Positions 1 to 64,000 of a stretch of DNA of 64,000 bases are shown here, one piece after another (position 1 is the stretch's first letter; every line of letters begins with the position of its first letter). The notes beneath the pieces were generated by a model, which was given only the letters and a program-made list of their open reading frames with translations, was not told where the DNA came from and did no database searches. The stretch is from NCBI GenBank assembly GCA_029817715.1, contig JARUPY010000607.1, positions 3,720,001-3,784,000 on the forward strand, written 5' to 3'. Origin of the DNA: Melastoma dodecandrum (lineage: Eukaryota; Streptophyta; Magnoliopsida; Myrtales; Melastomataceae). The translations under genes were made by a program, and so were the position numbers.

Positions 1-1511
1 GGATAGATGAAGCTCTAGATGATCCAGATTGGATCCTTGCAATGCAAGAGGAGCTAAATCAGTTCGAAAGGAACAAAGTGTGGACATTTGTTCCTAAACC
101 TGATAACCGTTCCATTATTGGAACTAAATGGGTATTCAGGAACAAACTCGATGAGCTATCATAAGAAACACATCACGACTTGTTACCAAAGGATACTCTC
201 AAGAAGAGGGTATTGATTTTGATGAGACGTTTGCTCCTGTAGCACGTCTAGAAGCAATCAAGCTACTGTTAGCTTATGCTTGCTACAACAACTTCAAGCT
301 GTATCAAATGGACGTGAAAAGTGCTTTTCTCAATGGAGAAATCAAAGAAGAGGTATACGTAAATCAACCTCCTGGATTTGAAGATCCACAGCACAAGAAT
401 CACGTTTACAGACTCTCCAAGGCTCTATACGGTCTAAAACAGGCGTCTAGAGCATGGTATGAGAGACTTAGTTCTTTTCTCATTGAAAAGGGCTATAAAA
501 GAGGGAGAGTAGATACCACTCTCTTCTTCAAACACAGAGGTAATCATCTAGTTGTTGTCCAGATCTATGTCGATGACATTATCTTTGGATCAACAGATGA
601 AAAACTCTGTACAGAATTCTCTGAACTCATGACGAGTGAGTTCGAGATGAGCATGATATTGAGAACTTACGTTCTTCCTTGGCTTACAAATTCAACAAAC
701 TGCTGAAGGTACCTTCTTACATCAAGAGAAGTACACTAAGCAGCTACTGAAAAAGTTTGGCCTAGAGGGCTCTAAGCTTCTGTCTACTCCAATGGCTACA
801 AGTGCCAAGATAGACAAGGACGAAAATGGTAAAGAAGTAGATAACAAGCTATATAGAAGCATGATTGGCTCACTTCTATATCTTACTGCTTCCAGACCAG
901 ACATACTATTTAGTGTATGTCTCTGTGCTAGATATCAATCAGCACCTAAAGAATCTCATCTGACAACGGTCAAGAGAATCTTTAGATATTTACAAGGTTC
1001 TGTAAACCTTGGCATATGGTATTCCAAGAGATCCGATTTCAGTCTCATTGGTTACTCAGATGCTGATTTTGCAGGATGTAAGATCGGCAGAAAAAGCACT
1101 AGTGATACTTGTCAGCTAATGGGAAACATGTTAATTTCATGGTTTTCCAAGAAGCAGACTTCTGTTGCTTTGTCCACTGCAGAAGCCGAGTATATCGCAG
1201 CTGCAAGCTGCTGTGCTCAACTACTATGGATGAAACAGCAACTTGAGGACTATGGTCTCTCACTTGCTGAAATTCCGATCATGTGTGATAATACTAATGC
1301 GATTCAATTAACGCGCAACCCAGTCTATCACTCACGATCAAAACACATAGAACTCAGACATCATTTTCTGAGGGATTATGTACAACAAGATTTTGTAAGC
1401 GTAGAATACGTTAATACAGACAAGCAATTGGCTGATATTTTCACCAAACCCCTTGATAAGGAGAAATTCTTCTCTTTCAGGAATGAATTGGGGATTTGTT
1501 ATCCATTTTAA
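1..1511 (+). pseudogene. copia pol fragment: reverse transcriptase and RNase H (decayed)
   Basis: Three frame-shifted segments translate as the end of a copia polyprotein. The first (about 2-155) has the RT start, with a motif like GTKWVFRNK. The second (308-706) has [31 protein letters not shown] and the catalytic YVDDIIFGS. The third (792-1508) holds SRPDILFSV, GYSDADFAG, the RNase H motif STAEAEYIAA and the closing DIFTKPL. Frame breaks lie near 155-165, with missing bases before the '[19 protein letters not shown]' segment, and near 655-670. The polyprotein normally includes gag, protease and integrase, which are outside the window. It cannot be expressed as one protein. Confidence 0.93.
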
Positions 1512-2177
1512 ATAACAGAGACGTTGTACAGCAGTTTCAGCGTTCTGTATTAAATATATTTCGAAATTTTACTTCGAAATGCATTTTTCAAAAGAGTACT
1601 CTAGACAATATTATTCTAATGAAAATTTTGTCAAGAAAGAGTCCTTTTTATTAACGTAGATTCTATGCGGGGTTAATTCGATACTACCGTTTCGAATTTA
1701 ACAAAATATATTCCTTAATTAAGTGAATATATGATAAGAAAATCTTAAATATATTTTTGGATTTTCTAAATATATCTTGTAGGAATTCTTCGATAAATCA
1801 TTTATTGAAGCATTTTCTCTCTGTAAAAAAAAAAAAAAAATTGAAACAGAAAGTTAAACCTTCTGTTCAAAAGAATATTTTTATTTTTGAAAAATCAGGG
1901 AGAATCTTATCTGATTCATCTCTTATTATATCAAGTATCGATGATCTTGATAAAAAATTGGGAATACATTATCTTATTGGAAGATTTTGTTCCAATTAAT
2001 CAATTTTGGGAAATAAAATAATAGTTTTCCAAAATTAAAACATTACCTTCTTCTATATTTTCTCACGGTGTCACTCGTGGTTCTCAACCACCATTGATAC
2101 TCCTCCGAGAAACCCTAGAAGAAAATCTATCCTTTCCACTCAATCTCTTAGCCAAATCGCTCGATCCATCTCTGATT
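1512..2177 (+). other. AT-rich spacer inside the retrotransposon
   Basis: This is non-coding AT-rich DNA between the pol stop codon and the extra 3' ORF. It has several short direct and inverted 'aatatatt' motifs and an A run at about 1826-1840. An open frame at 1757-1999 has no methionine start and no recognisable content, so it is probably spurious. Confidence 0.5.
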
Positions 2178-3834
2178 ATGGCACCTAAGAGAAAGTCCGG
2201 AGCTAGCCGTTCCTTCTCCCTCTCTGCCACACCTCCTTCGGCTGAGCCTCAACCAGCCACCCCCGTGATTCCTACGGTTAATGAGGAAATCGCACCCCTG
2301 GACCCGGAAATCACCGAATACTCGCTTGTCGAGGATAAGGAGATCTCCAACGTCGCTACCAAAGGGCAGCAGGACGAAGTCCCTATTTTGAAGGAGAACC
2401 CTATTTCTGAGGAGTCTCTGGAGGAACCTGCTGGTGAGGATGACGAAGCATCTCCTGCCACTGATGATCTTGTCTTGGAGGACGAAAATCCTCGAGAGAA
2501 TACTGATCTGGAACAGGAAGCTGAAACCCTTGCCAGAAACAGAGTTGTCTCTGATGACGATGAGGACGAAGTGCAGGAGGTCACTCCCATAGCAGTTGCT
2601 GCTCCTCAACCTACTGTGTCACCCAAATCGAAGGTAAAAGGCAAGGCTGTTGCTATGGAGCCTATCCCTGTCAAAGCCAAACGATCGGCCTCGATTTTCG
2701 TCTCTGGAAGAGTATCCTCCAGGACACGACACAAACGCAAAAGCCCCGAGTCTGTGAGTAAGTCCCTAGAGCAGGAGGTCTTAAAAAAGACCAAGCCTAC
2801 AGGTGCAATCGCAGCTCAGGTAATACCTACTGTCTCTCAGGCTGAAATAGAGCAGATCATGAACGCAGAAGCTGTTTTCTCCTGTGATGTCTCAAACAGG
2901 CAGATTGCTGCATACAAACGGCTAGATTTTAGCTGGTTTAGTGAGAATGATCTTGATATTCTGCCTCTATATGAGAAGCTGGATTTAAAGGTTTCTGTGA
3001 AACTTATGTCGAAGTCGCTGTTACAAGGATTCGAGAATTTTATACAAATCTCACCTTTTTCAGGATTAACGACATTGTTAAGTATGTCAGGATCATGATT
3101 GATGGTGTCTTCCTGGTGTTTTCAATTCATGATGACAACACCCTGTATGCTGCAAAGAGCACCCTGTTCTTCCTGTGACAAACAAGAATCAGTCATACAG
3201 CACCATACTTGGATCTAAAGTGAAGGTGCTGCAGTACCTTGAATCTGCTGCACTGAAGCTTCCTAAACGGATCCTCCATCGATCTGTCATCTTCTGTCTC
3301 CTACCAAGGACAGGAAGTCTGGATGCTGTAACAACTAGAGATGCTCAGATTATGGAGCATTTGTTGCTGGGAAAGCCATTCAACCTGGGGGCGATGATTT
3401 TTGCTCACATGCAAGCTTGTCTTAAAGCAAAGGACAAAGCTCTCCCCTATGGTCAGGTTGTAGCTGCTCTTCTCCGTCTTCGCAACATTGATCCAAATCC
3501 TCCCACCGCACTGGAAAAATGGCGAGTTGGAAATTTTGGTCGACAAATTATTGCAAGTATGCAATATGTGAGGACTCAAGGAGGCTGGATTCAGAAATCC
3601 AAAGGGAAAGAGAAACAGCAGAAGGAAGCACCTGCTACTTGTGACAAGAGTGGACCTACTGCTCTAAAAGCTGCTGTTCCATCTTCTTCAACCCTGGAAA
3701 AACCTCGAGAAGGCTCATCCTCCTCTTTGCCTAATCTCATTAGAGATCTGCAGCGACAAATTGGTGCACAGACTGAGGAACTTAAAGTCCCCAAGTATAC
3801 GGTCGTTGAGTTAGTCATTACTGCTGAACGTTAG
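2178..3834 (+). pseudogene. extra 3' ORF of the SIRE-type element (env-like position), frameshifted
   Basis: The frame from ATG 2178 (MAPKRKSG...) encodes a Ser/Pro/Glu-rich acidic N-terminus with basic patches (residues about 1-230), then a more ordered segment. Near 3060 the frame shifts (FRINDIVKYVRIMIDG continues in another frame), a stop follows near 3177, and translation resumes at 3175-3834 with a segment containing GKPFNLGAMIFAHM. Position after RNase H, acidic head and conserved tail fit the third ORF of SIRE elements. That ORF has been called envelope-like or 'putative plant transposon protein', and its function is unknown. It is broken here by at least one frameshift and one stop. 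No signal peptide or convincing membrane span is visible. Confidence 0.6.
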
Positions 3835-4056
3835 GAAAAGCTCCTCCGTGACAGTCTCCAGTAATGTGTTCTGCTTATTTTTCAGCACCCTAGACCTACT
3901 GTAATGGTCTTAAATAAGTGACTGATGATGTGTACCCCTTTTGGGATGAACTATTTTAATATTCTGCAGTTTGGTTTTATTCTCTACGTCTATTGTGAGA
4001 ATACCTTCTACAGGACCTTAGATCTCCGCTTTCTACCTTCTATACTTTTTGATATG

Positions 4057-4480
4057 ACAAAAAGGGGGAGAGATTTTGGAGAACTTTGAAAAATAGTAAG
4101 TAACAAGCAAGGGAGAGATAACACAGTGATATAGCGTATGCTAATCTCAAACCCACAAGAATTCTTGTGATATTCAGCGGGATAGAAGGACAAACCTACT
4201 ATGAGGTTTATTAATCTTCTATAAGGGTATGCAAAATTTGAGTATAACTCATTTTTGCTGGGAGTGCAGAAGCTCATGCTACTGTCGGGCTAAATATACA
4301 AGAGCCTTGTCCCTGTAATCTGTACAAGCCGAATGCTTACACAGAAGTTTTTGCACTCTGCAAAAGTAAAAGCTTCTATAAAGTGTCAAACCCTCTATCT
4401 TAGGGGGAGTTTGATACGTCATCTTGTATGAACATATTTCCTATGGATGAAAGTTTTGTCATCATCAAAAAGGGGGAGAT
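4057..4480 (+). other. polypurine tracts before the 3' LTR
   Basis: Purine tracts 'aaaaagggggagag' (about 4057-4072), 'ttagggggagttt' (about 4401) and 'aaaaagggggagat' (about 4467-4480) precede the LTR. The last abuts the LTR start and is the likely plus-strand primer. The others look like the duplicated tracts seen in this element class. Confidence 0.65.
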
Positions 4481-6300
4481 TATTGACAAGATTTTGATGA
4501 TGAGTTAAACAGCAGGTTTGACCTGCTATGACTTTACAGAAGCTGAAACCTCCTGTAACGAAGATACGCTTCGTAAGAGAGGAAAAATATCACGAAAATA
4601 TTTTCTTTACCCTCCAAGGATCATTTCAGATCAAGAGACGTGATTAGAGAATATTTCCATAAATAGATATTTCAATAATAAATTATTAATTAAATTATTA
4701 ATTCAAAAAGAGAATATTCTTAGGAATATTATTTGGATTAATATTTCGTCCAGATACAATGTTTTACTTGTCTAGAACGAATCAATTTTTTTTGGGAATA
4801 AATCATTGATTATTTCCTTATATAGAAGGTCAAGTTGCTGTTACTGGCCGAACCTTCTGTAATGCATTATCTGGGGATTTAATTGTCAAAATAAGACAAA
4901 ATTAAATCTGGAGGTTCCAACCAGATATTTGGACGACCCCATCATCATATTTCTCAAGTTGGAAATAAAATATTCTTTCTTTCCAACTAGAGAAGGTTGC
5001 TGACCGAATTAGGCTCTAACCTTCTGTAAGAAGAGATCTCGTGATTGGATGATTCGATTGATCTGAAATCAATCAAATATTGTCCCTAAATGATTTTTAC
5101 ACGTTGGGGATGAATCTGGTCATTTTACGTATTTGGCAAAATAAGTTTCCTTCTTTACAGGAGGACGGAACCTCTATATAAAAAAAAAAAAACCTAAAAA
5201 TATTTTAAAAAGATTTTTTTATCAGAGGTAAATCTTCGCATTTGGCAACGTTAGTGGTGTTTAACTTGTGTGCAAGTGTGCAGGACGGATTCTCCAGGCG
5301 CGAGTTCTCGCAGGAGGTAACTACAGCGGGTTAAGCGTGGGCGAAGCCGCTCCGGTGACTTCGTTGCGTACGGATCTGAGTGACTCGACCGGAACTTTGT
5401 CCGTGACGTCGGACTGCGTACATCAGGGCCTGGGGAAGGGTTCATTGGTGGCGAGTAGGCGTACAGAGTTGGTCGGAGGGAAGGAGTCCGTAGCAGAGGT
5501 TCAGTGGTGAGGGACCTTGATCCTTCTGTAGTTGGTTATTTTGTTATCTGTGCGTTTGCAGCAGGTGTGCTTTGGTGAAGCCACTCCGTAGGCGTCGTTG
5601 GCTGTGAATCCGAAGGACTTGGCCAGGAGTGCTGTCCGTAACGCCGGGTGGGCGTACAGCAGGTCCAAGAGAAGGTTTCTGCAGCAGGCGTAAGTGGTGA
5701 GGGACTGCAACCTACTGTAGACGGTCTATCTTTATTTGTTTTGCAGATTAAACCAAAAACACAAAAAGAGAAGCATATCAGAGGCGTTCAAACACTTGGT
5801 GAAAGCGTCATCGGATCTGTTCGCTGATCCACAGAAGGAATAGCCCGCTACAGAGTCACAGAAGGCTGAAGCTTCCAGCCAACGTTCTGTGCTTGCTCAA
5901 GTCTGGTTGATTTCCTTGTGATTCGACCTAGACACATCCTAAACACAGCAAGAGAGTTTCTTGCATTGGTAAAGCTAGTCTTACCGTCCCGCGGTCAAAG
6001 AAATTGTTTTCTTACACCACAGAAGGTTTTACCTTCTACACTGTAATCTCTATACGAGTTATTAGTGAAAAGTGACCGAAAGTGGACGTAGGTGCTTTCA
6101 CCGAACCACTATAAAATCCTTTGTGTTCTTCGACTCATTTCGAAGTCCATTTCACACGTTCCGTAATTACAGAAGCTTGAAGGCTCTGTAAATTACAGTA
6201 AGTTACTTCCGCTGTGAGGATTGTGAAAAAGCGTTTAAGAATTCCTTAATTGGACTTAACACTAATTCACCCCCCTCTTAGTGTAATCTTTGGGCCAACA
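4481..6300 (+). repeat. 3' LTR of the SIRE-type element
   Basis: It starts TATTGACAAGATTTTGATGATG directly after the polypurine tract (expected TG mutated to TA) and ends ...CACTAATTCACCCCCCTCTTAGTG...GGGCCAACA at 6300. The end resembles the ends of the other large LTRs in this window (28250 and 53405), so they are related families. Length is about 1.8 kb. The partner LTR is outside the window. Confidence 0.8.
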
Positions 6301-6476
6301 AAAGGTAATCTCTGACCATTATTATTCATGCAAACACTTTATTCTCAGGGGGAAAGCTATTGGCACCGGTGCTTAGTCTAATTTGTGTTTACTCTTTTCT
6401 TTGTTTACCGTCATAACTAAACGAAGAAATAGCATAGAATTTGAATGTTTTATTATCGTACAATTTTGGGGCTTGT

Positions 6477-7357
6477 AATGACATTTGCCTCAATTATGGC
6501 TACAAGGAAATCTCAACACGGTGGACGCTAGAAATAGCAGGATAAAAAGGCTTACAGTGGAACATCCTCTTCACACAAATCATCTGGCATCTATGGAAGC
6601 AAAAAAATAACGCAGTATTTCAAAACAATGTCTACATCAACGACATTAGGGGCGCAATCATGGCAAGGGCAGCAGAAATGCAAGCAACCATAGGAAGCCA
6701 AAAACAGAAGAATAAAGCGATCAATGTGCAAAGCCCCAGAATCGAAGCAGTGGAAGCTGACTCACCATGGCAGCCCTCAAAACAACTCCCATTCATCATG
6801 AACACGGATGCAGCGACAACACCAAACCAGCCTTATAAAGGACTAGGGGGAGTAATAAGGGATAGGAGAGGGACATGGATTGGGGGCTTCACCAACAAAA
6901 TACAGAATACAAACAGCCTCATTGCAGAAGCCCGAGCACTATTAGAAGGCCTAAAGCTAGCTAAACAGCTTGGATTAAATACTTTGGCTATCCAGACTGA
7001 CGCAGAACTCCTTATCCGCTGCTTACAGGGTGACCTTACACCCCCTCACTAATTTCGTCGATTGTGGCTGAATGTAGATTGCTGTTAAATGATTTCGAGG
7101 AAAAATCCGTCCACCACATTTTGAGGAGGAAGAACCAGGTAGCTGACAAATTGGCAAAACAAGCAAGGCACCAAGAAGAGGACTCTATCACTTTTCATTT
7201 CCCACCGGACTATGTGATAGACATTTCGCATCAGGACATCCCTGCGGGTGATTATAGTGTGGACACTAACTCTCTGAATGGTGTAACCTAAACGCTAAAC
7301 CGTTATGATGCATCTATAAAATTCCCCTTTCTACCAAAAAAAAAAATGACATTTGCC
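6477..7357 (+). mobile_element. 5'-truncated LINE with target site duplication
   Basis: The direct repeat AATGACATTTGCC occurs at 6477-6489 and 7345-7357. Just before the right copy is an A run (about 7336-7346), the poly(A) tail of a LINE. The insert of about 855 bp contains only the last part of a LINE ORF2: a zinc-binding/post-RT segment with WNILFTQIIWHLWK (about 6558-6600), then an RNase H domain. Strong 5' truncation is typical of target-primed reverse transcription. It sits in an intron of the AP-4 beta gene. Confidence 0.9.
6549..7291 (+). pseudogene. LINE ORF2 C-terminus with RNase H domain (frameshifted)
   Basis: The open frame from about 6549 reads through the LINE post-RT segment into an RNase H-like domain: MNTDAATTPN (first acidic motif), GLGGVIRDRRGTW, AEARALLEGLKLA (Glu motif) and QTDAELLIRC (Asp motif). 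The frame is lost at about 7040-7050 (TPPH stop) and resumes in another frame as IVAECRLLLNDFEEKSVHHILRR with the closing NQVADKLAKQAR. One small indel therefore breaks it. It ends at 7291, about 50 bases before the poly(A) tail. It is a dead fragment with no start. Confidence 0.88.
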
Positions 7358-7451
7358 ACAATGGCCAATGAGTTTGGTCATGTTATACAGTCATGTATGC
7401 CGTGACTTCTGGACACATAAATTAACCTGTTCATTTATTGCTTGCTTGCAG

Positions 7452-8283
7452 CCATCTTATATGTTCACGAATAAGGAGCATCGAGGCCCATTTGAGTGCT
7501 CGGACGAAGTTGCTGGCGTATCCATGGGGGCAGAACCTGCCGATAATGTTGTTCCTGCACAACAAGTTGAGGCAAATGATAAAGACTTACTTCTGAGTAC
7601 TTATGAGAAGGAAGACACTAGATCTGTCATCAGTAATGGCTCGGCATACAATGCTCCCTTGTATGATTCGTCTGCACCTCTTCTGGCATCGCAAACCCAA
7701 ACTGATATAGTGAGTTTGGATACATCAACAAGCCAAACTCTGTCAACCAGCCTGGCCATTGATGATTTACTTGGTCTTGGCTTATCCATTACACCCGCAC
7801 CTGTTCCTCCCCCTCCTCTGACACTGAACCCAAAGGCAGTATTAGATCCAGCAACTTTTCAGCAGAAGTGGCGGCAGCTTCCAGTGTCACAGTCTCAGGT
7901 TTAACTCTTTACACAATTGTGATGCCAATACCATTTAGTTTGGTTCTTTTTTTTTTTTTGCTTGATGATGTCGCAATCTTCTCCCTAACAGGAGTTTCCC
8001 ATGAGCCCACAAGGAGTCGCGGGATTGACGGCGCCTAAGACACTTGTTTCAGCACATGCTGGGGCACTCTATACAGCGCATTGCATCAGGCGGTCAATTC
8101 CCTAATTTGAAGTTTTTCTTCTCTGCTAAAAAATCCGAGTCATCGTCCTATTTTCTCGTGGAATGCATCATCCATACATCATCAGCTAAGGCTCAGATCA
8201 AGGTTAAAGCAGATGATCAGGGAGCGACCAACGATTTTGCCACCCTCTTCCAGGCAGCCTTGTCCAAATTCGGGATGGTGTAG
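7452..8283 (+). pseudogene. AP4B1: AP-4 complex subunit beta, last two exons; frameshift in the terminal exon
   Basis: Exon 7452-7898 starts after a clean 'tgcag' acceptor with PSYMFTNKEHRGPFE and contains EANDKDLLLS, LAIDDLLGLGL and FQQKWRQLPVS. Exon 7992-8283 carries the appendage platform segment ending in LFQAALSKFGMV. The order and motifs match plant beta-adaptin of the AP-4 coat (trans-Golgi cargo sorting). The terminal exon starts in phase as EFPMSPQGVAGL, but near 8041-8050 the conserved reading moves by one base (QHMLGHSIQRIASGG), so the original frame stops at about 8105. The extra base is a real mutation or an assembly error. Trunk exons should lie upstream of the window, across the retrotransposon-filled intron. 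I class it as pseudogene only because of the frameshift. Confidence 0.85.
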
Positions 8284-8661
8284 AATTGGAAGTAAGCTTG
8301 TTTTGTATAATGCCAGAGGTGCTTTTTACTATTGAAGAAAGCTTGCCTGTATATAGTCCATACGGCTTGTCCAATTTTGGGTCAGGAGTTGTACTTGGCA
8401 GCATTTGTTATTTGCAGACTCTCAGAGAACGAATTCATCTTGAAACTGTAAACTACAAATTATTTTGGGATTTAGTAACAAAGCTTTATTGATGTGCATG
8501 CTAAGCCTCTGCGACGTCGTCTGTTATATATTACACAGACGCGAGAACAGCAACGAGAACGTGGGGTTTTTGGTTGGACAGGCTGCGACCTAAAACCCTA
8601 GTAAAGAACAGACCAACGCGGAAACCGTCTCCAATTCCCAACCGTAGCGGTCTCGGAGAAG

Positions 8662-11600
8662 ATGACCGGAGCCACGGCAACGCTCGACGACGAGACCGTC
8701 AAGAAAGTCATCCGCCAGGTGCGATTCCCTCTTCCCAAATCATCGTCGATCGAGTCCAATCCACCGGTGGTGTATTGACTATCGACGTTGGTGTGGGCAG
8801 GTGGAGTTCTACTTCAGCGACAGTAATCTTCCCAGGGACAAGTTCCTCAGGAAGACCATCGACGAGAGCGACGATGGATGTATCCTCTTCCCTCTCTGTT
8901 TGCCTGTGGCAACAACTTCTTTAATATTAAAATCTTGCGTATGATTATGTTGCGGTAATGATGAATGAAGTAAATGTTTTTTTTTTTTGTGTGATGGTGA
9001 ATTTGTTGGGCTTAACGGGAATGTAGTGGTCAGTTTGGCCTTGATATGTTCATTCACAAGGATGAGGGGACATCTTGGCCTGGACAACATTAAGGCTGAT
9101 GAAATACCAGAGGACACCGTCAAGGGAGTTGCTAATGCGCTTAGGAAGTCGACTGCTCTTAAGATTTCTGATGATGGTGAGTCTCGGGCCATGTGTGCTT
9201 TCTTTGCGGTTTTCTTTTTCGTTGCTTATGTGCTCTTGTGATCCCGAGAAATAAATATTATTGCTGTGGACAGCGGAAATGTAACACTTCAGTGGATACT
9301 CTTTTCCATGACTTGCCATAATCTGGCTATTTCATTTTTCCATGTGTCACAACTTGCTTATTTGATATTGTGTTGAAGTGATAATTTTAGCTGGTAAGCC
9401 AATGCCGTTTCAGTAAATTCCTGTTGGTGAAGTTAGCTATTCATCCAATAGAAGCGATTAGGTCTACTTTTCAGCCGTCTTTGATTTGGCCCCAGAAATT
9501 TCTACTGTGATGGTAAAGTCTGCTCAAATTACAGCCATTAGGCAGGTAAAAGTACCATTTCATGCACTGAAAGTTAACTGCCCTGTGAATCCCCCCCCCC
9601 CCCCCCCCCAAAAAAAAAAAAAAAGAAACATCCACAACACCCATTTTATGTCTTTCGTTTCTTTTTTATTTCTTTTTTGTTCCTTCTGTAGTCATTTGAG
9701 ACAATTTTAATTTTTTTCCGTTAATTAATTATACAGCGCAACAGAATTCCATATGCTATCATAGATTTTCTACTCGGCATGAGATCATATTTATATGATT
9801 AGCTAAACAATATTTGCCAGTTATCTTGCGATTCATGGTCATTATGACTAGAAGTAGAAAGGGCGAGTGCAATTTTCATGATTTTGCAACTCCTTGTTGC
9901 TCAAGATGGGACTTTTAGTGGTGCACCTGTGAAATTTTCATGATTTTGCAATTCAGATAAGAGTCACTTGGTAAGAGGGCTAAAATGAATTCTAGAAATG
10001 AGGAAAAATTTTTTATTATTCTTGTGATTCAACTGGTCCGTCCAAAGCTTGACCTTGTATAGGAAAACGTTTATTCTCCTAGGGATGAAAGTGGGCAGAA
10101 TTGCTGAACTTGTGAAAGCAGAAGAAGTGATCGAGCAAGTTGACACCAGGACGATTGCCGTTTCTCCCTTGGAATACAATGTAAAGCTGGAAGATGTTGA
10201 ATCCTTTTTTGGTCAATTTGCTAAGGTGATAAGATTTTTTTCAGTTCTTTTGTTGCCAATGATCATGCAGTGTTTTATGTTGTTTGGTCCCTTCCTGGGG
10301 GGTTTGAAATCTGAATGATTTATTGAATGGTTCTAATTATAGGTATGATGGATGGTCTGAAAAAAATCTCAGTCACTCATTGTTAGATGTATGAATGGAA
10401 TATATTTCCAGCAATGTTCTATTGTATGTCTACCTTGTCTCATCGCGGTCGCTTCCAACTTCAACTTCTCTTTCTGATGGTTTTGGGTATGTCCCGGTTT
10501 TTGTTCTTTCAGGTTAATAGTGTGAGACTGCCGCGCCATGTTGCAGATAAAAAGCTGTTTTGTGGCACTGCTTTGGTCGAGTTTTCAATCCAGGAAGATG
10601 CTGAAAGCATTTTAAAGAAGAGCTTATTTTACTCGGGGGCTGAGTTGGAACTCACACCAAAGTGAGCCCATCAACTGTTGTGTCTAAGGAAATGTCATTA
10701 ATGCTTAGATTTAGATAATTGAGATATTGCATGTTCTGTCGACTCTTCTCTTTTATATCTTCTTTCCCTAAATCATTCTTGCACTTGAATGCTCAGTCAT
10801 TATTATTCTTCTTGCTTAAAAATATGCCTTTTATACTACTTTCGTCTTATTTCAAGGATTCTGAACTTGGAGGTTGGATTCCGATTGTTTATTTCAGAAA
10901 GGTTTTTGATGCCGAAAGAGAGAAAATGCTGGAAGAGCACAAAACTATTTCTGCGCAAGTGTCAGACCTCAAGAATAATTCCAAGTCCAACATGGAACCA
11001 GAGTTAGAATTTATCCCTATCATGAGATTATACTTGAGCATGCAATTTTTATTTTTTTCTTTCGCATGTATCCCATCCAATAACTTCATTTTATTCTCAC
11101 AGATATCCAAATGGCTTAATTGTGTCATTTAAATTGAAGAGGATTAAGGATGAAGGCACTACAGAGCAAAGTGGCGCTAGCGAGCGTTCTGCAGAAGGAG
11201 ATGCTTCTAATGACCGGGTTGATGTTCCTAATGTTGGTGAGGAAGGTTCGAAAAGTATTGAGAATGGTGGCCAAGATAAGGATACGAAGGTTGATGACCA
11301 TAACGGTGCGGCGGCTGCGGAAAAGGAAACTGAAGATGAAGATCGGTCTGCTGATGGTGCTTATGAGAAGGAAGAAGACAATGAAGATGAACATTCACTT
11401 GCTTCCTCTAAAGATGGCATAAATTTTGTTCGACGTGAGGATTTGAAGGCCGTCTTTAAGAAATTTGGCACTGTGAAGGTACTTTTTGAAGCTCTTATAT
11501 AGCCTACATGTGGCAGCCATTTGGCATTTGATATTTGACATTTCCCTGTGCTACTTCTCCAGTTATGTTATATGGGTTGAATATACGAGCAAGTTAATCA

Positions 11601-12640
11601 TCAGTACATCGTTTACCTCTTTTTGTATATCTTGTGATATTTATCTGACCTTGGCAGTCTTTGCATGTCTTGTCTCCTTGGTAGTATGTTGACTTCACAA
11701 TGGGAGCAGAGTCGGGATACATTCGGTTTGAAGAACCCGAAGAAGCCCAGAAAGCTCGGGCTGCTGCTGTACTTGCAGAAGAAGGGGGACTCCTGGTTAA
11801 AAACTTTATCGCTATTTTGGAGCCACTAACTGGTAAGCAACATGAAATCCCCTCTTATGTTATCTGAGTCCGAGCTATCTTATCCTGTTTTGCATCAGCA
11901 GAAACCAGTGACATTGGCCAATTTTGTTGCTTGCCATAACCTTAGACACGTAATCTTTAGGCCATATATTATCTACGAGTATAATTTGATGTGGTGAACA
12001 ATGCACATCCCTATGTTGAGGCGGGATGGACCAGTCCAATTTTTCTACAGTCTAAAACACATATAGTTTGTCTATGGCAATCTACATGAATGATTGCTTG
12101 TTATTATTTAGTCTGTATGCTTTTCTGATCCTATCTAGAAATATTTTTGTATGTAAACTTCACAGACCGAGAATCTATGAAGGTGAGTTATTCTCCAAAT
12201 AGCAAATACAGTTGCTGTGCTTTCTCAGCTCTGTACGCTGGTTGGCTTTACTAATACTTTTATGGAATTTCCAAGAGCATCTTCTTAAGATATATTTTGC
12301 CAAAGCGATGTGCACCAAGGTACTTTACTTTTCTGTTTATGCTTTCTTCACTCGCTAGTGATATGCATACAGGCGATGCCGAAAAGGATTACTGGAAAGC
12401 AATTCGTGGGAATCAAGGAAGGTCCCACGATCGCGATAACAGGGGTGGCCGTGGAAGGTCAGCTTTACCTTCTTCCTCTTTCCATCTTTCTGTAAACTGT
12501 GGTTGGTTTTGTACTGTTAGTTACTCCGACACGATCCATTGAATCTTAGGGGAGGGAATTATTTGAGGGGGAAGCATCCTCGCTTGAAGAACCAGGACTC
12601 GGGCGGCCACCGAAACAAGGTGCGGAAACTTGCTGCCTGA
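8662..12640 (+). CDS. LA1: La protein (La motif, two RRMs), 10 exons, 460 aa
   Basis: Exons: 8662-8718, 8801-8879, 9027-9176, 10083-10225, 10513-10661, 10898-11002, 11103-11478, 11685-11832, 12373-12457 and 12550-12640. All introns are GT-AG, phases agree, and the total is 1383 nt. The La motif is residues about 10-95 (VEFYFSDSNLPRDKFL, SLALICSFTRMRGHL). RRM1 is about 112-195 (YNVKLEDVESFFGQFAK, FCGTALVEFS). An acidic Glu/Asp-rich linker spans about 245-325. The atypical C-terminal RRM is about 330-400 (LKAVFKKFGTVKYVDF, SGYIRFEEPEEA), followed by an Arg/Gly-rich basic tail. Family role: binds 3' oligo-U of nascent Pol III transcripts in the nucleus and helps tRNA maturation and some cap-independent translation. 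Length fits plant La1. The ATG follows an upstream region free of other coding signal. Confidence 0.96.
9590..9625 (+). repeat. C12-14/A14 homopolymer tract in La intron 3
   Basis: A run of C followed by a run of A (about 9592-9625), with no coding content. Such tracts are prone to length errors in assembly. Confidence 0.8.
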
Positions 12641-12818
12641 AAGTTCCTTTCTGGATGGTAGTAGTAGAAGTTGATCGATGGGTTCTTCTGTTACCCGTTT
12701 TTGACAACATTCGGCTCTGTGAAGGTTTACAGACAGCATATTTCAGTCTAATTAAGCTATAGTAGCTATGATCCGACTGCCCTGCATGTGGAAGGTTTGG
12801 ATTTGTTTTTTTTTTTTT

Positions 12819-13052
12819 GGCAAAATATCAATTTATGGCCTTAAGTTTGAGCCAACTTTCTGTTTTATCATTAACTTAGTTTGTTATATAATTTTGTCAC
12901 CAACTTTTATTTTTATTTTGATTTTGGCCAATTCATGATTGGTCAAAATAAAAATAAAAAAAAAAAGTTGATGACAAAATTATATAACAAACTAAGTTAA
13001 TGAGAAAACAGAAAGTTGACTCAAAATTGAGGTCATAAACGTATATTTTGCC
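12819..13052. mobile_element. foldback MITE-like inverted repeat, about 234 bp
   Basis: The left arm runs from GGCAAAATAT at 12819 through 'gccaactttctgtttt' and 'ttaacttagtttgttatataattttgtca'. The right arm is its near-perfect reverse complement, ending ATATTTTGCC at 13052. The arms meet around an A/T-rich centre near 12930. The element is flanked on both sides by T runs, so a TA or poly-T target duplication cannot be distinguished. It lies just downstream of the La gene. This is a fold-back transposon relic, or a source of hairpin RNA if transcribed. Confidence 0.85.
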
Positions 13053-14400
13053 TTTTTTTTTATAATTTGGTTAGACGAGAAGGAAAAGCATAAATAATGG
13101 TTGGGTTGGGGAATGATTATTTGATTATCCCCCGATTACCACAAACATGATGCAGGAGTCAACTGAATAAATTCTTCTTTTTACTTTTCTGTTTTGTTTT
13201 TTAGTTATCACATTATTTTAAGTGATACAATCGCTACTGCTGAGTTACATGGATCATATATATTCATTCGACTTTACGAAACTTTCTCGTTTCGCTTCAC
13301 TTTAGTAGCAAAAGTATTTTACAAAATAAGATGGGTAGTTTTGATAAATAATAACTTTAAATCAGAGTTAAAAAGCACGTTTTGTTTTTTTTAAGTAAGT
13401 TGGTCTTTAGATTCTCGATTTCCTTAGTGAATGAAGTTCAAGAAGTTTGTGTTTTATAAAGACTTTCTTAATAATAAAAGCGTGCTTTCTAATTTCAATT
13501 TTAGATTATTATTTGATGCATTTTGAAATAATTATCTTATTTTCAACTAACAATAAATTGAAACAAACTCTTAACTATATCACTCAGCGTGATAAAATAA
13601 TATCATGAGCATTTATTATAAATTCACACACATATACTTATTGCTGTCATCCAATTATATTTTTTAAAAATGATTCTAAATACCCTTTAAGTATGAATTA
13701 ATAGCTTCATTAAATCAATTTTTCCAAATACACTTTGAAAATTCTTGAAACCGAGATAGTTGAATCCCAAATGTTAAATATGAAAAAAGAAAATATCAAC
13801 AAGAAATACATACATCCAAGATTGCTTTTAAGACAGTTTTTGAATTTAGTATTCGATGCATGCATAGTGTTACTACCAAAAAAAAAAAGTTTACACGTAT
13901 CATGAATTAATAGTTTATAAAGTTTAAAACACTTTAGTATTATTTAAAACTCAGCTAAACCTAAAATTGAAGAAAAATCTACGTTCCCTTTGAGTGTAAA
14001 TATTTGAAGATTCGAATTTAAATATCTTGAATAAACAGAGATGTCGTCTAAAGAGTACTAAATAAATAAATAGTATAGTATAGTGATTAATTAATTAAAC
14101 GTAAAAGCTAAATCACATATTATATCTTGCGTATCGTCATTTCCCCCCTCTTCAAAAAATGATCCCGTTTTAGTCCCCCCTTGACAGCCGTCCGATAATT
14201 CGCAAAAGGAGCCTCCGCCGTCCGATCGGAAAAAGTCGGCCGGCGCAAGCACGTCCCGTGGTCGCCTTTGACTAACGACATCAACATAATAAAAAGGCAA
14301 ATAAAAGACAACCGTCGTCGTCGTCACCATCCTCTTCTTCTTCTGCCGCGATCCTTTTCTTAATTCCAATTTAATCCCTAACTAACCCTAATTAATCACA
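13053..14400. other. AT-rich intergenic DNA, no gene seen
   Basis: Between the fold-back element and the TOL9 5' region I see only AT-rich sequence with many stops in all frames. The last part (about 14140-14400), with pyrimidine-rich stretches and GTCGTCGTC repeats, is probably the promoter/5' leader of the next gene. Confidence 0.5.
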
Positions 14401-14447
14401 GAGGGGCGAGGCAGGAGCGGAGGTCCGAATTGTCGCGATCTCTTGTG

Positions 14448-14467
14448 GGGGGGGGGGGGGGGGGGGT
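14448..14467 (+). repeat. poly-G tract in the TOL9 leader
   Basis: About 20 consecutive G residues upstream of the TOL9 start codon, probably in the 5' UTR or promoter. It is G-quadruplex capable, and its length is likely unreliable. Confidence 0.8.
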
Positions 14468-14606
14468 AGGAGATCTCTGGGATTGTTTTGTATTGGATTG
14501 GATTGTGTGAGGAGGGGTTTTCTTTTCGTGATCTTACTTTTTTCTCGCTTGAGGGGTGGTAGAGGATTGGCTTGGATTGGTTGAGAGGGTTTGAGAATCG
14601 GGAGAG

Positions 14607-20856
<6,250 letters not shown>

Positions 20857-21506
20857 TGAGAACTCAGGTTTGGTCGCATTTTGTTGCTATTTCTTCTTCC
20901 ATCGGGATTTGGTTTAAATTGGCTCAGCTCTCCCCTCATTATATTACGTATAAATTGTGAAGATATGGGTTCCTCCCCTTTTTCCTCCGCTTTAATATTT
21001 TGCAATCTTTGGGTTTGGCAATTTGGATATCGTGTAAATTCCCCCCTCCCCTTTTGTAAAGATAAAACGAGAGAGTCCGTCAAATCTCCTGGCTTTAATT
21101 ACTTACTACTCACTGTTGTGTTTTACGATGACTTTTCTAGGTTTTAGTACATTTTGTATTTCACATCGAGCGTAACATTTTTTTAACGGAAGACTATTCT
21201 GTCTTATATGGTGTATCAGCTGGAAACCGAGAACAAGCCGCCACAAGTATGGCGAACATTGCGCATCCAGCCGCGTGAGCTCCCTCCCAGTTCCGAGTTG
21301 AACAAGATCGTGTGAACAGGTCGTTTGTTTCTTGTTTCATAACCGCGTAAAGCACGAGGACACTTAGTTGTTGATCCCGTCGGTTCTGCTGAGCCATTAG
21401 TGTCCAGGACAAACTGGAGTCCCCTCACTAGGAGATTATATTAACCATGTAGCCTTTTTTCCAAGTCCTGCTGCACATTCTCCCCAAGAAAACTATCGAC
21501 AGAGTA
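20857..21506 (+). other. TOL9 3' UTR and PLAC8 gene 5' region
   Basis: No coding signal. The stretch after the TOL9 stop is T-rich and typical of a 3' UTR to about 21180. The remainder leads to the next ATG at 21507. No TATA box can be assigned with confidence. Confidence 0.5.
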
Positions 21507-23384
21507 ATGGGCAGATTAGGGAAAACTCCCAGCACCTCTACCACCCCGGCCACCGAGCTTGACCAACCCGACCATCTGCCTCAGGCACCCCCTCCAACGA
21601 CTGCTTCCGATGTTGTTACATCGTGCGATCCACCGGGAAACAATCCTTCGGATAGTGTCAGCCCCATCGAGGTGCCCCCAGAGCGTAACAATCAAGAGCA
21701 GCTGCCGTTGCCGCCCCTTCAGCACCCGGAAGAAAAGGATCGCACATCGGAGATAGTTGAAGTGGTCGAATTCCCTCCGCGAACCTCGATAACTGTAGAA
21801 GCTCGTCTGCCTCTGGACCCTGACAAGCAGATGGTGGTCTATGTACCACCCGGTGACAACATGATACCTCCAACGGGCGGCAGGCCGTTGAATGGGCAAG
21901 AAGAGGTCGTGATGTTCCCGCCGCAGAAACCGGCTAATCCTGTCCATGTCCAGCCCAATGTAATAATACCTGGTGAGAATGTTCTGAATGCCGCGAATGC
22001 AGGAAATCAGCAGCAGAAGCAGCCGCCGCAAAATCAGAAAGCTGGCACGATGCCGCCGGTGATCCTGGTGCCGTTCATCGGAGTTCCTTGGCACAGTGGA
22101 CTGTTCGACTGTTGCCAACAGCCGACAAATGGTATGGAATACACTTCCGATCTCATAAATCAGTGTCAACTATAAGGTTTGTTCCAATTTGCAAAAATAT
22201 TTCGCGAAATATGACATGTAATTTCAAAATTTGTCGAATAATACCCAGAAATCGGAGTTAGAAATATCGATATGCTCTTTAAGAAAGTCGTACCGACTGA
22301 AGTGAAAATCGGAGTTACCAAATCCGGCTTCTGCATAGAATTAATCAGTATTTCTAATTTTGATATTTGAAGAAACTTAAAATTAAGTATTTTATTTTAC
22401 GAAATATTTTTGCAAATGTTAAATTGTAGCAAACTATGACAATTGGTCGATATATTTGGGGAACTAAATTAGTCACATATAATTTTGATAATGATATGAT
22501 TATAAAATCAGATGAAACCGACGTAATATAATATTATTATTTTTGGTTTGATGCGGTTGGAATATAAGTTACAGAAACTAAGAACTTTCTTGTCTTTTAA
22601 CTTCCAGACCTCTCCGGAATTAACTATATATTTATACAAATTATTATTTTGACTAATTCTACCAATTGTGGAAAATTCAAATTATTGAATAAATAAAAGA
22701 CTTGTATGCGTGGTTGACGCAAATGTTGGGTGTACGGTTGCATTGCTGACAATGATCGGCTGAAAATAACTGGAGCAATTTAACTTCTAATCAATCAAAG
22801 AGGAAGAGTAGTTCGTTAAATTTTGATTCTTGATGCAGCTATCATAACAATGATCGCGCCCTGCGTAACTTTCGGCCAGATCACGGAGATTTTGGATAAT
22901 GGCAGCACCAGTGAGTTCTCGAGGCCTCCCCCCTTCGTCTATAGTCTCATCGGATGTCCATGATGTACACCGTTTATGTTGATCTTGCCCGGCCGTTTTG
23001 CAGGTTGCTTGACGGGAACGTTCCTCTACATATTCCTCTTCCTGGTGCTATGCCACTGGAACATTGGTGTAAGCTACAGGCGGCGCATGAGGAACGCCTT
23101 CCAGATCGCCGAGACGCCAGTCACCGACAGGATCGCCCACGTCATGTTCCCTTGCTGCGCCCTCTGCCAGGAGTTCCGGGAGCTCCAGTACCGTGGACTA
23201 GACCCTTTCCTAGGTCGCCTCCTATCTCTTTCCCCTTTGTTTAATATTTTCTCCTAATTTCAGCTTAGGACTCATCGGATCGATCCGCATTCCTGAAGGT
23301 TACAAGGGCGTGATTGCTGGGATCTTGCACGGGCAGAACCAGCCGAATGTTCCTCCCCCGAACCAGTCCATGACGAGGGGTTAG
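21507..23384 (+). CDS. PLAC8 family protein with long proline-rich N-terminus, 4 exons, 340 aa
   Basis: Exons 21507-22131, 22839-22910, 23004-23213 and 23269-23384 splice in phase to 1023 nt. Residues 1 to about 190 are low-complexity, rich in Pro/Gln/Asn. The PLAC8 (cys-rich) domain follows: HSGLFDCCQQPTN, then APCVTFGQITEIL, a hydrophobic segment LYIFLFLVLCHWNIGVSY, RRRMRNAFQIAETP, and the FPCCALCQEFRELQYRGLDP block. The last exon uses the second of two nearby AGs (23268), because the first would give an immediate stop. PLAC8 proteins of plants include cell-number regulators and metal-resistance (PCR) proteins, usually in the plasma membrane. The specific function here is unknown. Most plant family members are under 200 aa, so the long N-terminus is distinctive. 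Confidence 0.9.
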
Positions 23385-24065
23385 AAAAACTCGCAGCTGC
23401 AATCGAGTATCCTATGTCGAAAAACTAGTTTCGCTTCTGGAAAAATGCTTGTGCTACCCAACTTTGATCAGCAAAATGCAAATAAGATCACGTGCAATGT
23501 TCTGGGGAAGTGCAAATACTCAACTTCCTCTATGATGGGATGGATGTCTCCTGCCGGCAAGGACCGGAGTTCGAACGATCCTTTGAGATAGATAGCAAAG
23601 GTTTAAACACGAATCTGGGTCGAAAGTGTTCTTCTATCCCGCGTGACAACTAATGGTCGTGAGTATTATTTATCTTAGGATTACTCAAAATCCCGAAGAA
23701 TCTCCGCATAATTGACCCCTGAACCAGAACTTGGACTCGCTTATATAATGTATGCTACTCGAGATCAAACATCGAAAATTGACCTGATTGGATGGAAGGC
23801 GCCTGGAAGTGGAACGAGATACATTTCCGGCCGCAGAAACAGGACATACTGTGAAAGAAAGAGAGAGGATGACCTCGCGTTAGTAAATGAAAATCACTGT
23901 AGCTTAGCTATTCCACTGAATTGTTAGAAAGAAAGGACATACGAGTTTGTGTCGAACAACACTTGTGCGGTTCCACTTGCATGGTAATTAAAATCACTGT
24001 AGCTTAGCTATTCCTCTGAATTTTTTGTCCATTGGAGTTTATGAGTATTCATCTCATGGTTGCAG
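23385..24065 (+). other. intergenic DNA with a short direct repeat
   Basis: No gene is visible. A 35-37 bp segment 'aaaatcactgtagcttagctattcc..ctgaatt' occurs twice, at about 23888-23925 and 23991-24027, roughly 100 bp apart. This may be a target-site-like or slippage duplication. The intervening DNA is not recognisable as a transposon. Confidence 0.6.
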
Positions 24066-24233
24066 GTAAGAACAATCCGACAATGGATTGGCCAACCAGA
24101 ATGAAAATCGCTATAGGATCTGCTAAAAGACTATCTTATCTGCATGAGGACTGTGAGTTCGAGCAGGCATAGTTTTAAGCTATGAATATGATGTTCGATT
24201 AGCATTCCTGAATCTGACAAGTCAACTGAACAC

Positions 24234-26408
24234 TGTTAACCTTGGTTTTGATGATGGACTTGAGAAGATATGTTACAAATTCATAGTAATGTGTTGCTGT
24301 AACACTTCGCTGATCTTTAGTAAAGAGCTTGAGCAAAGTGTTACTGATCCTGAGCTATACGTTGCTATATTATAGTAAGCCATTACTGTTTGCTACGCTT
24401 GCTCACTGGAAATTTGAAAATAATATTTCCTTTTGCAATATATTTCGGATTATATCGAAATATATTTAAATCAAATATTGAGATGTCTAAATATATTGGA
24501 TTAATTAAGGATTTTTCAAAACCTTTTATTAGGCAACTCAAAATCAAAATGTCGTCTTTCTAATTAAAGATTTGGAAAAAATATAAAGGAAGTTACCGTT
24601 TGAGGACTTTCTTTCTCCGTTCTGTGACCATTGAGCAAGTATCTGCTCAGATTGGTCTGATCCGCTGATATTGTGAAAACCAATCAATTGGAATCGTCCT
24701 AATGAACCTGGACACCTCCCACGAAGTTTTTCCATAAAAATGAGACAAGGCATTCAGATATTATTCACACATGTGCGTAAGAAATGCGTTGTTGTACCAC
24801 TCAAGAAGTGTGTTGCTACGCTTGAGAAGTGTGTTGCTACACTACAGCGAAGCTGTACTGCATTACTACACTATAATTAGCAAAACGAAGGAATAATTAT
24901 TATTCCAACCTGTTTATTGTAATTTTATCATATTTAATTACATTATCTGATTCAGATAATCACGTGTGAGGATCAGATAGTGACATTTGAGAAAGATTAT
25001 ATAGCAATATGTTATTTCCTATCTTATCTCTACGGTCATTAAGGAATATTGTTATTCCTGATTCATCCTTGCTAACGATTGAAATAATGTTAAGATATCA
25101 TTCTCATGGTGATTGGATCAAATCACACGAATTAGGAAAGTTGATAAAGATTCATTTCCTTCTTGGTCATTGTGACCGTTGAGCATCTGTTCGCTGAACC
25201 TGGTCAAAGCTTGCTGGAATCGGATATTTGGGAAACAAAATATATGTTTCGTTCCCTATTAAAACCAGACGACCTCTATACACAAAAAAAAAAACGAATT
25301 ATGTGTGGTCTGAGTGGTTGTCCAAAGCCTGTGTGATCTGAGTGAGCTTTAAAGATCGGCGGAGAGCGGAAGGTACTAAGTGATCGCGTGGTTCTTATCT
25401 CTTGCAATCTGCGTGTGAGAGTGTTAAGGGCTGAGTGCGACTTTGATCGTCGTGAGAAGGATTGAGTGTCCTTGGTGCGTTCAACGAGCGGGTGACGAAT
25501 CGTCTGAGGGAAGCTAAGTGAATACCTGTACTGATTGCAGTAACCAGTTGCTGACCCATCGGGAAGAAGCCGTTCTTGTTGTGTCTTTTCGTAGGGAAGT
25601 CTCGAACCGACAGAGTTTGAGCAGTGAGACACGCACTTCCGGGTGCACGCCAGAAGTCTCGTGCCTGCAGGGTAGAGCAGGAGTTGGGAACGCCGCCGGA
25701 ATGGAAAGAGGTCCTCCCGAGCACAGGGACCAATTCATGTTTTGTTTAGTCATGTTCTGCTGTGTGAGGAACCAATTCCGGTTTCATTTTTCTTTTCTGT
25801 TCTAAGTGATCATCTTTGTGGTTGTCTCTTGAGTACTTACAGGCTCATCTTGAGAAGAGACAGAAACTGTGTGGAAATCCTCTGCTGAGCTATTAAGTGC
25901 TGAAGCTTTCCTCTGCTGTGAATCAGAAACGGACTACTCTTAGAGAAGTCGTTCTTCACTGTAAGGAATCATGTGAGGATTTATTCTTTAATACAACCTT
26001 GTCTTTGTGCTTTGATAGATAGGCTTATGACTAAGCGACAACGTGTTGTGTGGAAATCCTTTGAGCAATCAACTGCTGAGTGTGAGCATCATTCTGTTGG
26101 AAACGAGAAGACGTCCACTGCGTGAGGAGCTGATCGTTGCCTAGGAGTGATCTCCTTTTTAAAAGGATTTTAAACCTCACTTGTTGAGATACTGAATGCC
26201 TAGTGCAAGGGCTTTTTGCACCTATTATTTTAATGGTGGAATCACCTTGTTGGTGGAAAGTGGACTTAGGTCGATTAAGGCAGAACCACTATAAACTATC
26301 GTGTCCCTTACGATCGTGCAAACACTCGTACGAATACCTACTCGATCAAATCGTAACGGTTACAGCGAAGCTGATCTAATTTGAGAAACGCTCTGCTGGA
26401 TTACAACA
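24234..26408 (+). repeat. 5' LTR of the deleted copia element
   Basis: It matches the solo LTR at 50712-53405 over most of its length, for example at GCCGTTCTTGT, CTCGTGCCTGCAGGGTAGAGCAG and CTTTGTGGTTGTCTCTT. Its last part lacks about 80 bp found in the other copies (jump from 'ctgctggatt' to 'acaaca'). It also lacks a stretch near 25735 present in the solo LTR. Confidence 0.85.
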
Positions 26409-26564
26409 ATTGATATCAGTGTGGGTTTGCTAGAAAGCTTTCTGTGTGATTGCTAGTACAGAACTCTGTTGTTGTACCTAAGGATCATAATAACGTATTG
26501 TTGAAAGTTTTACATTAAGCAAAGTCAGGTGCTACTGAGTTACAAAAACTCATAACTGAGCAAG

Positions 26565-27514
26565 ATGTCGATGCTCTTAACTGATGGTCATTCGACTGAA
26601 CGTCCACCGCTCTTTGCAGGACAACACTTCTCATATTTGAAAATGAGAATTGAGTTGTTCATAGGAGCAAAAGAAGCCGATTACTGGCAGATTATAATGG
26701 AAGGAGATCTTACGGTTCCTCCACCTAATCCCAGCGATACTCGGCATGAATTCAAAAGAAAGAGAATCATTTCTCTCAACACTAAAGCAAGGCACTACTT
26801 AGTGTGCTCTCTTGCTGGAAATGAATTTAATCGCGTCTCTCCTTGTAAGACTACGAAAGAAATGTGGGATAGACTTGCTTTGATTTATGATGGAACAGAA
26901 CAAGTCAAATAATCCAAAGTGAATGCATTGCTAACTCAATACGAAGCATTTAAAATGAAAAAAGATGAGTCAATAAATCAAATGCTTGATAAACTCACCG
27001 AAATCACTAATGCCATGGAATCTCTTGGCAAAACCATTTCTAATTCTGAGTTGGTTAGAAACAAACTTTGCTCTTTGCCCAAATCTTGAGAAGCCAAGAA
27101 AACGACAATTGAAGAAGCAAAGGACTTGACGAGCTTAAGTCTTTAACAGCTATTTGGTTCTCTTGTCGCTTATGAGAATAAAACAAGTTCGCTGAGGAAA
27201 AGAAATCGAATGCATTGTATTTAAAAGGAGTGTTGAAATCTCCAATGAATCCAGAGGATGAATCTTCATCTGATTCTGAGGATGAAATCTCCTTAATGGC
27301 TAGGAAATTCAAGAAGTATCTTCGCAAAACTCGTTTCAAGGGTAAGCGAGATGCTAAAAGGAAAAGCACAAAACAACACCCAAGTAAGGTGATGTGTGCT
27401 ATGAGTGTAACAAACCTGGTCATATGCGACCAGATTGCCCACTATTAAATGACTTTCCAAATACAAGAAAAATGCCATGATGGCATCTTGGAGTGATAGT
27501 GATGAGGAATTAGA
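26565..27514 (+). pseudogene. copia gag (decayed) with zinc knuckle
   Basis: The frame from ATG 26565 (MSMLLTDGHSTERPPLF) encodes a UBN2-type gag head (AGQHFSYLKMRIELFI, TKEMWDRLALIYDGTEQVK) and stops at 26910. The continuing homology SKVNALLTQYEAFKM and MKKDESINQMLDKL follows that stop. Later blocks are in other frames: SPMNPEDESSSDSEDEIS, and a CCHC zinc knuckle (CYECNKPGHMRPDC) at about 27392-27440. At least three stops or frame changes are seen. In a working element, gag packages the RNA genome. Confidence 0.85.
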
Positions 27515-27521
27515 TTAGGTT

Positions 27522-28250
27522 CTATTGTGTGAGGAATCAATCCCTGTTTCGTTTTTCTTTTCTGATCTAAGTGATCATCTTTGTGGTTGTCTCTTGAGTA
27601 CTTACAGGCTCATCTTGAGAAGAGACAGAAACTGTGTGGAAATCCTCTGCTGAGCTATTAAGTGCCGAAGCATTGCTGTGAATAAGAAACGGACAACTCT
27701 CAGAGAAGTCGTTCTTCACTGTAAGGAATCATTTGTGAGGATTTATTCTTTAACACAATGTTGTCTTTGTGCTTTGATAGACAAGCTTATGCCTAAGCGA
27801 CAACGTACTGTGTGGAAATCCTTTGAGCAATCAACTGCCGAGTGTGGGCATCGTTCTGCTGAAAATGAGAAGACATCCATTGTGTGAGGAGCTGATCGTT
27901 GCCCAAGAGTGATCTCATTTTTAAAGGATTTTAAATCTCACTTGTTGAGATACCGAACGCTTAATGCAATGGTTTTTTGCACCCATTATTTTAATAGTGG
28001 AATCACCTCGTTGGTGGATAGTGGACGTAGGTTGATTAAGGCCGAACCACTATAAACTATTGTATCCCTTACGATCGTGCAAACACTCGTACGAATACAT
28101 ACTCGATCAAATCGTAACGGTTACAACGAAGCTGATCTCATTATAAGAAACGCTCTGCTGGAATACAGTACGCTTCCGCTTATATTGAGAAAGGGCGAAA
28201 AAGTGAAAACACTAATTCACCCCCTCTTAATGTACATAAACGATCCAACA
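27522..28250 (+). repeat. partial 3' LTR of the deleted copia element
   Basis: It begins abruptly in mid-LTR (TGTGTGAGGAATCAATCCC, matching about 25760 in the 5' LTR) directly after gag. The deletion therefore joined gag to the middle of the 3' LTR. It ends ...CACTAATTCACCCCCTCTTAATG...GATCCAACA. Confidence 0.85.
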
Positions 28251-28608
28251 AACACGCAGGCCATCCTAAGATCATTCGTCGTGACAGCAAGGCTGCCAAC
28301 ATACTTCTGGACTTGGAGTTTGAGGTGAAGGTATTACTGCTGATATTGGCTTGATCTTCTTGCCTGGAATTCACGCTCGACGAGGTCGCTCTTCCTTACA
28401 GGTTGCAGACTTTGGACTAGCAAGGTTCATCTCTTACGCAGACACTCATGTCTCGGCTCGATTCATGGGTACCTTTGGGTGAAACAAGACATTTAAGCTT
28501 GTTATCAGCTGTGATTAATAATGTTACTTCGCAGGTACCTGGCACCAGAATATGCATCTGCTGGGAAACTCAACGAGAAATCCGACGTTTGCTCATTAGG
28601 GGTGGTAT

Positions 28609-29145
28609 TAGGGGTGAGCATTCGGTATTCCAAATACCAACCGAACCGAATACCGAACTTCCAAATACCGAAGTTTCAAAATTTTATCCTCCAAATACCG
28701 AACCGAACTCCAATCTTCCAAATACCGAAATTTATTTCGGTATTACGGTTCGGTATTTGGATCTTCCAAAATTTTATTGGGCCGAATAAATAGCCCATAA
28801 ATTTTTTAGAGAAAGATTTCATTAAAGAGAAAAAAAAAGAGGAATTTGGGGGTTAGGGAGGCTCGAACTCTCGACCTCATGATAACAAAGCTATGAGACC
28901 TACGCGCTAGCCAACTGCGCCAACACTTCTTTCTTGCTTTCTCATCATTATTAAAAAATAAATTAAATTTCGGTAATTTGGAATACCGAAATTTAAAAAC
29001 AAAATACCAAATACCGAACCAAATTCAAATTTCAATCGAAATATAAAACCGAACCAAATACCAAATACCGAATACCGAATTCCAAATACCGAAATGACGA
29101 AAAATCGGTTCGGTATTTGGCATTCCGAACTTTTTGCTCACCCTA
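28609..29145. mobile_element. non-autonomous hAT-type element, 537 bp, TSD GGTGGTAT
   Basis: The 8-bp duplication GGTGGTAT is at 28601-28608 and 29146-29153. The ends are TAGGGGTGAGCA and TGCTCACCCTA (inverted). Both flanks hold many copies of the short motif 'ccaaataccgaa' or its complement, as subterminal repeats. No transposase is present. Removing the element rejoins the kinase reading frame exactly (GVVL then LELITG). 8-bp TSD and short TIRs indicate the hAT superfamily. Confidence 0.9.
28853..28927 (-). other. tRNA-Met(CAT)-like sequence inside the hAT element
   Basis: The reverse complement reads GGCGCAGTTGGCTAGCGCG (D arm, A box), then CTCATAG (anticodon CAT at 28893-28895), then GAGGTCGAGAGTTCGAGCC (T arm, B box). 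This matches elongator tRNA-Met. The acceptor ends (about GAAGTGT and TAACCCC) cannot pair, so it is a tRNA pseudogene or the head of a tRNA-derived SINE captured by the transposon. It is not a functional tRNA gene. Confidence 0.8.
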
Positions 29146-29210
29146 GGTGGTATTGTTGGAGCTGATTACTGGAAACAGGCCGATAGACAGAACGAACTCT
29201 GGAACAATGG

Positions 29211-30460
29211 CAGTTCCGTCAAAGACAGAGAACCAAAAACCGGGAACAAGATCTATCTTAATCACTGACAATCTTCATGGAGATCCAAAAAAGTTTTTAA
29301 CCTTTTGCGATTGCCGATCCTTCTTGGGTTTAAAAAAAGTTGTAAAATTTTTCTCGCTGTTCATCTTTTACTTCTGGTGGTTATGACTTTATGATATGGG
29401 GATATTAGTTTTAGCATTACTAATAAAATTATCTTAACTTATATGTTATTACCGGACCAAAACCTCCTCTTTTTTAGCTAGCAACTTATTTCGTCTAATA
29501 AGACATTAATTTTTTAGATTTTTAATTTTATAAATTTAAACTATTTCTAAGGTCGATTTATCAAACTATTCAACTATTATTAACAAAGAAAGGCTCCTCC
29601 CCCTTTGTTCCGCCTGTTCCTGGTGCCTTTTCTGTCTCTCCTGTAAATTAGCGGAACTGACGCAAGTTGACAGCTGCGGATGAGTTTGTCAAAAACAAAA
29701 CAGGGGGGGATAAGATCCGAAGCCTGTTCCCCCTCCCACTCCCTTCCATCTCACATCGACCAAGAGACAGAAAGAAAGAGAGGGAGGGGGTAGAGAGAGA
29801 GTCCCTTCACGAGTGCTTGGGGATCTCCATTTGTGTTGTATCTCGGGTTGCGTTATTTATTATATATATATATATGGTTGGGAGGGTAAATCTGTGTCGT
29901 GTACTGCTTGTTTTGGGGTTGATCTGTTTGCTGAGCTTGAGGGCTCTGCAGGGTTTCCTGTTTTTTGGTGGGAGAGCTGCCAAGTTTGGATTTTTCTTGG
30001 TTATTTGTTTGTGGGTTTTCTGAGATCTGCTTTTTGGGGAGTTGGGGAATGTCCTTGGTATATGCTCGGAAGTGAAATTGCTGGCGATTAGATGGCATTG
30101 TTGAAGCAGCCCCTCGTCTGTTTTTAAGGAGTTGGGTGTTTAGCTGGATGATTTTCTTGTGGATGTGATAGCTAAAAGGAGGGATTTGGTATCCAGTGGA
30201 TGTGTGATGTTCTGGGTATTGCAGGAATCGGGTAGTTGACTTCTGGGATTCCCACATTGAGGTCATTTCAGTCGTTCACTGTTTTGCTGGATCTCTTAAG
30301 GGTGTTCTGTCCTGCATTCAGTTTGATTCTGACTAGAACAGGCGGAAACAGCGGCATTCCCTTGAGAGGAGATAGCTGCTTTGTGTCTGGATTTTCTTGA
30401 GGAATAGTTTCTGAATAGAGGCCATGTTCTAGCTTTCGGATCTACCCTAAGTGATTTTTT
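29211..30460 (+). other. intergenic DNA and probable 5' leader of the IRX9H-like gene
   Basis: AT-rich DNA runs to about 29600. Then a pyrimidine/purine-biased stretch (GAGAGGGAGGGGG near 29780) and a (TA)n run at about 29860-29875 occur upstream of a T/G-rich leader. No coding frame with recognisable content. Promoter and transcribed leader of the next gene probably lie here. Confidence 0.45.
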
Positions 30461-32311
30461 ATGGCATCTATTAGAAGGACTTTATCCCTAGTTGCTCGAC
30501 CTGTATCATCAGTCAATGGAGAAGCATGTGGAGTTGCTTCTCCTTTGTCCCGGTCCTCCGCAACTCCAACTAATCAAGTCTCCTCTGGGGGAGCCATTTC
30601 CCCGCTGATGAGTTTATTGGATTCTCTGGCTCTGATGGTCGGTCTTTCTCCGCAGCGGTCGTCTAGGCCTTTTGAGCGGTCAAAGCCAAAAGGTCAGAAT
30701 TGGAGAAAGGCAATACTACATTTATTCATTTTCTTTACTCTCGGCATGTTCATCGGTGTTAGTCAATTTGCCTCGATGAGTGGACCAACAAGTTCAATTC
30801 AGAACCATGACGGTTTATCGGTTGAGATGATAGCTGCAGATATCAGCCATTATCAGTCGACTGATGCTAAATTGGCACCACATTCGGAGGAGCTTGAGCT
30901 AGGCAGGTTCACTGCACCAGTTTATACGGTAAACAGCCCTATCGTTGAACATGGAGAGAAGAACGGTGGTAAGCTTCTAATTGTTGCGACTCCGACACAG
31001 ACTGAGGCATTACAGGCATACTATCTCAATCGTCTAGCGAACACGTTGAAGCTAGTATCTCCCCCTTTATTGTGGATAGTCGTGGAGATGACTTCTCAGT
31101 CACCTGAAACAGCAAATATTCTGAGGAAGACGGGCTTAACATATCGTCATCTTGTCTGCAGCAAAAACCTCTCCGACATTGTTGACAGGAAAATTCACCA
31201 GAGAAATGTTGCTGTGGCCCATATTGAAACTCACCATCTTGATGGAATCCTTTATTTTGCTGATCAGAATGGCGTCTATTTGGTTAATATGTTTGAACAG
31301 ATGAGGCAAATAAGGTACGGATTTCATTACATGAATACCATTAAATGGTGAACTAGATTTTGCAAATGGCTTGGTGTTAAGAATGTTAACGGGTCATTGA
31401 CTCTAGAAATATATGTTATGGAATCAAGTTGTTTGTATCATTGATGATAAAAGTGTCAACCAATAGGATTTGTGTTGACATCTTTGGCAGATGTCGAAGT
31501 TGAGGGATTTTGTATACACCATCATTCTTCATATGTCATAATTGAATAACTTAATCCGTTTACATTTTTTCCAAAAAGAGACATGATTAATCAGTTGAGG
31601 GATTTCACTTTCATCTAAATTTCCGGGCTGTGTGGCTTGAAGGAAACTGCGCAACTAATGATGCGAGTTGCTTTTCTTGGACTCCAAATTGTTACCACTC
31701 AAGTAAAACAACTATTGTCTCATTTTTTTGTGCAGACGGTTTGGAACCTGGATGACAGCTGCAATATCGGCCGATAAAGGGAGTGTGTTGCTTGAGGGAG
31801 CCATCTGTAACGGGACCAATGTTATGGGATGGCATACATATGACAAGAGAAGAGGATCGAGAAGATTTTATGCCGATTTAGTTGGCATTGCCTTAAACAG
31901 CACCATGATCTGGGATCTAAAGAGATGGCATCGACCTACCCTTGAACCCATCAGGCAAATTGATGCATTGAAAGACGGAAAATCAGTTAGTCACTCAATA
32001 TATCTCTTCCGTTGCAGTCAATCCATCTATTAACGAGTTGCTAAATTGTTTGTTTCTTTTTTGTTTTTGGTAGAAATTGGTTTCTTTTTAATCTCAACCT
32101 AGTTTGGATCGTCTTACGATAACTTTGCACATGCACGCAGGCTAGCTCATTCATCGAGCAAATAATGGAAGACGAAAGCCAGATGGAATGCTCTACGGAA
32201 TACTGTTCCAGCATCACTGCCTGGCACTCGTATGCTGACATGTCGAGTTCTTCCTATCCAAGGGGTTGGACGATGAAGCAGAATCTTGACGTCATCGTCT
32301 CCCTTTCATAG
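30461..32311 (+). CDS. IRX9H: GT43 beta-1,4-xylosyltransferase, IRX9H-like, 3 exons, 424 aa
   Basis: Exons 30461-31314, 31736-31985 and 32141-32311 splice in phase to 1275 nt. MASIRRTLS at the start is the N-terminal signature of the IRX9-like (IRX9H) branch. A single membrane segment at residues about 84-103 (AILHLFIFFTLGMFIGVSQF) gives a type II Golgi protein. The GT43 domain follows from about 168: LLIVATPTQTEALQAYYLNRLA, SPPLLWIVVEM, HQRNVAVAHIETHHLDGILYFAD, RRFGTWMTAA, GWHTYD, ALNSTMIWD. Members work with IRX14 and IRX10 types to extend the xylan backbone. The usual acidic motif reads YFADQNGVY here, as in plant members that lack a full DxD, so a structural rather than catalytic role is possible. 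The end of the protein (ITAWH then a Ser-rich tail) is typical. Confidence 0.93.
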
Positions 32312-33062
32312 CAATGCTATTACTAAGTAACCAGGACGCAATCATCGGTCGACAGTGGACTATCTCCGCTGCTTTGCTACACCCCTCGTCCAGTTCACTT
32401 TGATAAAGCAGAACCGGTCATTACGGTGTCGCGGTGATATTCCAGTCTGATGGATCGAGCATGGTCAAAAAGACAGGAGCTTGTGATGTATTCATTACCA
32501 CATGATTAAGAAGGCATGTCCCTCGGCGAATCTAGACGCATTGTCGGTTCCGGGAGTTTAAATTATCGGAATAGGTTCGAGTGCAACCTTCAGCATCGAG
32601 GACATTTTTCATTCCTTGCAATCTGAGCTGGTTGGGTGGGATGATTTCATGTTTTTTTTTTCTTCCCGGAGCTGTTTTTCTGTTCCTTAGCTGGGCCTTG
32701 GGGCAGAAGAAGCATTCCATCATTTCTGCTGTGGTAACTGTACAGATATTTTTATGAGTAAAATCCCAGATGGTGTCCTCCAACTTCTTCCTTTCGTCAG
32801 TGCTGGGAATCATGGGAAAAAAAAATGATGATAACCATTGCCATCATCATAGCCCAGACTACTTACTACTCATGTGATGTTTATACCAAACAGAGTCATC
32901 CGATGAGCAACTTTTCTAGCTGCTTTTCATTTCATCCTGTCACCAGATCATAACGGTTGTATAGAAGATTGAATTTAGTATCATTGCCTGGAATTTGTTC
33001 TGGGCTTTTGTCAAAGAAAGCATGATATTATATGGACATCGTCAGTTTCCTTTGGCTGAAGA
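32312..33062 (+). other. 3' region of the IRX9H-like gene, no gene seen
   Basis: Mixed-composition DNA with no conserved coding frame. It probably holds the 3' UTR. A reverse open frame at 32532-32813 has no recognisable content and is likely chance. Confidence 0.5.
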
Positions 33063-33144
33063 GTCGATATGTCCGAGTGGTTAAGGAGACAGACTCGAAA
33101 TCTGTTGGGCTCTGCCTGCGCAGGTTCGAATCCTGCTGTCGACG
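33063..33144 (+). tRNA. tRNA-Ser (anticodon CGA)
   Basis: An 82-nt tRNA with a long variable arm. The acceptor GTCGATA pairs with TGTCGAC (one wobble pair), with discriminator G. The D arm region is GTCCGAGTGGTTAAGGAG, and the anticodon stem-loop is CAGA-CTCGAAA-TCTG with anticodon CGA. The variable arm is TTGGGCTCTGCCTGC and the T arm is GCAGGTTCGAATCCTGC. The internal A and B boxes are intact and a T run (about 33158-33163) follows as a Pol III terminator. It looks functional. Confidence 0.96.
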
Positions 33145-34244
33145 CCTTTCCCTTACTTTTTTAATAAACTAACTATTATAATCAAGCTTATGCCATTCCA
33201 AAAATGCTTCCCTCAAATTCTGGGAAAGAGACAAAGAAACCTTCCTTTTTAGTTAAAATAAGAGATCGCTCGGGCAACGGAATTTATGCTCATATGGTTG
33301 TTTGGGAAGGTGATTAACTAATGTTTTTTGTTGGGTGGTAATCTTAATCATGAAGACAAAAACTCATAATCAAGGTCCTAGTTTACACTAGACTATGCCT
33401 CTCTGCCAATCCCAAATTGTATTTGAAGTTCTGCGGCAGGATTAGTAGGAAACACAGAGAACTCGAATTCGTAATCTCTGTTTTAGCGAATCAGCCAGCC
33501 GAAGCTGCAAGGGGTGGCTGACTTCTGAGTAGTAGTCTGTCTGAACGAATGCCTTTGAAGGTATTGCCTGTTCATCAAAATTTGCTCCTAAGGTGGGTCC
33601 AGGGGGCAGAGCGGGTTGATCGGAGAGGGTCGGGCCCTCCCACCACGGCCGGCCGAATGATGAGTCTCGCCGTTCTAGGGGGGTCAGAACCACTTAAAAA
33701 CAAAGCATCTCCCCATTAAACATAGCACACCCTTGGGGAGGGAGGTGGGTTGTTTGTAGCTTCTTTTTTAATGGTGGTTTTCCTTGGTGGGTCGTCAGCT
33801 TTGCTCCTTTCTAGCACTTTGAAAAGGAATTGGAATCAAATCATTGGGGAGACACTGAAATCACTCCTCCCCCTGGGGACTACTAATTTAACGAAAGAAA
33901 AGTTGAACCGAAGCAAGTTAGCCTTGCTTCTTTCTGTACTCTCTTGTCTTGTGTCTGTCTCATGCAATTAGCATGAGCATTCTTCTGTTACATGTAGCAA
34001 TTTTTATCTCACATGTTTTCTGCATTTTTTGAGTAACAACAACAAAAGCAGCAGTATCTTTGACCAGGACAAAGGGAGAAAAGAGACAAGAACATGAACG
34101 AAAGTTGGAAAAAAAAAGGAGTACCTTCCCATAGAAATGGCTTTTTGACTAAAGTTTCACCTGCTATATAAATCCCCAACCTTGATCATCTCAAAGTCTC
34201 CAGTCACTGCTATCAACTGGGTTGCTGGGGAATTCACGTTTTCA
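33145..34244 (+). other. intergenic DNA and promoter of the VAN3-binding-protein-like gene
   Basis: No gene is visible. The sequence is of ordinary composition, with pyrimidine tracts near 33870 and an A run near 34112-34118. The last 200 bp include CTATATAAATCC at about 34162-34173, a possible TATA box about 75 bp upstream of the start codon. Confidence 0.5.
34162..34173 (+). promoter_or_regulatory. TATA box candidate of the VAN3-binding-protein-like gene
   Basis: CTATATAAATCC lies about 75 bp upstream of the ATG at 34245. Its sequence and spacing fit a core promoter with a short 5' UTR. No transcript evidence is available. Confidence 0.5.
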
Positions 34245-36218
34245 ATGGAAGTCCACAGTAAGCTCAGAGCTCTTTGCCTCTCAGGAAGGGAACGCACCTC
34301 TTGCAAAATTGTGTTTCGTGTACTAATTGGGTCAACATATCTGTTTTCCAGCTGCGAACCCGAGCATGCTGCACCCAAACAAGCTCGAGAACATAGACGA
34401 GAACGGTCCCCATCCCTGTAACGGCGATGGTTTGATGCCGTTCATCGACACCCTGTGTGTCCCTCCCGACACCCCTACTGAGACCATGGAGTTCCTCGCC
34501 AGGTCTTGGAGCTTGTCTGCGGTGGAGCTCTCCAAGGCACTTGTTACTAATAATGTGACTTCTACCGCTATGACTCACTTTTCTAACGTGGGCGGCGGAG
34601 GCAATGTTAGGCCAGGAACGGTCACGATATCGAGCATGGGATCTCCGGGAGAATCTGTGAGTCGATTGCCAGGGTAGCGTCTGAATTGGTTTTCGCATCA
34701 CTTATGCCGAAACGGCGTGTTTCTCTGCGTTGTAGCTTGCCAAGCAGCAAAATCTGGCCGGCGGTGTTGATTCTGACTCACCAAGGGACAGTGGTGAAGT
34801 CAAGGTCGTTTCATTATGTTCATAGTTACTGCGTGATAGCGAATTTTTCTCATGAAATGAATTAATGGATTGCCATGCGGTTGCACATGTTTGTGTAGGA
34901 ACTGTTTCTGCTTCATCAATCACTCAACAAAGAGTTCCTCTGCAACCAACAGATGCTTCGTAACGGGGCCGTAGTTAATCTCCTCTTCTTTGTTACCGTG
35001 AATCATATCGTGGCCAACACCAAATTCTCGGAGTGATTTTTTATCGGCTTTAGCGACAGGTTCCCAAGAGCATGGCAAGGGGAAAAACAATGGGGAGATG
35101 GCTGAAGGATCAGAAGGAGAGGAAGAAGCAGGAAGCCAGGGCCCACAATGCCCAGCTCCACGCAGCCGTCTCTCTAGCCGGTGTCGCGGCGGCCGTAGCT
35201 GCAGTCGCTGCATCCACCGCGACAATGAATGACCAGTCAGCAGTCAATCACAAGAAACACTCTAAGGCATCCACTGCCATAGCATCCGCGGCTGCCCTGG
35301 TGGCGTCCCACTGCATCGACCTTGCAGAGGAGATGGGTGCTGACCATGGCCAGATCTCTGCCACAGTGAGCTCGGCTATTAAGGCCAGGAACAACGGTGA
35401 TATCATGGCCTTAACAGCTGGTGCAGCCACAGGTACGGCACCGACCTCAAACCTTTACCCTACTGTCACAAACATATAGTGATACCGTTTCTGGTTGAAT
35501 TTGAGCGTCGCAGCTCTCAGGGCTGCGGCAACCCTTCGTGCTAGGCTGCAGAGGAGCTATGGATGCTCGACAATAGGCACTGGTGACGAAAAGGGCGAGG
35601 GGGATAAAGAAGCCTACGTCTCTAGTGCGTTAGACTTCGTGTCAAAGGGAGGCGAGCTCCTAAAACGTACGAGAAAAGGTAGATTCGTTGGACAGTGTCG
35701 AAAGAATGCTCATTTTCTCTCGGCATGCCCGGTCCATAAAGCATGTTCGAATTTTGTAGGAGACCTTCACTGGAAACGAGTATCCTTTTACTTGAACTCC
35801 GACTTTGAGGTAAAAGCATCGGACTTCTTTCCGTAGGTTATACGAAAAAGATGTGATCTAATAGCATGTCATCTATCAGGTGGTTGCTAAGATGAAGAGC
35901 AAGCATGTTGCGGGAACTTTCACGAAGAAGAAGAAATGTATGAACTTTTAAGTTCCGTCTTGGCCTTGATCTGGTGTACTGTATGTCCTACTGAATTTAG
36001 CTCTTTTTGTTTGGACAACAGGTATAGTTTCCGGAGTGTGTAGCGACATCACAGCATGGCCAGGAAGGCAGAAGGATGAGCACGGGGAACAGAAGGAATA
36101 CTTCGGCTTGTTGACGGCAGATAGGGTGGTCGAATTTGAGTGCCGGAGCAAAGGCGAGAAAAAGATGTGGGTTGAAGGAATCCAGCAGATCTTGGATTAT
36201 TGCTCCAACATGGCTTAG
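34245..36218 (+). CDS. VAN3-binding protein-like (auxin canalisation + PH domain), 9 exons, 433 aa
   Basis: Exons 34245-34257, 34352-34656, 34736-34804, 34899-34970, 35060-35432, 35514-35678, 35760-35809, 35880-35937 and 36022-36218 sum in phase to 1302 nt. The first coding exon is only 13 nt (MEVH plus one base), with a clean donor GTAAGC. An alternative start is ATG 34366. The N-terminal auxin-canalisation domain (PF05703) includes TPTETMEFLARSWSLSAVELSKAL, MGRWLKDQKERKKQE, HAAVSLAGVAAAVAA and ALVASHCIDLAEEMGA. The PH_2 domain is about 320-430 (TFTKKKK, EYFGLLTADRVVEFEC, KMWVEGIQQIL). Family members bind the ARF-GAP VAN3/SFC and help localise PIN auxin carriers in leaf veins. Its 3' end faces an ATL gene, with 15 bp between the stops. 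Confidence 0.92.
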
Positions 36219-36233
36219 TTTTGGTGCTCATTC

Positions 36234-37448
36234 TCACGTGTCGAATTTCGGCTGGAAAGCTTCGTTGGTTATGTCGATTTGGGTTTTGCGGGATGAAATG
36301 AATAACCATCTATACACACTAAGCGGCAATTCTTTCCACGTTGAAGTTCCGTCGACCGGCAAGCCTGTTAATCGTTCTGTGAACAATTGGCAACCACAAC
36401 CTTCCTGTCCTTGTCTCTCCCGTACTCTCACCAACCTGAACGGATGGCGATTCGGGATATCCATGTCCAGATCTATTAGCGAACCTCGAAAGGCCAGTGA
36501 TCTCAGATACTGACCTCCTGCCCTCCTGACATTGCTCGGCCTCGCAGAGTTTCTGAATCCAATCCCCTCCTCTATATCCTCCATAATGTTGACCCTGTCC
36601 TTGCTCGCATCATCAACCCTGGTAAACAACTGGCTTGTTGAAGTGCTGAGCATCTCGGAGCTCAAGAGCAGCAAGTCCAACGAATTCAAGTCGCTCCACC
36701 GCTCTTTTATGACCAGACTCCGCACGACTTTCTTATGATTGAACCTATGTAACATATTTCGATTCCCATGAGCCCTGTCCCCTTGTTCGATCGGATGTTC
36801 GGCCTTCCTAATCCTGTCGAAGAACTTACTCCAATCCCCCCGGCTGAACCTTGGAGACCGTTGGAGATTCTCCTCCCTCTTGATGTAAATATCCACATCA
36901 GTCCCCCTCAACGAATTCGAGTCCCTTGATAGGAAACTCTGAATGAGTGAATCATTCGGCACGGAGAGCTCCCTAGCCTCGTACTTGTATCTGCAGAGTG
37001 GACAGGTGGGGTGGTTCTCGAGCCAACGGTCGATGCACGTTGTGTGGAACGCGTGGTTGCACTTGGGCAACAACCTTAGCAACTCCAAGTCTTGGAACAT
37101 CGACATACACACAGCGCACTCGAGTCCCTGCTTCAACCCCTTGAGCAAGGAGAACTTAAAGATAGGGAGGGAATCAATCACGGCCCTGTCGAAGCCAGAG
37201 CAAGGTGGCCCCGAACCATTCAATGCGAAGTACCGGACTCTGCCCAGGGGGTCGTCAGGGATCCTGTGACAGTACTTCAAGTAGATCAGGACTAGGAATA
37301 CCACGGCGAAGGTGAGGCAGAGAACGGCTCCGATAACGGCCGAACTGGGGCCTCTGGTCAGGAACCCAACATCAGAAGCTGCGGAGACTCCGATGAAATG
37401 CCCCAACAGGGAAAAGATCGCGATCCGACCGACGAACTCCTTCTTCAT
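36234..37448 (-). CDS. RING-H2 E3 ubiquitin ligase, ATL family (ATL42/43-like), single exon, 404 aa
   Basis: ATG at 37448 (complement), stop at 36234-36236. Residues 1-23 form a signal peptide (FVGRIAIFSLLGHFIG). A transmembrane segment spans about 37-57 (VIGAVLCLTFAVVFLVLIYL). The GLD box is about 84-97 (SGFDRAVIDSLPIF). The RING-H2 domain spans C111 to C152 with C111, C114, C130, H132, H135, C138, C149 and C152 in the ATL spacing, plus the conserved Trp142. The remaining 250 residues are unstructured, with a basic C-terminal part. ATL proteins are membrane E3 ligases in defence and nutrient signalling. The frame is open upstream to 37496, but the upstream codon is TTG, so the start at 37448 is preferred. 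The single exon is typical. Confidence 0.93.
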   Translation of the reverse strand: MKKEFVGRIAIFSLLGHFIGVSAASDVGFLTRGPSSAVIGAVLCLTFAVVFLVLIYLKYCHRIPDDPLGRVRYFALNGSGPPCSGFDRAVIDSLPIFKFSLLKGLKQGLECAVCMSMFQDLELLRLLPKCNHAFHTTCIDRWLENHPTCPLCRYKYEARELSVPNDSLIQSFLSRDSNSLRGTDVDIYIKREENLQRSPRFSRGDWSKFFDRIRKAEHPIEQGDRAHGNRNMLHRFNHKKVVRSLVIKERWSDLNSLDLLLLSSEMLSTSTSQLFTRVDDASKDRVNIMEDIEEGIGFRNSARPSNVRRAGGQYLRSLAFRGSLIDLDMDIPNRHPFRLVRVRERQGQEGCGCQLFTERLTGLPVDGTSTWKELPLSVYRWLFISSRKTQIDITNEAFQPKFDT

Positions 37449-38690
37449 GGGAATAAAAGCGTATTGTTGGATTGTAGATTCGGTTTTTGGATGCAAACGA
37501 GAGGGAGAAGGAGGGGAATGACACGGCCGCTTGAATATTCAAATGCATTTCTAAGGTGGAGCCGAACCAAACAGAACTCGGACAGTAATGTTTTGGGGAC
37601 ATCGCGAAGTCGACTTCTCGTTGATATCGTCGGTCCCAATTAGGTCGCAATGACAACTGTCACAAAGAGTTGCAGGTTGTCTTCATTCCTCGTGTTGTAA
37701 TCAGCAATAGCAAGTAACATGCAGGAACACCCCCGAAAAGATGGTGAGGTAATCACAATTTCTCTCCGGTGATCACGATGTCCCGTCCGACCGAGTCTCA
37801 CGCAAGTACTGCCAATGTATCTCTTCTCGCTTCCTTGTTAAATTCTCCTTCCCCGAATACCACTTTCACGGCTGGATTTAAATTCGCTACAGACGGCTGT
37901 TGATCGCCAAAAACCCAACAAAGGAAATGGCAACAACAACAATGACGTCCCTGTCATGACATTAATCAGTCTGCCATGCTTGAAAGCAGATAAGACAACG
38001 CTACCAACAAGGAGGAAGAAGAAGAAGAAGAAGAACAGAGGCATCGTCCGATTTTTAGTTGCCAGAAAAGACAACCTGCGGGATAAATAAGTAGGGACAT
38101 GGCGTGGGATCTCTTTGCTTCCATATTTTTTTTGGATCTTCATCTCAGGGGAAGCGAGAAGGCATCTGTCAGTGTAAATGTTTGTTTGCATGGTTAAGGA
38201 ATCCAACTTAACTATGCGGAGCTTGTGGCAGTTTCAATCGGGCCAAGCCCAACTACAAACAAATGCGAGAATTGCTCCGCGAGCCTAGTCGGGGTACGTC
38301 CCTTGCCTCCCTACCGCGGGCTTCTCTTGGCTATTCCGCGTTCATTAAATACATAGGATTCGTTTCGACACCGACCTGGCGGTTGAGTTCAAATGGTTCT
38401 GCGCGTGGTTTTCTTCGAGTGAGTCTCAGGGTTGAGTCTCGGGTACAGCGAGAACCTCATAGTTTGGAATGGAAGGGTACTGCTTAAACGGGTCGACACG
38501 GCAGCCCCTGACCCACTATATGTAAGATCAATTGAGTTATTGGGCCTACAGTGAGGCCCAAATGGAAGGACGATGAGAGGCAGGAAGGCCCAATTTTGGT
38601 GGCATCGTTTAATCATGATTAACACTTATATAATACATTAAATTTAATACATTTGCTTGCCTGAAGAGGAGAAAGAGGAATTAAATCACA
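37449..38690 (-). other. promoter region of the ATL gene and intergenic DNA
   Basis: No gene is visible. A GAAGAAGAA run lies at about 38010-38035, and GGCCCA-type motifs cluster at about 38240-38600 (for example GGGCCTACAGTGAGGCCCAAATGG and GGCCCAATTTTGG). Such site II-like motifs are found in plant promoters, but no adjacent start is evident on either strand. Confidence 0.4.
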
Positions 38691-41100
38691 TGGGGAATTT
38701 GGGAATCATCCCCCCCCCCCCAAAAAAAAATTCCTTATTTTAAAAAAGAAAACAAAATAAAGAAATGTTTTTAGGAAAGCATATGGGGACAAAATGTGAT
38801 TATTTGATATTTAAAGTGATTCGGACCCACCTTTTGATTTTTCCCCCGGAGAAACAAGTAATAGGATTGATTGTCAAAGGAGGAGGCGTGTCGTCTCCAA
38901 GCAAACTCCCTGCCAAAAATTTCTGGCCTCGTGTTCTTCCCATTTATATCTCCCGGAATATAATATCCACTAACTACTTCACATTGCTATTACATTACCA
39001 AATGAATTATGATGTTCTTGTATATAAACCAGTAAATGCCATCACTCATCCAATAAAAAGTTGTATAAAGATTTCATTAAATTCATTACATCACAATCAC
39101 ACGATAAAAATATTTGTTTTATTCCAGAAAATCTAGGGTCATAGGTCCCAGAAAGAAAATGATCTCGAGGACTACCTGAGATCCGGCATATGGGGATACC
39201 AGGGCATCGCCTCATTTCACCTATCACAGTCCATTCTCTCGCTCGGACTCCCTCGTTCGCTTAGAACGTAGTAGGGTTCAACATTTACTCTATTATGATT
39301 ATATTTCGTTGTTCGTTGGACGTTAAATATCATTCAGACTCCATCATTCGTAAAAAAAAATAATGAGTTCCAACTCATTCAAACGGAAGACAGTTGAGCT
39401 ACGACGACGAAGATGCGGATGCAACTCAAAATAACACTCCGATTTTTTAAGGAGTATTATTAGGCATTTTCTTGCGCCTTTGTTCTTGTATTTTCTCAAA
39501 ATTGAACTATGCGATCATGCATGTGACTTTTGCGGATATTTCATTTGATTAAAGCTTTTTATACAACAATCTCGTCTAAATTAAATTTCGAATTTGTGTT
39601 CGTTTTTTAAATATTTTCAACGTATACGCCGCTCAATAAACTTATTAAATACTGATGTATCACTAAAAAAAAAAAAAACAATACTGGTGTATCAGCACCA
39701 CCTCAACCCACTTGCAAAAAGATAATTAGTTCAGCCTCTTCTTCGACAAGAGACAAATCAAATCAATCAGGTAGCCGACGACCCCCAAAAACCCAAAAAA
39801 TGCATCATTGTTTTGTACTACTACTACTACTACTAATAATAATAATAATGACAGAAAATGTTTTTATTGGAATCTGGCGGTGCATTTATGCGTTAACTGC
39901 TGAAATAATTTTCTTGAATAAATATTTTTTTTTCCAAGAAGTGGGTTCTTATATTTATGGCTATAAGTTGCCGGATGGGTTTATTACTTGAATAAAATAA
40001 TGAAGACACTCACGGAGACGTAAATTCACTAGTCCTGTGGAGGGAGGAAGTTCCTCCATGCCTTTTTTTTTCTTTATATTATATTTTGCAATATCTTATT
40101 ATGTCCGGTGCTGTAGCACGTAATCTATTACCTCACACACTATGATATGTAATAATATTATTATAATGAGACCTCCTTGTTATTATAGAATTGTCAATTG
40201 GGGTTGGGGGGGGGGGACGTGGTTGCCCCAACAACCGGTCTCTGCTTGCACACGAATATTGGGTCGGATATTTTCTTGTATACCCGTGGTTGCCAAAGCC
40301 AAAACAATGTATAGTAAATAGGCGAGGGGGCTTCTAGAGAATACTTAGCTAGGATATTTCATTATAGGATGACCAAGACACCGCCTGTATGAAATAAATG
40401 AAAAATAAGTGGATACGAGAGTGGGAAGGGTACCAAGGATACATATGTTCGAATTTCAACAGTAGTGTCTTAAGGTATTTGTCAAACTCTAACTTTACTG
40501 AGTTTGAGTAGGACAAAGCTTTTATACCGTTAGACCGACGATTATATAATAAATATAATAGAGCTTTAAAATATCCTAAATTTAGTAATTTTATTTTTGA
40601 ATCCTTGAAAAAAAACATAATTAGAAACTCGAATTTATTGAAAAAAAATCAGGATACAACTTTTCTTTTTAAAAAAAATATCAAAACCGGATAATAGATG
40701 ATATGAATATTTACCGAATATAGTTCGCGAGTCATAACTTTAATGACAAGATTATAAAACGAAAGGAGTATTCAATGCATGTGGTTGATATATATATGTC
40801 TTAATATAATAAATGTAGGATGTAGAAGTTTGGTATTTTCATATCTCCGGAGCTAAAAAGCATTAAGTCGGTGGATAAGGAAAAAAAAAAAAGAAGCAAC
40901 AGAGAGAGCCAGGTGAAAGCTACACAACATCATATCATAGGCGACCCACTCTCTAGGGGGGGGGGATTATAGGTCCGTTAGTATTTTATTGCATTTATTA
41001 ATTTTTTTTCCAATGAAGAAATCCCATGGAATGGACGACCTTGTGTACATCATTACCTTACTATTTATCGATCTTTGGGGTTTTTTTGCGTGGCTTTATG

Positions 41101-41121
41101 CAACGACGACGACGACGACGA
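41101..41121 (+). repeat. (ACG)n microsatellite upstream of the ERF gene
   Basis: About seven units of CGA/ACG (cgacgacgacgacgacg), roughly 480 bp upstream of the ERF start codon, outside any gene. Confidence 0.8.
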
Positions 41122-41390
41122 CAAACAAATAGGGGGTTTCCGACCGACACCATCATGTCTGTCCCTCCCCCACCCACCCCAAGGAATCGTAGGCTAAAGA
41201 CGTGGAGAAAGCTAGCTATTCTTGACCCCTCCTCTCTAAAATCGAGGATGAGCAGGAGATCCATCCTACATCTTCGAAAGTGAAGGAGTTATTTTCACTC
41301 CCCCCCTCCACTTCCTTATTATTATTAACCCTCATGCCTTCTTCGCTCACTTGGGCCAGCCAACCCTTCCCAATTCATTCGCATCCAACC

Positions 41391-41399
41391 CTTTATAAA
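41391..41399 (+). promoter_or_regulatory. TATA box candidate for the ERF gene
   Basis: TTTATAAAT about 200 bp upstream of the ATG, in a region of CA/CT-rich sequence that could be the start of the transcript. This is inferred from position only. Confidence 0.4.
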
Positions 41400-41591
41400 T
41401 GTTGCACCAACTTACCATATTCAATGCCACACACACTCACTCACCTTCACACTCGTTTTCGTGCCTCTTCTTCGTCCGCCTCCCATGAATTGCCCGAATA
41501 CCCAATTTTAGAAAATCCAACCCAGTGTTATCATGGTATTGAAAAAGTCACCTAGAAAGACAAGTTTGGACATCATCCTCTCCTCGGAATT

Positions 41592-42332
41592 ATGACTCGG
41601 ACTGAAGTAGTTTTGTCCGGTTCAGACCACGAGGCCACCTCCAACTCACGGTCTTCCTCCCCTCCCTCCTCACCCGCTCCCCCCACGGCTTCCGACAATC
41701 CACATTCGGAGGTGAGGCCTACCGACGAGGCTGAGCCGACTGCCAAGAGGGCGAGGCGAGCTCGAGGCGGCGACGGCTCGGGCAAGCACCCGGTTTACAG
41801 GGGAGTCCGCATGCGCAGCTGGGGCAAATGGGTGTCGGAGATCAGGGAGCCGAGGAAGAAGTCCCGTATCTGGCTCGGAACCTTCTCGACCCCGGAGATG
41901 GCCGCGCGTGCCCACGACGTCGCCGCCCTAAGCATCAAGGGCGCCTCCGCGACCCTCAACTTCCCGGGGCTCGCGGGCTCGCTCCCCAGGCCGGCGTCCC
42001 TGTCCCCCCGCGACGTCCAGGCGGCGGCGGCGATGGCGGCCCGGATGGACGACCTCGACCGCCCTGTGGGCTCCTCCTCAGCCTCCTCCGGCGGGGGGAC
42101 CCTTTCGTTGGCGGGGGAGTCCTCCGTGGAGTCGGAGGAAGAGGAGCTGTGCGAGATAATCAAGCTTCCCCAGCTGGGAACAAGCTGGAACCCCTCGACA
42201 ACGACGGAGCTGGTCCTCGGGGACGCGGCGGATGGCGGGGGCTGGCTGTACCGTCCGCCGTGGATGCAGGTCGAAGGCCAGGGTGGCCTCGATTGGCTCG
42301 GCGGAATCGAAGGTTTGTTGTGGGACAAATAA
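41592..42332 (+). CDS. DREB-type AP2/ERF transcription factor, single exon, 246 aa
   Basis: One intronless frame, ATG 41592 to TAA 42332. An acidic/Ser-rich N-terminus is followed by a basic nuclear-localisation patch ([10 protein letters not shown], residues 51-60) and one AP2 domain at about 67-125 ([49 protein letters not shown]). V14 and E19 of the domain (WVSEIRE) mark the DREB branch. KSRIWLGTF and the [17 protein letters not shown] block after the domain resemble the TINY/ERF034-039 (DREB A-4) group. The C-terminus has an acidic [12 protein letters not shown] motif and WLYRPPW. Family role: binds DRE/GCC-type elements in stress-responsive promoters. The gene is GC-rich compared with its AT-rich flanks. 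Confidence 0.95.
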
Positions 42333-43722
42333 TTATTAACCGCACCACAAACTAATCCTTCTTTCCCTTTAGCAAAAACTCGTGCGTGTCTCTCAGTGAG
42401 AGCGTGTGTACATACTCGTATATTTTTACATCTTGCAAGAATCCAAAGTGTTGTAAAATTAGATTTGGTCGGGATTTCGGTCCCATTCTCCCCTTCCCTT
42501 CACCTTTTGATGTTTTCCCGCAAGAGTAATTCTTGCATGAACCTCTTCTCTCTTGAGTCAGAGAGCTTTGGTGTCGGGGGTACATTCAAGAATTTTCCAT
42601 TTTCAAGTTTCCTTCAATAAAATGTAAAAGTAAAATCCCCGACTCAATATAAAAGTTGTCGTGGGTTTGGTTGTTTCTTTCCAACGAGGAAGAAGACAAA
42701 ATTTTTTTTGTTTGTTGTTATTTTTTATTAGTGGTTTGATGAAATTGAAAATGGGATGGACCAAAAAGTTGGGTTGCAATTATTACGACGTTGGCCCACG
42801 ATTTGTGTGTGTGTGTGTGTGTGGGGAGGAGGGGGCAGGGGGTGGATTTTTTTAGGGAGTGCAAATTCTTTGGAGTCCCTTTCCGCAAAAGAAAATAAGG
42901 GATGATGATGATGATGCCCTGGGGAATCTTCTGTATAACATATTGCAAATGGGATGAGGGGGTGGTGTTTCGTGAAAATTATTGGTCCCAATTAATGCAT
43001 GATATGCCGGGAGGGTACAATGCAAGAAGAAGCTCTTTTGGAATAGGGTCGAGTGAGGGGACTCTCCACCCACCCACCCCACGACCCAATTATGTAAAAA
43101 ATGCATATGATCACGAATGATTATTATTATTATTAATCTTGATATAAATCAAGAGGACGACCGTCCACTTGCCTGTCGACAAGAGCTTCTTCGGATACGA
43201 ACGGGGGACTCGACAGCCGATCACTTACATTTCTAACAAAAGAAAAAACACAAGTTACTTGCTGTTTGTTGTCTGTACGCATCCAGAACCCTGCCTTCTG
43301 AATCGTATGCTATTGAAGAAGAATTTTACTAAAAAAATATATAATAAAAAAAAATGTGAGAAGGGGGGGTCATTTTTAAAGCATATGGCGATGGAATCTC
43401 CTGTCTTGTCTTTCTCCGACGAACAGCCCCAAAATTCTCCGATATTTCAAAAGTGATGTTCTTGCATTTGCAAAAAAGGGAGAGAGAAAAAGGAAAGAAA
43501 TCGATCGGATCGGTACGGCCGATTTTCTTGGATTTCCGAGGGAGGTGGGGGAAAGCAAATACAATTTATGTGGATTCATCGGTTTAAAGCGAGATGATAA
43601 ATGGAAACGGCCACGGTACGTGCACGTAACCATTACGTGCTTTTACTAAATTCGTCTTTTTTTATTTAAACTTTACTAAAAAAACACTTTTTTATTAATA
43701 TTATTATTCGATTTACTACTTA
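42333..43722 (+). other. ERF 3' region and intergenic DNA up to the MULE
   Basis: No gene is seen. It includes a (GT)n run at 42806-42824 and a palindromic GTACGTGCACGTAAC..TTACGTGC segment near 43616-43641. The last 80 bases before 43723 carry 'actaaaaaa'-like motifs resembling the adjacent inverted repeat, so the MULE border may not be exact. Confidence 0.45.
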
Positions 43723-44112
43723 TTTTTTAGTAATTTTTACTAAGAAATTATTGTTCATTTTTTAGTAAAAAGTACTAATTTTGCTTAGTAAAAGTTCAAA
43801 ATTTAGTAAATGGTCCGATGGGCTTTTGACTGAAATTAGTAATATTTTACTATTTTTTTTGAAAATTAGTAAAACACCGTTTAACTTATTAAAAGTGTGG
43901 AAATTACTAAAAATGAATACGGGTTTTGTAATTTTGTACAGATTTTTACGTGGAATTTTAATAAAATTTGGTAAAGTATTACAAAATATTTTAGTAATTT
44001 ACTAATCTAAACAGTGAATACCGAACCTAATTACTAACCTGTGGTCATTGTGAAATGACGAATTTGCCCCCGGTTCCGATTTACAAAATATATTACAAAC
44101 CTAATTACTAAA
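43723..44112 (+). repeat. left terminal inverted repeat of the MULE
   Basis: AT-rich 390-bp arm pairing with 54145-54534. It has many TAGTAA/TTACTA motifs. Its inner half (about 43911-44110) is repeated directly once more at about 44116-44275, so a subterminal duplication extends the left end only. Confidence 0.88.
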
Positions 44113-44115
44113 ATT

Positions 44116-44275
44116 GAATATGAGTTTCATAATTTATACTGATTTATGTGTGTGATTTTAATAAAATTTGGTAATGTATTACTAAATATTTTAGTAATTT
44201 ACTAATCCGCATAGTGAATACCGAAACTAATATTAACCTATGATCATTGTGAAATGACGAGTTTGCTCCAGATGC
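44116..44275 (+). repeat. direct duplication of the inner part of the left TIR
   Basis: The order TTTAATAAAATTTGGTAA, ATATTTTAGTAATTTACTAAT, GTGAATACCGAA, TCATTGTGAAATGACGA recurs after the left TIR with substitutions. The right TIR has no matching second copy. Confidence 0.8.
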
Positions 44276-44710
44276 CAATTTAAATCAATGCACGCAAAAT
44301 CCCCTGGACGATCAGTGCTACTGGGTTGGTCATGAACATTTAATTTCCAATAGTGAACATTTAATTGTTCACCTAATTGGGTGGGTGTTGACTTTGCAGG
44401 TGGTTTTCTTCTTCCCATACCCAGAGAGTTTTGCTATTAGAATCCCATCTTCCTCCTCTGTCCCTTGAAGAAATGTAAATTATCTTCAACCCGGAGCATC
44501 CAAGATTCGGTGAACATCTGTTTCCTCCCTTTATCATCTATTTGCTTCCTCTTTTGCTTCCACCCAAGATTCGGTGAACATCAGCCTCTTTTGCACCCAA
44601 AATTGTCCCCCGTGACGTGGTTTGGCACAACGGATTTTGCCTGGGAAATCCAAAGCTACTGTTGTTAACCTCTTCTTTTGATATATGTGGTTGTAGGTGA
44701 GCAGGATATG

Positions 44711-46596
44711 AATGACTTCTTCAATATGCTCACGGATATGAATGAAGATTAGTTGTTGAATATGTCATTTGGTACTGCTGAAGAAGCTGAAGAGTTAATT
44801 AAAATGTACGCGACGGTTCATGGCTTTTCAGTTATGAAAAGAGATCGTCAAAAACTTCGAAACGGTGAATGCGTTATGAGAAAATGGGTTTGCTCAAGGG
44901 AAGGGGAATGTTCCAATTCCCCTGTTATGATCCCCAATAAGAGGGTTAGGGCGTCCGTCAAGACAGGTTGTAGCTGTTTTTTCAAAGTTAGAGTCGAGGT
45001 TAATGGACAATGGACTTTGGTTGCTGTTCAGTTGGAACACAATCATGAAATGGTGAGTAATGTTTTGTCCTATTTCATGTGAGAAAGGCACAACATTTTC
45101 GGCCAAGATATGACATTAGTACGCCGAATGCTTGACATTGGATTTAGACAGTGCGATATTATGGGACTACTTGTACATGTATCTGGTGGACACCCACGTG
45201 TTGGTTTCCTAATAAAGGACCTCAATAACCGAAAGCTGAAGGAAGAGTCAGTTGGGGATAATGTTGGTTGTGATTCCGTCCTTGCATACCTCATTTCTAG
45301 GAGGAATAGTGAGACTGCTATGACATTTGAAACATTTGTGGAAAAAAATGAAGTCAATCGCATATATTGGGCCGACAGTACCTCCATAGCTGATTACCAA
45401 TCATTTGGCGATGTCGTAGCTCTAGACTCTACCTTCAAGACGAACAAATATGGCATGCAAATGGTCATCATCGTGGGTGTGAATCATCATCATCAAACTA
45501 CTATCTTTGGGGCTGCCTTGATGACTTCTGAAACCATTGCTGACTACACTTGGTCATGTGTACTCATACACAGGTCATGGGAGGGAAACATCCCATTAGC
45601 ATTGTCACGGACGCCGACTAAGCAATGATTGCATATGTGAGAGAAGTTTGGCCATCTGCAAGACACATGTTATGTCTTTGGCATTTCAGCCGGAACATTG
45701 CACGTCGTGTACAGGATTCGGGAATGCGAGCCCGTATTTCGTCCTTCATGTACAACAGTGGACCATCTGAAGAAGTTGAAGAGGAGTGGTATACTTTAAT
45801 GACACTTACAGGATCGATAAGCATAAGATGGCTATAACAGATTTATGCATGCAGATAAATGTGGTGGCAAACGTATCTTCACGGACATTTTTGGGCGGAG
45901 CTTAGAAGCACTCAACGTTGCGAACGTATGCATGCATATATGAAGGGATATGTCAAGGTGAAACATAAACCGCATGATTTCATACACAATTTTGAGCGTG
46001 CAGTAGCTAATCTTCGTCACAAGAAATATCAAGAGGATTTCAACTCATCGCATAAAGCGTTCAGGCCAATTACGATGTTGCGCCGACTTGAGGAGGATGC
46101 ACGTCGAGTATACACCATGACCTCTTTTCATAAGGTTCAGTCTGAGATACAAAAGGAATCAAGATTTTACGTGGAAAATTTGCTCGACGGGAACATTGCG
46201 AGGGTATACATTCTTTCCTGTTATGACGGTGAGCATAGGTGCGTGCAAGTATCATCTGCGAAGAATGCTGCCCAACTCAGTTGCAACTGCTTACATTTTG
46301 AGACCTTTGGTTTTCCGTGTTCGCACCTAGTCCACGTTGCTAAAATAGAAGGATTGATGTCCATACTAATTCATCTGGTGAAGAAAAGGTGGATAAAGAC
46401 AGCTAAAAATATAAACTGTCAAGCACTTTCAGGCCAGGAATACGGTGTAAATGTTGTTGACCTGCGCCAGGATATTCTCATGACATCATACAGACGTATG
46501 TGTTTTTTAGCCGGGAAATCGGACAAATCATATCGTCAACTTCGTGAAAGTATTGAAACTTTGACGTCGGAGTTGGAGCTTAGTTGCAGGGACTAA
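44711..46596 (+). pseudogene. FAR1/MULE/SWIM transposase (decayed)
   Basis: The first possible ATG (44709) is followed by a stop at about 44750. The FAR1 DNA-binding zinc domain follows (AEELIKMYATVHGFSV, KWVCSREGEC, TGCSCFFKVRV, HNHEM), with a TGA at 45080. In the same frame comes the MULE DDE domain head (ALDSTFKTNKYGMQMV, first Asp). A frameshift near 45570 is followed by ISIVTDAD with a further stop in place of Gln. Then WPSARHMLCLWHFSRNI, two stops near 45836-45858 and LRSTQRCERMHAYMKGYV. A SWIM zinc motif (LSCNCLHFETFGFPCSH, about 46282-46330) and the tail to 46596 are open. At least four stops and one frameshift rule out a working enzyme. A working copy would cut and paste the MULE by binding its ends. 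Confidence 0.9.
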
Positions 46597-47249
46597 TAAG
46601 GTAAGAAAACGGATGATGATCATGTTAATGTTAATTTCGATGACGAGGTTCGTCGACAGTATGTCATCCATTCTTCCAATATTAAGTGTCATGACAGCAC
46701 ATCTTGACGGCCTGAAATGTCTGGTGTCAACATCAAAAAAGAAGGTAACTTATGTAGTGAAAGTACTTCGAACATAGATTATAATGGATGCTATGATGAT
46801 AACTCTATTTATGGACAACAAAATATGTACCCTTAAGTCTTAACAAGGTCAGCAATTCAGGATCACTTCCTTTTACATCCACCTGTTAATGCACTACATT
46901 ACAAAATTCCTACTTTTCCAGGCAGTAATGCAAAAAGGGACCTCTGGAATGATCGTAGGGAATATGTACCACAGAATTAGTTTCACTATTGGAAATCAGT
47001 ATCTTATCGAGATCTCTATATGCTAGGGAATTGCAGCCACAGAGTTAGTCTCATCACTGTCGTCCAGTCTTTTCCTCTTGGCTTCTCCATCATCCTTGAC
47101 CCTTTGATAAATAACTTTCCTAATGTCATTCCCAAACCACTTAATAAGGCTTATCACAAGCTTCAACCTATCAACAACACCTACAATCTAACATTCAAAG
47201 GGTAGTTGTGTTAGTCATATATTCATTTGGCATTCATCAAGTCATAAAG

Positions 47250-50200
47250 GAGTAAACTATTCTGAAACTAGAACATACCACTTTCTCAGTCCCTTCCAAG
47301 GGTTCGGGCATGGACATGAACTTCATCACATATATTCCACAGTCGGCACTGCATAACACCAAATCATACGGGGATCTTTCTAAGTATTTTTCCTTAATAA
47401 GACGAATACTTTATGGAATTTGGACTTACTCATTTCAAGCAACCATTTGGTTGGAGACATTCTTCGGGTATGTTATATTCCAGGAGCAGATGTCGGGAAT
47501 TTGATCGACGGAAATCTTTTATTTCACTTTATTCTCTTCCATGATCACTCTCACAAGCTTCACAACACGGCGATGAAGGTTTGCCCTCCCATGCAAGTTG
47601 CTCAGTTTGTTGTTAAGTGTGTCCATTATTAACACTTTAGATGTCCTGAATGATATGATTTGTAATGTCCAATGGGACTCCGATACACACATCGGAATAT
47701 AAATCTGCATTCAATGTACCAAGCTTTTAGTAAAACTTACACAAGTCATAGACCAACTATATGTATAGGCTAACTAATTTTGATCTACACTTTAGTAAAA
47801 TTAGTTGGAAAGATGGATGAGGGAATGCTTACCCATTGCACTTCATGGTTCTTCCCAATGTGTGTAGTGTGAATATAGGGAAGCGGCATCCACTTTTGAG
47901 ATAACGGGCATGTTGCAGCACTGTACTGGTTTGCAGCAAGATTCTGGTGGTTGCGTTTATGGTCATTAAAAAATTACACATGACATTTATAAATCAATCA
48001 TTAATGCATGAAAAACTAACCCCTAACCAACTTGTAAGGTATCAAATCTTTTTCTTCTCTGAATCCACGCAGCTCCGTGGCATCACGGCATGGAAATCTA
48101 TGATCTGCATCATCGTTGACCATATATACTGAGATGCATTAAGTCGCATATGTTGGTTGAGTTGAAAGAAATTATTACATCATTGTCTATCCATCTATTA
48201 GGTTTGAGAGACAGCATGGCGTGCCTATTAACGTTGACGGATTCCGTCATACAAAGACATTCACTGCATAATAAAGAAACAATCAAAGTTACATACCCGA
48301 AAGGTCAAAGTAAAGTAACATTCCAAGACATAAGGGCCCAGGACAGCGACACTAACCTATGATCTCGTTCCTCATTCCAGGCATACTTTAGGATATTCCA
48401 TTGAGCCGGCGTAAACGCTTTCAGCTCACTTACAGTGATATCCTCTGGAATGATATTTTGAAGTGCCTATAAACGAAAAATTACAACATCTATAATTCTT
48501 CATAGATGAACATAGCAGACTGAATGATCTTGATCGACGCTTGATGTTTCCATTCAATAGTGCCACGTTGTTACACCTCAGATATATTTGTGCGAAGACG
48601 CTTCTTTGTTCGCGTTACTGGCTTTGGTAATACAAATGGGGAGGTCTTGAAGGAGGAGGGCTTCCTCTCTGACGTACGACGCGTCTGGACCTGCCTTGTA
48701 TTCAAAACATTTGTGGTAGACGATCCGCTTTCTTGGAACCCATGAGCAAATTAATATTACTGTTAAAAAGATTTTGCATAGTTAATTATAAAATCCGACA
48801 CGATTCACCTTCATTTGCTTCTTCTCCAATCTTCTCCTTCCCTGTATCTGTGGGAACAACTTTCTCTTCCTCTTGAACTGCAGCTGGATCTCCAATCTTC
48901 TCCTTTCCTTTAGCTGTGGGAATAACTTCCTCTTCATCTTGAACTGCAGCTCGTTTTTATTCCGCATCAGTAAAGATGCGACACCTTCCTCAGACTTAGT
49001 CATTTCAAATTCAGATTCACTCTCAGTGTTTGTTGTATGACCATCAGTTGTGCCAACGAATGCGCCAATCTTGTTATGAGCTCGAGCCAGTTGTAACTCA
49101 CGAGGATCCGAATAATCATCACTACCCTCCGGAAGTGGCTGTCGTTGTTGAGTAGGATCGAACGACACGATGCTTCTTTCAGAGACCATGGTGGACCCCA
49201 CATCATAGATAGGTTTCTTCAACCCAATTGGCGGGTGACCGGGTTCAGCAGGTGGAGAGGCAGACTGCAGGACATTGCCAGACCTTTTCAGTGGATCAAC
49301 TTTTAACTGAACTCCTCTTTCGCCATGATCTACGTTAACATCAGTCATAACATTTGCCTGGTTAGTTTTGCAGTCGGGTTGGTCTATCGAAAGACGTTCT
49401 TCAGCTCTCAGTCGTCGAACTTCGGGGAGTACAGCGGATAATTTTCGTAGGATGTGCTCACTACTGGCTTGGAGTCTTCTTACCGAAAATTCAACAGTCT
49501 GGTCATGAAAGGAATGGTTTAAATTGGTAAATTTTAAACCTATGTGATATGCAAATTATAAACAGTTATAGTCTGAAGCAATGATTTCAAATTACCATCA
49601 ACCGACGTATCACGATTTGCATCTGGCCGGACTCGTTTGCGCAGTCGCCTTCATCATCTGCGGCCATTTCGAATTCGTCGGCTTCCTGTTAATGGAATGA
49701 AGAACAACAAACAACGCATAGAAGAACATGTTGTCAAAACTTTTTAGTTATTTGTCTTTCCATGTGCATCATAACTTGGACCATACTTGCAATATCCGTA
49801 ACCTCCGCACTTGTTACTTTGAAAAGGGATTTTAGACGATCGTCATCCCAATCTTGACAAAGTGGCGTGGACCTATTGCTCCTTGATAACATAGCGTCTG
49901 CCTTAGAACTTTTACAAACATAGAATAACTGCATTTGACACAACCAACTGCACTGGTTACAAGAACAAGGAATGATGACAGTAATAACATCACTCATTAA
50001 ATAATATTAACCAAGAGTATACTAAAAATTCTCACCAGAAGTAGATGCACGTAACCACCGATGTACTTCGCTTCATGTCCTTGAAATGTCTTCACTTGGG
50101 TATACAAATTATCAACCACATGAGTTGCCCAGTCAAATTTGCATATTGCCTCTACATCCCAGGTGACAAGGAGATACTCCATGTAGATATCAAACGCTGT

Positions 50201-53200
50201 TGTTGGGCACAAGTAGCAGCCTATGATGAAAATTACAACCTCCACTCTCCACAACTCGTCGGGAACATCTCTTGATCGCAGTTGATTCTCAACAGATTTT
50301 AGAGAAATTTTTCCTTTTTTGAGGTGATCCTTTAGCTCTGGCCGGACTGTTTCCATGTGTCCACTAAATGGGACACATATTTTGGTAGCTGGTACGCCGA
50401 TTATGGCCTCAACATAAGTAGACAACAAGGGTTGTTCAAAACCATCGATTAACAAGACCCTCTTCACTGGATCGAACAACCTTAAACAGAACTTCAAGGC
50501 GTTGTGATTCACATGCCTACTTGACAAATGAAGCAGACCATCAAATCCTAGGTCTGTCAAGGCTGACCTCTTCGCCTCGTTGAATGTGTTGAGGACTGAA
50601 AATAGCTTATTCGGACTACACCGGGTATAAAGGTAATCCTGTAACAATACAGCCACGGGAATCTCAATCCAACTATGACAATTACTGAAAGCATTCAGTA
50701 AAGAAGGTTATTGTTAGCCTTGGTTTTGATGATGAGCTTGAGAAGCTAGTCGCTGTAACACTTCGCTTATTCTTAGTGATAAGTTTGAGAAATGTGTTGT
50801 GAGCTTGAGAAGATAGTCGCTGTAACACTTCTCTTATTCTTAGTGATAAGTTTGAGAAATGTGTTGCTGAACCACAGCGAGTAACAGTTGCAGATTGCTG
50901 CGTTACAGTAAGCTGTTACTGTGATATTACGCATAAACATTGAAAATATGGAAATATATTTTTCAATATTTATATTTTACTTTGGACTATTCGTCTGAGT
51001 GTCCAAGTTAGTTTAATTTGGCTTAATGGTCTCATTATATATATTTAGGGAACTAAATATCGTGAGATTAGCTTTCCAAGTTTATTTTTGGAAACAAAAT
51101 ATTTCTCTGATATCCTTCAGCAATGTTACGCTGTAGTAAGAGAAAGTATCAAATCCAATATCCGGTGAAGGAAGTTACCGTTGGGGACTTTCCCTCTGTG
51201 GCACAGCGAACCGTTGAGCAGAGTGTTGCTGAGCCTGAGTTGTACGTGGCTACACTGCAGCAAGTTGATACTGCTTCGCTTCGCCTTTTGGAAACCTGGA
51301 AATATTATTTCCTTTTGAAATATATTTCGGATTATTTCGAAATAAATTTCTTGAAATACAATGGATTTTTCAAATCCTTTCAGTAGGCAACACAATAGCA
51401 AAATGTTGCCTTCCCAATTAAAGATTTGGAATCGTCATAATGTACCTGGACATCTTCTACGAGGTCTTTCCATAATTAGACAAGGCATTCGGATATTATT
51501 CTGACATATGCGTAAGAAATGCATTACTGAACAATCTGAGAAGTATGTTCCTACGCTTCAGAAATATCTTGCTGCATTACAGCGAAGCGGTTCTGCGTTA
51601 CTGCGCTGATGAAGGAATAATTATTATTCCAAATTTGCTTATTGCAATCTAATCATATTTAATGATTAAATATGTTACCTGATTCTAATAACCACGTGTT
51701 ATTACCAGACAATAACGTTTGAAAAAGATTTTGACAAGGAAATTCTATTTCCTATTCTATCTCAATCAATATTAAGGAATTTAGTTATTCCATATTTACG
51801 TGACTAATGATTTCAATAATCACTATGTAATCTGATGAAGTTTAGATCAGATTATACGTATGGGGAATATCATTAATGATTTCCTTTCCTCTTTGTCATT
51901 GTGACCGTTGAGCATCCTGCTGCTGATCCACGATTACAGCTTCATGTATTCTGATTTTAGGAAACAAATTATTCGTTTTTGGAAAACCGATTATTTGTTT
52001 CGTTCCTTTTTATACCAGACGACCCTCACATAATCTCTGGACGTTTTCGAACGTTTTCTAAGTGGGCTGAGTGGCTGAGTGCGTCTGTGTGGTCTAAGTG
52101 GTCTAAGTGAGCTTTGTGCGTCGACGGAGAGCGGAAGGTGCTAAGTGTCTCCTGGTTCTTATTACTCGCAAACTGCGTGCGAGGGTGTCAAGGGGCTGAG
52201 TTCAGATTCCTTGATCGTCGTGAGAGGGACTAGGTGTCCTCGGTGCGTTCAACGAGCAGCCGGCGAATCGTCTGAGGGAAGCTAAGTGAATACCTGTGCT
52301 GATTGCAGTAACCGGTTGCTGACCCATCGGCAAGAAGCCGTTCTTGTCGAGTCTTTTCGCAGGGATGTCTCGAGCCTACGGAGTTTGAGCAGTTAGACAC
52401 GCACTTGCGGGTGCGCGCCAGAGGTCTCGTGCCTGCAGGGTAGAGCAGGAGTTGGGAACGCCGCCAGAGTGGAAAGAGTTCCTCCCGAGCACAGGGGTGC
52501 TGTGTAGAAGTCTTGAACGCCTGATACAGACGGTTAGTAAAGCAGGTTGCGTGGAAGCCAACGGATCGGAAAATTCCACCCTAGGCACTGGGTGTGCAGT
52601 GCAGTGAGTCACAGCTGTGGTAACCGTGCACGTCCAAACTGAGTGTAGGACGAATACCTTCTAAGTGGCTTTGTGGTTTTCTTTGTGATCTTTGTGGTTT
52701 CTATCTTCGTGATCTTTGTAATTCAACTTTGTGGTTGTCTCTTAAGCAAGTGCAGGCTTATCTTAAGGAGAGACAAGATCTGTGTGGAAATCCTCTGCTG
52801 AACGACTAAGTGCTGAAGTAATCCTTCGCTGTGAAACAGAAACGAGCTACTCTCTGAGAAGCTATTCTTCATTGTAAGGAATTATCTGTGAGGATTTATA
52901 CTCTAACATAACGTTGTCTGTGTTCTTTGATAAGTCAGGATTATATTAAGCAACAACGAGCTGTGTGGAATCCATTGAGCTACCAACTGCTGAGGATAAG
53001 CATCATTCTGCTGGAAACGAGAAGACGTCCACTGTGTGAGGAGCTGACCGTTGCCAATAGTGATCATCTATTGTACGAGATTCTAAATCTCACTTTGTGA
53101 GAGGAACATACGCCTAGTGCAAGGGCTTTTTGCACCCATTATTTTATATAGTGGAATCACCTTGTTGGTGGAAAGTGGACGTAGGTCAATTAAGGCCGAA

Positions 53201-53607
53201 CCACTATAAATCACTGTGTCCATTACGATCGCGCAACACTAATACGAAAACCTACTCGACAAAATCGTAACAGTTACAGTAAAGTATTTCTCATTCTGAG
53301 AAACGCTCTGCTGTGATACAGTACGCTTCCGCTTACACCAAGAAAGGGCGAAAAAGTGAAAAACACTAATTCACCCCCCTCTTAGTGTTCCTGAACGATC
53401 CAACAGTTGTGCTATTTACCTGGGCAACACAAACTGCCTTAGACTTTTTCTTTTTCGAAGTACTAGGTGTATTGCCTCCTGTACATGCGTCTGTCTGATC
53501 TTCATCGACTGCCTTAGACTTTTTCTTTATCGAAGTATCAGGTGAATTGCCTCCTGTACATGCGTCATTGTCATTTCCACAACCAATATCGAAATCTCGT
53601 TCAATCT
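47250..53607 (-). CDS. Ulp1-like (C48) cysteine protease gene carried by the MULE, multi-exon, status uncertain
   Basis: The gene reads from about 53607 down to 47250 and encodes a Ulp1-like SUMO protease of the type carried by plant MULEs. Exon pieces on the minus strand: 53607-53420 (two copies of a DACTGGN..KKKSKAV repeat), about 50684-50036 (DUF1985-like head, LHLSSRHVNHNALKFCLRLFD), 49990-49740, 49685-49598, about 49500-48782 (coiled coil, two KRKLFP repeats), 48745-48570, about 48470-48370 and 48250-48150 (LKPNRWIDNDVI, substrate-channel Trp/Asp motif). The catalytic parts follow: about 47700-47519 (SHWTLQII with His, VLIMDTL with Asp) and about 47340-47290 (SADCGIYVMKFM with Cys). The usual Gln before DCG is not evident. 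Exon phases were not all checked, and 53420 to 50684 do not join in simple phase. Confidence 0.65.
48790..48960 (-). repeat. 22-residue tandem repeat within the Ulp1-like gene
   Basis: The encoded peptide repeats ELQFKMKRKLFPQLKERRRLEI as QLQFKRKRKLFPQIQGRRRLEK (each about 66 nt). The DNA at about 48826-48955 shows two adjacent copies. Both copies are basic and could carry a nuclear-localisation signal. Confidence 0.75.
50712..53405 (+). mobile_element. solo LTR (copia, SIRE-like family) nested in the MULE
   Basis: It starts TGTTAGCCTTGGTTTTGATGATG and ends GATCCAACA. Flanking 5-mers are GTTAT (50707-50711) and GTTGT (53406-53410), a target duplication with one mismatch. The same LTR family flanks the deleted element at 24234-28250. 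With no internal region and no second LTR, it is a product of LTR-LTR recombination. It sits in an intron-like gap of the Ulp1-like gene, about 14 bases from a splice donor on the minus strand. Confidence 0.9.
50734..50867 (+). repeat. 66-67 bp tandem duplication within the solo LTR
   Basis: The block GAGCTTGAGAAG(C/A)TAGTCGCTG..GTGATAAGTTTGAGAAATGTGTTG is present twice in tandem, with two or three differences. It arose inside the LTR, and the equivalent LTR at 24234 has it once. Confidence 0.85.
53440..53580 (-). repeat. about 72 bp tandem repeat coding DACTGGN..KKKSKAV twice
   Basis: The segment 'ctgccttagactttttct..cgaagta' is repeated at about 53441-53512 and 53513-53584, giving a duplicated Asp-Ala-Cys-Thr-Gly-Gly-Asn peptide with a Lys-rich tail in the first Ulp1-like exon. 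Confidence 0.8.
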
Positions 53608-53920
53608 CTGCATATATCAACAAATAAATAACTAACACCATCAAAACTTACACTACAATCTACAAACCGAGAAGCCTAACCCACTTACCACCGTCTACCC
53701 AAAGCCAAACCATCCCATACCCATACAGAAACCCAAAACCAAATCCTAACAATATACAGTGGATCGGAGGAGAGAAACTAGGGTTCGTGGGATCTCGGGT
53801 AGGATGAGTAAGACTTGACACGAGGGATTTACCCTGTACCATACACCTAAACCCAACTCCAGTAAACCATGCACAGGACTAAACAAAAAAATCGTAACTT
53901 TGAGTGGATCGGAGGAGACG

Positions 53921-54000
53921 ATTTAGGGTTGTGAGTTCTCGGCTGGTAAAAGGAACACGATTTAGGGTTGTGGGTTCTCGGGCAGTAAAAGGAAGACGAT
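53921..54000 (+). repeat. 39 bp tandem duplication near the right end of the MULE
   Basis: 'gatttagggttgtgagttctcggctggtaaaaggaacac' is followed by a second copy with a few changes, upstream (on the minus strand) of the Ulp1-like exon. It is not coding as far as seen, and may be the gene's 5' leader. Confidence 0.75.
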
Positions 54001-54144
54001 AAAAAAGGGGGATCGTACGTGATGTCATTATGTCAACCGGGAAGGAGGTCGCCGACGGAGATGCCAAGAAGAGGAAGGGGGATCGGAGGGGACGACGGGA
54101 GGAGGAAGGTAGATCAAAGGGGACGATGGAACCAAGTACAAGAT

Positions 54145-54534
54145 TAATAATTAGGTTTGTAATATATTTTGTAAATTGAAACCGGGAGCAAATTCGTCAT
54201 TTCACAATGACCACAGGTTAGTAATTAGGTTCGGGATTCATTGTTCGGATTAGTAAATTACTAAAATATTTTGTAATACTTTATCAAATTTTATTAAAAT
54301 TCCACGCAGAAATCAGTACAAAATTACGAAACTCATATTCATTTTTAGTAATTTCCAAACACTTTTACTAAGTTAAACATTGTTTTACTAATTTTCAAAA
54401 AAATTAATAAAATATTACTAATTTCAGTCAAAAGCCCATCGAACCATTTATTAAACTTTGAACTTTTACTAAGTAAAATTAATACTTTTTACTAAAAAAT
54501 GAACAGTAATTTCTCAATAAAAATTACTAAAAAA
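54145..54534 (-). repeat. right terminal inverted repeat of the MULE
   Basis: The reverse complement of 43723-44112 over its full length with scattered substitutions, ending ...AAAATTACTAAAAAA at 54534. Confidence 0.88.
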
Positions 54535-57500
54535 CAAAAGGGGGCGGGGCGTAGGCGAAGCATGATGTTTGGGGGTGGTGGGTGGTCGGGAACGTGTATA
54601 CCAAAGTCAAATCTCCCTCCACACGACACCGTAGGATAAAATTATTTTGTGTTTCTGGGGGGTTACTGTGTTTTGTCCCCCTACTATTATGCATCTTTGT
54701 TCATCCTAGAACAACCACGTCACGCTGTCGTTCGTTTGATATATATCACAAGTGTTCCAACTTTTGGCATCAATAATTTACGAGGAAGAGGACGTTTCTT
54801 ACAACTCTCTCCTTCGCGGCCAGTCAAGAATCATTGTATACGCACATACATAACCCCCAAATTCGAACGAACCCATGTGTTCCCGTATGCGCGCATGTTG
54901 AAGCGTAACGATTTCGACTAGAGCATGACATGATATGCCATTTGTTCCAATAACAAAAGAAGCATTTCGTATGACTTGTATCATCTATATCACTCTCTCG
55001 TGTCATGTATTCTACGGTTCAAAGTTTAGTCACACTGATTTTATTTGGATGTTACGTTCACAGTCCTCGTCGAGGTACAGCACGACGTGAGGCATTGGGG
55101 GTGGCCACAGGATGTCCCTGGGGGTGATATCATGCATAGCTTTTAACTCCATTTTAACTTATACAGTGTCGGTTCTTCTCCAAACCTGTCACCCTCAACT
55201 CTTGTCGTGTCGCCATCCTCTCGGGGTCCGACAAGTTTCGGGGGAAACAGGCCGGGGGTAAGAGCGATGTTTGTTGTGGTAAGACTTTTTTTCGGGGGGG
55301 TTTTGTAGGGGCATCGGTCACTGTTTTGTAGGAGACGACTGTTTCCCCTTTCCTTTGTTGTGAAATTATTTTGAGGGGTAGGGGACGACAACCTCTGCCC
55401 AAAATTTCAACCTTTGATTTGAACCACCACCCTCTCCTTTCTTGACTACACATATACACCAAATCCATCACCCGTAGATCTGTACTCATCACCAAATCAT
55501 TTCATCACATCAACTCGAAACAAATTCATTTTTTGTTTGATAGATTTATCATGCCATAATACGAGAGATGTACATGACTGGATCGATTTATTTCAAATTA
55601 AGTCAATTGTAAAAATATTTCGCATTTTAAGTTATTTAATTTCAAAATTTATTGAATAATGCCATAAACTCGACTTTATAAAAATCGAGTTCGCCACCTT
55701 CACGAGTTCCTCGAATTCGAATTAGATGAAAACTAAGTTCCTTAATAAATAATAATGGGTAAGTACAAAACTTTAAATCACTTGCACTCTAATTTTTAGA
55801 AATTTTAAAATGAGGTGTCCTAAATTACGAAATTTTCCCGTGAACTCTAATTAATAACCAAACTCCATGAATGTAAGCTACCTCTCAGTGGAACACTCTC
55901 GGGGTTAATTCGATGCAAAAATATCACAAATGATAAAGATATAATTCGGGTTTGCGACAAAACAAATACACGACTGATATTAGCCGGCAATGAATCGGAT
56001 TCTGCATATATAAAATACGTCCGACAAATATCTGCTTACGACAAGATAAAAATAGCAAATAGCAACCACCACCCCCCAATAACATTTTCTGAAAATTGGT
56101 CAAAGCCAAACGCCAAACCCTGAGTTCTTCCCTTGAACAATCAATTATAATGAACGACCATTTAGACAAAGACCAAACCAGCGGATTACGATCAATTATA
56201 TTATTGTACTTCGAGGGAATATTTATTCGTCCTCCTCTTCTTCGTTGGAACTTAGTCATTATTAATGACCTAAGAGCATAGCATAGCAAACCAAAAAGGG
56301 AGAAGGAACAAAAAAAAAAAAAAACCATCATCATTTTTAGGGGGGGGGGGGCCTCGACACGAGCATCTTCGACTTAGTTAACCAATCTCTAGTTTTTGCT
56401 TTTCTTCTTTTTCATAAATCATTGATATTTGAAAAATGTAAGCAAAGGTGGCATGCTTTGGCTTTGGCTTTGTCTGATTCTGGCTGGCCCATCCTATAAT
56501 AAGACGAAGGGGATGCGTTCGATTATGCTTCGAGACTCCTCCCATGTCGAGTTGGACTAATCAGGATTAAACAGCGTAATGATGACGATCCCCCTGGATA
56601 AATAAAAGAAAAGGAGGAGATCAATCACGGAGACAAAATGGGAATTCCTCCCTTTTGATCATTAAAGGTTAGGTAATCACGTAATAAAGTGGATTAGTTG
56701 GGGATCGTAGCACGATAATGATTTTTTCGCGTATGCAAATCGCAAGGCTCCAAATACCCAATACCACCGAAATCACGTCGATGTATCGAAATGATCGAAA
56801 CCTTTCTTTCTATCTTCCTTTCCGACAAGGTGTTATATTATCTCGGGTGACTTACTGGTGGTTACGTCAGTTTCAGTAGGGTTTGGACGAAGTCATCAAG
56901 GTTGGTAATGTATCAATAATTGATGTTCCGTTGGAGTATGTTTTCTTCAAATCCACAAAGATGGACATAACAAATACTTCTACGACTTCAACTTTAACCC
57001 CTAGGAATAAGAAGAAGAAGAAGAAACTGATCGGTCGAAATTCAGCATGATTAATATCAACTTTTAATAATTGACCATCGCCACGTCCCACGTAAATGAT
57101 TTGTTTAATACTTAAAAACCCTAAAAAAATGAAGAAGAATTCTCGCGTCATGATGAGGATGGAGAAAATGTTGTGTGTGTGTGTGTGTGTGTTGGGGGTG
57201 TGATTTGATAGTGATTAGAGGCTTGTGTAAAGATCATTTCCTCTTTTTCTTTTCATCTTTAATAAATCATTGAGCATCTTCCAATCAATGAATAATTACA
57301 CGGTACGGCCAGAGAATGTCCTAACAGTGGGGTAATAGTATCTCACTCTCCCATGCACATCCACACACACATCCTCCCCATATTGCACAGTAAAACTCAA
57401 CTTTCTTTCCCGGGGGGGGTTAATATGTCCAAGAACAAAGCTTCAAATCAAGCCCGGTTGTCCTCCACGATTCCAAAAAGGAGGATGTGAGATAGGGACA

Positions 57501-57947
57501 CACACTAATTAATATCTCCCCCCAACCCAGACATTATCCCATCCCCCCATTCAAACTCAATTATATCCCCCCCCTGACTTAAGAAGCATTTTTGGGACGA
57601 TCCCATCATGGTTAGCCACCCCACTTTAATATCCAAACAATATTTTTTTAGATATCATCGCCCAATATCATATGACATGTCAGTTTTATATATGGGTTTG
57701 TGCTACATCATCTGATAATAAATTTCCATGAGAGAGTCGAAGAACATGTTGTTTTCTTGCTTAAATAGCAATTGGGAATTGCTTTTTAAGTCTTTCACAT
57801 TCATTAAATTAGAAAAAGAATCTTCCAATCATATGGAGACAACGCAAATACTGTTTCGTCCTTCCTATAATTATATCGGAAATTGAACACACAGCGATAA
57901 TTTCATTAATCCTTCGTCCTCCCCGCCCTTATCGTCTTCGTACTGTA
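54535..57947. other. intergenic DNA, no gene seen
   Basis: No gene could be supported in this 3.4 kb. It contains poly-G at 56340-56351, poly-A at about 56311-56325, (TG)n at 57174-57192 and GAAGAAGAAG at 57007-57023. Long open frames on either strand (for example complement 55154-55495) have no recognisable domain and are judged chance. Confidence 0.45.
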
Positions 57948-58484
57948 CGTCGGTGCAAGCGAAAGCCCTTGGTAGCATGTTAAACTGGATTCGATCGTCG
58001 ATCGGAAGTTAACGAAAAATAAGGAGATAAAGAATTTACATGATTCGGTCAATCGACCTACGTTCATGGGCGGATAAAAAGATTTCACTATATTCAATGG
58101 AGTACAAACTTTAGGTTGAGACCCTTTCTAATCCCATTAACCTACCCGAGTACAAGATCCCGCTTTCCTGGTAAGAAATAACCTCGAAGTATTTTCCGTG
58201 TTTCCCCAACACACACTCTTTCTTTACCGCCACATTCTTTGCACTCGTGTATCCCTATTCTATGCTATCAGGATTTGCTCTCTCTCGTCTTTTCATTCGT
58301 TTCGTATACCGACACCTATTTATAGAATAGATGGCCCCACATATATCGAAAATCTGACAGGTAAATATATTATGTGATATAATCTAATATAATCAATATA
58401 TTCCCCCAAGAGATATATTATATGATATTCCTTATATAACAAGTAATCGCAATATAACCGACTTCGGGCCACAAAATCCTAACA
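57948..58484 (-). repeat. LTR (3' LTR on the minus strand) of the copia element
   Basis: 537 bp aligned with 59967-60518. It shares TTTGCTCTCTCTCGTC, TATAGAATAGATGGCCCCACATATATCG and AAATCCTAACA. Confidence 0.9.
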
Positions 58485-58689
58485 AACTCCACCTTGGGCC
58501 GAAGTCCATAGAACGTTTGAGGAATTGTCACTCCGGTCTTTCTCGAATACTAACTATGAATATATCCCTTCTTCTCATCCAGGCTCCGACGAGCCTAGTC
58601 AATGGAACATCCAAGCCCACCCACGACGGACTTGACTACCCACATCTTCTTGCTTCTCCGTGCTCGCGACCTATTACCCGTTTCTCCTA

Positions 58690-59100
58690 TGACTGATTAC
58701 TTCTCTTGAAAGGTTCATGACGCCTTCCAGAAGAACTAACAATAGTAATAACAACGGCACCTCTCATAACATACAAGCCCTTCGATCGACTCCCAGTCAT
58801 CCACAACCGCCATCCTCGGCGAACATTGAAGGCTCCACCTGAAGAAGAAAATTCGTACCCTTTGGCTTCTAAAACACTCACGGAAATAATATTTCTCATG
58901 ATGTCAGGCACATGTCGGATACCTGCTAACTCTCTCACAGCTCCATCATTCATTCTGAACCGAACCGTTCGCACACCTGCAACCTTACACTTGTGACCAT
59001 TGCCCAAGCGTACCTCGCCACCTGCAATGGAACAGTATGCGGTGAACATGCCCTATGAAGACTCATGTGAAAAGTACTCCCTGAGTCGAGAATCCAATCC
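58690..59100 (-). pseudogene. copia protease-region remnant
   Basis: On the minus strand the retropepsin motif WILDSGSTFHMS is seen at about 59060-59100. After a frame change the typical downstream segment follows (VRLGNGHKCKV, GVRTVRFRMNDGAVRELAGIRHVPDIMRNIISV) in 59049-58687. The GAG-pre-integrase head may begin just after. The polyprotein then ends, with the rest of pol deleted. Confidence 0.85.
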
Positions 59101-59152
59101 TCGTCCGATGGTCTCTTCGACTCGGTTTCAACAGTCTACACCTCACTAGCCA

Positions 59153-59929
59153 TTAGTACATTTTCGTCTCTGGCATCACTGTCGCTGGTATAACAGCAAC
59201 CGTCGCTGACCCTTGCAATCCTTCATCCTTCGCTGCTAGCTTCCTGCAGTTTTTCTTTATGTTTCCCATTTTACCATAATGGAAGCATCTTACCCGGTTG
59301 CTACCTTTGGATCTAGTCCTGCTTACTGTTAATGCCTCCATCATAGGTCGCCCTGCTTCATCCGTCAACTCTTTATCAATCAAATCTTTTGATAAAAGAG
59401 CAGACCGTACCTCGTCAACTGTGAGAACACTTCTCACATACAAGAACGTCTCCCTGAAGCTCCGATATGAAGCGGGTAGTGAACATAACAGCAACATCGC
59501 CTGGATCTCCTCATCGATCTTGTCGCCGATCCTCTCCAAATCCAAAGATGCAGACGACCAATTATCCAGGTAGGATTTAACGGACATACCATCCATCATT
59601 TTGAGCATGAAGATCCTTTGCCTGAGAAGAAGTTTGTTGCTCAAAGTCCTCGTCATGTACAGACTCTCCAACGCACTCCAAGGCCCGGCCGCTGTCGTCT
59701 CCATGAGCACGTTCGTCAGAACCTCATTGGATAGACAGTTGAATTGCCGATAACGCTCTAGCATCTATCTCCTCCACCGGTCAGAAGTCAACTTCGAAGC
59801 ACTCTTAGACTAATCTGTAAGAGCCTTCTCCAATCCACCCTGTACCAGTAGTGCCCTCATCTTGACTTGCCGCAAGCCGAAATTCATGCTCCTATCTAAC
59901 TTCTCGATCTCGAACTTGCCACTAGCCAT
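59153..59929 (-). pseudogene. copia gag (UBN2 type) with stops
   Basis: From ATG at 59929 (MASGKFEIEKLDRSMNFGLRQVKMR) the frame hits TAG codons near 59814 and 59768. It then continues open from 59764 to 59153: MLERYRQFNCLSNEVL, ALESLYMTRTLSNKLLLRQRIF, MVDGMSV-like loop, DEEIQAMLLLCSLPASY, and a degenerate zinc knuckle CFHYGKMGNIKKNC. A working gag would assemble virus-like particles. Here it is broken. Confidence 0.85.
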
Positions 59930-59953
59930 GGATCTTAAATTTGCACAACCGAG

Positions 59954-59966
59954 CTCTGATACCAAT
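59954..59966 (-). other. tRNA primer binding site of the minus-strand copia element
   Basis: The complement reads ATTGGTATCAGAGC directly next to the LTR, as in most plant copia elements primed by initiator tRNA-Met. Confidence 0.85.
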
Positions 59967-60518
59967 TGTTGGTGCACGCGGAAGCCCTCTGTAGCGTGTT
60001 GAACATGATTCGATCGTCGATTGGAAATTAACGAAAAATAAGGAGACAGAATTTACGTGGTTTGGTCAATCGACCTACGTCCACGAGCAAAGAAGAAGTT
60101 TTTACTATATTAAATGGAGTACAAACTTTAGGTTGAGACCCTCTCTAACCCCTTCGACCTACCTAAGTACAAGATTCCGCTTTTTTGGTAAGAAATAACC
60201 TCGAAGTGTTTCCCGTGTTTTCCCAACACACACCATTTCTTTACCGCCGCACTCTTTGCACTCGTGTATCCATCTTCTATGCTCTCAGGATTTGCTCTCT
60301 CTCGTCTCTTCATTCGCTTCGTATACCGACACCTATTTATAGAATAGATGGCCCCACATATATCGGAAATCTGGCCGGTAAATATATTATGTGATATAAT
60401 CTAATATCATCAATATATTCCCCCAAGAGATATATTATCTCACCTTCCATATATAACGAGCGAATATAATATTTTCTAATTCGCAATATAACCGAATTCG
60501 AGCCACAAAATCCTAACA
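59967..60518 (-). repeat. LTR (5' LTR on the minus strand) of the copia element
   Basis: 552 bp, starts TGTTGGTGCACGCGGAAGCCC on the + strand and ends ATCCTAACA at 60518. Confidence 0.9.
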
Positions 60519-63437
60519 CGTTATCCACTTGTCATATATTTTCCTCCATTCATTACATCGCTTTGGTGGTTAAAGGTTCGATTAATTTGCGATTGCGGTG
60601 GTTTGAACTTTGTACTTCTTTTATTTTTCTTATGCATAATGTCCTCTAGCAAAGCATACAAAAGGAAACATTTCTACACCATTTTCTGATATAGGTTTGT
60701 ACACGACGAAACATCCGCGTCTCTCTCTTTTCACCTTTTCTTTTCCGTTTTCCTCGTTGGGAAGAAAACTCCAAACCATAGGGAAGGTGGAGTCGTTTTT
60801 CGGGGCCGTAGGTGTGGTCCGTCCTGTGGTTTACGACCCAACGAGTATCGTATGGTCGGCCTCGGCCTCGTGCACGATCGTCCCGGCGCTACGATTAAGA
60901 GTGGTTGGTCGTAACAAAATGCCGACGTCGCTGAGATCTCACTATCAGAGGCGCTTTCTTTAACATTGTCGTCATTTTCTCTTTTCCCTTTGCAAATAAT
61001 TCCAAGATGCATTATTATTATTACCATATTTTACTTGTCACGACGTTTTCGGTCTCGCTTTCCACGAACGTGATCGTATTTTCTCGGGACGATTTTTCTT
61101 CTTTAACAAAAAAGCCAAAATTCTGTGATCGAATCCCACGTAATATTCCAAATAGAAGACTCCTCTTCTTTTCCCTCTCCTAGCGTTTCGAATTCAATGT
61201 AAGCATCCAATGAAAAAGTCATCCTAAATACAAACCGACTATCATGTCAGTCAGGTGTCAAATTAGAAAGTGCACTTAATAACAATTCATTAACTTAACA
61301 TAATGAACTAATTAAAAATTATTAATTAATTAATTAAGCACAGTACGTGATTAAGCTTACGAAGGAAGCTCATAATGCATCGGTTTTGATGGCGATTGTC
61401 GGCAAAGGATGTGCCTGCCACGTGTCTGATGGGAAAGCTTCTTGCATCTTCCCACGAAAAAATTCGTACCCCTTTTTTGCATGGAGGAGATTTATCGTGA
61501 CGATATCTGGTCGACGAATGACGTCACCTCCTCGTCAGAACACATGGTTTAGGGTTTTCCGGTCAGTATTAAGAAAAGTTTTAACATCTTTTAATTTGAA
61601 AAAGGAGAAAAGAAAGGGAAATCAAATACCCAATTAGGGAAATAGTTTTATTTTTGTTGGTTGGTATTTGTATATTTCCTCTGCACACGTAAAAACATCA
61701 TCCGTCAGTAAGATCACACGCCCCACCTTTCTTAAAGAAATATTTACAGGGAAATCTGGTCGATGGAGACCCCTCAAGGATGTATTCCATCCCCATTTGT
61801 AGAATCAACTTTTAAGAAATAGAAACAAAATAATACGAGCCAACTTGCTTGTAATGGAAACTATATCACTTAAAATATTGTTGTAAGAAAGTGAAAGAGA
61901 GACACCCCCCCAATTTTGACGACTTTGTTTGAGGTATAGTGCCTAAAAATTTTAACTAAAAGTGGACGCCACAGTGAAATGAATGATTGAAGGGGAAAGG
62001 GTTTTGTCGACATGAATAAATCCGAATATTATAACATCATGTTCCATTGTCGCACGTAAACGATGACAAGTAATTAAAAGATAGTAAAAGGTTAGATGGT
62101 GATCTGGGGTTTCATTATCGTCTTCCTTTTTATGCCATGGGATCTTGTAATAATAATTTCTCTCTCTCTCTCTCTCTCTCTTTGCTCTTTATGTCCGAAA
62201 CATGATGTCTCATGTCATATAAGTTGCTTTCATTTCATATATCGATGCTACCAAAAGATCGGAGAGTAATGGTGATCTCATTATTCCTAGGCTCAGGAAA
62301 CTAAAGATCTTGTGTGCGGAAAACCCCTGTTTGAGCATTTCGATTCGCGCTATAGGAGGTTAACGTTTCGTGTTTAGCCACGGATTGTCTGTTCAGAGTT
62401 TAGGTTCCAACCGATTGCGAGCGACCCGTCCACGACGATGCTGTGTGGAAGCCCTCCACAGTGAAGCGATCGGTTGGTAGAGATGTGGTAGGAAATCGCC
62501 CTTGAAAAAAGTGAGGACTACCATACACGTAATATGGGCACGAGATATAACCGTTGCACCAATCATCAACGTACCTGTCAATCGAGAAGTCGTGATGGAT
62601 TGATGCGATACAATAATGTTTCTTACCCGGGAGACCACCACGGGGAACAACTAGATACAGGAGGCGATGATCGCCTATGAGGGAACTTCTGGTGATGCTC
62701 TACTGATCGCGAGGGCTTGTGTGGCCATGATATGTATCTACCACAATTTCATGGTCCTGCAAATGCGACCCATTTTGCAAAAGGAGGACTACTGCCTACA
62801 TATGTAGGAGCAACCCTATTAATTCCTCTCCAAGGTTCAAGCATATGGTTTGTCCGTGCATGTGTGCGGGTCCTCGGCCGCGGAGGCAGACCCTCCCAAC
62901 ACGCTCTCTGGTGAAGGGACAAGAGGACCCAGAAAACATGTTGTCCATGAGGTCCCAGGTTCTGTCTAAATTCCCTGTCGTGGGGGATGTCACTGATGTC
63001 CTTGATCCAAAAGTTTCAACCCCATTGCAGAAGCAAACCTTAGATGGACTTTGGTTATGAATGAGATTGACGCTTCATGACATCCCATGACATGGCAAAG
63101 CCCAACATGACATGAAAATAAGCCTTTTGGAACCACACGGAGCTCGCTCGATCCGAGGACATTGATATGGGGCCGAGCCTTTTCCTCGACCCTTTACCTC
63201 GGAGAGCAATCGAGCCTGGTTGGTATGAAGGGCATCTACGACTTCATGTTCGAGCAAATCTCGACAGGAGTTCCTTGTACAAGGTGGCTGCTTCAACGCT
63301 TAACCTGAAATAAACTACGCACGCCTCAGAGAATGCCTTATAAACTACTTTTTATACCATGAACAGAGATGAAGCTAATCGGGCATTAATTTGCTGGAAG
63401 GTCTTCAAATACGCATGTACCTCGAGAGATGTAATAA
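60519..63437. other. intergenic DNA, no gene seen
   Basis: No recognisable gene. (TC)n is at about 62160-62181. The stretch contains ordinary AT-rich DNA, with a GC-richer block at about 62350-63300 with several open frames that show no domain. It could hold remnants of old transposons. Confidence 0.4.
62160..62181 (+). repeat. (TC)n microsatellite
   Basis: About 11 TC units (tctctctctctc) in intergenic DNA. Confidence 0.85.
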
Positions 63438-64000
63438 ATGCCTAAGTTGGGTGAAGTTCCTGGAGGATATCTCCAATTCACCGTGAGAAAAGAAACTATT
63501 TCGGTTTTTAATGTCGAAAGTTCTAAAAATCCTCTAGTTCTCCCACCTATTTTGTCTTTTGTGTTTTTAGAAAAACCCCAAAATTTGGAAAAAGTTTTAA
63601 GTAAGTCATTGAAAATATCTGGAGAAGGAAAATCTTCGGAAAATCCTTCTGGAACTCCATCACGACTGGAGTTCATTTCAGATTCTAGGATGGCTCTCTA
63701 TGGGATTAGCAAGAGTATAAATGATATTTTAACTCAGCTAATTATTCAAGGGATTACAGAAAGTCTTGAGAGCTGAAACCATCTTGCTCGGAAAGTAGGT
63801 TCTATAGTAAATAAGATGTTAAACTTTATAGAGCATGAAAGAAGTTTAAAAAGGTCTGAAGCCGAGTCGACTTCTGGACTGGAGAGTACTACGGGAAAAC
63901 CAGTCGAAAATTTGAAACTGATAGGAAGAAATTTCAAACAGGGTCAAGGCAAAAGTGTGGGAGAAATGTACAAGGAGTCAGTAGTTCCTTACATTTTAGA
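63438..64000 (+). pseudogene. unrecognised open frame, one internal stop, runs off the window end
   Basis: The frame from ATG 63438 (MPKLGEVPGGYLQF) is open to a TGA at 63774, then continues in the same frame to the window end (NHLARKVGSIVNKML, ENLKLIGRNFKQGQ, VPYIL), with codon use and length unlike random AT-rich DNA. I do not recognise the family. The composition is Lys/Ser/Glu-rich, with a possible amphipathic segment near GISKSINDILTQLI. It could be part of a transposon or an integrated virus, or an unknown gene whose stop is a mutation. No function is proposed. Confidence 0.4.

Follow-up and report, generated by a model that had tools for sequence, protein, structure and literature searches.

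A probable decayed Mutator-like element with a FAR1-type transposase and an antisense Ulp1-like protease gene in Melastoma dodecandrum

In a 64,000-nucleotide stretch of the Melastoma dodecandrum genome (assembly GCA_029817715.1, contig JARUPY010000607.1; here called the window), a pair of terminal inverted repeats (TIRs) encloses a transposase gene on the plus strand and a protease gene on the minus strand. This raises the question of whether the region is a single transposon and, if so, what the second gene contributed to it. The region is probably one unit, the decayed remains of a once two-gene Mutator-like element (MULE) with a FAR1-type transposase, and this element presumably moved as a whole. 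Both a MULE transposase domain and terminal inverted repeats, two features expected of a MULE, are present. The setting is a plant chromosome, where the element lies 1.4 kb downstream of an AP2-domain ORF. The evidence supports the original prediction of a MULE that has matched TIRs, a Ulp1-like gene antisense to its transposase and a nested solo LTR.

The left TIR has its main unit at positions 43723 to 44111 on the plus strand and the right TIR lies at 54144 to 54534 on the minus strand. When the window is searched against itself with blastn, 43723-44111 aligns to 54534-54144 over 391 columns with 92.3% identity (E 4.9e-164), and the outer coordinates that had been proposed, 43723 and 54534, are right. 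Global alignment of the arms gives 389 aligned bases, of which 92.8% are identical and the others consist of 23 transitions and 5 transversions, in agreement with the predicted length of about 390 bp. A predicted duplication on one side only is also present. The inner half of the left TIR (43902-44083) is followed by an extra copy of approximately 180 bp at 44103 to 44282 on the plus strand, with an identity of 83.5% by blastn or 84.4% by global alignment.

The arms are dense in the short motif TTAGTAA/TTACTAA (TTASTAA). There are 12 sites in the main unit of the left TIR and 10 in the right TIR. Altogether 25 copies are found in the 956 bases of the arms, against 10 in 53,059 bases lying beyond the element region, and 1000 first-order simulations of the arms contained a mean of 0.75 and a maximum of 5. 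The interior of the element has only three, one of them in the LTR. Such an array would fit the target of a VANC-like anti-silencing system, or an array of transposase-binding sites. Between the arms, 9 of the 13 aligned motif sites are kept in both, and differences fall in 5 of 91 motif columns and 25 of 300 other columns, thus conservation is not clearly higher in the motif columns and selection on the motif after insertion is not supported. The VANC21 (VANDAL21) word YAGTATTAY was rejected as the word of the array, having zero copies in the element. For VANC6, the word AGTTGTCC does not occur in the element and the word AGTTGTAC occurs once, within the LTR.

The transposase, at positions 44762 to 46596 on the plus strand, has the domain order FAR1, MULE and, at borderline strength, SWIM, and is broken. 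The predicted FAR1-type identity was confirmed by Pfam, with FAR1 at the N end (E 1.1e-18) and MULE (PF10551) at E 4.5e-13, the second half of the latter domain lying in another frame (E 3.4e-7). At the C end, SWIM scores 19.5 bits against a cut-off of 19.6, and 16.6 bits in a longer frame translation. Four in-frame stops (45080, 45619, 45835 and 45856) interrupt it, and the reading frame shifts once, somewhere from about 45553 to 45604. The D, D and E motifs were assigned by eye, following what we take to be the pattern of the MULE family. Homologues number 84 proteins among 4596 candidates. The top match is a jgi protein without a name (33% identity), followed by named matches from Vitis, Reevesia and Rosa at 34%, several of which are called FAR1-RELATED SEQUENCE 5. 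The six of the 84 that were compared are all collinear with the transposase, and against each of them the frame is broken at the same place. Judging from its family, an intact version of this transposase would have acted by binding and cutting the long TIRs. Neither the broken state of this gene nor the motif array was mentioned in the original prediction.

On the minus strand, positions 47318 to 47881 contain a Ulp1-like (C48) protease region, recognised by Pfam Peptidase_C48 and with candidate catalytic motifs. Peptidase_C48 (PF02902) is found at 24.3 bits (E 3.2e-5; cut-off 20.7) in one raw frame, and at 31.4 bits (E 2.1e-7) when the pieces are joined by hand. The H, D and C motifs (SHW at 47677, MDTLNN at 47626 and ADCG at 47347) share one raw frame, in which stops separate them, and the Q motif (QPNG, near 47459) is in a different frame. 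Since no single frame contains all of the protease pieces, the gene has probably decayed as well, and it would once have been functional. The pieces are weakly similar to yeast Ulp1 (1euv; E 0.00077). The joined pieces also gave two weak hits on CorC structures (E 0.05-0.06), which were taken as chance. With queries containing two mistyped residues, no relatives were found for the whole minus-strand protein at E 0.001 among the 7996 candidates sharing most words, nor for the protease end at E 0.01 among 446 candidates.

Further upstream in this gene are probable exons at 48800 to 49552 and 49736 to 49928, the splice sites of the latter having been placed by eye and by a simple scan only. A long open stretch at 50036 to 50707 follows, and a probable upstream exon at 53420 to 53607, all on the minus strand. 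The two lysine-rich repeats that had been predicted are both found. The upstream exon has two copies of DACTGGN-P-TS-KKKSKAV with 75-bp spacing (53566-53432), and the exon at 48800 has a 66-bp tandem repeat encoding the peptide LQFK-KRKLFPQ twice (48845-48949). The long open stretch had been described as a DUF1985-like head, and this was not upheld. Here Pfam gave only a sub-threshold match to the Plant Mobile Domain (PMD), at 15.0-15.5 bits against 34.9. Of the two families expected in the minus-strand exons, Peptidase_C48 is above its cut-off and DUF1985 is not listed by Pfam at E up to 1, a limit above that at which the filters remove most matches (about 0.1). AlphaFold without an alignment modelled 50036-50707 at a mean pLDDT of 34.3.

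A solo LTR of 2694 bp (TGTT...AACA) is nested among these exons, as predicted, at positions 50712 to 53405 on the plus strand. It is flanked by GTTAT and GTTGT (4 of 5 bases), and blastn finds a diverged second copy elsewhere in the window. The splice scan and trial exons suggest that it lies between an exon ending at 53420 and an exon starting at 50684. The exon phases across this gap disagree, and by our own reckoning only some tens of bases would be left there once the LTR is taken out, less than a normal plant intron needs. The LTR may have inserted into an intron or an exon, neither being favoured.

The antisense gene can be read as having a weakly Plant-Mobile-Domain-like head, a repeat-rich middle and a Ulp1-type cysteine protease tail, and its product may have been an accessory protein that kept the element active. 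By analogy with the VANC and Kaonashi proteins, it is tentatively suggested that this protein worked against silencing by the host, possibly through recognition of the TIR array, and such a role is possible rather than probable. Alternatively, the element is the same and the Ulp1-like gene was a mere passenger without a role, the motif array being made up of transposase-binding sites. This may well be so, though it falls short of being probable. The array is nearly confined to the arms, where the transposase would bind, and the gene looks decayed, with protease pieces in different frames and stops between. The grapevine study (PMC2528002, section 10) argues for repeated acquisition or frequent loss of Ulp1. 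Against this, Ulp1 genes recur in the MULEs and CACTAs of several plants (as described in PMC2528002), a passage of a 2026 review ties them to VANC-type anti-silencing (PMC13317346), and the two tandem peptide repeats are similar to those reported for VANC (PMC5735166). The same review calls the precise function of the Ulp1-like domain in plant transposons unknown (PMC13317346).

The most specific form of the anti-silencing proposal is that a FAR1-type, TIR-bearing MULE itself encoded an anti-silencing protein with sequence specificity, an analogue of VANC with a Ulp1 tail, targeting the TTAGTAA/TTACTAA array, to which the left-only duplication added sites. This is speculative and rather improbable. 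If true, VANC-type anti-silencing would not be limited to VANDALs, and there would be a role for the Ulp1 genes that are so widespread as cargo in plant transposons. A Ulp1-like gene together with a defined short-motif TIR array in one element offers a concrete, testable target sequence. A single broken copy adds little alone; more would be gained from a family of intact siblings in this plant.

It is unlikely that the called arms are not the true ends, with the left end extending further out and the right end truncated. Beyond the left arm, two further motif copies begin the list of such signs, at 43643 and 43673, and the stretch 43643-43698 forms a 71% palindrome. A MULE is expected to have a target-site duplication of 8-11 bp, and no convincing one was found at the called ends; the exact 9-10 bp matches near them are the TIR motif itself, and the remaining ones are mismatched or simple sequence. 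However, the similarity of the arms breaks off sharply at 43723 and 54534. It is more doubtful still, and very improbable, that the region is a composite in which the C48 gene belonged to a separate transposon, already at the site or inserted, and was enclosed by the arms through nesting only: one nested insertion, the solo LTR, is already present and CACTA elements carry Ulp1 genes as well (PMC2528002, section 10), but the interior contains no further long inverted repeats, its longest pair apart from the arms being 37 bp at 70%, and away from the arms no inverted pair longer than this was found with ungapped seeds.

The probable two-gene element can be compared with several known systems. 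Tandem peptide repeats are reported for the variable regions of VANC (PMC5735166), and the two different two-copy repeats found here correspond to them by a loose criterion. The VANDAL/VANC system shares with this element a second gene with tandem peptide repeats and dense short motifs in non-coding element DNA (PMC5735166). It differs in that the motif here is another one, found almost entirely in the TIRs, whereas VANC21 sites are also found in introns and intergenic stretches (PMC5735166), and in that DUF1985 was not detected in the present element, which is known from sequence alone. VANDALs are described as commonly having degenerate TIRs (PMC10398659), and TIRs are listed for some members of the VANDAL clade (PMC6446971). 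The plant MuDR-side groups 42 and 47-50 in Table 1 of PMC6446971 have a PMD gene, often antisense, resembling the weakly PMD-like antisense gene here. Unlike those groups, the present element has a PMD match that is sub-threshold and a transposase with an N-terminal FAR1 domain.

An N-terminal FAR1 domain is tabulated for the plant Jittery and part of the Hop sub-groups, and half of the members of the plant Hop sub-group have it (PMC6446971, Table 1). The domain found here is therefore not exclusive to Jittery; the transposase would be Jittery- or Hop-like. Plant Jittery transposases are also expected to end in a SWIM or CCHC domain, and the SWIM match here falls just under its cut-off. The Jittery group as tabulated has a single ORF and a TIR of 39-292 bp or none, table ranges rather than strict criteria, whereas this element has a second, antisense gene and TIRs of approximately 390 bp.

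Ulp1 genes in MULEs have been published for Arabidopsis, melon, rice and grapevine. The original prediction had pointed to Kaonashi-type MULEs. The Kaonashi (KI) elements of Arabidopsis are alike in that their C48 gene runs opposite to the transposase (PMC2528002), but the ends and the transposase differ: Kaonashi is described as non-TIR with a mudrA gene (PMC2528002, PMC13317346), and the TIRs of the present element are long and its transposase is of the FAR1 type. Grapevine and melon have MULEs in which a Jittery-like transposase is accompanied by Ulp1 sequence within the same element, resembling the combination seen here; section 10 of PMC2528002 states this of some grapevine families and cites the melon case from a 2007 paper. 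Compared by description only, the multicopy grapevine Jittery-like elements Jitvine-1 and -2 (11.9 and 14.4 kb) have no TIR in Table 4 of PMC2528002, which does not specify the Ulp1 carrier, while here there are TIRs with a dense short-motif array. The Ulp1-carrying Jittery-like MULEs are a closer published precedent than Kaonashi, and the element is a further member of the published class of MULEs with Ulp1 genes, which includes Jittery-like ones.

The Mutator-like element (MULE) at 43723-54534 belongs to a class that is already known, carrying a FAR1-MULE-SWIM transposase on the plus strand and a Ulp1-like (C48) gene on the minus strand. Only the candidate link between the Ulp1 gene and a motif array in the terminal inverted repeats has the potential to be of interest. 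The original prediction was largely sound: the inverted arms, FAR1-type transposase, C48 match, one-sided duplication, solo LTR and lysine-rich repeats are all present. The window as a whole (64,000 bases) has a G+C content of 41.4%, and both its genes and the proteins related to the transposase mark it as plant DNA. It also contains Copia reverse transcriptase, RNase H-like (RVT_3) and Copia gag pieces (155-1511, 6546-7052 and 59153-59764), and two ORFs, one coding for a glycosyltransferase family 43 domain (30455-31351) and the other for a RING finger (36234-37538). An AP2-domain ORF (41556-42332) ends 1391 bp short of the left arm.

The arms, 43723-44111 and 54144-54534, are 92.8% identical over 389 aligned bases in a global alignment, in which transitions make up 23 of 28 differences. 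Such an excess would be the pattern expected of methylated DNA. The inner half of the left arm, 43902-44083, is present again at 44103-44282. Identity between these two left copies is 84.4%, whereas for this unit the first left copy and the right arm reach 92.3%; the extra copy therefore probably predates the most recent event that made both arms alike. At its outer edge the left arm has a 52-bp imperfect palindrome (43727-43778, 80.8%), and this end could fold back. Directly outside the arm, 43643-43722 contains another imperfect palindrome (43643-43698, 71%) and two TTACTAA copies, at 43643 and 43673; given these, the left end of the element may lie beyond the paired arms.

Across the arms and the extra copy, 956 bases in all, the motif TTAGTAA and its complement TTACTAA are present 25 times, 15 on the left and 10 on the right; simulating the arms 1000 times with a first-order model gave 0.75 on average and 5 at most. 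There are 10 copies in the 53,059 bases outside 43600-54540, and three in the element interior, one of them inside the LTR. Five successive copies in one orientation lie in the outer left arm (43762-43866). In the arm-to-arm comparison, the motif is not singled out by conservation. A link between this array and the Ulp1 gene is a candidate reading; an array bound by the transposase would account for the motifs at least as well.

On the plus strand, Pfam places FAR1, MULE and SWIM in that order, with SWIM marginally below its cut-off and the MULE domain divided over two frames. A protein search found 84 relatives. The six of these compared by tblastn all align as two collinear pieces, with the frame change between about 45553 and 45604. 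Alignment to one relative, P0003, shows the body interrupted by four in-frame stops (45080, 45619, 45835 and 45856); a further one, at 44750, precedes the ATG (44762). Still readable are DST, VTD and QRCE, which we take to contain the expected catalytic D, D and E residues. This copy is dead and its lesions are few. The highest-ranking match, at 33% identity, is a jgi protein that has no name; among named proteins the best come from Vitis, Reevesia and Rosa, at 34%, several of them designated FAR1-RELATED SEQUENCE 5.

For the minus-strand gene, Pfam matches Peptidase_C48 at E 3.2e-5 in a single raw frame and at E 2.1e-7 once pieces are joined by hand; the joined pieces weakly match yeast Ulp1 (1euv, E 0.00077). 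Stop codons are present between the pieces. SHW, MDTL and ADCG share one frame and QPNG is in another, so that a frameshift, or an intron missed so far, would lie between them. The gene's upstream part comprises two open stretches, one of 257 residues that includes a 66-bp tandem repeat and one of 236 residues, as well as a probable exon in which a lysine-rich repeat occurs twice at a spacing of 75 bp. The DUF1985-like head that had been predicted was not borne out, Pfam listing none for the 236-residue stretch at E up to 1; the stretch has a weak Plant Mobile Domain match (15.0 bits against a cut-off of 34.9). With queries approximate at two residues, no relatives of the gene were found at E 0.001 among the best 7996 candidates, nor of its protease end at E 0.01 among 446. 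A structure model for a stretch of the gene, built without an alignment, was uninformative. On the upstream side of the gene there is a tandem repeat of 39 bp at 53918-54000, accompanied by a related stretch at 53758-53798.

The solo LTR (50712-53405) lies between two probable exons of this gene. It starts TGTT, ends AACA and is flanked by GTTAT and GTTGT. Elsewhere in the window, 24234-28250 is another, diverged member of the family, matching in main pieces 67-82% identical that reach the solo LTR's first and last base. The unmatched gap there, 26399-27550, is perhaps a further insertion. Brief matches are also seen at 6078-6115 and 6258-6284.

Grapevine is described as having MULEs with Ulp1 sequences in both orientations; some possess TIRs and others lack them, and some Jittery-like families are among them, with melon and rice cited as well (PMC2528002). 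Kaonashi is treated in PMC13317346, which ties it to VANC, the anti-silencing proteins of VANDAL elements, and in PMC6117577. Plant Jittery elements are tabulated with a single ORF and with TIRs that are either 39-292 bp long or absent (PMC6446971). Since an N-terminal FAR1 is listed for this group, and FAR1 also for half of one Hop sub-group (PMC6446971, Table 1), the domain does not separate Jittery from Hop here. According to the same source, several MuDR-side groups have PMD genes, frequently in antisense orientation, and TIRs occur in some elements grouped with VANDAL. VANC genes accompany degenerate TIRs in VANDALs (PMC10398659). Among literature titles and abstract openings, no report of a FAR1-type MULE with Ulp1 cargo and a motif array in its TIRs was found. 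In Arabidopsis, VANC21 binds arrays of another nine-base word, and VANC6 targets have other words (PMC5735166). Neither matches TTAGTAA/TTACTAA, the element's own word being almost confined to its arms.
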